DNA from: Desulfobulbaceae bacterium BRH_c16a
GTDB taxonomy: Bacteria > Desulfobacterota > Desulfobulbia > Desulfobulbales > Desulfocapsaceae
DNA: 47,075 nucleotides
Direction: 5' to 3'
NCBI GenBank assembly: GCA_000961725.1
Contig: LADS01000017.1
Location: 1 to 47,075, forward strand
Position numbers and translations under genes: made by a program
The notes under the pieces: model-generated
What the model was told of the DNA's origin: nothing
What the model saw: only the letters and a program-made list of their open reading frames with translations
Database searches by the model: none
Shown here: positions 1-47,075 of the stretch, piece after piece
Layout of the letters: each line of letters starts with the position of its first letter
Position numbering within the stretch: position 1 is the stretch's first letter

Positions 1-378
1 CTGAACCTGCCGGAAGACTGTACGAAAAGGTGCTCTGAGAAAAGAAAGTGCCAGAGGGTCGAGAAGGGTGCGCATCTGGCTGTCGCAGGGAATAGTGGTA
101 ATTCCGAAGACTGTATGAAGATTTTCTGGTTCGCCGCGGCGGCGTTTGTCGAAGGCGAGTAGAGAAGGATCCTTTAGCTGAAACATTGCCAACGCCGACA
201 TCAATGCATCATCGAGTGATATTTTCGCATTATCGGCACGGGTATCAGGGATCGTTTGAAAATCCTTTCGCACAAGTGCAAGTAAGGTATCGGCATTCAG
301 GTGTGTTCTCACGGCTCTTCTTGATGCTCTTGCCGGCAACTTGACGGCGTGGATAGAATAAATTTTGTGTGATTTCAT
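1..378 (-). CDS. Transposase, N-terminal part (cut by window edge)
   Basis: The reading frame is open from an ATG at 378 to the window edge, giving 126 residues of an incomplete protein. A good ribosome site (AGGAGA, plus-strand 384-389) precedes the ATG. The stretch DDALMSALAMFQLKDPSLL, followed by an FDKRRRGEPENLHTVFG-type segment and PCDSQMRTLLD, is typical of the N-terminus of a transposase family common in deltaproteobacteria (ISNCY/IS1182-like; exact family not certain). The catalytic DDE part would lie outside the window. Nearby non-coding and broken IS sequence suggests a patch that has taken several insertions. I cannot tell whether the element is intact. Confidence 0.65.
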   Translation of the reverse strand, partial: MKSHKIYSIHAVKLPARASRRAVRTHLNADTLLALVRKDFQTIPDTRADNAKISLDDALMSALAMFQLKDPSLLAFDKRRRGEPENLHTVFGITTIPCDSQMRTLLDPLALSFLRAPFRTVFRQVQ

Positions 379-922
379 GGCGTTCTCCTATGTAAGTAAT
401 TGTTTTCACATAGAAAAACGCGAATTTTTTCAGCAGCCGTTGTCAACTAAAAAAATGACATCGCCTGATTTTTTTTACTCTGCTTTTAAATAGTTGAGTA
501 ATGCCCCCATGGAGAAAGTTTACGAAACCTCAATATTACATTGTTAATGTTTTCAATAACATAAAATTTAAGCGGGAATCGCTGGTATTGTCACGAGGAC
601 TGAAAAGCAGCTTTTGCAAAACAAGCAGTTCCGAAATCGAATTGAAGAAATAAATCAGACACTCAATAAGAGTCAAGCAAAGACTTGACCCCCTCTTGAC
701 CCCCTCTGATGACCCAGTTGATTCATGACATCACTTTATCATAAAAAGTCTGTCAGCTTGCGGCCGTGTATAATCTAATTGGTTTTTTCCTAATCAGGCT
801 ATATTCCATGTCTGGGTGAGAGATGCTGAGTTTGATTGAACTTTACTCCAAAATCTGGAGATTTGACATTTCCAAGAAATATTTTGAAAGCTCCATTTCT
901 GAAACCTATATAAGAGGGCGGT
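379..922. other. AT-rich intergenic region without a recognised gene
   Basis: The stretch is AT-rich and holds no convincing ORF. It contains an imperfect hairpin GTCAAG/CTTGAC at about 672-689 and a short tandem repeat (separate entry). It may include the left end of the transposase-bearing element, but I could not find its terminal inverted repeat. Confidence 0.5.
684..705. repeat. 11-bp tandem repeat CTTGACCCCCT x2
   Basis: Two copies of CTTGACCCCCT, the second starting CTTGACCCCC, lie back to back. The first copy also forms the right arm of a small GTCAAG/CTTGAC hairpin. Such short G/C-tract repeats are often seen at the edges of IS or REP elements. No function is assigned. Confidence 0.5.
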
Positions 923-1411
923 ATGCTTTTTCGTTTAATTTTATTCTTGGTATGGGGATTTGTTGGCTACCTTTCGTTAGAGTTTGGTAGTTTTCTTGGA
1001 AGTACCCCTTATTTTATTCATAAGTTCTTCTATTATAAAATAGCCTCCATTCCAATTCTTAAAATTTCATATGTTTTTATTGAGCTTAATCTTTATAGAT
1101 TTCTTTTGGTTTTTCTTTCATCGTTAATACTCTGTGTTTTCTCAATTTTTAGCGTCGCGCGAATAGTCTCATTTCTTGTTTTCTACAATTACTCTGCGAT
1201 CGTGTCGATCTACCAATTCTATTTAACTGATAAGTGGGATGGTTTGACACCCGGATCAACAGAGTATTGGTTGGTGGCATCAATTCCTGCTTTCTGTTTC
1301 ATTTCTGTTGTAATTGCATTGTTGGGGTGTTATGTGGGGCGCCAAATTGCAAGCTATAAAGACGAAAAGTACGCAAAAAATGCAAAACGAAAACGAAAAA
1401 CGAAAATCTAG
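923..1411 (+). CDS. Small integral membrane protein, unknown function
   Basis: This is a 162-residue hydrophobic protein that I do not recognise. Likely membrane segments are near residues 3-22, 58-85, 85-100 and 118-140. It ends in a very basic tail (KRKRKTK). A GAGGG motif lies a few bases before the ATG. The gene is clearly more AT-rich than the housekeeping genes further right, and it sits between two broken mobile elements, which suggests recent transfer. The four-helix layout with a positive C-terminus predicts an inner-membrane location. Similar small membrane proteins occur as cargo genes of mobile elements, but nothing here fixes a role. Confidence 0.5.
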   Translation: MLFRLILFLVWGFVGYLSLEFGSFLGSTPYFIHKFFYYKIASIPILKISYVFIELNLYRFLLVFLSSLILCVFSIFSVARIVSFLVFYNYSAIVSIYQFYLTDKWDGLTPGSTEYWLVASIPAFCFISVVIALLGCYVGRQIASYKDEKYAKNAKRKRKTKI

Positions 1412-1471
1412 GGGACGCCCTGGGAATCTAAGGGACGTTGTTACTTACGTTGCAAAACATTTGACTCTGCC
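1412..1471. other. Junction with short GGGACG direct repeats
   Basis: Two similar motifs, ATCTAGGGGACG (about 1408-1419) and ATCTAAGGGACG (about 1426-1437), lie close together between the membrane-protein gene and the IS3 fragment. They look like a remnant of an element end, and no complete inverted repeat was found. Confidence 0.3.
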
Positions 1472-1958
1472 ATGTAGAACGGTGGCTTCGTCTACATGGT
1501 GGCGATCATCGATTGGTACTCCCGCCGAGTACTGAGCTGGCGGATCAGCAATAGCATGGAAGCAGTATTTTGTGTCGATTGCCTGGAGGAAGCCTTGCGC
1601 ACCCACGGGCGACCGGAAATTTTCAACAGCGATCAAGGTTCCCAGTTCACCAGCGATGCTTTCACTGGCGTGCTGAAACGAGAAAAAATTGATATCAGCA
1701 TGGATGGACGGGCGAGCATTCGACAACATTTTCGTCGAGCGTCTCTGGCGCAGTGTTAAATATGAGGACGTTTATCTAAAAGGATCTGACTCGATGGGCG
1801 AATTGATAAACGGCATGACCAAATACTTCGCCTTTTACAACAGTGAGCGTCCTCACCAGTCGCTGGGCAATATAACGCCTAATGCTGCATATCGAACCGC
1901 AATTGGCGGCGGAGTCAGGATCGAAAGCACCAGGGCGGCACTGCCCATCTGGCATTGA
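1472..1958 (+). pseudogene. IS3-family transposase OrfB, C-terminal fragment, broken
   Basis: The rve/integrase core of an IS3-type OrfB is recognisable. It begins NGGFVYMVAIIDWYSRRVLSW, passes through the catalytic-Asp region (FNSDQGSQFTS), and continues FDNIFVERLWRSVKYEDVY and YNSERPHQSLG. Three lesions show that it is dead. The N-terminal half and OrfA are missing. An in-frame TAG at 1475-1477 sits where a residue such as Gln or Arg is expected between M and NGGFVY. A frameshift near 1709 changes frame at the expected DGRGRAFDN segment, consistent with loss of two G in a G run. No flanking inverted repeats were found. Confidence 0.85.
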
Positions 1959-2599
1959 AGTTAATTGTGCAGCTTAAACTAAATGAATTTTTGTCTTGAC
2001 TCAGGGGTCCACTTTAGGTGGTTTCTCAAGAGGCAGAGGGGTTGTTCTTTCCATAAGTTATTGTGGACTTGTAGTATTGCTGGCAGTAGATTATTTCGCT
2101 TTAAGAAGCAAATCATAAGATGCATAGAAAATGAGGACGGTAGGGAGGATGGGATTGCCCTCAAAAAAATAATTAAAACGGATCATTAGCCTTTCACTAC
2201 TACTAGACCCATTGATGGTTTTATAACAATAAGTGTAATAAAATACCACTGAACTAGCCTTCAATCGACTAACAACTGGAATCGAGCTGTATCTTGTTGA
2301 TTATCAGTCGATTTCCCCGCTCAAATGGCGCGGCTCACCATATTCCCTTGGATACATTTAATCTGTTTCCTTGTCTTCCAGACAGTAAAAAAAAACTTTC
2401 TGAGGGCGTGGCATTGCAATACGCAACAGGTTTCTATATCATTTCAATATTCAATCGATACAAGACGGCTACCGATTGTAGCAGATCATCCTTTTGTGTC
2501 ATGGCCGATGACAACCCCGTGCTTCTTGTTAAGGCAAAATGAATCAAAAGCCATCGATTTTGCTATCAATGTCATTCGAGTTAACCCGGAGGGAGAGCT
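1959..2599. other. Intergenic region, no convincing gene
   Basis: Several short overlapping ORFs exist on both strands, but none shows a domain, a signal peptide or a good ribosome site. The stretch is AT-rich and probably leftover sequence between the IS3 remnant and the broken regulator gene. A GGAGGGAG ribosome site for the next gene lies at 2588-2595. Confidence 0.4.
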
Positions 2600-3274
2600 G
2601 TGACGGATCAGAAGATAACTGTTGCAGTGGTGGACAATCAACCTGTTGTCCGGCATGGAGTGATATCGATCCTCCATCAATCTTAAAATATTGGGGCGAT
2701 CGGCGAAGCTTGCGGAGGACAGGCGGGCATTGCCATTACAGAGAAATTGCAGCCTGATATTGTCATTCTGGAGATCTCCTCAGCCGTCAGCGATGATTGT
2801 ATACAAGAGATCTGCAAAGTGTGTCAGCATGGAGCGGTAGTAATCTTTTCTGCCGATAAAAATGCGGAAAAGATATTGCAAGCCATCAGGTTGGGAGCAA
2901 AGGGATATGTTTTTAAAACCGATCCGCTCGAAGAATTGCAAAAGGCAATGCAAAGCTGCTTGCAAAGTAAAATCTATTTGAGCCCGGCTGTTTTGGCTAT
3001 TTTGGCAGAAACCGTGGGGGCCTTACTCTCGGGGACTGCTGTTCCCGAACCCTCTTTGTCTTGTCTGACTAAAAGGGAATATGAGATAGCACGCTTTTTT
3101 TCCGACGGCAAAAATACCGCGGAAGTGGCCGAGAAATTGTTTATCAGTCCAAAAACCGCTCGTAATCATCGGAACACCATCATGGGGAAACTTTCCTGCA
3201 AACACTCAGATGAGTTGTTGGTGAAACTGCGCGATTTTTTCCATCGGGATCTGTCAAATCTTAAAAAGCCCTAA
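2600..3274 (+). pseudogene. NarL/LuxR-type response regulator with an internal stop codon
   Basis: From a GTG start at 2600, behind GGAGGGAG, the frame reads a typical receiver start (ITVAVVDNQPVVRHG). A TAA at 2684-2686 (codon 29) interrupts it. The same frame then continues through the rest of the receiver and a LuxR-type HTH (LTKREYEIARFFSDGKNTAE, then KTARNHRNTIMGKL) to 3274. Full length would be 224 residues, normal for the NarL family. The usual phosphate-accepting Asp is replaced by Glu58 (VILEIS), while the conserved Ser/Thr (IFSAD) and Lys (YVFK) remain. It is either a dead gene with a nonsense mutation or two pieces with internal re-initiation (TTG at 2747). No partner kinase is adjacent. 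Confidence 0.75.
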
Positions 3275-3338
3275 ACCGCAAGAGATGGCTGAGCCGTGTT
3301 ATTGGGGCAATGGAAGCAACTATCTTTACCGGCTGGAT

Positions 3339-4163
3339 CTACACCGTTTTCAAGCCAAGCTGTTTGGCAAGAAGCTGCAGGTCGGCCCAGGTCGCCGCTT
3401 TCATTTCCGGGTTTTGCAGAAGATAGCTGGGATGATAGGTGGTGAGGACGGGAATCCGCACACCCGATGCCGTCTCAAAGTCATGGAACCGCCCCCTCAG
3501 CCTTGACAACGGCAGGGATTTTTCGAGAACAACCCGGGCGGCAACCATTCCCATGGTACAGATCGCTTCCGGGGCCAGAACCGCTATCTGCCGGCGAAGA
3601 TACGATACACAACTCTGCACGTGAACGGCCTGGGGCTGGCAGGTGGCGGGAACCGCACATTTTATCACGTTGCCTATAAACACCTCGGCCACCGGCAGAT
3701 TGATTGCCGCGAGCATCCTGGCCAGCATCCGATCCTGCTCGACCCCAAAAAGATGACCGGGCGGCAATCGTCCCTGCTCATCGCCACTCAGCCAGTCCCC
3801 GACAATCATCAGCCGAACGTTCTCGGGGCCGCGGCCGACGACTGGATAGATCCGTTGTTTATGAAGGTCACAGGCGTGGCAGAAGAACACCTCCTCGCCA
3901 ATCTCGGCAAGCGTCACCGGCAATGGCGGGAATGAGGAAGATTTTGCGATGGGACCCGAATGGCTGCGAACCTCCGACGAATATTCCCGAACCTTCTGGG
4001 CAGGAGCAGCAGATTTCAGGTTATCTTCTACCGGATGCGGTGTCCGTTTGAGAAACGACTGTCCCTGTTGATTCAGCGGATAAGAATCTATGCCTATGAT
4101 CCGATGGTACCTGAGCAACGATTTCAGCCCGTTTACAAATGTCGTTTTGTCTTCTTTCACCAC
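3339..4163 (-). CDS. Uracil-DNA glycosylase family 4-like protein with Fe-S cysteines
   Basis: This is a 274-residue protein resembling family 4 (UDGa) uracil-DNA glycosylases, which remove uracil from DNA. The fold signature is visible: CHAC (Cys95, Cys98) plus Cys169 and Cys185 as likely [4Fe-4S] ligands, the NVIKC strand, and the HPSYLL motif (His244) near the C-terminus. The catalytic motif A, normally GEAPG followed by an E-D pair, is changed to GDWLSGDEQ, so activity or substrate choice may differ. The first 80 or so residues are a low-complexity, probably flexible extension not typical of the core family. The start is a GTG at 4163 with only a weak ribosome site, so the true start could be further in. 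Confidence 0.75.
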   Translation of the reverse strand: MVKEDKTTFVNGLKSLLRYHRIIGIDSYPLNQQGQSFLKRTPHPVEDNLKSAAPAQKVREYSSEVRSHSGPIAKSSSFPPLPVTLAEIGEEVFFCHACDLHKQRIYPVVGRGPENVRLMIVGDWLSGDEQGRLPPGHLFGVEQDRMLARMLAAINLPVAEVFIGNVIKCAVPATCQPQAVHVQSCVSYLRRQIAVLAPEAICTMGMVAARVVLEKSLPLSRLRGRFHDFETASGVRIPVLTTYHPSYLLQNPEMKAATWADLQLLAKQLGLKTV

Positions 4164-4244
4164 TCACCGTGTAACAGAGTTTTCTTGATTTTTTCTTCCG
4201 CCCTGCCCCGTATAATTTACCATAAACACTCTTGCCGCCTCGAT

Positions 4245-4757
4245 TCAGTCAAAAGGAAAGGAGTAAATTTCCCAGCTTCCCATTGAGTCGTCGAATCGCT
4301 CTCCCCGAAACATCCCAAAGTAATTGAAAGCGATGGCTTTACTGCCGGTCGGCAGCATCCGGGAAACAGATAATTCAAGCTTTTCCGGAACTCTCCAGAA
4401 TGTATTGTAGATTGGCGTGATATCAACCGTCTCAATCACCCTTCCCTCGATATCGAGAAAATTCATTTTCAGAAAAAAGCTCTCTACCGTTGGGAAACTG
4501 TTGGTTAGACTCCGGTCAAAAACGAGATAACCGGACAGAGTTATTTTCTCACCCACGCCGGAGAGGGAATAGCTGATTTTCAGATCGTTGGTTTCAAAAA
4601 CACCTTCCTGCACGCCATTTTCAACAAGAGGGATACGAGCCTCCTTACGGGCCACTGCTCCGATCTCCGGTTTGATAAAATTGGCACACCCCGACCAGGA
4701 TAAAACGCCAAGGCACACAATAACGAAAAACATTCTCGCCACATGATGAGATTTCAT
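4245..4757 (-). CDS. Predicted lipoprotein, unknown function
   Basis: I chose the ATG at 4757, inside a longer frame, because AGAGGTA lies just upstream and the protein then starts with a proper lipoprotein signal. It has a basic N-terminus (MKSHHVAR), a hydrophobic core, and LSWSGC with the lipid-carrying Cys at about residue 23. The mature part (about 145 residues) looks beta-rich, with no domain I can name. It is expected to be anchored to the inner or outer membrane after lipid modification. The N-acyltransferase Lnt for that step is encoded further along in this window. It is probably a single-gene unit, about 80 bp upstream of the UDG-like gene on the same strand. Confidence 0.6.
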   Translation of the reverse strand: MKSHHVARMFFVIVCLGVLSWSGCANFIKPEIGAVARKEARIPLVENGVQEGVFETNDLKISYSLSGVGEKITLSGYLVFDRSLTNSFPTVESFFLKMNFLDIEGRVIETVDITPIYNTFWRVPEKLELSVSRMLPTGSKAIAFNYFGMFRGERFDDSMGSWEIYSFPFD

Positions 4758-4978
4758 ATCGTACCTCTGCGAAAGTTCAAAATCACGCCTGAGAAGCAGA
4801 CAGGATCTATTCACTTCTATAATAACCATGAGTTGCGGCATGGAACAACGTTTTCTCTTTGATTTTCTGCAAAAGTGGCAGCGATTTTCTGCGAAATTTG
4901 GTATTTATCGGACATATGATTATTATGTAGCGCTGTTTGCTATGTTCAGGCCAACTAGAAAATCACGAGGTGCTCCCC

Positions 4979-5350
4979 TTGACCAAGGAAGAATTCAGTC
5001 TTTCCAGGAAAAAACTGGGGAAGACACAAAAACAACTGGCTGAACTCCTCGGCATGTCTTTGAAGACAATTCACAGTTATGAACAAGGCTGGCGGACAAT
5101 TCCCACTCACATTGAACGACATATCTATTTCCTGCTGATCAATCAGCGGGGAAGAAAGGATTCCCTGACTCCATGCTGGGAGAAAAAACTTTGTGCAGTG
5201 AAAGATCAGTGTCCGGCGTGGGAATTTCAAAGCGGCCACCTCTGCTGGTTTTTGTGTGGCACCAAGTGCGACTGCACTCAGGATGCCTGCCAGCGGGAAA
5301 AACTGGAAATCTGTAAGAGTTGTGAAATCTTCACGTCATTATTGACATAA
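4979..5350 (+). CDS. HTH (XRE-like) protein with Cys-rich C-terminal domain
   Basis: The first 60 residues form an XRE-like helix-turn-helix (TQKQLAELLGMSLKTIHSYE). A C-terminal cysteine-rich region follows with the pattern CWEKKLC, CPAWEF, CWFLCGTKC and CKSCEIF. This is the 'two-CW' arrangement seen in many deltaproteobacterial small regulators. The TTG at 4979 is preferred because GAGGTG lies 6 bases before it. An upstream ATG at 4937 would add 14 residues that do not look like domain sequence. About ten cysteines suggest metal or Fe-S binding and possibly redox or metal sensing, but that is an inference. It is followed closely by the FmdB-type gene and they may be co-transcribed. Confidence 0.65.
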   Translation: MTKEEFSLSRKKLGKTQKQLAELLGMSLKTIHSYEQGWRTIPTHIERHIYFLLINQRGRKDSLTPCWEKKLCAVKDQCPAWEFQSGHLCWFLCGTKCDCTQDACQREKLEICKSCEIFTSLLT

Positions 5351-5372
5351 CACAATCAGCGAAAGGTGCAGT

Positions 5373-5585
5373 ATGCCGATCTATGAATATCGATGCAGTG
5401 CTTGCGAGCACATTTTCGAAGTGCTTACCTCTTCCGGATCCGGTCTCGAACAGGTGTTGTGCAGCAAATGCCGGAGCGACAAGGTAAGCAAAATCATCTC
5501 CGCCGGCAGTTTCAGGCGGGGTTCCGGGTCCTCTCAACCCTGTGCAGCGCCATCAGGCTGCGGCAAAAGATCCGGGTTTTCCTGA
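5373..5585 (+). CDS. FmdB-family zinc-ribbon protein
   Basis: This 70-residue protein starts MPIYEYRCSACEHIFE, the hallmark of the FmdB/CxxC small zinc-ribbon family. A second pair, CSKCRS, gives four Cys ligands for one Zn ion. The tail is Ser/Gly-rich with an extra Cys pair (CAAPSGC). AAAGGTG precedes the ATG, and the gene begins 22 bases after the HTH gene. Members are annotated as putative regulatory proteins (named after formamidase regulation), but no general biochemical role is established. A housekeeping or stress-related zinc protein is the safest reading. Confidence 0.85.
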   Translation: MPIYEYRCSACEHIFEVLTSSGSGLEQVLCSKCRSDKVSKIISAGSFRRGSGSSQPCAAPSGCGKRSGFS

Positions 5586-5616
5586 GCAACCTGACAAGGG
5601 CTCCGTGGGAGCCCCT

Positions 5617-5976
5617 TTACTCTTCCTTTTCCTTTTCCTTGGTCGATTTCCTGGATGGAAATTCGAAAACCCGCTCGTTTTTTTTCAGGAGGCCGTACTC
5701 TTTCCTGGCGATCTCCTCAAGATACGTTGGATCGTTCTGCAGACGGTCGATGTCTTTTTCGAGAACTTCATTATCTTTTTGCAGCTGGACCGTCTGTTGC
5801 TGCAATCTCTGCAGCTCCTGGCGTTTTTTCCACAGCGAAAAAACGCCCGAGCCGGGAGCAAAAACCATCCACAGGAGCGAAACCACCACCAGCACCACGC
5901 AAATTTTCAGGAATCTTTTTTCCTGGACAGGCGACAGTTTCTGCTTTGGCTTTAATCTTTTTTGAGTAAACGACAT
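5617..5976 (-). CDS. FtsB/DivIC-family septum formation initiator
   Basis: This is a short bitopic membrane protein of 119 residues. The basic cytoplasmic N-terminus (KRLKPKQKL) is followed by one membrane helix at about 22-42 and a periplasmic coiled coil (about 48-85) with heptad Leu/Gln. It ends in a DPTYLEEIARKEYGLLKKNE segment, which is the DivIC/FtsB signature, and a lysine/glutamate-rich tail. These proteins help recruit and activate the divisome with FtsL and FtsQ. I start at the ATG at 5976 behind AGGTGG, which avoids overlap with the divergent DUF523 gene at 5993. The gene is not next to other fts genes here. Confidence 0.8.
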   Translation of the reverse strand: MSFTQKRLKPKQKLSPVQEKRFLKICVVLVVVSLLWMVFAPGSGVFSLWKKRQELQRLQQQTVQLQKDNEVLEKDIDRLQNDPTYLEEIARKEYGLLKKNERVFEFPSRKSTKEKEKEE

Positions 5977-5992
5977 ATCCACCTGTTTAACT

Positions 5993-6415
5993 ATGATGAC
6001 GCACAACACACTCCCCATTTATCTGGTCAGCGCCTGTCTGGTCGGCCTCTGCACCAGATACGACGGCCAGACCAAAGAAAGTCCCGAATGCCTGAGCAGG
6101 TTGAAAAACGCCATCTGGATTCCCGTCTGTCCGGAACAGCTCGGCGGTCTGCCGACTCCCCGTGAAGCGGCAGATATCGCAGGCGGAACCGGCTCCGATG
6201 TGCTGGTCGGCAAAGCCCGGGTTCTTACCAGATCCGGCGTCGATCTTTCCAGAGAATTTATCCGCGGCGCCGAACAGGTCCTGCACATCGCCCGGTCGCA
6301 ACATGTCGACGGCGTCTTTCTCAAAGCCCGCAGTCCGTCCTGCGACGTCCATGGAACGCTCGGGGTTACCGCGGCACTCCTGCGAGCCGAGGGATTTCAA
6401 TTGACGGAATTTTGA
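5993..6415 (+). CDS. DUF523 (TudS-type thiouracil desulfidase family) protein
   Basis: This 140-residue protein has the family's three cysteine signatures: SACLVGLCTRYDG near the N-terminus, PVCPEQLGG in the middle, and RSPSCD towards the end. DUF523 includes TudS, which uses a three-Cys [4Fe-4S] cluster to remove sulfur from 2-thiouracil, so the cluster ligands appear present here. Canonical members carry a Gly after the third Cys and continue into a YDGTF-like motif, but this one reads CDVHGTLG, so the substrate site may differ. It is divergent from ftsB with a 16-bp gap, and convergent with tatC on the other side. Confidence 0.75.
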   Translation: MMTHNTLPIYLVSACLVGLCTRYDGQTKESPECLSRLKNAIWIPVCPEQLGGLPTPREAADIAGGTGSDVLVGKARVLTRSGVDLSREFIRGAEQVLHIARSQHVDGVFLKARSPSCDVHGTLGVTAALLRAEGFQLTEF

Positions 6416-6430
6416 TATTTCCCCAGGCTT

Positions 6431-7153
6431 TCATTGTGTTGTGGAACCCGGCTCTTCTTTGCCGATGCGCAACACCTTCAGGATGATTATACCCGATTCG
6501 TACAGCAGATAGAGCGGCCCACCCATAAGGAGCATATTGACGATATCAGGCGTAGGAGTGAGCAGTGCTGCGATAACGGCAATGATCAAGAGGGCAAAAC
6601 GTCTGTTTTTTTCATAAAAGTTCCGCTTGAGCACCCCTACTTTCACTGAAAAGATCATAAAGATCGGCAACTCGAAGATCAGTCCGAAGGCAAGGATGAA
6701 TATCGTGGTGAAGTTCACGAACCTGCTGACCGAGATTACCGGCTTTAATTCTTCCGAACTGAACCCAAGCAGAAAATTGATTCCGAAGGGCAGCGTAACA
6801 AAAAAGCAGAAGATCGTTCCGGCATAAAACAGCAGGCAGGTGAAAAAAATAAAGAAAAACAGCTGGCCGCGGCTCACCTTGAATGGTTTGCCGAGAGCTC
6901 GCCACAGGACGGTGGTAAACCAGGGCATGAGGACGTAAACAGCGGCAAAGAATGCCAGTTTGACATGGGCGAGAAATGGCCCTGCGACCGAGAAAAAATA
7001 GAGCTTTTCAGCGAGGTGGCTCTGGACCAGCTGGAGAAGCTGCGGTGCAAGAAAAAATATCCCCAGGGTGCAGAGAGCGAGCGACAAAACCAGATTGCGA
7101 ATGGACTTGCGGAGTTCGCTGAGAAAGATAACAATTTTGGTATGTGCCGCCAT
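6431..7153 (-). CDS. tatC: TatC, twin-arginine translocase subunit
   Basis: This is a 240-residue polytopic membrane protein with six hydrophobic segments and family landmarks: an N-terminal FLSELRKSIRN cytoplasmic motif, a PFLAHVKLAFFAA region, and FELPIFMIF with TPTPDIVNM further on. TatC is the signal-peptide receptor of the Tat system, which exports folded, often cofactor-bearing proteins. No tatA/tatB lies next to it. A predicted Tat substrate, the NQR flavin transferase ApbE, is encoded later in this window. The expected conserved N-terminal Glu is present in the LSELR motif. Confidence 0.9.
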   Translation of the reverse strand: MAAHTKIVIFLSELRKSIRNLVLSLALCTLGIFFLAPQLLQLVQSHLAEKLYFFSVAGPFLAHVKLAFFAAVYVLMPWFTTVLWRALGKPFKVSRGQLFFFIFFTCLLFYAGTIFCFFVTLPFGINFLLGFSSEELKPVISVSRFVNFTTIFILAFGLIFELPIFMIFSVKVGVLKRNFYEKNRRFALLIIAVIAALLTPTPDIVNMLLMGGPLYLLYESGIIILKVLRIGKEEPGSTTQ

Positions 7154-7209
7154 AGAAAGATTTCAGGTACTCCGCACCTTGCGGGATTCGGGAATGCGAG
7201 GGAGTCTTT

Positions 7210-7281
7210 AGTGCCTTCAGGTTTTTTCGTGCATAAAAAAGACAATAATCTGCGAAAGGCACTTATCCCCCTTGCGGGGGG
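7210..7281 (+). repeat. Structured repeat element, copy 1 of 3
   Basis: An outer stem AGTGCCTT (7210-7217) pairs perfectly with AAGGCACT (7256-7263). Next come TAT and a C5/G5 hairpin (7267-7271 with 7276-7280, loop TTGC). Inside, CAG/CTG and a T6/A6 pairing are possible. Copies 2 and 3 (14945 and 29855) share the linear motif GAAAGGYACTTAT or GAAGGTACTTAT followed by a C tract. It lies between divergent tatC and serS and points towards serS. It may be an RNA element or a REP-type repeat. Confidence 0.6.
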
Positions 7282-7416
7282 CTGGTTTGTTTCGGTTCTG
7301 CCGGACAACCTAGCAGAAGCATGGCAAAAATGCAATTTGATAGAAGTTGCTTTCCCCATTCAGCCGTGCTAAACAATAATCCATTACTTTTTTAATCACT
7401 CAAATCAACCATATAA

Positions 7417-8700
<1,284 letters not shown>

Positions 8701-8722
8701 TATTAATTTTTACGACGGGTTG

Positions 8723-9190
8723 TCATTGCTCGCCCGAGGCTTCTTTCGCCTGGATCAACAGCTCCCTGTTCCGGGCGAGCAGCCCCGGCTGCGAGGCGGC
8801 GAGGCTCTCAGCCTTCAGGCATAATTGAACCGCCTGGGGATACTGCCCCTGGCGATACTTGGTCATGCCCAGGGTATACCAGTAATGGGGGTTCTGCGGT
8901 TCGATGCGCAGAGCCCGCTCGAGCAGCATTTCGGCCTGAGAGTAGCGACCGGCCCGCAATGCTTCTTCCGCCTCTGCATAAATACCGGCGGCAGGTCCCG
9001 TTACCGCTTTATATTCGACAGGCGGCAAGGAAACGGCGGGCGGGACGGTGGCCGTCGGCGGCGGTGGAGGCGGCACCCGCCGTTTCGGCCCCACCGCGGC
9101 ACAGCCGTTCAATAACAACAGCACCATACAGAGACAGATGGCGAATCGGTGACAGCGGCCTGCGGCCGCAATTATTCTGCTATCATGCAT
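8723..9190 (-). CDS. TPR-containing lipoprotein
   Basis: This is a 155-residue protein. Its signal ends in a lipobox (LLLNGC), followed by a Pro-rich linker (six consecutive Pro residues at about 39-44) that probably spans the peptidoglycan. It then has two tetratricopeptide repeats (AEEALRAGRYSQAEMLLERA and YWYTLGMTKYRQGQYPQAV). TPR domains hold protein partners. The gene sits immediately upstream of mrcB on the same strand or downstream in transcription order (mrcB ends at 9216, 25 bp away). This suggests a link to peptidoglycan synthesis, comparable in position only to lipoprotein cofactors of PBP1b. That functional link is an inference. Confidence 0.8.
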   Translation of the reverse strand: MHDSRIIAAAGRCHRFAICLCMVLLLLNGCAAVGPKRRVPPPPPPTATVPPAVSLPPVEYKAVTGPAAGIYAEAEEALRAGRYSQAEMLLERALRIEPQNPHYWYTLGMTKYRQGQYPQAVQLCLKAESLAASQPGLLARNRELLIQAKEASGEQ

Positions 9191-9215
9191 TGTCTTGTCC
9201 TGAGCTTAAAATTGC

Positions 9216-11543
9216 TTATTTGAACCAGCCCTGTATTGATCTGAATACTCCTTTCACCTCTTTTTTCACTTCTCTTGCCTCCTGTTTCAAACTACTCATG
9301 GTTCCGACTTCTTCCCGCAATTCCGGGGCGGCCGGCACACTGCCGGCAATAAAAGGCAGCCTTGTGCCGCCCGCGCCTGGAATCCGAGTCTCGCGAAGTG
9401 TTGCGCGGTCAATGGTGACCCAGCCGATGCCCGCAGGTTCAGTCAGCTGCAGGGGAGCTGAAGGAAATCTTTCCATTATATTGCCCCAAACCTTCATCGC
9501 CCCGGATGAACCGGTCAGCCCACATGGCGCATTGTCGTCATGCCCCAGCCAGACAACCGCCAGGTGATCCCCGGTAAACCCGGCAAACCAACTGTCCCGA
9601 AGATCATCGGACGTACCCGTTTTCCCGGCGATATTATGATTTTTCAGCGAAGAACGCAACAGCGATACGCCGGTACCTTCGGAAATTGTCCGCTGCATGG
9701 CATGGGATAAAAGATAGTTCGAGGTCGCAGAAAACCGCTGCTCCACCGCAAGTCCGTATCGATTGATCAGGGTGTGGTCTTCGGCCATGACGCTGCCGAT
9801 CGCGCGGAGGGCGGTGAAAAACCCACCCGAGGCGATGGTCTGGTACATCTCGGTCACTGCAAACGGCGACATGTCGACGGCGCCAAGGAGCAGGGAGGGA
9901 TACGGCTGCAGCTCGACGCCCTGATAACCGAGGCCCTGGAGCGTTTCGATGATAGTGTCCAGGCCGACCTCCAGACCAAGTTTGACCGTTGCCAGATTAT
10001 AGGAGTTGGCAAGAGCTGAGAAAAGCGGAACCCGGCCATGTTCTTTTTTATCATAGTTTGCCGGACTCCATGGCGAGCTCCCTGCTGTATTCAGGGTAAT
10101 TGCAGTATCTTCAAGAGGGCTGGCAAGCGAATACCCTCTTTCCAGGGCCGCCAGATAGACGGCCGGCTTGACAAGGGAACCGATGGGTCGATTCGCATTC
10201 AGGGCGCGGTTGAAGCCATGATCGAGAGGCTGTTTACCGCCGGCCACTGCCAGTACTTCGCCGGTCTCCCGACTCGTCACAACCACTGCCCCTTGAAGAT
10301 TTTTAAATTTGGGCTGGCTCGCGAATGCGCCAAGGGTCTCCTCCAGGCCGCGCTCCACCTGATACTGGATATTCGGATCGAGGGTGGTGATGATCTGCAG
10401 GCCGTTGGACTTCAAATCCTCTTCCCGATACTCTCCGGCAAGTTGTTGCCGTACCAGATCGAGGAAAGCCGGAAAGCGGTTAAACCCGCCCTTCTGCACG
10501 GCAACCTCGGTGAGCGGCCGGCCCTGGGATTCGATCGCCGTTTCCCGGCTGATGAGATCATGGGTGGCCATCAGGTCGAGCACCATGTTTCTGCGCTCGA
10601 GACAGTTTTCCGGATTCCGATGCGGATCGTAGTATGAAGGGCCTTTTACCATGCCGACAAGTGCGGCTATCTGATCGGGCCTGAGATCCTGCAGGTTCCG
10701 GCGAAAGTAAAACTGGCTGGCCAGAGCAAAGCCATGAATGGCGCGACTGCTGTCCTGACCGAGAAACACCTCATTAATATAAGTCGTGAGGATCTCATCT
10801 TTGGTGTAGTAGTGCTCAAGGAGCACTGCCATGACAGCTTCCTGGAACTTGCGCAGCAAGGTCCGTTCTCGGGTGAGGAAGAGATTTTTGACCAGTTGCT
10901 GGGTAAGCGTACTTCCGCCCTGAACGGTTTTACCGGCTCTGATATTTGCTAAAAACGCCCTGGCCACGGATAAAGGCGCGATACCCTGATGGGAATAAAA
11001 ATTCCGGTCCTCGAGGGTTACCAGGGTTTCGACCAGCAGTTCGGGAATCTCCTCCCGTTCGAGGAGGATCCGGTCTTCGTGGACCAGGGGATGAAAGCTG
11101 CCGATCCGGGCGGGATCGAGCTGGAAAAAAGAGACGGGTGTCCCATCTGCGGCGTTGGTGATAGACGCGACCTGTCCCGCCGAAAAGGTTACCGAAAGGT
11201 GCCGCGATGGCTCAAACCCGGAGGGAAAATGGAAGTCCCTGGTCACGAGACGGATGGTTTTGTCTTTTTTCGCATAGCTCCCGGCGCTGCTCTCCCGGTC
11301 TTCCTGGCGATAACCGGCCAGCTGCACTTCCTGCTCGACCATCTCCGGGGTGAACCGCAGCCCGGGATACAATTCCAGGGGACGGGCATAGACTATGGCG
11401 GGCAAAGACCAGCGCTTGCCCTCGAATTTTGCGCGTATCTCTCCACTCAGCCGGGAAACATAGGGTACGGCCATAATGGCCATGAGCAGAAAAACGCCTG
11501 CAGTCATGGAAATGAGAAGAATGCGTATCTGTGAATTCTTCAT
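9216..11543 (-). CDS. mrcB: Penicillin-binding protein 1B, bifunctional glycosyltransferase/transpeptidase
   Basis: This 775-residue class A PBP polymerises lipid II and cross-links peptidoglycan in the periplasm. The order is a membrane anchor (residues about 7-30), a UB2H-like domain (RWSLPAIVYARPLELYPG), and a GT51 domain with the catalytic Glu in VTLEDRNFYSHQG and QGGSTLTQQLVKNLFL. The transpeptidase follows with SLVK (the nucleophile Ser in PIGSLVKPAVYL), the SYN motif, and KTGT. These features favour PBP1b over PBP1a. Transcription continues into the TPR lipoprotein gene, so the two are probably one operon. The C-terminal 40 residues are a charged helix rather than a further domain. Confidence 0.93.
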   Translation of the reverse strand: MKNSQIRILLISMTAGVFLLMAIMAVPYVSRLSGEIRAKFEGKRWSLPAIVYARPLELYPGLRFTPEMVEQEVQLAGYRQEDRESSAGSYAKKDKTIRLVTRDFHFPSGFEPSRHLSVTFSAGQVASITNAADGTPVSFFQLDPARIGSFHPLVHEDRILLEREEIPELLVETLVTLEDRNFYSHQGIAPLSVARAFLANIRAGKTVQGGSTLTQQLVKNLFLTRERTLLRKFQEAVMAVLLEHYYTKDEILTTYINEVFLGQDSSRAIHGFALASQFYFRRNLQDLRPDQIAALVGMVKGPSYYDPHRNPENCLERRNMVLDLMATHDLISRETAIESQGRPLTEVAVQKGGFNRFPAFLDLVRQQLAGEYREEDLKSNGLQIITTLDPNIQYQVERGLEETLGAFASQPKFKNLQGAVVVTSRETGEVLAVAGGKQPLDHGFNRALNANRPIGSLVKPAVYLAALERGYSLASPLEDTAITLNTAGSSPWSPANYDKKEHGRVPLFSALANSYNLATVKLGLEVGLDTIIETLQGLGYQGVELQPYPSLLLGAVDMSPFAVTEMYQTIASGGFFTALRAIGSVMAEDHTLINRYGLAVEQRFSATSNYLLSHAMQRTISEGTGVSLLRSSLKNHNIAGKTGTSDDLRDSWFAGFTGDHLAVVWLGHDDNAPCGLTGSSGAMKVWGNIMERFPSAPLQLTEPAGIGWVTIDRATLRETRIPGAGGTRLPFIAGSVPAAPELREEVGTMSSLKQEAREVKKEVKGVFRSIQGWFK

Positions 11544-11605
11544 ATTTTAAAGCAACCTGAATGAACTTTTTTTCTAAGGGAAGGTTCGTGATACGTGCCA
11601 CTCGG

Positions 11606-11629
11606 TCATTCCGGCGCAGGCCGGAATGA
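11606..11629. repeat. REP-like hairpin
   Basis: Perfect 9-bp arms TCATTCCGG and CCGGAATGA surround a 6-base CGCAGG loop. The consensus is very like the extragenic palindromes (ATTCCGG...CCGGAAT) found scattered in many proteobacterial genomes. No T-tract follows on either strand, so it is probably not a Rho-independent terminator. Confidence 0.65.
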
Positions 11630-11694
11630 GATAGTTTGCCGATATCGATACATTGGAAATCGAAATGGATTGATGTGCTTCTGCTGAGTTTGCT

Positions 11695-12015
11695 CTATTT
11701 CTCCAGAATATCGCGGCTCCAGGAGATTGCCGCCATGGCCTGGGGAAAACCGATGGTCGAGATGAGCAGCAAAATTGCATGATAGATTTCCTCCGGCTTG
11801 GCTCCCGCCTTCTGCGCCCGGCGGGTATGGGAGTGGACGGATCCCTCCGAACCGACCGCCGCCGCTGCTGCCAGCTGAATCAGGTGGCTGGTTTTATCGT
11901 CGAGAGGGCCGATTCCCCGCACCGTCTGGCCAAGATTATCGACTGCGGCGATCACTTCGGGAAAACGTTGGGCGATATCTTCGTAGGTCTTACCTCGAGT
12001 TTCGTTATTTGCCAT
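11695..12015 (-). CDS. Carboxymuconolactone decarboxylase (CMD/AhpD-like) family protein
   Basis: This is a 106-residue all-helical protein. It has the family pattern of a DDKTSHLIQLAAAAAVGSEG helix, then VHSHTRRAQKAGAKPEEI and an AISWSRDIL end. AhpD-type members use a CxxC pair for alkylhydroperoxide reduction. Here the corresponding position reads SEGSVHSH with no cysteine, so peroxidase activity is unlikely. CMD proteins without the cysteines are often of unknown or structural role. It is a single gene between mrcB and the HerA-like gene. Confidence 0.75.
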   Translation of the reverse strand: MANNETRGKTYEDIAQRFPEVIAAVDNLGQTVRGIGPLDDKTSHLIQLAAAAAVGSEGSVHSHTRRAQKAGAKPEEIYHAILLLISTIGFPQAMAAISWSRDILEK

Positions 12016-12076
12016 GATATTTCCTGTTGTTCGGGTTGTTCTTTTCCGGCAGCCTTGGAAAAAATGGCACCGAGTC

Positions 12077-12142
12077 CGTTTAGGAGCCGTTAAGAAATAA
12101 CCAGGCCATTTTCAACCATTTCGTTACGGCTCCTTAGACCGT
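12077..12142. repeat. Imperfect inverted repeat (MITE/REP-like)
   Basis: Arms AGGAGCCGT (12082-12090) and ACGGCTCCT (12126-12134) pair perfectly. The flanks and the inner GAAAT/ATTTC segments extend the pairing imperfectly over about 65 bp. It lies in a 250-bp gap between the CMD gene and the HerA-like gene. It may be a small non-autonomous element. No copy elsewhere in the window was found. Confidence 0.55.
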
Positions 12143-12265
12143 TCCGGGCATTACCTTGGCCATGTTATTTCTGACAACGGCTTACTTCATCCTCATCATA
12201 CATCGGAACCGCGATAAACGGGACTTTTTTCAGTGCCCCCTTGCGAGTGACAGGAAATTTTCCTG

Positions 12266-14656
12266 TCAAGCCGACATCTCCCAGAGCAGGACCATGCGGA
12301 CATCGAAGATATCGCTACGCCGCGGATTGATGGTGAATGGTTCAATCCGGTAATTTTCAGCCTCAAAGCCGGCAGCAAGCTCGTTCACCTTCTGTTCAAT
12401 CTCGGCGGACAGGTCTTCGAGCTCCCGCTGGAGCTCGAGGATCTCTTCTTCCGCCCGCTTGACATCGTTTTTTTCTTTGGCCACACGTCCGACGCTGCGC
12501 ATTCCGGTGGCCGCCCTCCCGATGGTCGTGGAGGAAAGCGCCTTTCTGCCGAAAAACGCCCCGACCACAGCGACTCCGAAAGAGATGAGGGAGTCGGCGG
12601 TTTTACTCTGGACATCAACCTTTTCCTTGTCCAGGCGGTCGAATGCCCGATTGAGCTTCTGCGTAAGGCCTGCCTGGCGAGCCTGATATTTCAGCCGCAA
12701 TTTTTCGACGGCTTCATCCTGTTTCTGCCGCAGATAATCGTGGAAACGGACTTTAAAGTCGCCTAAAGCTTCATCGGGCCTGGATTCAAAATTTTCGCCC
12801 TGCACCCGGTAAAGCTCCAGTCTGCAGTTCTGGTAAAGATAATCGCCGAGCGTTTTGGCCAGAGCCTTGAAATCCTTGTGTTTCGACAGAACCGACGGCA
12901 ATGGATAATAACGGCTGTTGCCGGGCGCATCCAGCCGGCAGTCATCAATGGCATAAGGGGTTGTTTCGGCTGAACTCCATTCCGGACGCTGAAAATTCTC
13001 ATCCAGATAAAGGCGAAGATTGATTTCTCTCACCACATCGATATTTCTCGCGCCATGAAAAAAACGTACCGAGGCAGACCCGGCGAGCCAGGGCTCGAAC
13101 CGGAATTCATCGCTCACGACGTTCTGGAGGTGATAACGCTGTTCGATAGCCTGGGGAAGTACCGGTGGATGGCCGCTCGCGTCTCCGCCAATCGAGGCCG
13201 ATCCGGAGGAAACAGGTTCCGAAGGCTTTCCGGCAGGTTCTTTTTTCTTTTGTTCCATCAATCTCTTAATGTCGCTCTGGGAGATCGGCCCCTTGAGATA
13301 GGACATGACCCATCTGGTCTCAAAGAGCAGCGGCTCGTCGAGATGGGCGGAATTGAGCAGAAACTGGCGGCTCTTCATGGAGGAGAGCAGTTTTCTTAAC
13401 TTTGCAGCATTGAGGGAACCGTCGCCGGCACCGGCGATCCCTTCCACTACCCGGTCCTGATCCTGACTGGTCTGCAACCGCCCGATAAACCAGGTGCCGA
13501 TATTGGCAAGCCCCTTATAGTCGAGGTCGACCGGATTCTGGGTCGCTAAAACCACTCCGACGCCATAGGCCCGGGCCTGCTTCAGCAGCAGAAGCATCGG
13601 TTTTTTCGACGGCGGGTTGGCGGTCGGCGGGAAATACCCGAATATTTCGTCCATATAGAGCAAGGCCTTGAGCGATGCGGTCCCCTGCTGACAGCGCATC
13701 CAGCCGATGAACTGGTTGAGCAGCATGGTGACAAAGAACATCCGTTCGTTGTCGGACAGGTGGGCGATGGAGAAAATTGCGGTTCGCGGCGTGCCGTCTT
13801 CAGTGTAGAGCAGTCTCTGGATGTCGAGGGGTTCGCCTTGCGTCCAGGCGCTGAATGTAGGACTTGCCAGGATGTTGTTGAGATTCATGGCCAAAGCCAT
13901 CCGCTGGGGCTGCGGATAGAAAGTATCGAGGGGGAAGACGCCGACCTTGTCAAAGGGCGGATTGACGACATGACCGATAAGCGCCTCCATCGAAACATCC
14001 TGGCTCATCCGCCAGAAATGGAGAAACAGCGAGCTGAGCAGGATATGCTCGCGGCTCTGCAGGGGATCGCCGCCGACACCGATCAGGGCAAGCAGACTGG
14101 TGGTTGTCGAACCGACCAGGCTGTTCAGGGTATCGGTGTCGTTTGCCACCTCTTCGGCAGGCGCGCTGAAACTGCTGAGCACCGAGACAGGCATACCGGC
14201 GCTGCTGCCGGGCGTGTAGATGGTCAGGTCGGTTTTCGACCGCAGGGCGGCGATCCGCTCCGCCCCCTGACCCCACGAGGCCAGTCCTTCCTTCCAGGAT
14301 CTTGCGGTCTCGGCAGCTAATTGCTCGACCGTCATCTCTTTTTTCGCGGCGTCGGCAGAATCGATCCACGGGGCAAAATCCTCGGCGGCGCAGTTCGGGA
14401 AGCTCAGCAAGAGATTACCCATATCCCCCTTAGGATCGATGACGATCGACGGCACATTGTCCATGATCGCCTCTTCGATGAGACCGATTCCCAAGCCGGT
14501 CTTGCCGCTGCCGGTCATGCCGATGATCACCCCGTGGGTAGTCAAGTCTTTGTTTTTATAAAGAAGAGGCGCCCGGGAAGGAGCGCCGCCGGCGATATCC
14601 AGCTCCCGCCCGAGATACAGCAGTCCGAGTTTTTCATAGGGGTATTGATCAGCCAT
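12266..14656 (-). CDS. HerA/DUF87-type ATPase, large, orphan
   Basis: This is about 796 residues. An N-terminal RecA-like hexameric ATPase has Walker A GMTGSGKTG, Walker B LLYMDEIFGYFPP, and VLATQNPVDLDYKGLANIGT, a motif shared with HerA-FtsK-type DNA-translocating ATPases. The C-terminal third contains a long charged coiled coil (about 670-760) with a hydrophobic glycine stretch near residue 700 (SLISFGVAVVGAFFG). I start at the ATG at 14656 because AAGGA precedes it, although an upstream ATG at 14686 is possible. There is no NurA nuclease beside it. Related large orphan ATPases exist in deltaproteobacteria, and a role in DNA processing or mobile-element defence is only a guess. Confidence 0.75.
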   Translation of the reverse strand: MADQYPYEKLGLLYLGRELDIAGGAPSRAPLLYKNKDLTTHGVIIGMTGSGKTGLGIGLIEEAIMDNVPSIVIDPKGDMGNLLLSFPNCAAEDFAPWIDSADAAKKEMTVEQLAAETARSWKEGLASWGQGAERIAALRSKTDLTIYTPGSSAGMPVSVLSSFSAPAEEVANDTDTLNSLVGSTTTSLLALIGVGGDPLQSREHILLSSLFLHFWRMSQDVSMEALIGHVVNPPFDKVGVFPLDTFYPQPQRMALAMNLNNILASPTFSAWTQGEPLDIQRLLYTEDGTPRTAIFSIAHLSDNERMFFVTMLLNQFIGWMRCQQGTASLKALLYMDEIFGYFPPTANPPSKKPMLLLLKQARAYGVGVVLATQNPVDLDYKGLANIGTWFIGRLQTSQDQDRVVEGIAGAGDGSLNAAKLRKLLSSMKSRQFLLNSAHLDEPLLFETRWVMSYLKGPISQSDIKRLMEQKKKEPAGKPSEPVSSGSASIGGDASGHPPVLPQAIEQRYHLQNVVSDEFRFEPWLAGSASVRFFHGARNIDVVREINLRLYLDENFQRPEWSSAETTPYAIDDCRLDAPGNSRYYPLPSVLSKHKDFKALAKTLGDYLYQNCRLELYRVQGENFESRPDEALGDFKVRFHDYLRQKQDEAVEKLRLKYQARQAGLTQKLNRAFDRLDKEKVDVQSKTADSLISFGVAVVGAFFGRKALSSTTIGRAATGMRSVGRVAKEKNDVKRAEEEILELQRELEDLSAEIEQKVNELAAGFEAENYRIEPFTINPRRSDIFDVRMVLLWEMSA

Positions 14657-14944
14657 AGCCTCTGTCCTTGAAGGATTGGTGTTCATCGTTTGCCGAACTT
14701 CCTGTCGATACCCCTATTGATACCATAAAAACTTAATATTTCAAAGTGGTTGTCCTCTTCTACCGGCGACCGGCCAACACATGTTAGGAAACTCTCCTCC
14801 TCTACCTTGCCATCTTTTCAAATAAGCTCTATTTTCTCACTGTTACACATCAGCATCCCGCCACCGCTCCATTATTTTCTCGGCCGGTATTTACTTTTTC
14901 TGTGAAAAGTGTTTGTGTATATGATAATCATTGATGAATTTTTC
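14657..14944. other. Intergenic region before the NQR operon
   Basis: This gap between the divergent HerA-like gene and apbE contains T-rich and A-rich segments and a Fur-box-like motif (separate entry). I saw no clean sigma70 promoter. The second copy of the structured element follows directly at 14945. Confidence 0.4.
14917..14935 (+). promoter_or_regulatory. Weak Fur-box-like site
   Basis: The core TGATAATCATT is an exact match to the centre of the Fur consensus, and by hand 13 of 19 consensus positions agree. It lies upstream of apbE-nqr, whose NqrD/E/F products contain iron. Iron control is plausible, but this score is near what AT-rich DNA gives by chance. Confidence 0.25.
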
Positions 14945-15022
14945 AGTGCCTTACAGATTATTTTCGTTCATGAAAAAACAAGAAAATAATCTGCGAAAGG
15001 TACTTATACCCCCCTTATGGGG
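14945..15022 (+). repeat. Structured repeat element, copy 2 of 3
   Basis: The outer stem AGTGCCTT (14945-14952) pairs with AAGGTACT (14997-15004) with one G-T wobble. Inside is a perfect 12-bp stem CAGATTATTTTC / GAAAATAATCTG (14954-14965 and 14982-14993). A C-tract/G-tract hairpin follows (15009-15014 with 15019-15022). It ends about 48 bp before apbE and matches copies 1 and 3. Confidence 0.65.
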
Positions 15023-15069
15023 TGTTAGGATTCTTTCCCAGTTCGCCCCCACTGCAAAGGACCAAAAAC

Positions 15070-16092
15070 ATGGCTATCGAACATCTACACACACAAGGCA
15101 TGAACCGACGCGGCTTTATGAAAATCGTCGCGGTGGCCGGAGCGGCGACTGCCTGCTGGCAACTCGGCCTGTTTGGCTCGAAAGCTGTCCATGCGGCACG
15201 GAGAAGCCAGCCGATCATGGGTACCGTCCTGAATCTTACCGTTTACGGCCCGGATCGTGACAGTTGCGAAGAAGCACTGACGAAAACCATCGTCACCATG
15301 CAGGGACTGGAGAAAAAACTCAGCAGGCATATGGCAAGCAGCGAACTCTCCATCCTGAACAGCACAGGGTTTCTCGACAATCCGGGCGAAGATCTCCGGC
15401 GGGTGCTCGTCCTCTCCGAGGAACTGAGCCGCAAAACCTCCGGCGCTTTCGATGTAACCATGCTGCCGCTGCTGTTGCTCCACGAGGAACTGCGGGGCAA
15501 CAATGACCATCCCGATACCGGACGCCTCGCCTCGGCCCGGAGCGCGGTGGGGTATGAGCATCTCGCCCGGAACGACGAAGCCGTCCGCTTTACCAGACCG
15601 GGCATGGGAATTTCCCTCGACGGCATCGGTAAAGGATATATCGTCGACCGGGGCGTTGCTGCTCTCAGAAACCTCGGTTTCAACAATGTGTATGTCGAGG
15701 CGGGCGGAGATCTCATGGTCAGCGGCCGGAAAGATAAAAACACGCCCTGGCGTATAGGCATACGAAACCCCCGACCGCAGCAGGATAAAAAAATGGTCAC
15801 CATCGACATCAGCGACAAGGCGGTGGCGACCTCCGGCGATTACCTTCAGGCCTTCACCCCCGACCTGAAGCACCATCACATAATCGATCCGCGCATCGGT
15901 TTTTCGCCGCCGGAGCTTGCCAGCTGCACCGTCACCGCCCCGACCGTTGCCGAAGCCGACGGACTGGCAACAGCCCTCATGGTTCTCGGCAAAAATGACG
16001 CCCTGGATCTCATCGAGTCCATGGACGGCTGCGAGGCGTATCTGGTGGGCAAGGATCTCCGGGCCTGCAACACCACGGGTTTTTTCGGCTGA
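15070..16092 (+). CDS. apbE: ApbE, FAD:protein FMN transferase
   Basis: This 340-residue enzyme attaches FMN to threonine in SGAT motifs, as in NqrB and NqrC. The start (MAIEHLHTQGMN) leads into RRGFMKIVAVAGAATA, a good twin-arginine signal, so the enzyme should be exported folded by Tat and work on the outside of the inner membrane. The fold is marked by QPIMGTVLNLTVYG, a DGIGKGYIVDRG segment, VYVEAGGDLMVSG and HHIIDPRIGFSP. AAGGA lies 7 bases before the ATG. An upstream ATG in the same frame at 15022 has no ribosome site. The gene heads the NQR operon and ends 1 bp before nqrA. Confidence 0.93.
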   Translation: MAIEHLHTQGMNRRGFMKIVAVAGAATACWQLGLFGSKAVHAARRSQPIMGTVLNLTVYGPDRDSCEEALTKTIVTMQGLEKKLSRHMASSELSILNSTGFLDNPGEDLRRVLVLSEELSRKTSGAFDVTMLPLLLLHEELRGNNDHPDTGRLASARSAVGYEHLARNDEAVRFTRPGMGISLDGIGKGYIVDRGVAALRNLGFNNVYVEAGGDLMVSGRKDKNTPWRIGIRNPRPQQDKKMVTIDISDKAVATSGDYLQAFTPDLKHHHIIDPRIGFSPPELASCTVTAPTVAEADGLATALMVLGKNDALDLIESMDGCEAYLVGKDLRACNTTGFFG

Positions 16093-16093
16093 T

Positions 16094-17440
16094 ATGAAGA
16101 CAATTACACTTAAAAAAGGCCTTGATATTCCCATCTCCGGGGCGCCCGAGCAGAAGATCCGACAGGGAAATCCGATTCGCCGGGTGGCCATTCTCGGCGA
16201 CGATTATACCGGCATGTTACCGACTATGCTGGTCAAACCGGATGATCGCGTCATTACCGGGCAGCAAGTGTTTACCGACAAGAAAAATCCGGGAGTGATC
16301 TTTACTTCGCCGGGGTGCGGAAAAGTCGTTGCCGTAAACCGGGGGGAAAAACGAAAGTTCGAGTCGCTCGTCATCGAACTGGACGGCGATGAAGCGGTCA
16401 CTTTCACGGACCCTGCAGACCGGCCGGAACAACTCGAACCACCGGCCATCCGTGAGCTGCTGGTACATTCCGGAATGTGGACCGCCTTCCGGACCCGGCC
16501 GTTCGGCAAAACGCCGAACATCGCCTCCGACCCAAGCGCCCTGTTCATAACCGCCATGGATACCAAACCTCTGGCCGCCCGGCCACCGGTTATCGTCAGG
16601 GAGTATGAGGCGGAGTACCGGCTTGGCTTGAAGATCCTGCGGCGGCTGCTCGCCGTGCCGATCCATTACTGCACCGGGAAAGAGAACCTTGAGCCCTTTG
16701 AAGAGGTGGATGGAATCGAATACTGGTGTTTCCGCGGCCCCCATCCGGCAGGCCTGCCTTCGACCCATATCCATTTCATCGATCCGGTGAATGAAAACAA
16801 AACCGCCTGGCATATCGGTTATCAGGATGTAATCGGTATCGGCCATCTCTTTCTGACCGGCCGGCTGATGACCGAACGGATCGTTTCTCTTGCCGGTGCC
16901 GGAGTGATACAACCGGCCCTGGTGAAAACCCGGACGGGTGCTTCACTTCTCGATCTCTGCCGGCGGGAAATCTCCCTCGATGAACTGAGAGTCATCTCCG
17001 GCTCAGTGCTCAGCGGCCGTGAATCGAAAGGAAACTCCACCTTTCTCGGCCGCTTTCACGATCAGGTTTCGGTCATCGAAAATTCCAGCGGCAGATCATT
17101 CATGAACTGGCTGATGCCCGGCAAGGATCGCTTCTCCATCGTGCCGTCTTTTGCCTCGTCTTTCTACAAAAACAAGACGTTTCCGATGAATACTGCCGTC
17201 TGGGGCGGGCAAAGAGCAATTTTTCCGCTTGGCACCTATGATATGGTGATGCCCCTGGACATTGTCGCCATGTCGCTGCTCAAATCAATCTCCGTCGGTG
17301 ACACGGACAAGTCCAAGGCACTCGGCTGCCTCGAATTGATCGAGGAAGACCTGAGCCTGTGCAGCTTCGTCTGTCCCGGAAAAAACGAGTTTGGCCCCAT
17401 CCTGCGTGAAGTGCTGACCGCTATCGAACTCGGTGGTTAA
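16094..17440 (+). CDS. nqrA: NqrA, Na+-translocating NADH:quinone reductase subunit A
   Basis: This 448-residue protein is the usual NqrA length (about 447). The start KTITLKKGLDIPISGAPEQ matches the family's opening (IKKGLDLPIAG type). NqrA is a cytoplasmic-side peripheral subunit of the NQR complex, and inhibitor and quinone-type ligands have been mapped to it. The body carries family stretches such as GMWTAFRTRPF, FITAMDTKPL and HIGYQDVIGIGHLF. The longer frame from 15917 is not needed. The ATG follows the apbE stop directly, so translation is probably coupled. Confidence 0.95.
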   Translation: MKTITLKKGLDIPISGAPEQKIRQGNPIRRVAILGDDYTGMLPTMLVKPDDRVITGQQVFTDKKNPGVIFTSPGCGKVVAVNRGEKRKFESLVIELDGDEAVTFTDPADRPEQLEPPAIRELLVHSGMWTAFRTRPFGKTPNIASDPSALFITAMDTKPLAARPPVIVREYEAEYRLGLKILRRLLAVPIHYCTGKENLEPFEEVDGIEYWCFRGPHPAGLPSTHIHFIDPVNENKTAWHIGYQDVIGIGHLFLTGRLMTERIVSLAGAGVIQPALVKTRTGASLLDLCRREISLDELRVISGSVLSGRESKGNSTFLGRFHDQVSVIENSSGRSFMNWLMPGKDRFSIVPSFASSFYKNKTFPMNTAVWGGQRAIFPLGTYDMVMPLDIVAMSLLKSISVGDTDKSKALGCLELIEEDLSLCSFVCPGKNEFGPILREVLTAIELGG

Positions 17441-17485
17441 GAGGGATTTCCGCCCATAACGAACACTTTGTCGAAAGGTGACAAT

Positions 17486-18703
17486 TTGCATATCAAGCCA
17501 TTGAATAAACTGATGAAAGATGTGGAGCGCCACTTCAAGAAGGGCGGCCGGTTCGAACGCTGGTATCCGGTCTACGAGGCCGTCGACACCATCCTCTACG
17601 GCTCCAGCCTGGTCACCAAAACGGCCCCTCATATACGGGACTCCATCGATTTGAAGCGCATCATGACCACCGTCCTCATCGCCCTTATACCTTGTACTCT
17701 CATGGCCATGTGGAATACCGGCTATCAGGCCAATTCGGTAATCGCCGCCATGGGACTGGCCGGGCCGGAGGGCTGGCGTGGCGATATCATGGCGCTGGTC
17801 GGATTTGACCCGACGAGTCTTACCTCCAACTTCCTGCATGGCGCCCTCTATTTTTTCCCGATATACATTGTCACCATGGCGGTCGGCGCATTCTGGGAAG
17901 GAGTGTTCAACATCATCCGCGGCCATGAATTCTCCGAAGCGTTTACGGTAACCGGCCTGCTCTTTGCCCTGACCCTGCCGCCGACGATTCCGCTCTGGCA
18001 GGTGGCAACCGGGATCAGCTTCGGACTTATTTTCGCCAAAGAGGCTTTCGGCGGGGTCGGCCGCAATTTCATGAATCCGGCTCTTGCCTCCCGGGCTTTC
18101 ATCTATTTCGCCTATCCGGCGCAGATGACCGGGGATGCCGTATGGACTGCGGTCGACGGCGTCTCGGGTGCAACAATTCTCGGCCAGCTGGCGATCGCTC
18201 AGCCGGGAGAATCTCTGGCTTCGATGGATGTCAGCTGGCTACAGTACTTTCTCGGCACAACCCCGGGATCGATGGGCGAGACCTCGACTCTTGCATGCCT
18301 TATCGGCGCGTTCATCCTGCTGGTGACCCGCATCGCCTCATGGCGGATCATGGCCTCGACCCTGATCGGCGCAATCCTCGCCGGCGCTTTTTTCTATCTG
18401 CGCAGCGGCAGCGTTGCCAATCCGCTGTACACAATCGCTCCCCACTGGCATCTGGTGATGGGAGGTTTTGCCTTCGGCCTGGTCTTCATGGCTACCGACC
18501 CGGTTTCGGCCGCGCATACCCATACCGGACAATGGCTGTTCGGCCTGCTTGTAGGTATACTTGCGATTTTAATCCGCGTGGCCAACCCGGCCTTTCCGGA
18601 AGGAACGATGCTCGCTATACTTTTAGGCAATATCTTTGCCCCGCTGTTCGATTACTTTGTGATCCAGGCCAATATCAAGAGAAGGATGTTACGCCATGGC
18701 TGA
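17486..18703 (+). CDS. nqrB: NqrB, membrane subunit with covalent FMN
   Basis: This is a 405-residue membrane protein that in NQR holds riboflavin and a covalent FMN and takes part in Na+ transport. The FMN attachment motif SGAT is seen in GVSGATILGQ, with the Thr at residue about 230. I chose TTG at 17486 because AAAGGTG lies 5 bases upstream and the resulting start (HIKPLNKLMKDVERHFKKGG) aligns with the usual N-terminus. A TTG at 17468 has no ribosome site. The gene overlaps nqrC by 8 bases. It has ten or so hydrophobic helices and the family motif RHFKKGGRFERWYPVYEA near the start. Confidence 0.94.
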   Translation: MHIKPLNKLMKDVERHFKKGGRFERWYPVYEAVDTILYGSSLVTKTAPHIRDSIDLKRIMTTVLIALIPCTLMAMWNTGYQANSVIAAMGLAGPEGWRGDIMALVGFDPTSLTSNFLHGALYFFPIYIVTMAVGAFWEGVFNIIRGHEFSEAFTVTGLLFALTLPPTIPLWQVATGISFGLIFAKEAFGGVGRNFMNPALASRAFIYFAYPAQMTGDAVWTAVDGVSGATILGQLAIAQPGESLASMDVSWLQYFLGTTPGSMGETSTLACLIGAFILLVTRIASWRIMASTLIGAILAGAFFYLRSGSVANPLYTIAPHWHLVMGGFAFGLVFMATDPVSAAHTHTGQWLFGLLVGILAILIRVANPAFPEGTMLAILLGNIFAPLFDYFVIQANIKRRMLRHG

Positions 18704-19481
18704 AGACTCCGCTGCCAGACCTTTTTACACGGTACTTGTTCTGGCCTTTTTCTGTTCGGCACTGGTTGCCGGTGCGGCGGTTGGCCTGCGGCCGCTGCAG
18801 GAGGCCAACCGAGTGATCGACCGCCAGAAGCATATTCTCTATGCCTCGGGTCTCTATGATCCTGGTAAGACCATAGCCGAGATGTTTACCCCCATCGAGA
18901 CCAGGGTAGTCGAACTGGCCACCGGGGAATTCGTGCCCGAGGATACCATTCAACCGGAAACGTATCAGCAGACCAAAGCCGCGCTGTCCGAGGATAGAGG
19001 GCGAGAAATGAATAAGGACGAAGATATCGCCAATCTGCGCCGGCAGGAAAAATTTTCTCTCGTCTATCTGGTCATGGACGGTGACGACATCAGCCAGATT
19101 GTATTGCCGGTACGCGGCAAGGGCCTCTGGTCGACCATGTACGCCTATGTTGCGATAGATAAAGACCTTACCACGATACAGGGCGTATCCTTTTATGAGC
19201 ATGGAGAGACGCCGGGCCTTGGCGGGGAGATTGAAAACCCTGATTGGCAGGATAAGTGGCAGGGGAAAAAGGTCTATAATGAGGAAGGAGAGGTCGGTCT
19301 GGAATTCGCCAAAGGTGAAGCCGCAACCCAGGAACCAGACAGATTCTATCAGATCGACGGGCTCTCCGGCGCCACCCTCACCACCAAGGGTGTGGAAAAA
19401 ACCATGGAATTCTGGTTCGGCGATCACGGCTTCAAGCCGTTTCTGCAACAGCTGAAAAACAAGGGCCTCGTCAACCGGTAA
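18696..19481 (+). CDS. nqrC: NqrC, FMN-bearing subunit
   Basis: This 261-residue protein has one N-terminal membrane helix (about 10-33) and a soluble domain outside the inner membrane. The covalent FMN site SGAT is at [10 protein letters not shown] near residue 225, and the family's [13 protein letters not shown] and ETPGLGGEI motifs are present. NqrC passes electrons from the [2Fe-2S] site formed by NqrD and NqrE to FMN in NqrB. ApbE upstream would carry out the flavinylation. Start and stop overlap neighbours as expected for a tightly linked operon. Confidence 0.95.
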
Positions 19482-19522
19482 GAATCTCATACTCAACTCT
19501 CAACCAATGCGAAAAGAATCTT

Positions 19523-20143
19523 ATGGCTGAAACCAATACTGAGCTGCTCTCGCGCTCCATTTTCAAACGCAATCCCATCGCCCTGCTGGTTCTCGGCATC
19601 TGTTCGGCTCTGGCGGTAACCGGCCAGATGGCCACAGCCTTCGTCATGTCGATCTGCGTTATCTTCGTGGTATCCTTTTCCAGCTTGACCATCAGTCTGG
19701 TCCGGCACAATATTCCGAACAGCGTCCGCATCGGCCTGCAGATCATTGTCATCGCCACCCTGGTCATTATTGTGGATCAGACCCTCAAGGCCTTTTACTT
19801 CGACCTGTCCAAGCAGCTGTCCATCTATGTCGGCCTGATCATCACCAACTGCATCGTCCTGGGACGGGCCGAGGGTTTTGCCATGTCGAACCCGCCGATT
19901 GCCAGCTTCTTCGACGGCATCGGCAATGGTCTCGGCTATGGCTTTATTCTTCTTTCAGTAGCTTTCGTCCGGGAGTTTTTCGGTTCAGGCAGCCTGTTCG
20001 GCATCGAGATTATGCCGCTTACCACCAACGGCGGCTGGTATCTGCGCAACGGCATGGCGATTCTGCCGGCAAGCGCCTTCTTTCTTATCGCCCTGATCAT
20101 CTGGATCCTGCGAACCGGCGACTCCAGTCAACAGGAGAAATAA
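19523..20143 (+). CDS. nqrD: NqrD, integral membrane subunit
   Basis: This is a 206-residue protein with six predicted membrane helices. Two conserved half-channel cysteines are visible (Cys27 in GICSALAV and one in [13 protein letters not shown]), the ligands that together with NqrE form the intramembrane iron site. Close similarity in layout to NqrE reflects the known pseudo-symmetry of the pair. It starts 41 bp after nqrC and 2 bp before nqrE. Confidence 0.95.
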
Positions 20144-20145
20144 TA

Positions 20146-20748
20146 ATGCCTCATTATTTCGATATTATTATCCGGTCTATCTTCCTCGAGAATCTGCCCC
20201 TTTCCTTCTTTCTCGGGATGTGTACCTTCATGGCCATCTCGAAGCAGGTAAAGTCCGCCATCGGCCTCGGCGCCGCAGTGCTCTTCATCCAGGTGATCAC
20301 CGTGCCGATCAACAACCTGGTTCTCAACAATCTGCTCAAGCCGGGGGCTCTGGCCTGGGCAGGCGCGCCGGATCTGGACCTGAGTTTTCTCGGCCTGCTG
20401 ACATATATCGCCATCATCGCTGCAGTCGTGCAGATTCTGGAAATGTTTATCGATCGCTTTCTGCCGGCACTTTACAACACTTTGGGTATCTTCCTGCCGC
20501 TCCTCACTGTCAACTGCGCCATTCTGGGCGGCTCCCTGTTCATGGTCGAGCGGGACTATACGGTCGGGGAATCCGTTGCCTACGGCTTCGGCTCGGGCGC
20601 AGGGTTTTTTCTCGCCGTAGTCTGCCTGGGAGGGATAAGGGAGAGGCTGGAATACGCCGATCCACCGGCAGGACTCAGGGGACTTGGCTTGACTTTTATT
20701 TCGGTCGGACTCATGGCTATCGCCTTCATGGGTCTTTCCGGCCTGTAA
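20146..20748 (+). CDS. nqrE: NqrE, integral membrane subunit
   Basis: This 200-residue protein has six predicted membrane helices and the two cysteines expected (Cys26 in GMCTFMAIS and one in TVNCAILGG). Together with NqrD it forms the iron-sulfur or iron site that links NqrF to NqrC. The family N-terminus ([20 protein letters not shown]) is well preserved, with the [12 protein letters not shown] stretch diagnostic. It is spaced 2 bp after nqrD. Confidence 0.95.
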
Positions 20749-20806
20749 AAGCTCGAAGATATGACAGCAGAACATGAACATCAGCACGTAAACAAGGAAC
20801 CTGGCA

Positions 20807-22027
20807 ATGATTGAAATCATTTACGCCGTGCTCTCTTTTCTGGCCGTACAGCTGATCCTGGTCACGCTTATTGTGGTTTCCAAGAAATTTCTGGTGCCGA
20901 GCGGCGAATTAAACATTCAGGTAAATAAAACGAAAACCTTTCAAACCAGACCGGGAGGAAAACTGCTGATCTCTCTTGCCGACGCGGGCATCTACCTCTC
21001 CTCCGCCTGCGGCGGCGGCGGCAGCTGCGGCCAGTGCCGCTGTATCGTCGAGGAGGGCGGAGGCAGCATTCTGCCTACCGAAAAAGGACAGATCAACAAC
21101 TTCGATGCCAAGCGCGGCGTCCGCCTTGCCTGTCAGGTGGCGGTCAAAAGGGATATGAAAGTCACGGTCCCGCCGGAGACCCTCGATGCAAGGAAATGGC
21201 GCTGCAAAGTAATATCGAATAAAAACGTCGCTACCTTTATCAAGGAACTGGTGATCGGTGTACCGGAAGGGGACGATGTCGATTTCAAGGCCGGCGGCTT
21301 CATCCAGATCGAGGTCCCGCCCCACACCCTCGAATACCGTAATTTCGAGATCGATGAACGGTTCCTCTCCGACTGGACCAAGTTCAAGATGTTTCAATAT
21401 ACATCCCATGTCCACACGCCGGTTACCCGCGCCTATTCGATGGCCAACTATCCGGGAGAGAAAGGAATCATCAAACTGAACGTCCGGATTGCCAGCCCGC
21501 CGCCGAGTGAGGCAAACATTCCGCCCGGCAAGGTTTCCTCCTACATTTTCAACCTCCAGCCGGGGGACGACGTTATCATATCCGGTCCCTTCGGCGAGTT
21601 CTTCATGGACGAAAGCGAATCGGAAATCATCCTTATTGGCGGCGGCGCGGGCATGGCCCCCTTGCGCAGCCATGTTTTCGATCTTTTCAAGGCCAGAAAA
21701 ACCAAGCGCAAGGTGTCGTTCTGGTATGGCGGCAGAAGCCTCAAGGAGGTGTTTTACACCGAGGAATTCCTAGAAATTGAAAGACAACACGACAATTTTT
21801 CCTTCCACCTGGCTTTGTCGAATCCGCTGCCGGAGGACAACTGGACCGGTCCCACCGGTTTCATCCATCTGATTCTCTACGACCTGTACCTGAAAGATCA
21901 TCCGGCCCCGGAGGACATCAATTACTACATATGCGGTCCACCGATGATGAACAAGGCGGTATTTGAAATGCTCGACAATCTTGGGGTGGAAAAAAGCAAT
22001 GTCCACTACGATGACTTTGGCGGATAA
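20807..22027 (+). CDS. nqrF: NqrF, NADH-oxidising flavoprotein subunit
   Basis: This 406-residue protein is the electron entry point: NADH to FAD to [2Fe-2S]. The order is a membrane helix (about 3-25); a 2Fe-2S ferredoxin domain with [13 protein letters not shown] and a final Cys in LACQVAVK; an FAD domain with [10 protein letters not shown]; a nucleotide site [12 protein letters not shown]; and a C-terminal NAD-binding part with [17 protein letters not shown]. The end reads VHYDDFGG, matching the family. The gene starts 58 bp after nqrE. Confidence 0.96.
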
Positions 22028-22051
22028 TACAACCGTGATTATTGTGAACTT

Positions 22052-22282
22052 ATGACAACGTTTATCCTTACCTTGGCCATTTCGTTTATTTTCCTGCTCG
22101 CTGCCGGCGGAATCGTCAGCTTCTGCAAGCAGCGATACAGCACAACCCGCCATGGCCTTACCGGGATGTGTCATGAAACCGGCGGCGCCATGTGCGGCAG
22201 CTGCAGTTCCCAGATACTTAATTACCAGGCAAAACCGGGACAGCTTCCAGGCTGCCGAAAACCGGAACCTCCCGAGCTTTAA
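22052..22282 (+). CDS. nqrM: NqrM-like maturation factor
   Basis: This is a 76-residue protein with one membrane helix (about 3-24) and five cysteines, three of them in CHETGGAMCGSC. NqrM (DUF539) has a single helix and conserved Cys and is required to assemble the iron centre between NqrD and NqrE. The position directly after nqrF fits. The Cys spacing is not the textbook one (CGGLN...CDC), so the assignment rests on size, layout and place. An in-operon role in delivering iron is inferred. Confidence 0.65.
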   Translation: MTTFILTLAISFIFLLAAGGIVSFCKQRYSTTRHGLTGMCHETGGAMCGSCSSQILNYQAKPGQLPGCRKPEPPEL

Positions 22283-22574
22283 AGCCTTATTCTGAACATC
22301 CCACCTCTCTTCTTTTCTGAGAACCTCATTTCCAGTTCGACCGACTTAAGCGTACTTTTCGTTCTGTTATCGCTATCGACAGGATCGTTAGTCCACTCTG
22401 GTATTGAGATAAAATCTCTCGATGTTGCGATATTCACCTACGAGACATTTTTGATGTTTAGCAAAATTTTCATTAATTGTATTTGACTTTTCCACAATTG
22501 TTCGTGTAATATTTGTTGAATTACTAACTCAGTACAAATTTTCAAACCTTTGCCGGACCGGAGCAAGCGAACCC
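22283..22574. other. Intergenic region before the Lrp regulator
   Basis: The DNA is AT-rich near its right end, which carries a plausible sigma70 promoter (separate entry). No gene or strong terminator hairpin was seen after nqrM. Confidence 0.4.
22483..22512 (+). promoter_or_regulatory. Predicted sigma70 promoter for the lrp-like gene
   Basis: TTGACT (22483-22488) is separated by 16 bases from TGTAAT (22505-22510). A TAATAT at 22507 gives a spacing of 18. It is about 60-70 bp before the regulator start. Inference from motif matching only. Confidence 0.45.
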
Positions 22575-23018
22575 ATGGACGTAGACGAGACCAATATCCA
22601 GATCCTTCGCCACCTGAAAGACGGCCGGAAATCCTTCAAACTCATTGCCGAAGAATTATCCCTTACCGAAAATACAATTCGCAGCCGGGTCAATAAGCTT
22701 ATTGAAGAAGGTATCCTGAAATTTTCCGGCAACGTCCAGGTCGATGCTCTGGGCGGGCACAATCTGCTGTATCTGGGGGTTAAGCTGAAAACCATGGAAC
22801 TGCAGAAAAAAGCCGAAGAGTTCAGCAGACTGCGGGGTGTCGTATCGGCTGGGATTGTCACCGGAAGATATGATATCATTCTCCAGGCCCTTCTTGGTCC
22901 AGGCTACACCCTGCTGGAATTTATCACCGAGCAGGTGGCCAGGGTCGAGGATGTGCAGACGGTGGAAAGCTTCTTAGTCTACAAGGGATATAATCTGAAA
23001 GTGCCGTATATACTTTGA
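22575..23018 (+). CDS. Lrp/AsnC-family transcriptional regulator
   Basis: This is a 147-residue protein. An AsnC-type winged HTH occupies residues about 3-50 (NIQILRHLKDGRKSFKLIA, then LTENTIRSRVNKLIEEGI). An effector-binding RAM domain follows (GRYDIILQALLGPG region and a VESFLVYKGYNLKVPY end). Such proteins sense amino acids and form octamers. The next gene, 101 bp downstream on the same strand, is alanine dehydrogenase, so control of alanine catabolism in response to alanine is the natural guess, though not shown. Confidence 0.88.
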   Translation: MDVDETNIQILRHLKDGRKSFKLIAEELSLTENTIRSRVNKLIEEGILKFSGNVQVDALGGHNLLYLGVKLKTMELQKKAEEFSRLRGVVSAGIVTGRYDIILQALLGPGYTLLEFITEQVARVEDVQTVESFLVYKGYNLKVPYIL

Positions 23019-23119
23019 TCACCAACCGTTTTCTCTCCTTGCTCAGACTGCGGACCTCCTCCCCGCAGAAAAGGGCAAGGCGGGAAAACTTACCAACACG
23101 CTCAACTCAGGAGACTACA

Positions 23120-24235
23120 ATGATCGTCGGAATTCTCAAGGAAATCAAAATCGCAGAAAACAGAGTATGTATGACCCCCGCTGGTGTTGAGGTCATGACC
23201 CACAACAAACATCAGGTCCTGGTTGAAAAGAATGCCGGCAAGGGCAGCGGTTTTTCCGATGAAGAGTACGTTCAGGCCGGGGCGACCATAGTCGATACCC
23301 CCGCCGAGATCTTCGCCAAATCCGACATGGTCATGCACGTCAAGGAACCGCAACCCCAGGAATACGATCTCATCCGCAAGGACCAGATCGTCTTCACCTA
23401 TCTCCACCTGGCCGCGGATGAACAGCAGACCAGAGCCCTGATAAAAGCGAAATCGGTGAATATCGCCTATGAGACGATCCAGAAGGAAGACGGTTCCCTC
23501 CCCCTGCTCACTCCGATGAGCGAGGTTGCCGGACGAATGGCAGCCCAGGCCGGCGCCCACTACCTGCAGATGACCAAAGGCGGCCGAGGCATTCTTCTCG
23601 GCGGCGTACCGGGTGTCGAACCCGGCAATGTGGTCGTTATCGGCGGCGGCGTGGTCGGCATCAATGCCGCCCTCATGGCCTGCGGACTCGGTGCCAAAGT
23701 CTACATGCTCGACACCAACCTCGACCGGCTGCGCTACCTTCGGGAAGTCATGCCCAGCAACTGCTTCCCGATCATGAGCAGTGTCCCGAAACTGCGCGAG
23801 CTGCTGAAAGATGCGGACCTCGTCATCGGCGCCGTCCTTATCCCCGGAGCCAAAGCTCCCAAACTGGTCAGCAGGGAGATGCTGAAAGTCATGAAGGAAG
23901 GTTCGGTCATGGTCGATGTTGCCATCGATCAGGGCGGCTGCTTCGAAACTTCCAAGGCAACCTCCCACGACAAACCGGTCTACACCGTGGACGGCGTCGT
24001 CCATTACTGCGTGGCCAATATGCCGGGAGCCGTCGCCAAGACCTCCACTCTCGCGCTCACCAACGCCACCCTGCCCTATGCCGTACAGATCGCCAATAAA
24101 GGCTGGAAAAAAGCCTGCCACGACAACGTCGAGATCGCCCGCGGCCTGAACATTGTCGACGGCAAGGTAACTTACGGAGCAGTGGCCGAGGCCTTCGGCC
24201 TGGACTTCACCCCCTGCGCCGAAGTTCTGAAGTAA
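23120..24235 (+). CDS. ald: Alanine dehydrogenase
   Basis: This 371-residue enzyme makes pyruvate and ammonia from L-alanine with NAD+. The N-terminal catalytic domain has a MTPAGVEVM start region, [14 protein letters not shown] and the YLHLAAD motif. The NAD-binding domain has [19 protein letters not shown] and the [15 protein letters not shown] turn. AGGAGA lies before the ATG at 23120. An upstream frame from 23015 is not needed. Length matches the family. A strong bidirectional hairpin follows the stop. Confidence 0.96.
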
Positions 24236-24252
24236 CAGAGTCACACAATAAA

Positions 24253-24283
24253 GAAGGCCGGCTCGTTTACCGAGCCGGCCTTC
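24253..24283. terminator. Bidirectional intrinsic terminator between ald and prfB
   Basis: A perfect 13-bp stem (GAAGGCCGGCTCG / CGAGCCGGCCTTC) has a 5-base loop, TTTAC. On the minus strand it is followed by a T-rich stretch (CTTTATT), so it best serves prfB. It lies between the convergent ald and prfB stops and can work for both. Confidence 0.75.
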
Positions 24284-24333
24284 CACCTTCACCTGTCCTC
24301 ACTCCTCACCGCTCAAGCCTTAATCCCGGTGCC

Positions 24334-25444
24334 TCACTTCCCCAACAGCAGGTACGCCTTGATAAAGGCATCGATATTGCCGTCGAGCACCGCGTCGACG
24401 TTGCCGACCTCGTAATCCGTACGATGATCCTTGATCAGCCGGTAAGGCTGGAGAACATATGAGCGGATCTGGCTGCCCCAGGAGATGCCCTTCTTATCTC
24501 CGGCCAGGCCTTCCGCCTGCTGGGCTTTTTTCTGCTTTTCCAGCTCGTAGAGCTGGGCGGAGAGCATCTTCATGGCGGTATCCTTGTTGGAATGCTGGGA
24601 CCGCTCGTTTTGACACTGGACGACGATGCCGGTGGGCAGATGGGTGATGCGGATGGCCGAGTCGGTCTTGTTGACATGCTGACCGCCCGCCCCGCTGGAC
24701 CGATAGGTATCGACGCGCAGATCCTTGTCGTCGATCTCCACCTTGATCGAATCGTCCAGCTCCGGCATGACCATGACCGAGGCAAAGGAGGTATGCCGCC
24801 GACCACTGGCATCAAAGGGTGAGATCCGCACCAGCCGGTGAATACCCAGCTCCGAGCGTAAATAGCCGTAAGCAAAGCGTCCCTTGAACATGATAGTGAC
24901 ACTTTTGGTTCCAGCCTCGTCACCGGCCAGATAGTCGAGGATGTCGGACTTGAAGCCGCGAATTTCAGCCCAGCGCAGATACATGCGCATGAGAATACCG
25001 ACCCAGTCCTGGGCTTCGGTGCCGCCCGCGCCTGCATGGATGGCAATGATGGCGTTGCTGGCGTCATGTTCGCCGTTGAACATGCATTCGAGTTCGGCCA
25101 GTTCCAGCTCCCCTTCCATTGCAACAATCTTCCGTGCAATTTCCAGCTCAAGCTCGGCTTCCTTTTCTTCCATGACCATTTCAAGGAACATCTCGGTGTC
25201 CTCCATGTCCTTCCATCGCGCTTCCCAGTTTTTGATGGTGTCCTGGAGTTGTCCGTGTTCCTTCTGGATTACCTGGGCTTTTTCGGCATCGTTCCAGAAC
25301 CCTGGCGCCAGGGTCTGGCGCTCCAATGCTTCAAGACGATCCTTTTTGGCGGCTAAGTCAAAGATGCTCCTTGAGAGCGAGTAAGCGATCCTTTACATAT
25401 ACAAGCTTCTGCTTCGAGACTGCCGCACCAATTTCAATTGCCAT
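24334..25444 (-). CDS. prfB: Peptide chain release factor 2, with programmed +1 frameshift
   Basis: RF2 ends translation at UGA and UAA. The gene is in two frames. A short first part starts at the ATG at 25444 (MAIEIGAAVSKQKLVYV...) and ends at an in-frame TGA at 25358-25360. The second, +1 frame continues DLAAKKDRLEAL to the end and bears GAGGQHVNKTDSA (GGQ, peptide release) and SPFDASGRRH (the SPF stop-codon reading motif). The slip site CTTTGAC and an internal Shine-Dalgarno are separate entries. About 369 residues after the shift, as for RF2. It is autoregulated: low RF2 favours shifting and so more RF2. Confidence 0.96.
25357..25372 (-). promoter_or_regulatory. RF2 +1 programmed frameshift site
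   Basis: On the minus strand an AAGGAG Shine-Dalgarno (plus 25367-25372) is followed by CAT and CTTTGAC (plus 25357-25363), the standard layout of the RF2 shift site. The TGA falls in the A site and ribosomes slip +1 from CTT. Both frames join into the RF2 sequence, which confirms this. Confidence 0.93.
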
Positions 25445-25498
25445 AAATCTACCCTTATATTTTTAAAGTATTACTGAATAATGATCATACCTTCTCTT

Positions 25499-27085
25499 TC
25501 AGTTGACAAGAGGGTGATGAAAAATTTCCCGTTCCCGACGTCTCACCAAGAAAACCGCGGCGATACCCCCGCCAAGACCGGCAATCAGACAGAGCGGGGC
25601 AAAGAGAAAGCCAAACCGCACCCAGATCGTCTCCTCTTCGGCCAGCACCACCTCTCGTGCTGCCGCCCATGGCTCGAAGAGGCCGGACCGGGCCTCGATC
25701 ACGCCAAGCGGGCTGACAAAGGCGGAGATACCGGTATTGGCAGAGCGAATCAAACTCCGCCTCGTCTCCACCGCGCGCAGCACCGACATGGCCAGACTGT
25801 GATACGGGGCACTCGATCTACCATACCATGCATCATTGGTCAAATTCACCAGGAGATTGGCCCCCGCCTGCACCCACTGCCGGGAAAGCTCCGGGAAAAC
25901 CGATTCGTAACAGATAAGTATTCCCGTTTTCGCCTGCTTCCAGACGAGCGGCCGATCGATCGTGCCGGAACTGAAATCGCCGACCGCTTCCACCAGTGGA
26001 GCGAGAAACGGCAACAGTTTTTTTAACGGCACATACTCACCGAAGGGAACGAGATGCGTCTTGAAATACTTGCCGGCAAAGTATCCGTCAGGCTCCAGCA
26101 ACAGCGCACTGTTATAAAATTTCACCTTCTTGTTTTGCCGGTCGATGATTTCATACCAGGGTGCACCGGTCAACAAAGCCATATCCTGCCCGGCCACCAG
26201 ATTTTTAAGCGGCCCCATCTGGTCATTGCCGGGATAAAAAGGCAGGGCGGTCTCCGGCCAGACCGCAAGCGAAGGAGAGCCCGATGCCTGCATGAGCGAT
26301 CTGGTCAGCGCGAGGTAGGTATCGACGGTGATTTTCTGCTGGGCAGGCGACCACTTGATGCTCTGATCGATATTGCCCTGCACTATCCCGATATTGACCC
26401 GCACTGCCTCCGCCGCCGAAATCCTGCCGCTTATATCGGCAAACCGAAGGCTCGAATATAGTCCTGTCCCGACAAACAGACAGAGGCCCAGACAACAGAG
26501 AAGAAGATTTTCGACGATGCCTCGCCTTGCTTTAAAAAGAAGAAAAAGCAAGGTATTGCAAAAGACAATAAGAAATGTCACTCCGTGATGGCCGACAAGA
26601 TCGGCTATCTGGATGAGCGCCGGGGTCTGATACAGGGCATAGCCAAGGTCCATCCAGGGAAAGCCGGTAAACAGCACCCCTCGCAGCCAGTCGATTCCCA
26701 CCCAGAGGGAGGGCAAAAGCAGGAGGGCGACGGCAGCGGGAAAGGCACGCAGGATAGTCCGGGCAAGCACTGCGAACAGGGCAAAATACAGACTCATGTA
26801 AAGCGCCAGCAGCAGGAGCGCCTGGAGCGAAATAAACCATGCCAGCCCGCCGTATTTACCAAGAACTATGACAATCCAGTACAAAAGCGGAAGAAAATGA
26901 GCAAGACCGGCCGTAAGACCGACTATGGCCGCCATCCGGCAACTCCCGCCCCCAAGTGCCATCAGCAGGGGAATGAGGGCGATCGACAGCAGCGGCCAGA
27001 TTTCCCCGCCGCCGGGAAACGACAGCCAGAGCCCGAGCCCGGTGAGAAAAGACAGAAGAATGGGACTGCAGCGAGAGAGCGTCAC
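25499..27085 (-). CDS. lnt: Apolipoprotein N-acyltransferase
   Basis: This is a 528-residue inner-membrane enzyme that adds the third acyl chain to lipoprotein N-termini. Several N-terminal membrane helices (about 1-220) are followed by a nitrilase-like domain. The catalytic triad is recognisable: Glu in VWPETALPF, Lys in YFKTHLVPFGEYVP and Cys in ICYESVFPELSR. It also has NDAWYGRSSAPYHSL. A final membrane helix near residues 495-515 ends the protein. The enzyme serves the lipoproteins encoded in this window. corC ends 3 bp before it, so they form one unit, as in many proteobacteria. Confidence 0.96.
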   Translation of the reverse strand: MTLSRCSPILLSFLTGLGLWLSFPGGGEIWPLLSIALIPLLMALGGGSCRMAAIVGLTAGLAHFLPLLYWIVIVLGKYGGLAWFISLQALLLLALYMSLYFALFAVLARTILRAFPAAVALLLLPSLWVGIDWLRGVLFTGFPWMDLGYALYQTPALIQIADLVGHHGVTFLIVFCNTLLFLLFKARRGIVENLLLCCLGLCLFVGTGLYSSLRFADISGRISAAEAVRVNIGIVQGNIDQSIKWSPAQQKITVDTYLALTRSLMQASGSPSLAVWPETALPFYPGNDQMGPLKNLVAGQDMALLTGAPWYEIIDRQNKKVKFYNSALLLEPDGYFAGKYFKTHLVPFGEYVPLKKLLPFLAPLVEAVGDFSSGTIDRPLVWKQAKTGILICYESVFPELSRQWVQAGANLLVNLTNDAWYGRSSAPYHSLAMSVLRAVETRRSLIRSANTGISAFVSPLGVIEARSGLFEPWAAAREVVLAEEETIWVRFGFLFAPLCLIAGLGGGIAAVFLVRRREREIFHHPLVN

Positions 27086-27088
27086 GGG

Positions 27089-28012
27089 TTATTCCTGTCC
27101 TTCTTTAATTCTGCTTATCCGCACCATCTTCAGCTGCCTGTTGTCCGCACTTTTTGCTTCAAAACGAAAACCGCCGATCATGACGACATCCCCCTGCACC
27201 GCCAGCCGGCCAAGAGTATGAATGACCAGACCGCCAACGGATTCAAAGGGCCCTTCGGGAAATTCAGTATGAAAATATTCTTCGATCACTTCAACATCGA
27301 CCCAGGCATGAACCTGAATCGTCGTTTCATCGATCACCTCGATCTCTTCTTCGTCATCGTCGTATTCATCGTCAATCTCTCCGACGATTTCCTCAAGGAT
27401 ATCCTCAAGGGTGATGAGACCGCGCAGCGTGCCGAATTCGTCGGTCACCATGGCCATATGAATCTTCCGCTTCTGGAACTCTCGCAGTAAATCGACAATA
27501 GGTTTCTTTTCCGAGATAAAATAGACCGGCCGGAGGTAGCTTTCGATATTGAACGGCTCCGCTTCCGGCCGGGCGCAGAGCTTGAGCAGATCTTTTGCAT
27601 GCATCGCGCCTATAACGCGATCCGAGTTTTCCCGATAGACAGGAATTCTGGTAAAGCCGCTCTGGATGACGATATCGATGAGTTCCGACAGCGGCGCAGC
27701 CTCATCGAAGGAGACAACCTCCGCCGCCGGAGTCATGATTTCCGAGGCAAAGGTCTCTCGAAACTCAAGAATGGAATTGATCATCTTTTCTTCAAGAGAA
27801 GATATCAGACCGTGTTCCTCGCCTTCCTCGAGAAGTTCCTGGATCTCGTGATCGAGATCTTCCTTGGTTCCGGGTTTCTTGAAATTGAGCATGGCCAGGA
27901 TACGTTTCAGGGTGCCGGGTTCCTGGTCGGGTTCCTGTTCAGGTTCCTGGTCGGGTTCCTGCTCGGAGGTCTGATCGGACTCCTTTGCTTCTGTGTTTGA
28001 ATTGCTGTTCAT
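27089..28012 (-). CDS. corC: CorC/HlyC-type CBS protein (short form)
   Basis: This is about 307 residues with a CBS domain pair (EIMTPAAEVVSFDEAAPLSE to VIGAMHAKDLL, then VYFISEKKPIVDLLREFQ to RGLITLEDILEEIVGEI) and a C-terminal CorC_HlyC domain. The long-form membrane DUF21 domain is missing, so it is the soluble type linked to Mg/Co handling and ribosome maturation. Residues 1-40 are a low-complexity EPDQEPEQ-type run (about 10-27). The ATG at 28012 is chosen because upstream sequence of the longer frame (to 28294) does not look like coding. The ribosome site is weak, so the start is uncertain. It lies 3 bp before lnt. Confidence 0.8.
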   Translation of the reverse strand: MNSNSNTEAKESDQTSEQEPDQEPEQEPDQEPGTLKRILAMLNFKKPGTKEDLDHEIQELLEEGEEHGLISSLEEKMINSILEFRETFASEIMTPAAEVVSFDEAAPLSELIDIVIQSGFTRIPVYRENSDRVIGAMHAKDLLKLCARPEAEPFNIESYLRPVYFISEKKPIVDLLREFQKRKIHMAMVTDEFGTLRGLITLEDILEEIVGEIDDEYDDDEEEIEVIDETTIQVHAWVDVEVIEEYFHTEFPEGPFESVGGLVIHTLGRLAVQGDVVMIGGFRFEAKSADNRQLKMVRISRIKEGQE

Positions 28013-28452
28013 CTGTTGATTATCGACTGCCTTCCGGCAAGCTCCAAAAAATTTTGCAGAGACTGTCATACCCCTGAAGAGGTACTTAAAAAAGTCTCGG
28101 TTCTTGCGGTCGGCTCGATAGTTTTCCCCTTCCGCGGTTATAATATTTGTACCTAGATAAATAACACCGGGAGCGGAAAAATCAATCTTTCTCATGGCAA
28201 TTCTTTCAGGCTCCTGCTCGAAAAACAGCTGTAATCCTGTCAAGCAGAAATTTTTTTGACGGACAGGCAGCCGGTTATTCGGAGCGGAAGACACTCGTTG
28301 TGCAACATTTTGCTTTTCTAAACGGCAGGGTGTGACTATAGTAGCGTCGTTTTCATCCCCTGTGTTATCATACTGCGTAGTAGCATCACAACATCAAGAG
28401 ACGACCTGAATCGTCGAACATACTGTCCCCATTACATTCAACGAGGAAAAGT
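28013..28452. other. Intergenic region between corC and biotin carboxylase
   Basis: Between the divergent starts there is no clear gene. The minus-strand frame could stretch corC to 28294, adding 94 residues without a recognised domain. Near 28075 a GAGGTACTTA motif resembles part of the structured repeat but lacks its C/G tract. The promoter for the next gene was not identified with confidence. Confidence 0.35.
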
Positions 28453-29856
28453 TTGGAAGGAAAGGTTCTCATAGCCAATCGTGGAGAAATAGCCATTCGA
28501 ATCATGAATGCCTGCAAGGATCTTGGTCTCGAATATGTCGTTGTTTACACTGAAGCCGACAAGGATTCCGAGCATGTTCAACGCAATACTACCAGCGGCA
28601 CCGGACAAAATGCGTGGCGTATAACCAGCTACACCGAACCCAACGATATTTTCGCGGTGGCCGATCACACCGGCTGCACAGCCATCCATCCCGGTTATGG
28701 ATTTTTCTCCGAAGATTTCCGTTTTGCGAGAAGGGCGACCAAGCGCGACCGGCCCCTGATCTTCATCGGGCCGAACTGGGAAGTGATCAGGGATCTCGGC
28801 GATAAGATCAACACCAAAAAAGTCGCCAACCAGCTCGGCATCCCTACCATTCCCGGCACGGATGCGCCAATATACAATGAGATGGAAGCGGAGGAAATTG
28901 CCGCGCAGCTCCTTCTCGACCAGCAGGAAAAAGGCATTGAACAACCCTCCATCCTGGTCAAGGCTGCCGCCGGCGGCGGCGGCATGGGCATTGAGGAAGT
29001 GGTTGAAATCGAGACCTTCCGCAGGATCTACCGGCAGCTGCAGAACTATGCAAAACGGCAGTTCGGCGACGGCGGGGTTCTGATCGAGCAATGTCTGCGC
29101 GACTATAATCATCTCGAAGTGCAGCTGGTCTGCTCCAAGTTTGGCGAACGTATCCATTTCAGCTCGCGAAACTGCACCATCCAGTCAACCGGTCGCCAGA
29201 AAAGGGTCGAAGCAGCGCCTGGATTTCACAAGTCTGCCTTTGACTACGACTTTGACGAGAAGAAAGTGCTCGACCAGATTGTCCAGTATTCGCTCAAGCT
29301 GGCCAATCACGTCAAATATGACAACGTCGGCACCTGGGAGTGGATCGTCAGCCGCGCCGGGCAGCCCTATCTGCTCGAGGTAAATACTCGCATTCAGGTT
29401 GAAAATGACATATCTGCCAGGATCAGTTATATTAACGGTGAGCAACCGAACCTGATCCGCGAACAGATCCGCCTCGGCCTCGGCGAAAGGATCGGCTATA
29501 AACAGAACGCGGTCAAATTTAAAGGCGCCGCCATCGAACTGCGCATTGTGGCGGAGAATACCCGCCGCGGCTTTGCGCCGTGGATCGGCACGATCACCGA
29601 GTTTAAGTTTCCGAAATATCCGTGGTCGGTAGTCTATACCCATGTACCCACGGACCGTCCCTATCCAATCCCCAGCGATTTCGATCCTAACCTCGCGCTG
29701 GCCCTGGTCTGGGGAGACTCGGTGGAGGATGCGAAGACAAAAGCGGCACAGTTTATCGATGAAACAGTGATTTGCGGGAAGGATTCGAACAATAACCCGA
29801 TAATAACCAACCTCGACTACCTTAAAAACAACCTGGATCGCCTTCTGGCTTTTTAG
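28453..29856 (+). CDS. Biotin carboxylase, divergent (AccC type)
   Basis: This is a 467-residue ATP-grasp enzyme that carboxylates biotin on its carrier protein with bicarbonate and ATP. It starts with TTG behind ACGAGGAAAA. The fold is clear: GKVLIANRGEIAIRI, IHPGYGFFSED, a P-loop KAAAGGGGMG and a VGTWEWIV region. Two active-site signatures differ from the usual. The common 'NTRIQVEHPVTE' is NTRIQVENDISARIS, and the CSIQRRHQK segment is CTIQSTGRQKRVE. It is next to a fused carboxyltransferase with 128 bp between, so a shared role in acetyl-CoA carboxylase is likely. No biotin carrier gene is seen here. A related carboxylase with another acyl-CoA is possible. Confidence 0.85.
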   Translation: MEGKVLIANRGEIAIRIMNACKDLGLEYVVVYTEADKDSEHVQRNTTSGTGQNAWRITSYTEPNDIFAVADHTGCTAIHPGYGFFSEDFRFARRATKRDRPLIFIGPNWEVIRDLGDKINTKKVANQLGIPTIPGTDAPIYNEMEAEEIAAQLLLDQQEKGIEQPSILVKAAAGGGGMGIEEVVEIETFRRIYRQLQNYAKRQFGDGGVLIEQCLRDYNHLEVQLVCSKFGERIHFSSRNCTIQSTGRQKRVEAAPGFHKSAFDYDFDEKKVLDQIVQYSLKLANHVKYDNVGTWEWIVSRAGQPYLLEVNTRIQVENDISARISYINGEQPNLIREQIRLGLGERIGYKQNAVKFKGAAIELRIVAENTRRGFAPWIGTITEFKFPKYPWSVVYTHVPTDRPYPIPSDFDPNLALALVWGDSVEDAKTKAAQFIDETVICGKDSNNNPIITNLDYLKNNLDRLLAF

Positions 29857-29924
29857 TACCTTGGAAATTCTTTTCTTGTTTTTAGAAAGTTTTTGGTGAA
29901 GGTACTTATCCCCCTCAAGGGGGG
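29855..29924 (+). repeat. Structured repeat element, copy 3 of 3
   Basis: It starts inside the TAG stop of the biotin carboxylase gene. Outer stem AGTACCTT (29855-29862) pairs perfectly with AAGGTACT (29899-29906). Next come TAT and CCCCC (29910-29914) pairing with GGGGG (29919-29923), loop TCAA. Compared with copy 1, one stem base pair changed G-C to A-T, keeping the pairing. The next gene starts 60 bp downstream. Confidence 0.65.
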
Positions 29925-29984
29925 ACTGAAAAGAGTTCCCGCTGGTCGGGGTCAGGCGATTAAAATTGAGATATAGTTTTCAAC

Positions 29985-32264
29985 ATGAAAGAATTACAGA
30001 AGCAGCTTCTGAAAATCGAAGAGCGGATAAATTATCTGCTGCAAATTAAAGACTACTCAAACTGGGGCAACCTCGACGGTTTCAAGAACAATCTCGAGCA
30101 GATTAAGCAGTCGATTTATGATCTTACCGAGGAAAAACTGACGGCGGAGATCCGCAAGCTCGACGAGTCGATCAGTTTTCTCGAAGAGCGGGCCGAGGAA
30201 CACCTCACGCCCATGGAACGGGTGCGGATCGTCCGCAGCATACAACGCTTCAGCCTGAAGGATATTCTTGAAAATGTCTATGAAGACTATACCGAACTTG
30301 GCGGAGAGGGCGAAGCCAATGTCGACCCGGCGATGATCTGCGCCAAAGCCACTATCACCCGAAGGATCAAGAACAAGCCCTACACCGCTTCGGTCATGGT
30401 AATCGGCCAGGAGACCGGCCATGGCGAGGAGTTCCGCAACGGCGGATCCTGCCGGCCGCAGGGCAATGAAAAGGCTCTGAGGTATATGAAGGTCGCCGAG
30501 ACCGAAGGCATACCTATTCATTTTTATATCTTCACGCCCGGTTCCTATCCGATCGAGGAAGGTTCCGGCGCAGCTCAGCAGATCGCCAGGAACATTTACG
30601 CCATGACCAAACTCAGGGTGCCGATGATCTCGATGATCTCCGAGGGCGGTTCGGGCGGGGCCGAAGCGATCGGTCTTTCCGACTACCGGCTGATGGCATC
30701 GCACGGCTACTATTCTGTTATCTCTCCGGAAGGCGCGGCGGCGATCGAAGGGAAGATCCGCGAAGGTTCGAAAGTTCCCAAGGAGCTGATCGAGGTCTGT
30801 GCCGACCGGCTCAAGCTGACCGCCAAGGACAATCTGGAAAAAGGCACCATCGACCGGATCATCTATGAACCGCTGCTCGGGGCAAGAAGAGACGACTTCA
30901 CCTTTTTTGCCAAACTCCGGGCGGAAATACTCAGGGCAACCGACAAGGTCGTCCTCTCCACCAAAAGTTTTTCCGTTCTGCGGACCTATGAAATCAGGCG
31001 CAAAAAACATCAGCCGGCGACCGAGGAACTGCAGATCGAAGTGCCATGGGACCTGAATAAAGATGAAATAAAGCGGCTGCTTGAGCTGCGCTCAAAAAAA
31101 TACCTGACAATGGGCAAAGTCGGCTTTATCGGCCAGGCCGATGCCGAAGACGGGCTGTACAATCTCGCCAAGGTGAGAACGGAAAAAATCTATTACACCC
31201 TCCGTTACGACATCATGAAGAACCACAAACGCCAGGTGCGCAAGGTCTTAAATGATGTTTCCGGCGAAGGCTCGGTCATGATCAGACGCATCACCGAACC
31301 GATCAACTCCTTCATGGAGCTGTGGGGCAAAAAGAAAAAGCAGGAAAGACCGCAACGCCTCCTCACCTATAATGGCGGAACAAATCAGCCGGACAGCCAG
31401 TCCCCACGAGTGGATCCACTGGAACTCACCGATACCTACACCAGCCCGCTGGCCAACAAGGATCGCACCGTCACCTGCCCCAATGCCGACAAACATGGCT
31501 GCAAAGATCTCTGGATTCCGGATCTTTATGGCGAATTCGCAGGGGTCTGCGAGACATGCGGCCACCATTTCCCGCTGGAGCACCAGTGGTATCTGCAGAA
31601 TATTTTCGATCCCGGCTCAATCAGCCAGTTCAACAACGAAATAACTGCCGGCAACCCGCTGAACTACACCGGCTTTACCGAGAGGCTGCAACGGGCCAAG
31701 GATAAAACCGGAAAACGGTCGGGCAACATGACCTTCCATGCCAAGGTGAACGGCATCCATATCATCGTCACCATGCTCTATTCCGATTTCCGCAACGGCA
31801 CGGTCGGTTCGGCCGAGGGTGAAAAGTTCGCCCAGGCCTGTGCCCTGGCCAAACGCAAGAAACGGCCACTGCTCGCCTATGTGCACACGACCGGCGGTAT
31901 CCGCATCCAGGAGGGCACTCTCGGGGTCACACAGATGCCCAAGTGCACCATGGCGGTGCGGGAATATATCGATGCCGGCGGCCTCTATCTGGTGGTCTAC
32001 GACAACAACTCCTATGCCGGTCCGGTGGCCTCTTTTCTCGGCTGCTCCCCGTATCAGTTCGCGATCAGGTCGAGCCGGGTTGGCTTTGCCGGTCCACGGG
32101 TCATCCGGGAGACGACCGGCTCGGAGATCCCACCCGATTATCACTCCGCGAGAAATGCCCTGAAGCGCGGGCATATCCAGGGGATATGGGATCGTCGCGA
32201 TTTCAGGAGAAATCTGCACAAAGCCCTGCTTACCATGGGCAGCCCAAGCCTGTATTACCGCTGA
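29985..32264 (+). CDS. Acetyl-CoA carboxylase carboxyltransferase, AccA-AccD fusion
   Basis: This 759-residue protein fuses both carboxyltransferase halves, in the order alpha then beta. Residues 1-330 are AccA-like (PMERVRIVRSIQRFSLKDIL, GEEFRNGGSCRPQG, IPIHFYIFTPGSYPIEEGS, MISEGGSGGAEAIG). Residues about 480-759 are AccD-like with a zinc ribbon (CPNADKHGC and CETC) and the GTVGSAEGEKFAQA, TTGGIRIQEGTLGV and SYAGPVASF motifs. The usual fusion order in other bacteria is beta-alpha. The middle part (330-480) is a linker with a basic stretch. It would transfer CO2 from carboxybiotin to acetyl-CoA to make malonyl-CoA. The partner biotin carboxylase is directly upstream. Confidence 0.88.
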   Translation: MKELQKQLLKIEERINYLLQIKDYSNWGNLDGFKNNLEQIKQSIYDLTEEKLTAEIRKLDESISFLEERAEEHLTPMERVRIVRSIQRFSLKDILENVYEDYTELGGEGEANVDPAMICAKATITRRIKNKPYTASVMVIGQETGHGEEFRNGGSCRPQGNEKALRYMKVAETEGIPIHFYIFTPGSYPIEEGSGAAQQIARNIYAMTKLRVPMISMISEGGSGGAEAIGLSDYRLMASHGYYSVISPEGAAAIEGKIREGSKVPKELIEVCADRLKLTAKDNLEKGTIDRIIYEPLLGARRDDFTFFAKLRAEILRATDKVVLSTKSFSVLRTYEIRRKKHQPATEELQIEVPWDLNKDEIKRLLELRSKKYLTMGKVGFIGQADAEDGLYNLAKVRTEKIYYTLRYDIMKNHKRQVRKVLNDVSGEGSVMIRRITEPINSFMELWGKKKKQERPQRLLTYNGGTNQPDSQSPRVDPLELTDTYTSPLANKDRTVTCPNADKHGCKDLWIPDLYGEFAGVCETCGHHFPLEHQWYLQNIFDPGSISQFNNEITAGNPLNYTGFTERLQRAKDKTGKRSGNMTFHAKVNGIHIIVTMLYSDFRNGTVGSAEGEKFAQACALAKRKKRPLLAYVHTTGGIRIQEGTLGVTQMPKCTMAVREYIDAGGLYLVVYDNNSYAGPVASFLGCSPYQFAIRSSRVGFAGPRVIRETTGSEIPPDYHSARNALKRGHIQGIWDRRDFRRNLHKALLTMGSPSLYYR

Positions 32265-32276
32265 GACGCTTTACCG

Positions 32277-32316
32277 CGCCCCTGTTTCTCCGAGCGACAG
32301 GGGCGTGACTTTTCTC
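32277..32316 (+). terminator. Intrinsic terminator after accA-accD
   Basis: Stem CGCCCCTGT / ACAGGGGCG (32277-32285 and 32297-32305) with an 11-base loop is followed by a T-rich run (TTTTCTCTTTT). It ends the carboxyltransferase transcript and lies next to the convergent gene whose stop is at 32319. Confidence 0.75.
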
Positions 32317-32318
32317 TT

Positions 32319-35300
32319 TTACCTCTCCGCCAGGGCCTGACGGACGACAGACAACAGTTTCTCCCGCGAATAGGGCTTTGCCGCTACCCCGCAGAATCCG
32401 TAGGTCGCGTAATTGGCCATGACCGGATCTTCGGCATAGCCGCTGGAGACTATGACCCGGGCGCCTTCATTGAGTTCCAGGAGTCTTTTAACCACCTCCT
32501 TGCCGCCCATCCCACCGGGGATAGTCAGATCGGTGATAACCAAATCGAAGGGTTCCCCGGCCTCGAGAGCCCGTTTATAGCTGGCAATCGCCTCGGTGCC
32601 ACCCAGGACGGTTTCGACCAGATAGCCTGCCCGCTCAAGAAACCTGCTGGTTACCTTGCAGATCATCTCCTCATCATCGACCACCAGCACCCGAAGCTCG
32701 GCTGCGCCACCGGCCTTCTCGCCCGTTCCGACATCGGCGGCATGAGAGAGCTCAGCCTTGCTGACAGGGAGATACAGCGAAAATGTGGTGCCGACGGCGG
32801 GAGTCGATTCGACTGTAATGCAGCCCCCGTGTTTTTTTATGATGGAGTAGGTTGTAGCAAGCCCAAGTCCCCTGCCTAAACGCCTGGTGGTAAAATAGGG
32901 ATCGAATATCTGACCGAGGTATTTTTCTTCAATCCCCTCTCCCTCATCCCGTACAATCACCTTTACATAGTTTCCGGCAGCCAGTTCGGCAATTTCACCC
33001 TCGCCGACTGCGGCATTCTTCATGGTGATAAAGAGATGGCCGCCATCGGCCATGGCCTGTTTGGCGTTGATGGTCAGGTTGGAAAACACCTGCTGGATCT
33101 GCCCCTTATCTACTTCCGCCACCCAAAGGTCCGAAGCGATATCGAACACCGGCTTGACGTTGCTGCCGGAAAGATCGAAACGCACAACCTCCTCGACCAG
33201 GGTGGCGATGCTTACCCCTTCCCGCACCGGATTGCCGCCTTTGGCAAAGATCAGCAGCTGCTGGGTGAGACGGGTAGCCCTGCTCATCGACTTCTGGGCA
33301 TCGTTCAGATGCTCCATGGCCGGATGATCCTTGGGCAGCTCGTTTTTGGCGATTGTCAGGTTGCCGAAAAGCCCCATGAGGATGTTATTGAAATCATGGG
33401 CGATCCCTCCGGCGAGAGTGCCGACGCTCTCCAGTTTGTGAATCTTCAGCAGATCGCCCTCCATCCGCTTTCTGGCAGTGACATCCTCGACTGCAATAAC
33501 GATATTCTTGACCCTGCCGCCGCTGTCCTTCAGAGGGTATATCCTGGTACTGAGCCACTGCCCCTCGCTGCCGCCGATCCCGTCGATCCCGCCGGCTGGA
33601 GCCAGCCGGTATTCCGGCACAAGAACCGTTTCTCCGCCATAGGCCCGCTGCGCATACGGGAGCAGCCTGGCCCTGTCCGCTTCGCTGTTTTTCAGGATAT
33701 TGAAGGTGTTGACCATGTGAGCTGCCGGCGCCCGCCACAATTCCTCAAATGCCCGGTTGACACCGATCAGCAGGCCGTCCAGATCGTAAATTTCGATGGC
33801 CGCCGGCGACTGGTGCATCACCATCTTGAATCTTGCCTCACTCTCCAGCAACTCGGTGTTCTTCAGGTGCAGCTCTTCATTGAGGGCAATCAACTCCTCG
33901 TTGGTCGACTCCAGCTCCTCCTTGGCTGCCTCCAACTCCTCGTTGACGCTCTGCAATTCCTCGTTGGTCGACTGCACCTCTTCATTCGCCGTCCAGAGTT
34001 CCTGGTTGACATCGTCCTTTTCCTCGATGATGGTCTGCAGGTACTCCTTGGTTGCCATCAGTTCGCGGCGGAGTTCCAGCAATTCCCTGTCTTTTGCCGA
34101 ATCCTCCAGGGCGTCCAGGCCGGCCTGGTCCACAGCCATTCGTACCGATTCCTTTTCCTCTTCAAACAGCAGAAGAAAAAAGACCTCGCTATCGCCTTCG
34201 TTCTGCACGGGAATGACGGAAATATCGATGGTATTCTGCTCCTCGCCATAACTGAACGGGATGTTTCTTTTACGCACCGTCTTCCGATCTCTTTTTGCCT
34301 CTTCGATGGCCACATAAAGATCCGGCATCAAACTGTGCCCGGCCATTCTTGAGAGTTTCAGGCTGGCTTCACCGGTCGAAGGATCGAGATACCTCGAGGT
34401 CCGTCCCTGGAACTGGCGGATCTGCAGATTGACATCGACCAGAACTCCCGGCGGAGCATACCTCTCGAGCAGAACCTGTTCTATCTTCCTGTTCAAATCA
34501 CCTGCCTCCGAGTGCTTGGTTCGCAGAACAGGCTCGGCCTGACTCCTGATCCTCTGGTTGAAGATCGATGAGCTGACCGGGAAACGATATGGCTGCTTGT
34601 TCGCGAGAATTCTCTTGGAAAAGATATTTTGACGCTTATCGACCTGATTGAACAGCTGCGGAAATCTCCCCAGAGTCTCGGAAGTACCAAGAAGCAGAAA
34701 CCCGGAAGGCTTGAGAGCAAAATGAAAGAGCGGAATAACCGTATCCTGAAAGGTTGTATCGAAGTAGATCAGGAGGTTACGGCAACTGAGCAGATCGATA
34801 TTCGGAAACGGCGGATCCTGGGTAATGTCCTGGGTGGCAAACACGCACATTTCCCGGATATGCTTGATCACCCGGTATCCTTTCGGGGTCTTGTCGAAAA
34901 ATCGTTCCAGCCGCTCGGGCGACACGTGTTTTTCTATTTTTTCCGAATAGAGCGCCGATCGTGCCGCGACAATATGGTCGCCGACCAGATCCGTGCCGAA
35001 AAACTGGCCGGTCACCTCCAGTTTATTCGCTTCAAGAAATTCATAGAGACAGATCGCCAGCGAATACACCTCCTCCCCGGTCGAACATCCCGGAACCCAG
35101 ACCCGAATCGGCGTTTTCACCGTACGGTTTTCCACCAGAAGAGGAAAAATCTCCGTTTTCAGCGTCTCAAAGATCTGTGGATCGCGGAAAAATTCGGTGA
35201 AATAGAGGAGAAGATCACGATGCAGCAGATTAAGCTCCTCGGTATCCGCGATCAGATGGTTCAGGTATCCGGCGAAACTGCTCTTTTTACAAAGGGCCAT

Positions 35301-35513
35301 TCTCCTGGCAATACGACGAAATACCGTGGATTGCCGGTAATGGGTGAAATCGACGGTTTCCTGGTCGTAGAGCATTTTCAGAATCTGCTCAAAGGCCTCT
35401 CGCTCCCCTGCACCCAGGAGTATGAAGGTTTCGGCCACACCGCGATCTTCCTGAAAATCGGGATGCGTCAAATCAAATGATGCAACATCATCATGGTTCT
35501 GGTGGTTATCCAT
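32319..35513 (-). CDS. CheR-PAS-histidine kinase-receiver hybrid protein
   Basis: This 1,064-residue cytoplasmic protein has, in order: a CheR-type methyltransferase domain (about 40-310, SAM motif VWVPGCSTGEEVYS); a PAS-like region; a long coiled coil (about 470-560) of NEELQSTNEEL-type repeats; a PAS domain (about 570-690); HisKA with VGTLAGGIAHDFNNIL; HATPase_c (N box INAKQAM, G boxes EGEGIEEKYLG and RRLGRGLGL); and a C-terminal receiver (RVLVVDDEEM, acceptor Asp in LVITDLTIP). There is no CheB domain. It lies downstream of the CheB-CheR protein on the same strand (181 bp gap). CheR usually methylates receptor glutamates, but here the target is unknown. Confidence 0.88.
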   Translation of the reverse strand: MDNHQNHDDVASFDLTHPDFQEDRGVAETFILLGAGEREAFEQILKMLYDQETVDFTHYRQSTVFRRIARRMALCKKSSFAGYLNHLIADTEELNLLHRDLLLYFTEFFRDPQIFETLKTEIFPLLVENRTVKTPIRVWVPGCSTGEEVYSLAICLYEFLEANKLEVTGQFFGTDLVGDHIVAARSALYSEKIEKHVSPERLERFFDKTPKGYRVIKHIREMCVFATQDITQDPPFPNIDLLSCRNLLIYFDTTFQDTVIPLFHFALKPSGFLLLGTSETLGRFPQLFNQVDKRQNIFSKRILANKQPYRFPVSSSIFNQRIRSQAEPVLRTKHSEAGDLNRKIEQVLLERYAPPGVLVDVNLQIRQFQGRTSRYLDPSTGEASLKLSRMAGHSLMPDLYVAIEEAKRDRKTVRKRNIPFSYGEEQNTIDISVIPVQNEGDSEVFFLLLFEEEKESVRMAVDQAGLDALEDSAKDRELLELRRELMATKEYLQTIIEEKDDVNQELWTANEEVQSTNEELQSVNEELEAAKEELESTNEELIALNEELHLKNTELLESEARFKMVMHQSPAAIEIYDLDGLLIGVNRAFEELWRAPAAHMVNTFNILKNSEADRARLLPYAQRAYGGETVLVPEYRLAPAGGIDGIGGSEGQWLSTRIYPLKDSGGRVKNIVIAVEDVTARKRMEGDLLKIHKLESVGTLAGGIAHDFNNILMGLFGNLTIAKNELPKDHPAMEHLNDAQKSMSRATRLTQQLLIFAKGGNPVREGVSIATLVEEVVRFDLSGSNVKPVFDIASDLWVAEVDKGQIQQVFSNLTINAKQAMADGGHLFITMKNAAVGEGEIAELAAGNYVKVIVRDEGEGIEEKYLGQIFDPYFTTRRLGRGLGLATTYSIIKKHGGCITVESTPAVGTTFSLYLPVSKAELSHAADVGTGEKAGGAAELRVLVVDDEEMICKVTSRFLERAGYLVETVLGGTEAIASYKRALEAGEPFDLVITDLTIPGGMGGKEVVKRLLELNEGARVIVSSGYAEDPVMANYATYGFCGVAAKPYSREKLLSVVRQALAER

Positions 35514-35694
35514 TTCATCCGCCTGTTAAATAAATTCCATCTCCGGACTCCGATCCAGCCATCCACATACTCTTTACATGCTCTTAAAAAAAATTGCAGT
35601 GAAGTATGCTACATGAATCTTGCCAAAACAGCAACGGAAGGCTGGAAAACAGCTGATGGGGATTTCAAGCGGACTGAAGCGGCAGTCCAGGAGT
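35514..35694. other. Gap between two CheR-type genes
   Basis: Short AT-rich sequence with no gene. No sigma54 motif (GG-N10-GC) was found, so the hybrid kinase may be read from the upstream transcript or from a promoter I did not see. Confidence 0.35.
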
Positions 35695-38373
35695 CTAGTC
35701 CCGGCTTGTTGCATCGCCCTTCTTCCCATGCCCTTCCCCGTCGGTCTTTGCCCGGCGGAGGTCGGTAATGTCGATAAAGGTGATAACCGCTCCTTCGATG
35801 ACATTCTCCAGGGTCCGGTAGGGCCGGATGCGCATCTGGAACCAGGTTCCGGCCCGGGTCTGCACCTCGGCGGCCCTGGGGGCCAGGTCGCGCAGCACGG
35901 CCCGGACATCTTCGACAAGATTATCATGGCCGACCAGATTGGAGACGATATGGCCCACGGGTCGGCCGATGTCGCTCTGGATCAGGTTGATCAGCTCGGT
36001 GGTGCCGGGGGTGAAGCGGACAATGTGCAGATTATGATCGACAAAGAGGGTGGCAACTCCGGTGCCGGCAAGGAGGTTGTTCATGTCGTTATTGGCGCGG
36101 GACAGGTCGGCCACCTTGTTTTGCAGTTCGGCGTTGACCGTCGCCAGCTCTTCGTTGACCGATTGCAGTTCTTCCTTCGAGGTTTCCAGTTCTTCGTTGG
36201 TGGACTGCAGCTCCTCGTTTACCGACTGCATCTCCTCATTGGTCGATTTAAGTTCTTCATTGGCGGTTTCCATCTCCTCGAGGGTGCTCTGCAGATATTC
36301 TTCCTTGGTCCGCAGTTCCTGTTCGAGAATGGCAATACGTGCGCTCCCCCCGGTGTCCGGTACAACCGCGGCATCGTCGGTCGCAGGCAACAGCAGGACC
36401 GGGCACTCCTCAAGGACAATCAGGAATATCCCCGGCAGGATTGCACCATCCGGCCCTGTCGCCGGGCGCACATGAAGATTGACAGTATTGAAATCGCCAT
36501 TGGTCTTCACCTGCAGCCCCGGATGGCTCACCGTTCCCTGCTGGGTCATCACCCGGTATAATGCGGCAGTCAGGGCGGGACGGAGTCCTTCCCGGGCCAT
36601 GGCGAGAATGTTCATGCCCGCGTCGCCGCTGGCCGGTTCCAGGTATCTGCCGGTACGTCCATAGATATGCAGGATTTCGCCGCGGCTGTTGACGAGCACG
36701 CCGACCTGAGCGTAATGGGCAACCAGACTGTGTTCGGTAATCTCACGCAGATTGCTGCGGCAAGCGACTCCGTGTTCCACTCGGGCCACTCGTCCCCGGA
36801 TGGTCGGTGTCGCCAGGGGCGGGACAAAACGGCTCAGGTTCGGGTAAACCGCGCCTGCCAGGTCGGTCTGCCGCCGATATATCTTCTGCTTGCGGTCAAG
36901 CACGACGAACAGCGAACCGAATTCCCCCACCGACTCGGAAGTGCCCAGAAAGAGCATACCGTTCGAATTCAGGGCATAGTGGAAAAGCGGGATGAGCCTT
37001 TTCTGGAGGTCTCTGTTGAGGTAGATCAGCAGGTTACGGCAACTGATCAGATCGATTTTGGAGAAAGGCGGGTCTTTGATCACGTCCTGCTCGGAGAAGA
37101 CCAGCAGGTCGCGGATAATTTTCTGGATACGGTACACGCCGTTTTCCGACTCCAGTAAGAAAAACCGGGACAGCCTTTCGGGGGTGATATCGGTCGCGAT
37201 GCTGGGCGGATAGACCCCGGACCGAGCCTGTTCGATAGCCCGCGGATCGATATCGGTGGCGAAGACCTGGACCTTGAAGGTCGATTTCAATGTTTCCAGA
37301 TGCTCCTGGAGCAAAATGGCGATGGAGTATGCTTCCTCGCCGGAAGCACAGCCGCAGACCCAGACCCGGACCGGTGCTCCGGCCGGTTTGCCGATAAAGA
37401 GTTGCGGGATAACCTGGGTTTCGAGGACGGCGAAGGCATCAGGATCGCGGAAAAAATTGGTCACTCCGATCAGCAGGTCGCGAAAAAGAGCCTGGGCCTC
37501 GGTCGGGGACTGCCGCAAATGGCGGAGATAATCCTCCGCCCGACCGATCTGGTGGACGGCCATGCGCCGTTCGACCCGGCGCACCAGAGTGTTGCGTTTG
37601 TACTGAGAGAAATCGTGGCTGGTGGCGTCGCGCAGCAGGATGCAGATCTTCTTGAGTATTTCGTCTGCACTGGCGGTCGGGGTACTTGTCCGACGGATTT
37701 TGTTGCCGAAGGCATGGGCCGCATAGGCGATGAGCCGGGCCGGCATCTCGGCCGGCGGCAGGATATAATCGACCAGCCCGGTGGCTATGGCGCTGCTCGG
37801 CATTCCGGAAAATTCCGTCGATTCGGGGTTCTGGGCCATGACCATGCCGCCCTCTCCTTTCACCGCGCGTACGCCCAGGGAGCCGTCGCTGCCGGTGCCG
37901 GAGAGGACGATACAGATGGCCCGCTCGTGCTGATCGTGGGCAAGGGATCGGAAGAAGAAGTCGATGGTCATCCGCAACCCGCGGGACACGACGTGTTCCA
38001 ACAGTTGCAGGGAACCGTTCAGAAAGGCCATGTCGTGGTTGGGGGGAATGATGTAGGCGCAGTTGGGCTTCACGACCATCCCATCGGCGACTTCGAATAC
38101 CTTCATGCGGGTGTAGCGTTTAACCAGATCGGAGAGGATGCTTTTATGGTCCGGAGCAAGGTGTTGCACGAGGACAAAGGCCATGCCGGGATCGCCCTCG
38201 GCGGGCATTCCCGAGAAAAATGCCTCGAAGGCCGCCAGCCCCCCGGCGGAAGCGCCGATGCCGACGATGGGGAAAGAAGCGGTGCTGCTCTCTGCATCGT
38301 CAGACGTTTCGACCGGTTCGAGTTCGGCCGGTGCTGCCTGTATCGGCTCTGGCTTTTTCTTCCTTGCTCTCAC
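35695..38373 (-). CDS. CheB-CheR-PAS fusion protein
   Basis: This is 892 residues. A CheB methylesterase domain (about 34-215) has catalytic Ser (GIGASAGGLAAF, Ser42), His (VLVQHLAPDH) and Asp (SGTGSDGSLG). It is followed by a CheR methyltransferase (about 240-510, VWVCGCASGEEAYS). A PAS-like domain precedes a coiled coil (about 660-755) of NEELKSTNEEMQSVNEEL repeats, and a final PAS (about 755-870) ends in a charged tail. These signal proteins often modify receptors or sense nearby signals without other chemotaxis genes. It overlaps the receiver gene by 4 bases (ATGA), so translation is coupled. The sigma54 promoter at 38865-38878 would drive it. Confidence 0.9.
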   Translation of the reverse strand: MRARKKKPEPIQAAPAELEPVETSDDAESSTASFPIVGIGASAGGLAAFEAFFSGMPAEGDPGMAFVLVQHLAPDHKSILSDLVKRYTRMKVFEVADGMVVKPNCAYIIPPNHDMAFLNGSLQLLEHVVSRGLRMTIDFFFRSLAHDQHERAICIVLSGTGSDGSLGVRAVKGEGGMVMAQNPESTEFSGMPSSAIATGLVDYILPPAEMPARLIAYAAHAFGNKIRRTSTPTASADEILKKICILLRDATSHDFSQYKRNTLVRRVERRMAVHQIGRAEDYLRHLRQSPTEAQALFRDLLIGVTNFFRDPDAFAVLETQVIPQLFIGKPAGAPVRVWVCGCASGEEAYSIAILLQEHLETLKSTFKVQVFATDIDPRAIEQARSGVYPPSIATDITPERLSRFFLLESENGVYRIQKIIRDLLVFSEQDVIKDPPFSKIDLISCRNLLIYLNRDLQKRLIPLFHYALNSNGMLFLGTSESVGEFGSLFVVLDRKQKIYRRQTDLAGAVYPNLSRFVPPLATPTIRGRVARVEHGVACRSNLREITEHSLVAHYAQVGVLVNSRGEILHIYGRTGRYLEPASGDAGMNILAMAREGLRPALTAALYRVMTQQGTVSHPGLQVKTNGDFNTVNLHVRPATGPDGAILPGIFLIVLEECPVLLLPATDDAAVVPDTGGSARIAILEQELRTKEEYLQSTLEEMETANEELKSTNEEMQSVNEELQSTNEELETSKEELQSVNEELATVNAELQNKVADLSRANNDMNNLLAGTGVATLFVDHNLHIVRFTPGTTELINLIQSDIGRPVGHIVSNLVGHDNLVEDVRAVLRDLAPRAAEVQTRAGTWFQMRIRPYRTLENVIEGAVITFIDITDLRRAKTDGEGHGKKGDATSRD

Positions 38374-38771
38374 GAGAGACTCCGCTGCCGGGGTTCAAAA
38401 TTTTCATCCACGCGTTCCAGGGCCTTGTTAACAGCGGCGAGCAGCCCGAGCTGGCGCAGCGGTTTTGTGAGGTAATCGGCAGCATGCATGCGAGAACTGA
38501 GTTGCTCGGTTTCCGCGGTGGGATAGGCCGTCATGATAATCACCCGTGTTTCGATGATCCTCCGCCGAACCTCCTGCAGAATATTGATGCCGAAACCATC
38601 GCCGAGAACGATATCGGCAAGTATCAGGTGAAATATTTTCTCATCCATCCTTTCAAGAGCTTCACCATAACTCGCGGCCGTGGTCACATTGTGACCCTCG
38701 GCCGCAAGGAATCGGTAAAAACTGAATCTGATCGATTCTTCATCGTCGAGGATAAGTATATTCGCCTGCAT
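38370..38771 (-). CDS. Stand-alone response regulator receiver
   Basis: This is a 133-residue single receiver domain (ILILDDEESIRFSF, phosphate acceptor Asp53 in LILADIVLGD, Thr in IIMTAY, Lys in YLTKP). AAGGAG before the ATG at 38771 fixes the start. The longer frame from 38834 is not used. Its sequence is close to the receiver of the NtrC-type regulator encoded just upstream (DDEESIR at the same place and a similar ADI segment), which suggests a paralogue sharing the same kinase. It overlaps the CheB-CheR gene by 4 bases. Confidence 0.88.
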   Translation of the reverse strand: MQANILILDDEESIRFSFYRFLAAEGHNVTTAASYGEALERMDEKIFHLILADIVLGDGFGINILQEVRRRIIETRVIIMTAYPTAETEQLSSRMHAADYLTKPLRQLGLLAAVNKALERVDENFEPRQRSLS

Positions 38772-38864
38772 TATATATTCTCCTTGCAGGAGGTTCCTCT
38801 CCTGCATAAGGGGGTTGACTGATATCCGGTTCACCTACGGCCGCATGTTGCCAATAAAATTCAC

Positions 38865-38878
38865 GCAAGTTACATGCC
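38865..38878 (-). promoter_or_regulatory. Sigma54 promoter for receiver-CheB/CheR operon
   Basis: On the minus strand GGCATGTAACTTGC has GG and GC 10 bases apart, with TTGC at -12. It agrees with the consensus TGGCACG-N4-TTGCW at most positions. It lies about 95 bp before the receiver start. A palindromic site sits about 107 bp upstream. Confidence 0.75.
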
Positions 38879-38977
38879 TCCAGTGAAGAAATTCTTTATA
38901 CTCTTATTTTCGTCCATATGACAGACAATTATGGGATTCCCGGCACCCGAGACAAGGATGTACTTGAGATGCAAGAG

Positions 38978-38991
38978 TGTTGCATGCAACA
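38978..38991. promoter_or_regulatory. Palindromic activator site, copy 1
   Basis: TGTTGCATGCAACA is a perfect 14-bp palindrome. Similar sites lie near the other two sigma54 promoters. A second, imperfect half (CTGCAACA) follows at about 39010-39017. It probably binds the NtrC-type regulator encoded next to it. Confidence 0.7.
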
Positions 38992-39026
38992 GAAAGGTGC
39001 AATTTCATGCTGCAACACGTCACACT

Positions 39027-40736
39027 TCACTTTAGCGGAGTATTTTCGGTTATATTGTACCTCTTGATTTTTCGGTACAAAGTAACGCGATCTATCCCTA
39101 ATAACCGGGCGGCTTTTGCTTTATTCCAGGCGGTTTTTTCCAGGGCTTCGAGAATGCCCTGAGAATCGGCCTCCGCATTCTCCAGGGCGGAGTGGTGCGC
39201 GGTTTCCGGCGCAGTCACGAAATCGGACGGCAGATTATCGAAAGTGATAATGTTGCGGTTGCACAGGACAAAGGCGTGCTCCATTATGTGCTCGAGTTCC
39301 CGGACGTTGCCCCGCCAGGGACACTTGAGAAAGGCCTTCAGAACATCCGCCGATATCCCCTCGATGTTTTTTTTGAATTTTGCATTGAAGCCGTTACGGA
39401 AGTGTTCAACCAGCAGCGGTATGTCTTCGCGCCTGTCCCGAAGGGGGGGCAGTTTGATCTCGATCACCTTCAGCCTGTAGTAGAGGTCTTCCCGCAGTTC
39501 GCCGTTACCGACTTTTTCCAGCAGATTTCTGTTCGTTGCCGCAATCAACCGCACATCCACCTTGTTTGGCGCAGAGCTTCCCACCCTTTCGAACTCCCGC
39601 TCTTCGAGGACCCGCAGGAGCTTCAACTGAACCTTGAGCGAGATATCGCCAATCTCGTCGAAAAAGATGGTGCCGCCATCGGCCCGGTGGAATCGCCCGA
39701 TATTGTCCCTGATGGCCCCGGTAAACGCCCCTTTTACATGACCGAAGAGCTCGCTCTCCAACAGACTTTCGGGCAAGGCCGAGCAGTTGACTTTGACCAG
39801 GGCTTTATGACTGCGGTCACCGGAGAGATGCAGCGCTTCGGCGACCAGTTCTTTGCCTGTCCCGCTTTCACCGGTGACGAGAACAGTGGTCTGCACATTG
39901 GTAAGGGACCTTATCAGGGCATACACTTTCTGCATCGGCTCGCTTTTGCCAATGATACGATGAAACTGCCGATGTCCTTTCAGTTCCATTTCGATGTCGG
40001 CCATCTGGGTTTCATCCCGCAACACCAGAACCACCCCCCGCGGCAGCCCCTGGAGGCTGAGGAGCGGATAGGTCCTGATATTGATCACCCGGCTGATGCG
40101 GCCGGCGGAGAGGCATTCGATCCGGTCGACCTCAACAGGCCGGCCGCCGACAAGAGCTTCAGCAAGAATCTCCGCGCATTTGCCGCCGCACATCTGCGGC
40201 AGAGAAGCAAAAGGCCTGCCCAGGTCCTCGTTGGAAAAGCCGAACATGGTGATAGCCGCCTCGTTAAACTCAAGCACCGCCAGATCCTTGTCGACAGTGA
40301 CGATGGCATCCTTGACACTCCGGAAGATGGCCTCGAGGTTGGTTCGGTATCTTTCCTTTTCTTCATGAACCACCTTATACTTCAAGGCACTCCTGGCCCC
40401 GTGCAGCAACGACTCCTGGTTGATCGGCTTGGGAATATAGTCGAACGCGCCCAGACGAATGGCGTCGGCAGCAGTCTCGACGCCGGGATCGCCGGTGACC
40501 ATGATAACCGGACACGTCAACCCCTTTGCCTTGATTTCGCGAAGAATTTCGATCCCGGTGCCGTCTTCGAGAATAATGTCGGCAAAAACCACATCGAAGC
40601 TGGTATCGTTTATCCGCGCCAGAGCCTCACGGCAGCTTCCCGCCGTCACGACGAAATGGCCGGCCGCCCGCAGAAATCTTTCGAAGGTATACCTGATCGA
40701 CTCCTCATCGTCGATGACCAGGATTCTCGCACTCAC
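39027..40736 (-). CDS. NtrC-family sigma54-dependent response regulator
   Basis: This is a 569-residue activator: receiver (1-120, Asp53 in VVFADIILEDG), PAS (about 125-250), AAA+ ATPase with Walker A GESGTGKE, GAFTGA (the sigma54-contact loop), and Walker B TIFFDEIGD, then a Fis-type HTH (about 530-565, NKAKAARLLGIDRVTLYRKI). It starts ATG at 40736, overlapping the histidine kinase stop by 4 bases. It should be phosphorylated by that kinase, bind the TGTTGCATGCAACA sites and drive the three GG-N10-GC promoters. The link to those sites rests on position and repetition, not on tests. Confidence 0.93.
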   Translation of the reverse strand: MSARILVIDDEESIRYTFERFLRAAGHFVVTAGSCREALARINDTSFDVVFADIILEDGTGIEILREIKAKGLTCPVIMVTGDPGVETAADAIRLGAFDYIPKPINQESLLHGARSALKYKVVHEEKERYRTNLEAIFRSVKDAIVTVDKDLAVLEFNEAAITMFGFSNEDLGRPFASLPQMCGGKCAEILAEALVGGRPVEVDRIECLSAGRISRVINIRTYPLLSLQGLPRGVVLVLRDETQMADIEMELKGHRQFHRIIGKSEPMQKVYALIRSLTNVQTTVLVTGESGTGKELVAEALHLSGDRSHKALVKVNCSALPESLLESELFGHVKGAFTGAIRDNIGRFHRADGGTIFFDEIGDISLKVQLKLLRVLEEREFERVGSSAPNKVDVRLIAATNRNLLEKVGNGELREDLYYRLKVIEIKLPPLRDRREDIPLLVEHFRNGFNAKFKKNIEGISADVLKAFLKCPWRGNVRELEHIMEHAFVLCNRNIITFDNLPSDFVTAPETAHHSALENAEADSQGILEALEKTAWNKAKAARLLGIDRVTLYRKIKRYNITENTPLK

Positions 40737-42463
40737 TGTTCACCTCCCGCCACGCCGGTATCAGCCGCAAACTCTAAAATGACACGGGTAAATTCGCCTT
40801 CTTCGCTCTCGAAACTCAATCGTCCGCCATGATCCTCTATGATCTTTTTGGTGATATTCAAACCAAGGCCGGTCCCTTTGCCGAATGGCTTGGTGGAAAA
40901 AAACTGTTTGGTCAGCATGGGGATCTCATGAGCGGGAATGCCCACTCCCCGATCGCAAAAGACGATGCGAACATGAGGAAGATCGTCGGCAGTATATTTC
41001 TGAGCGGTGATCTCCAAGCGTTTCTCTTTGTGGCTCCCCGGATACTTCTCGTTCAAGGCATAGCGCGCATTGTTGATGATATTGATAAAACACTGCTGGA
41101 TCTGTTGCAGGTTGGCATGGATCAGCGGGAGATCGCCAGGAAAATCAACCTGCAGATCTATGCCTTCCTTGCGGATTTGTGCCTGGGTAAGAATAATCGA
41201 TTCCTGCAGGATGATCGGGATGCTGGTCAGCATTTTCGCTTCCCGCCCGTCGCGGGCATAGGCGAGAAGGGTCTTGACGATACGGCCGACGCGATCCCCT
41301 TCCTTGACAATGCGCTCTCCGATGTCTTTTTCCATGCTCTCGGGGCGGCACTCGTTTATCAGTATCTGGCCATAGTTGATAATGCCGGTGATGGGATTGT
41401 TGATTTCATGGGCCACGCCGGAAGCCAACTCCCCCAGGGAGGCCATATGTCCGGCCTGCATCGCTTCCGCCTGCATCGCCATCTTTTCGGTAATATCGCT
41501 GACCAGCAGAAGTACACTGGTAACTTTTTTGCGTTCTTTGATCGGGAAAGCCCGCAGGTCGAGCAGGGCTCCATTGTGGGTGGCGACGGCGACTTCCTTT
41601 TGTCCTGATTCGAAACAACGCTTTATCGGACAGTCGAGGGAAAGAGCGCCTCGATCATGGATCAATGCATAACAGTATTGTCCGGCCGGATCGGATTCTC
41701 TCTTATGCAGACGCACAGTATCTTCATTGTTCGTCCACAATACTTCCATCTCCGGAGAAAACAGGATCAAGGTATCGGTAATCGCATTCAACAGCGCATG
41801 GAATTCCTGGGAGAGTTTCCTGAATTTTTTTTCATTGACAAAGAGCTCATCGGTACGCTCCTCCACCCTTCTTTCCAGTTCGTCATGGATCTTGACGAGT
41901 TTTTTCTCAACATCCCTCCGAACCGAAATGTCGGTTACCGAGGTCCTGCACAGCTCAGTGCCATCGCCATTGTGCGCCAGGATGCTGTCCAGCTGTAAAT
42001 AAAATTTCTGGCTGTTCGGTTTAATGAAACGAAGTTCACAGGTCTGCTGTTGATGTGTGGTGAAAACCTCGTGGAGGTGAGACCGCAACCCGGCGCGGTC
42101 CTCCGCTGCAACATAACCTCCGAGAAGAGTATTTATCAGGCAGGTTCTGTCCCGGTCAAGCTGGCGGGAAAAGGTGAGATTTGTTTCCTGGATCAGGCCA
42201 TCTCGGCCCATGGTAATATATCCTACCGGCGCAAAGTTGTAGAGGTCGGCATATTTTTCGAGAGATTCGTTGAGGAGCTCCTGAGTATTGAAGAGTTCTT
42301 CGTTCTGCATCTCCAGTTCGATCTGATGCACCTGAAGATCGTGGACCAAAGCATCCTGGTCGGATGGGATGCGGCTCCTGCCGACGGCGTCTTTGCTGCC
42401 GCTTGTTGCGGCCTGGCGACGCAGTTCGGCCAAACGCTGCTCTGCTGTAATCCGGTTTATCAT
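40733..42463 (-). CDS. PAS-domain sensor histidine kinase
   Basis: This is about 576 residues with no membrane helix, so it is cytoplasmic. An N-terminal helical part is followed by a PAS (about 70-190), a coiled coil, a second PAS (about 225-350) with a cysteine cluster (GQYCYALIHD and DCPIKRCFES), and HisKA with SLGELASGVAHEINNP (the His is phosphorylated). HATPase_c follows (N-box INNARYAL, G boxes DRGVGIP and GKGTGLGLNI). I start at ATG 42463 behind GGTGGGG. An earlier start at 42544 would overlap the palindromic sites. The cysteine cluster may sense a redox or metal signal (inference). It overlaps the regulator gene by 4 bases. Confidence 0.88.
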   Translation of the reverse strand: MINRITAEQRLAELRRQAATSGSKDAVGRSRIPSDQDALVHDLQVHQIELEMQNEELFNTQELLNESLEKYADLYNFAPVGYITMGRDGLIQETNLTFSRQLDRDRTCLINTLLGGYVAAEDRAGLRSHLHEVFTTHQQQTCELRFIKPNSQKFYLQLDSILAHNGDGTELCRTSVTDISVRRDVEKKLVKIHDELERRVEERTDELFVNEKKFRKLSQEFHALLNAITDTLILFSPEMEVLWTNNEDTVRLHKRESDPAGQYCYALIHDRGALSLDCPIKRCFESGQKEVAVATHNGALLDLRAFPIKERKKVTSVLLLVSDITEKMAMQAEAMQAGHMASLGELASGVAHEINNPITGIINYGQILINECRPESMEKDIGERIVKEGDRVGRIVKTLLAYARDGREAKMLTSIPIILQESIILTQAQIRKEGIDLQVDFPGDLPLIHANLQQIQQCFINIINNARYALNEKYPGSHKEKRLEITAQKYTADDLPHVRIVFCDRGVGIPAHEIPMLTKQFFSTKPFGKGTGLGLNITKKIIEDHGGRLSFESEEGEFTRVILEFAADTGVAGGEQ

Positions 42464-42525
42464 CTGGCACCCCACCTTTTTTTCCTGATCGTACCCATGG
42501 CAATTGCCCCAACATTTTCTTGAAG

Positions 42526-42571
42526 TGTAACATGCAACAGGCATAAGCGTAACGTTTTTGTTGCATGCAAC
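42526..42571. promoter_or_regulatory. Palindromic activator sites, copy 2
   Basis: GTTGCATGCAAC is a perfect palindrome at 42560-42571. A partial site TGTAACATGCAACA lies at 42526-42539. Another half-site, GCATGCAAC, is at 42602-42610. They lie 100-150 bp before the sigma54 promoter at 42674. Confidence 0.7.
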
Positions 42572-42673
42572 GGTCTTTTTATGACAGGGAGGTTTGTTCC
42601 GGCATGCAACGCATACGATATCTCACTTAAATCTCTCCATAATTATTGGGACGACAGGCATCTCACCGCCTCG

Positions 42674-42687
42674 GGCACAAGACTTGC
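42674..42687 (+). promoter_or_regulatory. Sigma54 promoter for the ytxH-like operon
   Basis: GGGCACAAGACTTGCG contains GG-N10-GC and the full TTGC element. It matches TGGCACG-N4-TTGCW well. The first gene starts at 42785, about 100 bp downstream. Confidence 0.8.
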
Positions 42688-42784
42688 GTAGAGAATAGCG
42701 GAATACGAGACCTGCCGACAGCAATGGGCTTTGGGCCGGAAAGACTCAGCTGTAATAAAATTAAATAAATCGGGAGAAACATCC

Positions 42785-43165
42785 ATGATCATCAAAGATT
42801 TTATCGATCGAGTTCGCCATGCGCGGATCGATCGCGAGAATGCCGCACGACGCAATAAAGCCGGAATGCTGGCGCTCGGTGTTTCCATCGGCTGCACTGT
42901 CGGGGCGGTGGCCGGAGTTCTTTTCGCTCCCCGGGCCGGCAAGGAGACACGTGACGATATCACCCGGCGCGGCAGCGAAACCTGGGAAAAAGTCAAAGAC
43001 AATGTTTCCGTCAGTGGCCATCGCCTGGTTCATGCCATCGAGGAGAAAGGAGCCTGCTTATGCACCGCCGCCGGGAAAGGTGTCGATGCAGCCAAAGAGT
43101 CGCTTCAGGATCCCCCCGCTACAGCTGAAAAAACAGATGCAAATAAAGCTGATACCGGAAAGTAG
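42785..43165 (+). CDS. YtxH-family protein
   Basis: This 126-residue protein has a hydrophobic N-terminal segment (about 28-48) followed by the family core GVLFAPRAGKETRDDITRRG. It has a helical tail with a Cys pair (CLC). YtxH proteins are small general-stress proteins in Firmicutes and appear in deltaproteobacteria, with no known biochemical activity. GGGAGAA lies just before the ATG. The next gene is a YtxG-like protein, as in the Bacillus ytxG-ytxH pair, which supports a shared role. The operon is predicted to be under the sigma54 promoter at 42674. Confidence 0.75.
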   Translation: MIIKDFIDRVRHARIDRENAARRNKAGMLALGVSIGCTVGAVAGVLFAPRAGKETRDDITRRGSETWEKVKDNVSVSGHRLVHAIEEKGACLCTAAGKGVDAAKESLQDPPATAEKTDANKADTGK

Positions 43166-43177
43166 AGGGAATCGCCC

Positions 43178-43519
43178 ATGGAAGGATATATCACCTACAG
43201 TCAGCTGGGACTGCTGCTCATGTTTCTGATAGTGGCCGCCGTCGGCGGCTATGCGATTCTGACGATGAGAAACGTCAATGCCGCGGTAAAGGATATCGGG
43301 ATAATTCTCAAAGAAAATCAGGAAGCCCTGGGCCGGGCAATACCCAATATCGCCATAGCCTCGGAAAATGTGGCGGCGATCACCCATGACTTGCGGACAG
43401 GATTCAGCGAAACGAGCAAGGCCATGGAAACCGCCGACCAGATCGCTTCGTATGCCGTGGTTATCGGGGAAACGGCCAAAGCCCTCGCCGGACTCTTTAC
43501 CTCCGGCAGGAAATCTTAA
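43178..43519 (+). CDS. YtxG/DUF948-like membrane-anchored protein
   Basis: This is a 113-residue protein with one N-terminal membrane helix (about 8-30) and a long helical rest (RNVNAAVKDIGIILKEN...), in the style of DUF948/YtxG. It starts 12 bp after the ytxH-like gene, so the two are co-transcribed. A helical rod near the membrane is predicted. Its function is unknown, and the family name is a cautious match based on layout and neighbour. Confidence 0.55.
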   Translation: MEGYITYSQLGLLLMFLIVAAVGGYAILTMRNVNAAVKDIGIILKENQEALGRAIPNIAIASENVAAITHDLRTGFSETSKAMETADQIASYAVVIGETAKALAGLFTSGRKS

Positions 43520-43662
43520 ACGGTCGCCACTGTTCCGCCCCATACCGCTAAACCGCTAAACCACTCTCTCCGGTCTGGGGCGGGAAAATCCGGCAGCCGC
43601 GTGCGCAACCGGAAAACGTACCATTCATTGCACCATAGCCAAATCTCCACGAGGCACCAGCC

Positions 43663-44820
43663 ATGACTACCATACATATCTCCTCTAAGATTACCGAATG
43701 GCGGAAGATGGACCACCCTTTTTCCTCCCTTCGATTACCGATATTCCTTCTCGTTGCAGGGGTGTTGCTGTTTCTGCTCGTTCTCTCTCGTCCGGTTGCC
43801 GCCGGTCCGACGAGCGATGAATACATTCGCGGCTATGCCGCCGCAACCCTGCAACGGGATTTTCAAATCACCGCCGATTCTCTGAAAGTTAAGAATGGCG
43901 TCATTTATCTTCATGGGCTGGAGGCCTCGGACGTAATCCACGACAGGATAAAAACTTCTCTCGCCGTAATCGAAGGGGTGCAAAAGGTTGTGGTGACCAG
44001 GGAAGGCGACGTCGCAGCTCAGGTTAAACCTCCTGAATTCACGCCGGAAGTCAATGTCTTCCTGCCACGTGATTTGCTTTTCAATTCTCTGCTGGCAGAT
44101 CCCCGCTGGCCGCATTTCTCGGTTTCGTATCAGCACCACCAGAATAATGACCGGCTTGAGAATATAGGTTCCGCCAACTTTGGTGAGACCTTCAGCATCT
44201 ATCGCTTCGGCGGTCCATGGGGCTCCCTCATGGAAGTCGGTCTTCACGCCGGTGTTTTCTCCATTTTCGATCTGGCCGCCGAGTCGCGTGATCTGGTCAA
44301 TGCCGATTACTTTGTCGCCTTTCCTCTCTCGCTGAAGAAAAACAATTTCTCGGCAATGGCCAGGATCTTTCATCAAAGCTCGCATCTGGGTGACGAATTT
44401 CTCCTCAGCGACCGGACCCAGCAGCGTATCAATCTGAGCTATGAAGGCTTTGACACCCTCCTCTCCTATCATTTTCCACTTGGTTTTCGCCTCTACGGAG
44501 GCGGCGGCTATCTGTTCGATCGCGATCCGTCCGATCTGAAACCGTGGATTGCCCAGTCGGGGCTTGAGTTCAAAAGTCACACCGCCTGGTGGAACGGAGC
44601 CCTCAGGCCGATTGCGGCTTTAGATATCCAGAGCAGGGAAGAAAGCGAGTGGCGGGCGGATGTGTCGCTGCGGGCTGGGGTCCAGTTTGAGAATCCGGAC
44701 TTCCTGAGCCGTAAGCTGAAGTTGATGTTCGAATATTACAAAGGCAGATCACCCAACGGTCAGTTTTATATACGCGATGTAGAGGAATATTTTGGTATCG
44801 GTCTCCATTTTTTCCTGTGA
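43663..44820 (+). CDS. BON domain and DUF1207-type outer-membrane protein
   Basis: This is a 385-residue protein. A signal peptide (membrane stretch about 27-45, cleavage near PVAAGP) leads into a BON domain (about 50-110, a fold that binds phospholipid or membrane). The rest (about 115-385) is DUF1207-like, with FLPRDLLFNSLLADPRWPHF and a beta-barrel-like pattern of aromatic strands to the end (GIGLHFFL). The gene follows the YtxG-like gene after 143 bp, in the same direction. Location in the outer membrane is inferred from the signal and strand pattern. GAGG precedes the ATG. A start at the MDHPF (43708) is possible. Confidence 0.75.
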   Translation: MTTIHISSKITEWRKMDHPFSSLRLPIFLLVAGVLLFLLVLSRPVAAGPTSDEYIRGYAAATLQRDFQITADSLKVKNGVIYLHGLEASDVIHDRIKTSLAVIEGVQKVVVTREGDVAAQVKPPEFTPEVNVFLPRDLLFNSLLADPRWPHFSVSYQHHQNNDRLENIGSANFGETFSIYRFGGPWGSLMEVGLHAGVFSIFDLAAESRDLVNADYFVAFPLSLKKNNFSAMARIFHQSSHLGDEFLLSDRTQQRINLSYEGFDTLLSYHFPLGFRLYGGGGYLFDRDPSDLKPWIAQSGLEFKSHTAWWNGALRPIAALDIQSREESEWRADVSLRAGVQFENPDFLSRKLKLMFEYYKGRSPNGQFYIRDVEEYFGIGLHFFL

Positions 44821-44881
44821 TGTGCGGGTAGCGTAACCCTGTAGCGAAGCGTGACTTGCAACAAAAAACAAGCAACAGTTC

Positions 44882-44895
44882 TGTTGCACGCAACA
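44882..44895. promoter_or_regulatory. Palindromic activator site, copy 3
   Basis: TGTTGCACGCAACA is a palindrome apart from the central pair. Half-sites TTGCAACA and AAGCAACAG lie at about 44858-44876. It is about 91 bp before the sigma54 promoter at 44980, as with the other two. Confidence 0.7.
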
Positions 44896-44979
44896 CTTTG
44901 CCGATCGAGCCAGAACCTGACACATGAATCAACCACCTGACATTTCACCATAAAATAACAAACAGCTCTCTGCCGGGAA

Positions 44980-44993
44980 GGTATGAACCTTGC
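44980..44993 (+). promoter_or_regulatory. Sigma54 promoter for the FecR/DUF6600-like gene
   Basis: GGTATGAACCTTGC has GG-N10-GC and the TTGC at -12. It matches TGGCACG-N4-TTGCW less well at -24 than the others. Transcription would start near 45005, just before a stem-loop. Confidence 0.7.
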
Positions 44994-45009
44994 TCTAAAG
45001 AAGTTTGAT

Positions 45010-45050
45010 GCAGGACTTGCCGCCTCACGCTGTGCGGCGGCAAGTCCTGC
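45010..45050 (+). promoter_or_regulatory. Strong stem-loop at the 5' end of the mRNA
   Basis: GCAGGACTTGCCGCC (45010-45024) pairs perfectly with GGCGGCAAGTCCTGC (45036-45050), leaving an 11-base loop. It should begin a few bases after the transcription start and 23 bp before the start codon. It could stabilise the mRNA or act as an attenuator. No T-tract follows, so it is not a plain terminator. Confidence 0.7.
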
Positions 45051-45072
45051 CGAAAATACAAGGGAGTAAATA

Positions 45073-47075
45073 ATGATTATGACAAAAAAGTTCGTCGGTA
45101 TCCTGGTACCTTTCTGTCTCGCTTTCGTTTCCTTCGCCTCGGCCCGTTCTCAACCGCCACCACCAGGCGCAGAGGATATCCTGGTAGGGCATATATCGCA
45201 CGTTGAGGGACAACTGCTGCGCTATGTCCCGGAGGAAAGCGATTGGGTGGCAACGGTGCAGGACGCCCCCTTCGGCCTGGATGACGCTTTATATTCAGAT
45301 GAAGATTCCAAAGCCGAGTTCATCTTCCCCAACGACACCTTGTTGCGAACAGGGGGCAGTACCCAGATTCAACTCATCACACTCAGGCGGGATGTTACCG
45401 AGGCCGACGTGGCCTCCGGCGTCGCACGGTTTTACAACAGGAGTGAAAACGGCGTCATAAAGATCACAACCGCCTTCGGTTATGTGATCGCCGGTGGTGC
45501 AACTACCTTCGACCTCTATGTGGGCGATGAGTCCGTCGAAGTCATCACCCTGAATGGAAGAGTCGATTTTGTTCACGGCGAAAATCTACTGAGATACGAC
45601 GTGATCTCAGGTTCGTCCATCGTCGCCGACAGCACCAGGGTGACCTCGTTTGAAGCCAACGTCGATGCCGGTTGGGATGACTGGAACATGGACCGTGATC
45701 GGCTCTGGCGAAAATGGCTGGAAGCGTCCGGCGATTCAGGCAGATATCTGCCAACAACCCTGCGCGACAAAGCGTATGCCCTCGAAGTAAACGGCCGCTG
45801 GGAAGAGGTGAGATATGAAGGTGCCAGCCGCCGGTTCTGGCGGCCCACCAGTGTCGCCAGGGGATGGTCGCCGTTCACCGCCGGCCGATGGACTGTTTAC
45901 CACGGCGACAACACCTGGATCCCGGATGAGCAGTTTGGCTATGTCACCCATCACTACGGCAACTGGATATACACGGGCGATCACTGGTATTGGGCTCCGC
46001 CGGTGGCAAGAGTGCAGGTAGACGTCAGCCCGTTCCTGGCAGTTGGACTCGGCTGGTATCCCGGCCGAGTCGGGTGGATCCATACAGGGATCACTATCGG
46101 CTGGGTGCCACTCGCCTGGAATGAACACTATTATACCCAACGCCGCTGGGGATCGCGGACAACCGTCGTCAACACTACCAATATCAACCAGATCAACATC
46201 AACATCAGCAATTACAATTATCTCGACAGGGCCGTTGTCGTCAATCGGGACAATTTCTACAGTCGCAGAAATTACCGGGACTTGAGGCTCGCCAATATTT
46301 CCAGGGATACCATTTCACAAAACTATCAAGCGGCGCCCGTCGTAAATGACAGGGTGATCGACAATTACAAGACGCTCAAAGGGCGTCATAACTTCAGCAA
46401 TGTCGATGTGGATCGCAAGCCTCATAAAGTGGTCCGCGACAGGATCCTACACAATGAACAACGGTCCCGGCAGGCTCAAAAGGATAATGCCGAAGCACTT
46501 TTGCAAAACATGCACCAAAGCAAACAAGGCCGGATTGACCGCAATGCATCGATCGTCCAACCGAAAGTCGGCAACAAGCTGGTAAGACTTGAAGAGGTAT
46601 CCAAACCAAGATTGCCGGATGAGTTCCGGCAAAAAGAGCTTAAAAAAACCACCAGACAGGTTCTGCCTGCTCAGGATGTCAAAGTGCAGGACGCCACAGG
46701 AAGTCGGGAGAAACAACGCCCAGCGATACAGCAGGAAAAGAACAGCAAAAAGGAACGGCAGACTGAACAACAACCAGCCGTCCAGCAGCAGAAGAACAGC
46801 AAAAAGGAACGACAGGTCGAACAGCAGCCAGCCGTCCAGCAGCAGAAGAACAGCAAAAAAGAACGACAGGTCGAACAGCAGCCAGCCGTCCAGCAGCAGA
46901 AGAACAGCAAAAAAGAACGACAGGTCGAACAGCAGCCAGCCGTCCAGCAGCAGAAGAACAGCAAAAAAGAACGACAGGTCGAACAGCAGCCAGCCGTCCA
47001 GCAGCAGAAGAACAGCAAAAAAGAACGACAGGTCGAACAGCAGCCAGCCGTCCAGCAGCAGAAGAACAGCAAAAA
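45073..47075 (+). CDS. FecR-domain/DUF6600-like secreted protein with 18-residue repeats (cut by window edge)
   Basis: The frame is open for 667 codons to the window end. A signal peptide (MIMTKKFVGILVPFCLAF) leads into a FecR-like region (about 60-180: AEFIFPNDTLLRTGGSTQI and then SVEVITLNGRVDFVHG). A Trp/Tyr-rich part follows (about 200-350, GWDDWNMDRDRLW and WIPDEQFGYV) typical of DUF6600 proteins. Residues about 560 to the end are charged Gln/Lys-rich 18-residue repeats. AGGGAG precedes the ATG. The strong stem-loop and sigma54 promoter lie upstream. Its role is unknown; the protein probably sits at the cell surface or in the periplasm, and the tail may extend beyond the window. Confidence 0.8.
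   Translation, partial: MIMTKKFVGILVPFCLAFVSFASARSQPPPPGAEDILVGHISHVEGQLLRYVPEESDWVATVQDAPFGLDDALYSDEDSKAEFIFPNDTLLRTGGSTQIQLITLRRDVTEADVASGVARFYNRSENGVIKITTAFGYVIAGGATTFDLYVGDESVEVITLNGRVDFVHGENLLRYDVISGSSIVADSTRVTSFEANVDAGWDDWNMDRDRLWRKWLEASGDSGRYLPTTLRDKAYALEVNGRWEEVRYEGASRRFWRPTSVARGWSPFTAGRWTVYHGDNTWIPDEQFGYVTHHYGNWIYTGDHWYWAPPVARVQVDVSPFLAVGLGWYPGRVGWIHTGITIGWVPLAWNEHYYTQRRWGSRTTVVNTTNINQININISNYNYLDRAVVVNRDNFYSRRNYRDLRLANISRDTISQNYQAAPVVNDRVIDNYKTLKGRHNFSNVDVDRKPHKVVRDRILHNEQRSRQAQKDNAEALLQNMHQSKQGRIDRNASIVQPKVGNKLVRLEEVSKPRLPDEFRQKELKKTTRQVLPAQDVKVQDATGSREKQRPAIQQEKNSKKERQTEQQPAVQQQKNSKKERQVEQQPAVQQQKNSKKERQVEQQPAVQQQKNSKKERQVEQQPAVQQQKNSKKERQVEQQPAVQQQKNSKKERQVEQQPAVQQQKNSK
46738..47075 (+). 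repeat. 54-bp tandem repeats coding for KKERQVEQQPAVQQQKNS
   Basis: Six complete 54-bp units begin at 46738, 46792, 46846, 46900, 46954 and 47008, with a seventh cut by the window edge. The first is divergent, the others are almost identical at DNA level, which suggests recent expansion by slippage. Each encodes 18 residues in one frame. Confidence 0.92.

What the first reader, a model, noticed from the sequence alone, without database searches (positions are those of the whole stretch)
38771..45075. A candidate sigma54 regulon with its own palindromic activator sites
Seen: an overlapping histidine kinase and NtrC-type activator (GAFTGA present) are flanked by three GG-N10-GC promoters at 38865, 42674 and 44980. 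Each has a TGTTGCAYGCAACA-type palindrome (38978, 42560, 44882) 91-109 bp upstream, the usual enhancer distance. Known: NtrC-type activators bind such dyads and contact sigma54. Inference: the pair controls a receiver-CheB/CheR unit, a YtxH/YtxG/BON-DUF1207 unit and a FecR/DUF6600 protein. I know of no described regulon of this composition.
Basis: partly seen in the sequence, partly recalled or inferred. Interest (0 to 1): 0.8.

Follow-up and report, generated by a model that had tools for sequence, protein, structure and literature searches.

The report
A conserved sigma-54 envelope-stress regulon
This stretch encodes a sensor-activator pair predicted to switch on at least six sets of cell-surface, slime and stress-protection genes in its genome through a recurring, often doubled DNA site at a nearly fixed distance from the gene start signals, and the same arrangement recurs beside related activators in many relatives of sulfate-reducing bacteria, where it would be a likely undescribed stress response open to testing.

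Summary
The only three GTTGCNNGCAAC dyads of the window lie 92-109 bp (centre to -24 GG) from three sigma-54-type promoters around an overlapping histidine kinase/NtrC-type regulator.

A model of the enhancer, built from six own-genome sites, finds 16 further sites at E<=0.01 in three same-genus genomes that carry the regulator's ortholog; 16 of 16 have a sigma-54 promoter 98-115 bp downstream (background 2.2%). Of 57 genomes searched, hits at E<=0.01 occur in the four with the ortholog and in one other, beside a paralogous regulator. In 16 of 20 loci with a regulator of about 65% identity or more, a near-exact dyad stands 96-117 bp before such a promoter; one genome has 17 composite sites. 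Predicted targets: a stand-alone receiver (most often conserved), YtxH/DUF1207, DUF6600, PRC-barrel/BON, exosortase-linked exopolysaccharide genes, and in other genomes CsbD, SYLF, Hsp20, FtsH, OmpA and a sigma-32-type factor.

Best reading: an undescribed NtrC-type regulon for envelope and general stress. Binding, phosphorylation, signal and expression are untested. The mechanism is of a known kind; the regulon was not found in the papers searched.

The parts
40733..42463 (-). Histidine kinase: PAS domains, HisKA, HATPase; phospho-acceptor His in AHEINNP; no membrane helix by hydropathy (likely cytoplasmic sensor)
   Evidence: Pfam; H-box and hydropathy; start codon (the ORF could also start at 42544)
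39027..40736 (-). NtrC-type response regulator: receiver - PAS - AAA+ (GAFTGA) - Fis-type HTH (NKAKAARLLGIDRVTLYRK)
   Evidence: Pfam; motifs; clade of 21 regulators
38978..38991 (-). Proximal enhancer site TGTTGCATGCAACA for the receiver-CheB/CheR promoter
   Evidence: training site of model R1
39011..39024 (-). Weak distal enhancer site TGTGACGTGTTGCA, 33 bp upstream of the proximal one
   Evidence: 5 mismatches to the dyad, about 12% of random places do as well
38864..38880 (-). Sigma-54-type promoter GAGGCATGTAACTTGCG
38370..38771 (-). Stand-alone receiver (REC), 45% identical to the regulator's own receiver, phospho-acceptor Asp kept; predicted phosphate sink or relay
   Evidence: Pfam; BLAST; dyad plus promoter-like element upstream of 10 of 12 linked REC genes
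35695..38373 (-). CheB-CheR-PAS fusion, overlapping REC by 4 bp (same predicted transcript)
   Evidence: Pfam; ORFs
32319..35513 (-). CheR - PAS - histidine kinase - receiver fusion, next gene on the same strand (possible operon end)
   Evidence: Pfam
42526..42539 (+). Distal enhancer site TGTAACATGCAACA
42549..42554 (+). Extra half-site GTAACG between the pair (such a half-site is at -10 in 5 of 6 own sites)
42559..42572 (+). Proximal enhancer site TGTTGCATGCAACG, between the divergent HK-RR and YtxH units
42672..42688 (+). Sigma-54-type promoter CGGGCACAAGACTTGCG
42785..43165 (+). YtxH-like small membrane protein
   Evidence: Pfam PF12732
43178..43519 (+).
43663..44820 (+). DUF1207 protein with a hydrophobic N-terminal helix
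   Evidence: Pfam PF06727 E 3e-85
44850..44863 (+). Distal enhancer site CGTGACTTGCAACA, 32 bp upstream of the proximal one
44872..44877 (+). Extra half-site GCAACA between the pair
44882..44895 (+). Proximal enhancer site TGTTGCACGCAACA
44978..44994 (+). Sigma-54-type promoter AAGGTATGAACCTTGCT
45073..47075 (+). DUF6600 protein, cut off by the contig end inside a 54-bp tandem repeat
   Evidence: Pfam PF20245; repeats

Best explanation
The kinase (40733-42463) and NtrC-type regulator (39027-40736) are likely a two-component system whose regulator is predicted to bind palindromes, often paired, and by looping to activate sigma-54 promoters about 110 bp downstream, switching on an envelope-maintenance, exopolysaccharide and general-stress regulon. 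Shown by sequence: the proximal dyads (TGTTGYRYGCAACR), their nearly fixed distance to -24/-12 promoters at six places in this genome, a distal partner 32-34 bp upstream in most same-genus sites, and the same dyad-promoter spacing beside orthologous regulators in other families. Inferred: the phosphorylated regulator occupies both sites as two dimers and assembles the AAA+ ring that remodels sigma-54 polymerase; the kinase senses an unknown cytoplasmic cue through its PAS domains; the regulon-controlled stand-alone receiver, a sibling of the regulator's own receiver, drains phosphate from the kinase as feedback; in some members the regulon feeds a cascade through a sigma-32-type factor or a second sigma-54 activator.
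For: Model R1 of the enhancer (six own sites; no promoter included) finds 16 sites at E<=0.01 in G012, G013 and G006; 16 of 16 have a sigma-54 promoter 98-115 bp on, background 2.24%, p about 4e-27. In 57 genomes, R1 hits at E<=0.01 fall in the four genomes with the ortholog (79-100% identity; best in any other genome 53%) plus one site in G042, 3.3 kb from a paralogous regulator. In 20 loci with a regulator of about 65% identity or more: 33 near-exact dyads in 319 kb, against 3 in 671 kb of 54 loci with remote or fragmentary regulators; 21 of 29 sigma-54 promoters (score >=27) within 500 bp of those dyads start at 96-117, in 16 of the 20 loci. Dyad-plus-promoter pattern: 52 matches against 4 for the reversed pattern in 19 genomes. 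Distal partner with <=3 mismatches in 13 of 21 same-genus sites, background 0.65%. Regulator clade 100/100 support, 17 of 21 with a near-exact dyad in the fetched stretch. HTH nearly identical in the six clade members compared. Stand-alone receiver has dyad plus promoter-like element 108-113 bp on in 10 of 12.
Against: No binding, phosphotransfer, rpoN or expression data. The 16 sites are partly orthologous to the training sites, so they are not 16 independent events. Three of 8 near-exact own-genome palindromes have no sigma-54 promoter at 90-120 bp. The distal partner is not universal: 8 of 21 same-genus sites have 5 or more mismatches, and outside the genus only 4 of 12 have 3 or fewer and 6 of 12 have 4 or fewer (background 2.9%). 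Four of 21 clade members show no near-exact dyad in the stretch held: L188 and L192 with flanks, L182 with the kinase cut off, L331 with short flanks; 6 of 19 genomes gave no composite match, those of L182, L187, L188, L189, L192 and L193, and the 4 control matches are in G057 (1) and G060 (3, as many as its true matches). G076 has 3 composite sites but no regulator at E<=1e-150 (79% complete). Of six Nitrospirota/Nitrospinia orthologs only L198 shows a degenerate pair. In 7 of the 10 receiver promoters the -12 GC is GA or GT. Sixteen of 40 downstream proteins scanned had no Pfam hit, so 'stress regulon' rests on the rest and on recalled roles of those families.
Confidence: 0.82

Rival explanations
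1. The palindromes are bound by a different sigma-54 activator (for example the receiver-less PAS-AAA-Fis protein of the exopolysaccharide cluster on C63), and the neighbouring kinase-regulator pair only happens to sit beside them.
For: The genome encodes many such activators (67 matches to the C63 one); the C63 activator gene itself lies behind an enhancer, so it could be autoregulated.
Against: Among the seven genomes searched, the C63 activator's ortholog (91%) is found only in G012; best matches in G006 and G013 are 59% and 40% although both have the enhancers. Its recognition helix differs. Near-exact dyads track the regulator clade through several families.
Confidence: 0.1
2. The regulator binds these sites mainly as a repressor or autoregulator of its own operon, and the sigma-54 promoters are driven by something else.
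For: One pair lies 63-109 bp upstream of the kinase start codon, between divergent units, and sites just upstream of the kinase recur in L181, L183, L202 and L203.
Against: The sites keep a nearly fixed distance to sigma-54 promoters, at loci far from the kinase too; GAFTGA, needed to contact sigma-54 (recalled), is intact.
Confidence: 0.05
3. The sites and promoters coincide by chance, or the palindrome is a dispersed repeat.
For: GG-N10-GC alone is very common (518 in the window); single composite matches occur at about chance level in other genomes of the phylum.
Against: 16 of 16 against a 2.2% background; 52 against 4 reversed-pattern matches; by eye, flanks outside the elements differ at most sites (the C35/C11/42559 type sites share more, as copies would).
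Confidence: 0.02

Closest known systems
NtrBC-type sigma-54 two-component control (glnA arrangement; geometry recalled)
   Same: Receiver-AAA+(GAFTGA)-Fis regulator, adjacent kinase, dyads about 110 bp upstream of -24/-12, in many sites two of them about three helical turns apart
   Different: Regulator carries a PAS domain between receiver and AAA+; falls below the NCBIfam NtrC cut-off (387 of 558.6 bits); targets are envelope and stress genes, not nitrogen
ZraSR/ZraP envelope-stress system (recalled; seen only in a search listing)
   Same: Sigma-54-dependent two-component control of envelope-stress genes
   Different: ZraR model 381 of 760 bits, ZraS 117 of 479; this kinase has no membrane helix by hydropathy; regulon here is multi-promoter (6 in this genome, 17 composite matches in G061)
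Desulfovibrio vulgaris DVU3305 ('general stress') and DVU3381/DVU1419 ('envelope stress') regulons (PMC4641369, PMC3333781; passages read)
   Same: Sigma-54 response regulators assigned to stress in a sulfate reducer
   Different: DVU3305 has GAFSGA, with UspA-type targets and a Lon-domain partner; the regulon described here was not seen in the passages; sequence orthology was not tested
PrsK/PrsR PEP-CTERM regulon (PMC1569441, passages and section 7 read)
   Same: Sigma-54 two-component control linked to exosortase and exopolysaccharide genes; activator motif upstream of -24/-12
   Different: PrsR model 342 of 502.6 bits; its motif 1 ends in TTTACA with a mean spacer of 62.8 nt; PrsK is a transmembrane kinase
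RpoS / sigma-B general stress regulons (target lists recalled)
   Same: Target families (CsbD, BON/OsmY-like, YtxH, SYLF, Hsp20, SOD) resemble theirs
   Different: Control is by sigma-54 and an activator, not by a dedicated sigma-70-family factor; no RpoS above the family cut-off in 10 genomes

Membership tests
NtrC-type sigma-54 two-component regulon | Regulator with receiver, AAA+ with GAFTGA, and Fis-type HTH | tested here: met
   Pfam; GAFTGA, Walker A, Asp53 and Lys103
NtrC-type sigma-54 two-component regulon | Adjacent histidine kinase with His and ATPase domains | tested here: met
NtrC-type sigma-54 two-component regulon | -24/-12 promoters with upstream dyads at enhancer distance | tested here: met
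NtrC-type sigma-54 two-component regulon | Two activator sites per promoter | tested here: inconclusive
   clear distal partner in 13 of 21 same-genus sites and 4 of 12 outside
NtrC-type sigma-54 two-component regulon | Phosphorylation-dependent, ATP-driven activation of sigma-54 polymerase | not testable with these tools
   needs purified proteins or mutants
NtrC (nitrogen regulation) | NCBIfam NtrC curated cut-off | tested here: not met
   387.2 of 558.6 bits
ZraSR | NCBIfam ZraR and ZraS curated cut-offs | tested here: not met
   381.4 of 760; 117.1 of 479
AtoSC | NCBIfam AtoC and AtoS curated cut-offs | tested here: not met
   396.3 of 714; 177.2 of 646
PrsK/PrsR (PEP-CTERM) | TIGR02915 PrsR cut-off | tested here: not met
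   342.1 of 502.6
PrsK/PrsR (PEP-CTERM) | Motif 1 ending TTTACA, mean spacer 62.8 nt to motif 2 | tested here: not met
   sites here are TGTTGCRYGCAACR, promoter starting 96-117 from the site start
RpoS-type general stress response | An RpoS ortholog directing the regulon | tested here: not met
   0 of 10 genomes above the TIGR02394 cut-off; promoters are sigma-54 type
RpoS-type general stress response | Induction by many stresses or starvation | not testable with these tools
   no expression data
DVU3305-type stress system | Sequence orthology to DVU3305 | not tested
   only passages of PMC3333781 and PMC4641369 read

The most novel reading that the evidence does not exclude
In sulfate-reducer relatives that show no canonical RpoS, a sigma-54 two-component system is the general stress response: one NtrC-type regulator fires up to 17 or more enhancer-borne promoters for envelope, chaperone, redox and slime genes, passes the signal on to a sigma-32-type factor and further sigma-54 activators, and is reset by a regulon-encoded stand-alone receiver that drains phosphate from the kinase.
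Probability: 0.3. Interest if true: 0.8.

Novelty: new member of a known kind. Interest (0 to 1): 0.6.

Why it matters
How anaerobes such as sulfate reducers organise a broad stress response when no canonical RpoS is detected is, to my knowledge, little studied. This finding names the likely regulator, its DNA sites to the base, and predicted targets in a dozen genomes or so (13 of 19 searched have composite matches), and it reaches cultivated Desulfobulbus: D. rhabdoformis has recognisable sites near the regulator, D. alkaliphilus has the regulator without them. It ties small envelope and stress proteins of unclear role (YtxH, DUF1207, DUF6600, DUF3300, CsbD, SYLF, BON, PRC-barrel) to exosortase-linked exopolysaccharide, and suggests a testable feedback design (a receiver controlled by its own sibling).

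Tried and rejected
C63 sigma-54 activator as the binder: rejected, no ortholog in G006 and G013, which have the enhancers. PrsR/PEP-CTERM, NtrC, ZraR, AtoC identity: rejected on family cut-offs. Chance: rejected. Whole-phylum scan as a census: of 395 genomes 24 match, but only G000, G076, G112 and G147 have two or more matches; most single ones look like chance (dyads such as GTTGCCGGCAAC; the reversed pattern also rings), so I draw no census from it; one single match, G416, does have a 73% regulator. Six Nitrospirota/Nitrospinia orthologs (L196-L201): no near-exact dyad; only L198 has a degenerate pair 33 bp apart. Weak R1 hits (E 0.01-1): 8 of 29 rows, in 8 genomes, lie within 7 kb of a regulator paralogue on the same contig, which made me look at the paralogues; as single matches they are not significant. 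Structure prediction, PDB and Rfam were not used: they would not bear on DNA binding.

Limits of my scoring: the sigma-54 weights are my own, from the recalled consensus. In one search three of 16 sites (L071 +11594, L071 -8007, L072 -7950) were placed by extrapolating a truncated model match by 3-5 bases; the first does not land on a dyad and was left out of the 21 sites. Control set B includes L223, a 79% regulator fragment. Set A leaves out L180 and L190 because they are the same contigs as L071 and L070; L331 came later. In one search the weak 29% receiver match in L195 was left out. The 40 proteins are my choice from the ORFs.

Literature: searches. Read: PMC1569441 passages and section 7; PMC4641369 passages; PMC3333781 passages; PMC9850573 passages; PMC12316311 passages; PMC3162934 abstract and outline; all others only as listings. 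Motifs printed as figure logos cannot be found by text search.
Full report
WHAT WAS CLAIMED AND WHAT IS THERE. All of this is in the sequence. Centre-to-GG distances are 106.5, 108.5 and 91.5 bp.

Upstream of each palindrome lies a partner of form TGTRACRYGCAACA, at 33, 33 and 32 bp (39011-39024, 42526-42539, 44850-44863). Scored against TGTTGCNNGCAACA, the second and third are clear (2 and 3 mismatches) and the first is weak (5). Over 21 same-genus sites, 13 have a partner with at most 3 mismatches (background 0.65%), 6 more have 5 (12% of random places do as well), one has 6 and one 8; outside the genus 4 of 12 have at most 3 and 6 of 12 at most 4 (background 2.9%). So the pair is a common but not universal feature. 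An extra GYAAC half-site stands 10 bp upstream of the proximal dyad in 5 of 6 own sites. Two dyads three helical turns apart, about 110 bp upstream of the promoter, is the arrangement recalled for NtrC sites at glnA.

THE OWN GENOME. The 14-mer with up to 2 mismatches was searched in the 6.5-Mb genome. Eight places match with at most one mismatch: the three here, C63:1066, C63:9063, C26:39198, C33:79497 and C65:93001. Both C63 sites have a strong sigma-54 promoter at 109-110 bp; so has C35:197406, a 2-mismatch place found through its paired neighbour. C26, C33 and C65 have none at 90-120 bp. C63 carries a receiver-less sigma-54 activator, a chain-length-type protein, an ATPase, a tyrosine kinase and PrsT behind the first enhancer, and an export-type protein, an outer-membrane protein and an exosortase behind the second. 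PrsT is just above its family cut-off (314.6 of 312.2 bits) and the exosortase above the general EpsH cut-off; the chain-length, ATPase, export and XrtA-specific models are below theirs. C35 carries two PRC-barrel proteins, a three-BON protein, a CheB protein and an Fe superoxide dismutase; whether all five share a transcript is not shown.

TEST OF THE GEOMETRY. A sequence-only model (R1) of the 59-bp enhancer was built from the six own sites, without promoter sequence. Searched in 57 genomes, it gives at E<=0.01: own 6, G012 8, G013 5, G006 3, G042 1, and none in the other 52 (stricter filters apply above 40 genomes, so weak sites may be lost). The regulator's ortholog is present at 79-84% identity in G012, G013 and G006 (G013 has a second, 366-residue partial match at 70%); the best in any other of the 57 is 53%. 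All 16 sites in those three genomes have a sigma-54 promoter (score >=25) starting 98-115 bp downstream of the proximal site; random positions in the same stretches do so in 2.24% of trials. Many of these sites are orthologous to the training sites, so they are not 16 separate events, but the promoter was not part of the model.

BEYOND THE GENUS. A scan of GTDB species genomes with the regulator found 241 relatives, of which the best 80 (78 distinct loci) were kept. L180 and L190 are the G013 and G012 contigs, which puts Desulfobulbaceae bacterium S18.Bin011 and Desulfobacterales bacterium GWB2_56_26 in the window's genus. Regulators of about 65-84% identity come from Desulfobulbus alkaliphilus, D. 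rhabdoformis, Desulfobulbaceae, Syntrophobacteraceae, Desulfobacteraceae, Desulfarculales and records named only Deltaproteobacteria, Proteobacteria or bacterium; those of 56-60% from Nitrospirota and Nitrospinia. In 20 non-redundant loci with a regulator of about 65% or more there are 33 near-exact dyads in 319 kb, against 3 in 671 kb in 54 control loci; of 29 promoters (score >=27) within 500 bp of the 33 dyads, 21 start between 96 and 117, spread over 16 of the 20 loci. In the control loci no such promoter lies within 500 bp of a dyad. A tree of 61 regulators puts the window's regulator and those of about 65-84% identity into one clade of 21 (100/100); 17 of 21 have a near-exact dyad in the fetched stretch. 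The four without are L182, L188, L192 and L331. The HTH (NKAKAARLLGIDRVTLYRKIKRY) is nearly invariant in the six clade members compared.

GENOME-WIDE REGULONS ELSEWHERE. The pattern dyad - 83-110 bp - GGNAN7TGC was searched in 19 genomes (20 asked; that of L195 is not held): 52 matches, reversed-pattern control 4 (G057 1, G060 3); 13 of 19 genomes match; the Syntrophobacteraceae genome G061 has 17. I chose 40 downstream proteins from these and related loci and scanned them against Pfam; 24 had a hit. They include CsbD (3), BON (3), DUF3300 (2), Ysc84/SYLF, Hsp20, YfdX, desulfoferrodoxin, OmpA, a phospholipase-D-type protein, FtsH, a holin-X/DUF883-like cluster (DUF883 below its cut-off), a bacterial PH domain, a cNMP-rhodanese protein, a MauE/DoxX protein, ferredoxin, rubrerythrin, a sigma-70-family factor and another receiver-less sigma-54 activator. 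The sigma factors behind SYLF-like genes in L307 and L313 are above the sigma-32 subfamily cut-off (261 and 255 of 241 bits). Operon membership of the more distant ones is inferred from position only. In a wider scan of 395 genomes of the phylum, only the own genome and three of one other family (G076, G112, G147) have two or more matches; the rest are single and mostly look like chance. G076 shows no regulator at E<=1e-150, but it is only 79% complete.

THE TARGET CONSERVED MOST OFTEN is the stand-alone receiver. Of 12 receiver genes linked to the regulator, 10 have an upstream dyad (<=2 mismatches) with a -24/-12-like element 108-113 bp on; in three the -12 is GC, in six GA, in one GT. L181 and L188 do not. 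The receiver is 45% identical to the regulator's own receiver and keeps its Asp. A sibling receiver under the regulator's control suggests phosphate drain from the kinase; this is inference.

WHO BINDS. Co-occurrence and the clade point to this regulator. The activator on C63 is excluded as the general binder, because G006 and G013 have no ortholog of it. Paralogous regulators of 43-48% identity in the order lie on the same stretch as similar pairs (31-33 bp apart) in 5 of 36 stretches scanned (L084, L160, L161, L162, L163); in L084 and L161, read by eye, FtsH and a cytochrome c/iron-sulfur/NrfD operon are next to them. The DNA specificity may therefore be a trait of a wider subfamily.

WHAT IT MOST LIKELY DOES. 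Shown: the genes, the sites, the spacing and the recurrence. Inferred: kinase to regulator phosphotransfer, cooperative binding, sigma-54 activation, receiver feedback, a stress signal. The target families are, from recalled knowledge, those of envelope maintenance and general stress regulons. No RpoS model passes its cut-off in 10 of these genomes, which leaves room for this system to fill that role, but does not show it.

KNOWN OR NEW. The mechanism is NtrC-type control and the system is filed as a new member of that kind. It is not NtrC, ZraR, AtoC or PrsR by family cut-offs. Text searches for the palindrome and for this mix of target families found no description (the one paper with a palindrome variant is a plant-gene study seen as a listing); logos in figures cannot be searched. 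Sigma-54 has been proposed as a controller of the bacterial exterior (PMC3162934, abstract), and a few stress-type sigma-54 regulators are reported in D. vulgaris (PMC4641369, PMC3333781, passages). This regulon fits that theme but was not seen there.

Noticed in passing
window 46729-47075: A 54-bp tandem repeat (6.4 copies, 96% match) in the DUF6600 gene ends the contig, so the protein is cut off and the contig probably stopped in the repeat.
   Followed up: partly
L021 about 10570-10780 (own C35), L110 3574-3689, L112 4881-5726: Remnants of the histidine kinase (in L112 a 283-residue part) lie beside the enhancers of the PRC/BON unit and of a second YtxH/DUF1207 unit in G012: the regulon seems to have spread by copying the divergent kinase-target region.
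   Followed up: partly
L084 6152-16996, L161 5119-17876: Paralogous kinase-regulator pairs next to FtsH and a cytochrome c/iron-sulfur/NrfD operon (named by eye), with paired palindromes 31-33 bp apart; in L084 the two sites lie 142 and 173 bp before a sigma-54 promoter, in L161 no promoter scored.
   Followed up: partly
L183, L184, L186, L191, L202, L203 upstream of the receiver gene: The receiver's promoter has GA in place of the -12 GC in all six, at 111-113 bp from the dyad: a possible weak or altered sigma-54 promoter.
   Followed up: no
G000 C49 and C71: The two own-genome contigs give regulator matches with identical scores and lengths (contamination estimate 6%), which suggests a duplicated or strain-variant stretch in the assembly.
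   Followed up: no
L307 15434-16426 and L313 3788-4741: A sigma-32-type factor behind SYLF-like genes and the enhancer: a possible sigma-54 to sigma-32 cascade.
   Followed up: partly
window 35695-38373 and 32319-35513: CheB-CheR-PAS and CheR-PAS-kinase-receiver fusions beside the receiver; further CheB-CheR proteins are present at related loci (L111, L117, L187).
   Followed up: no
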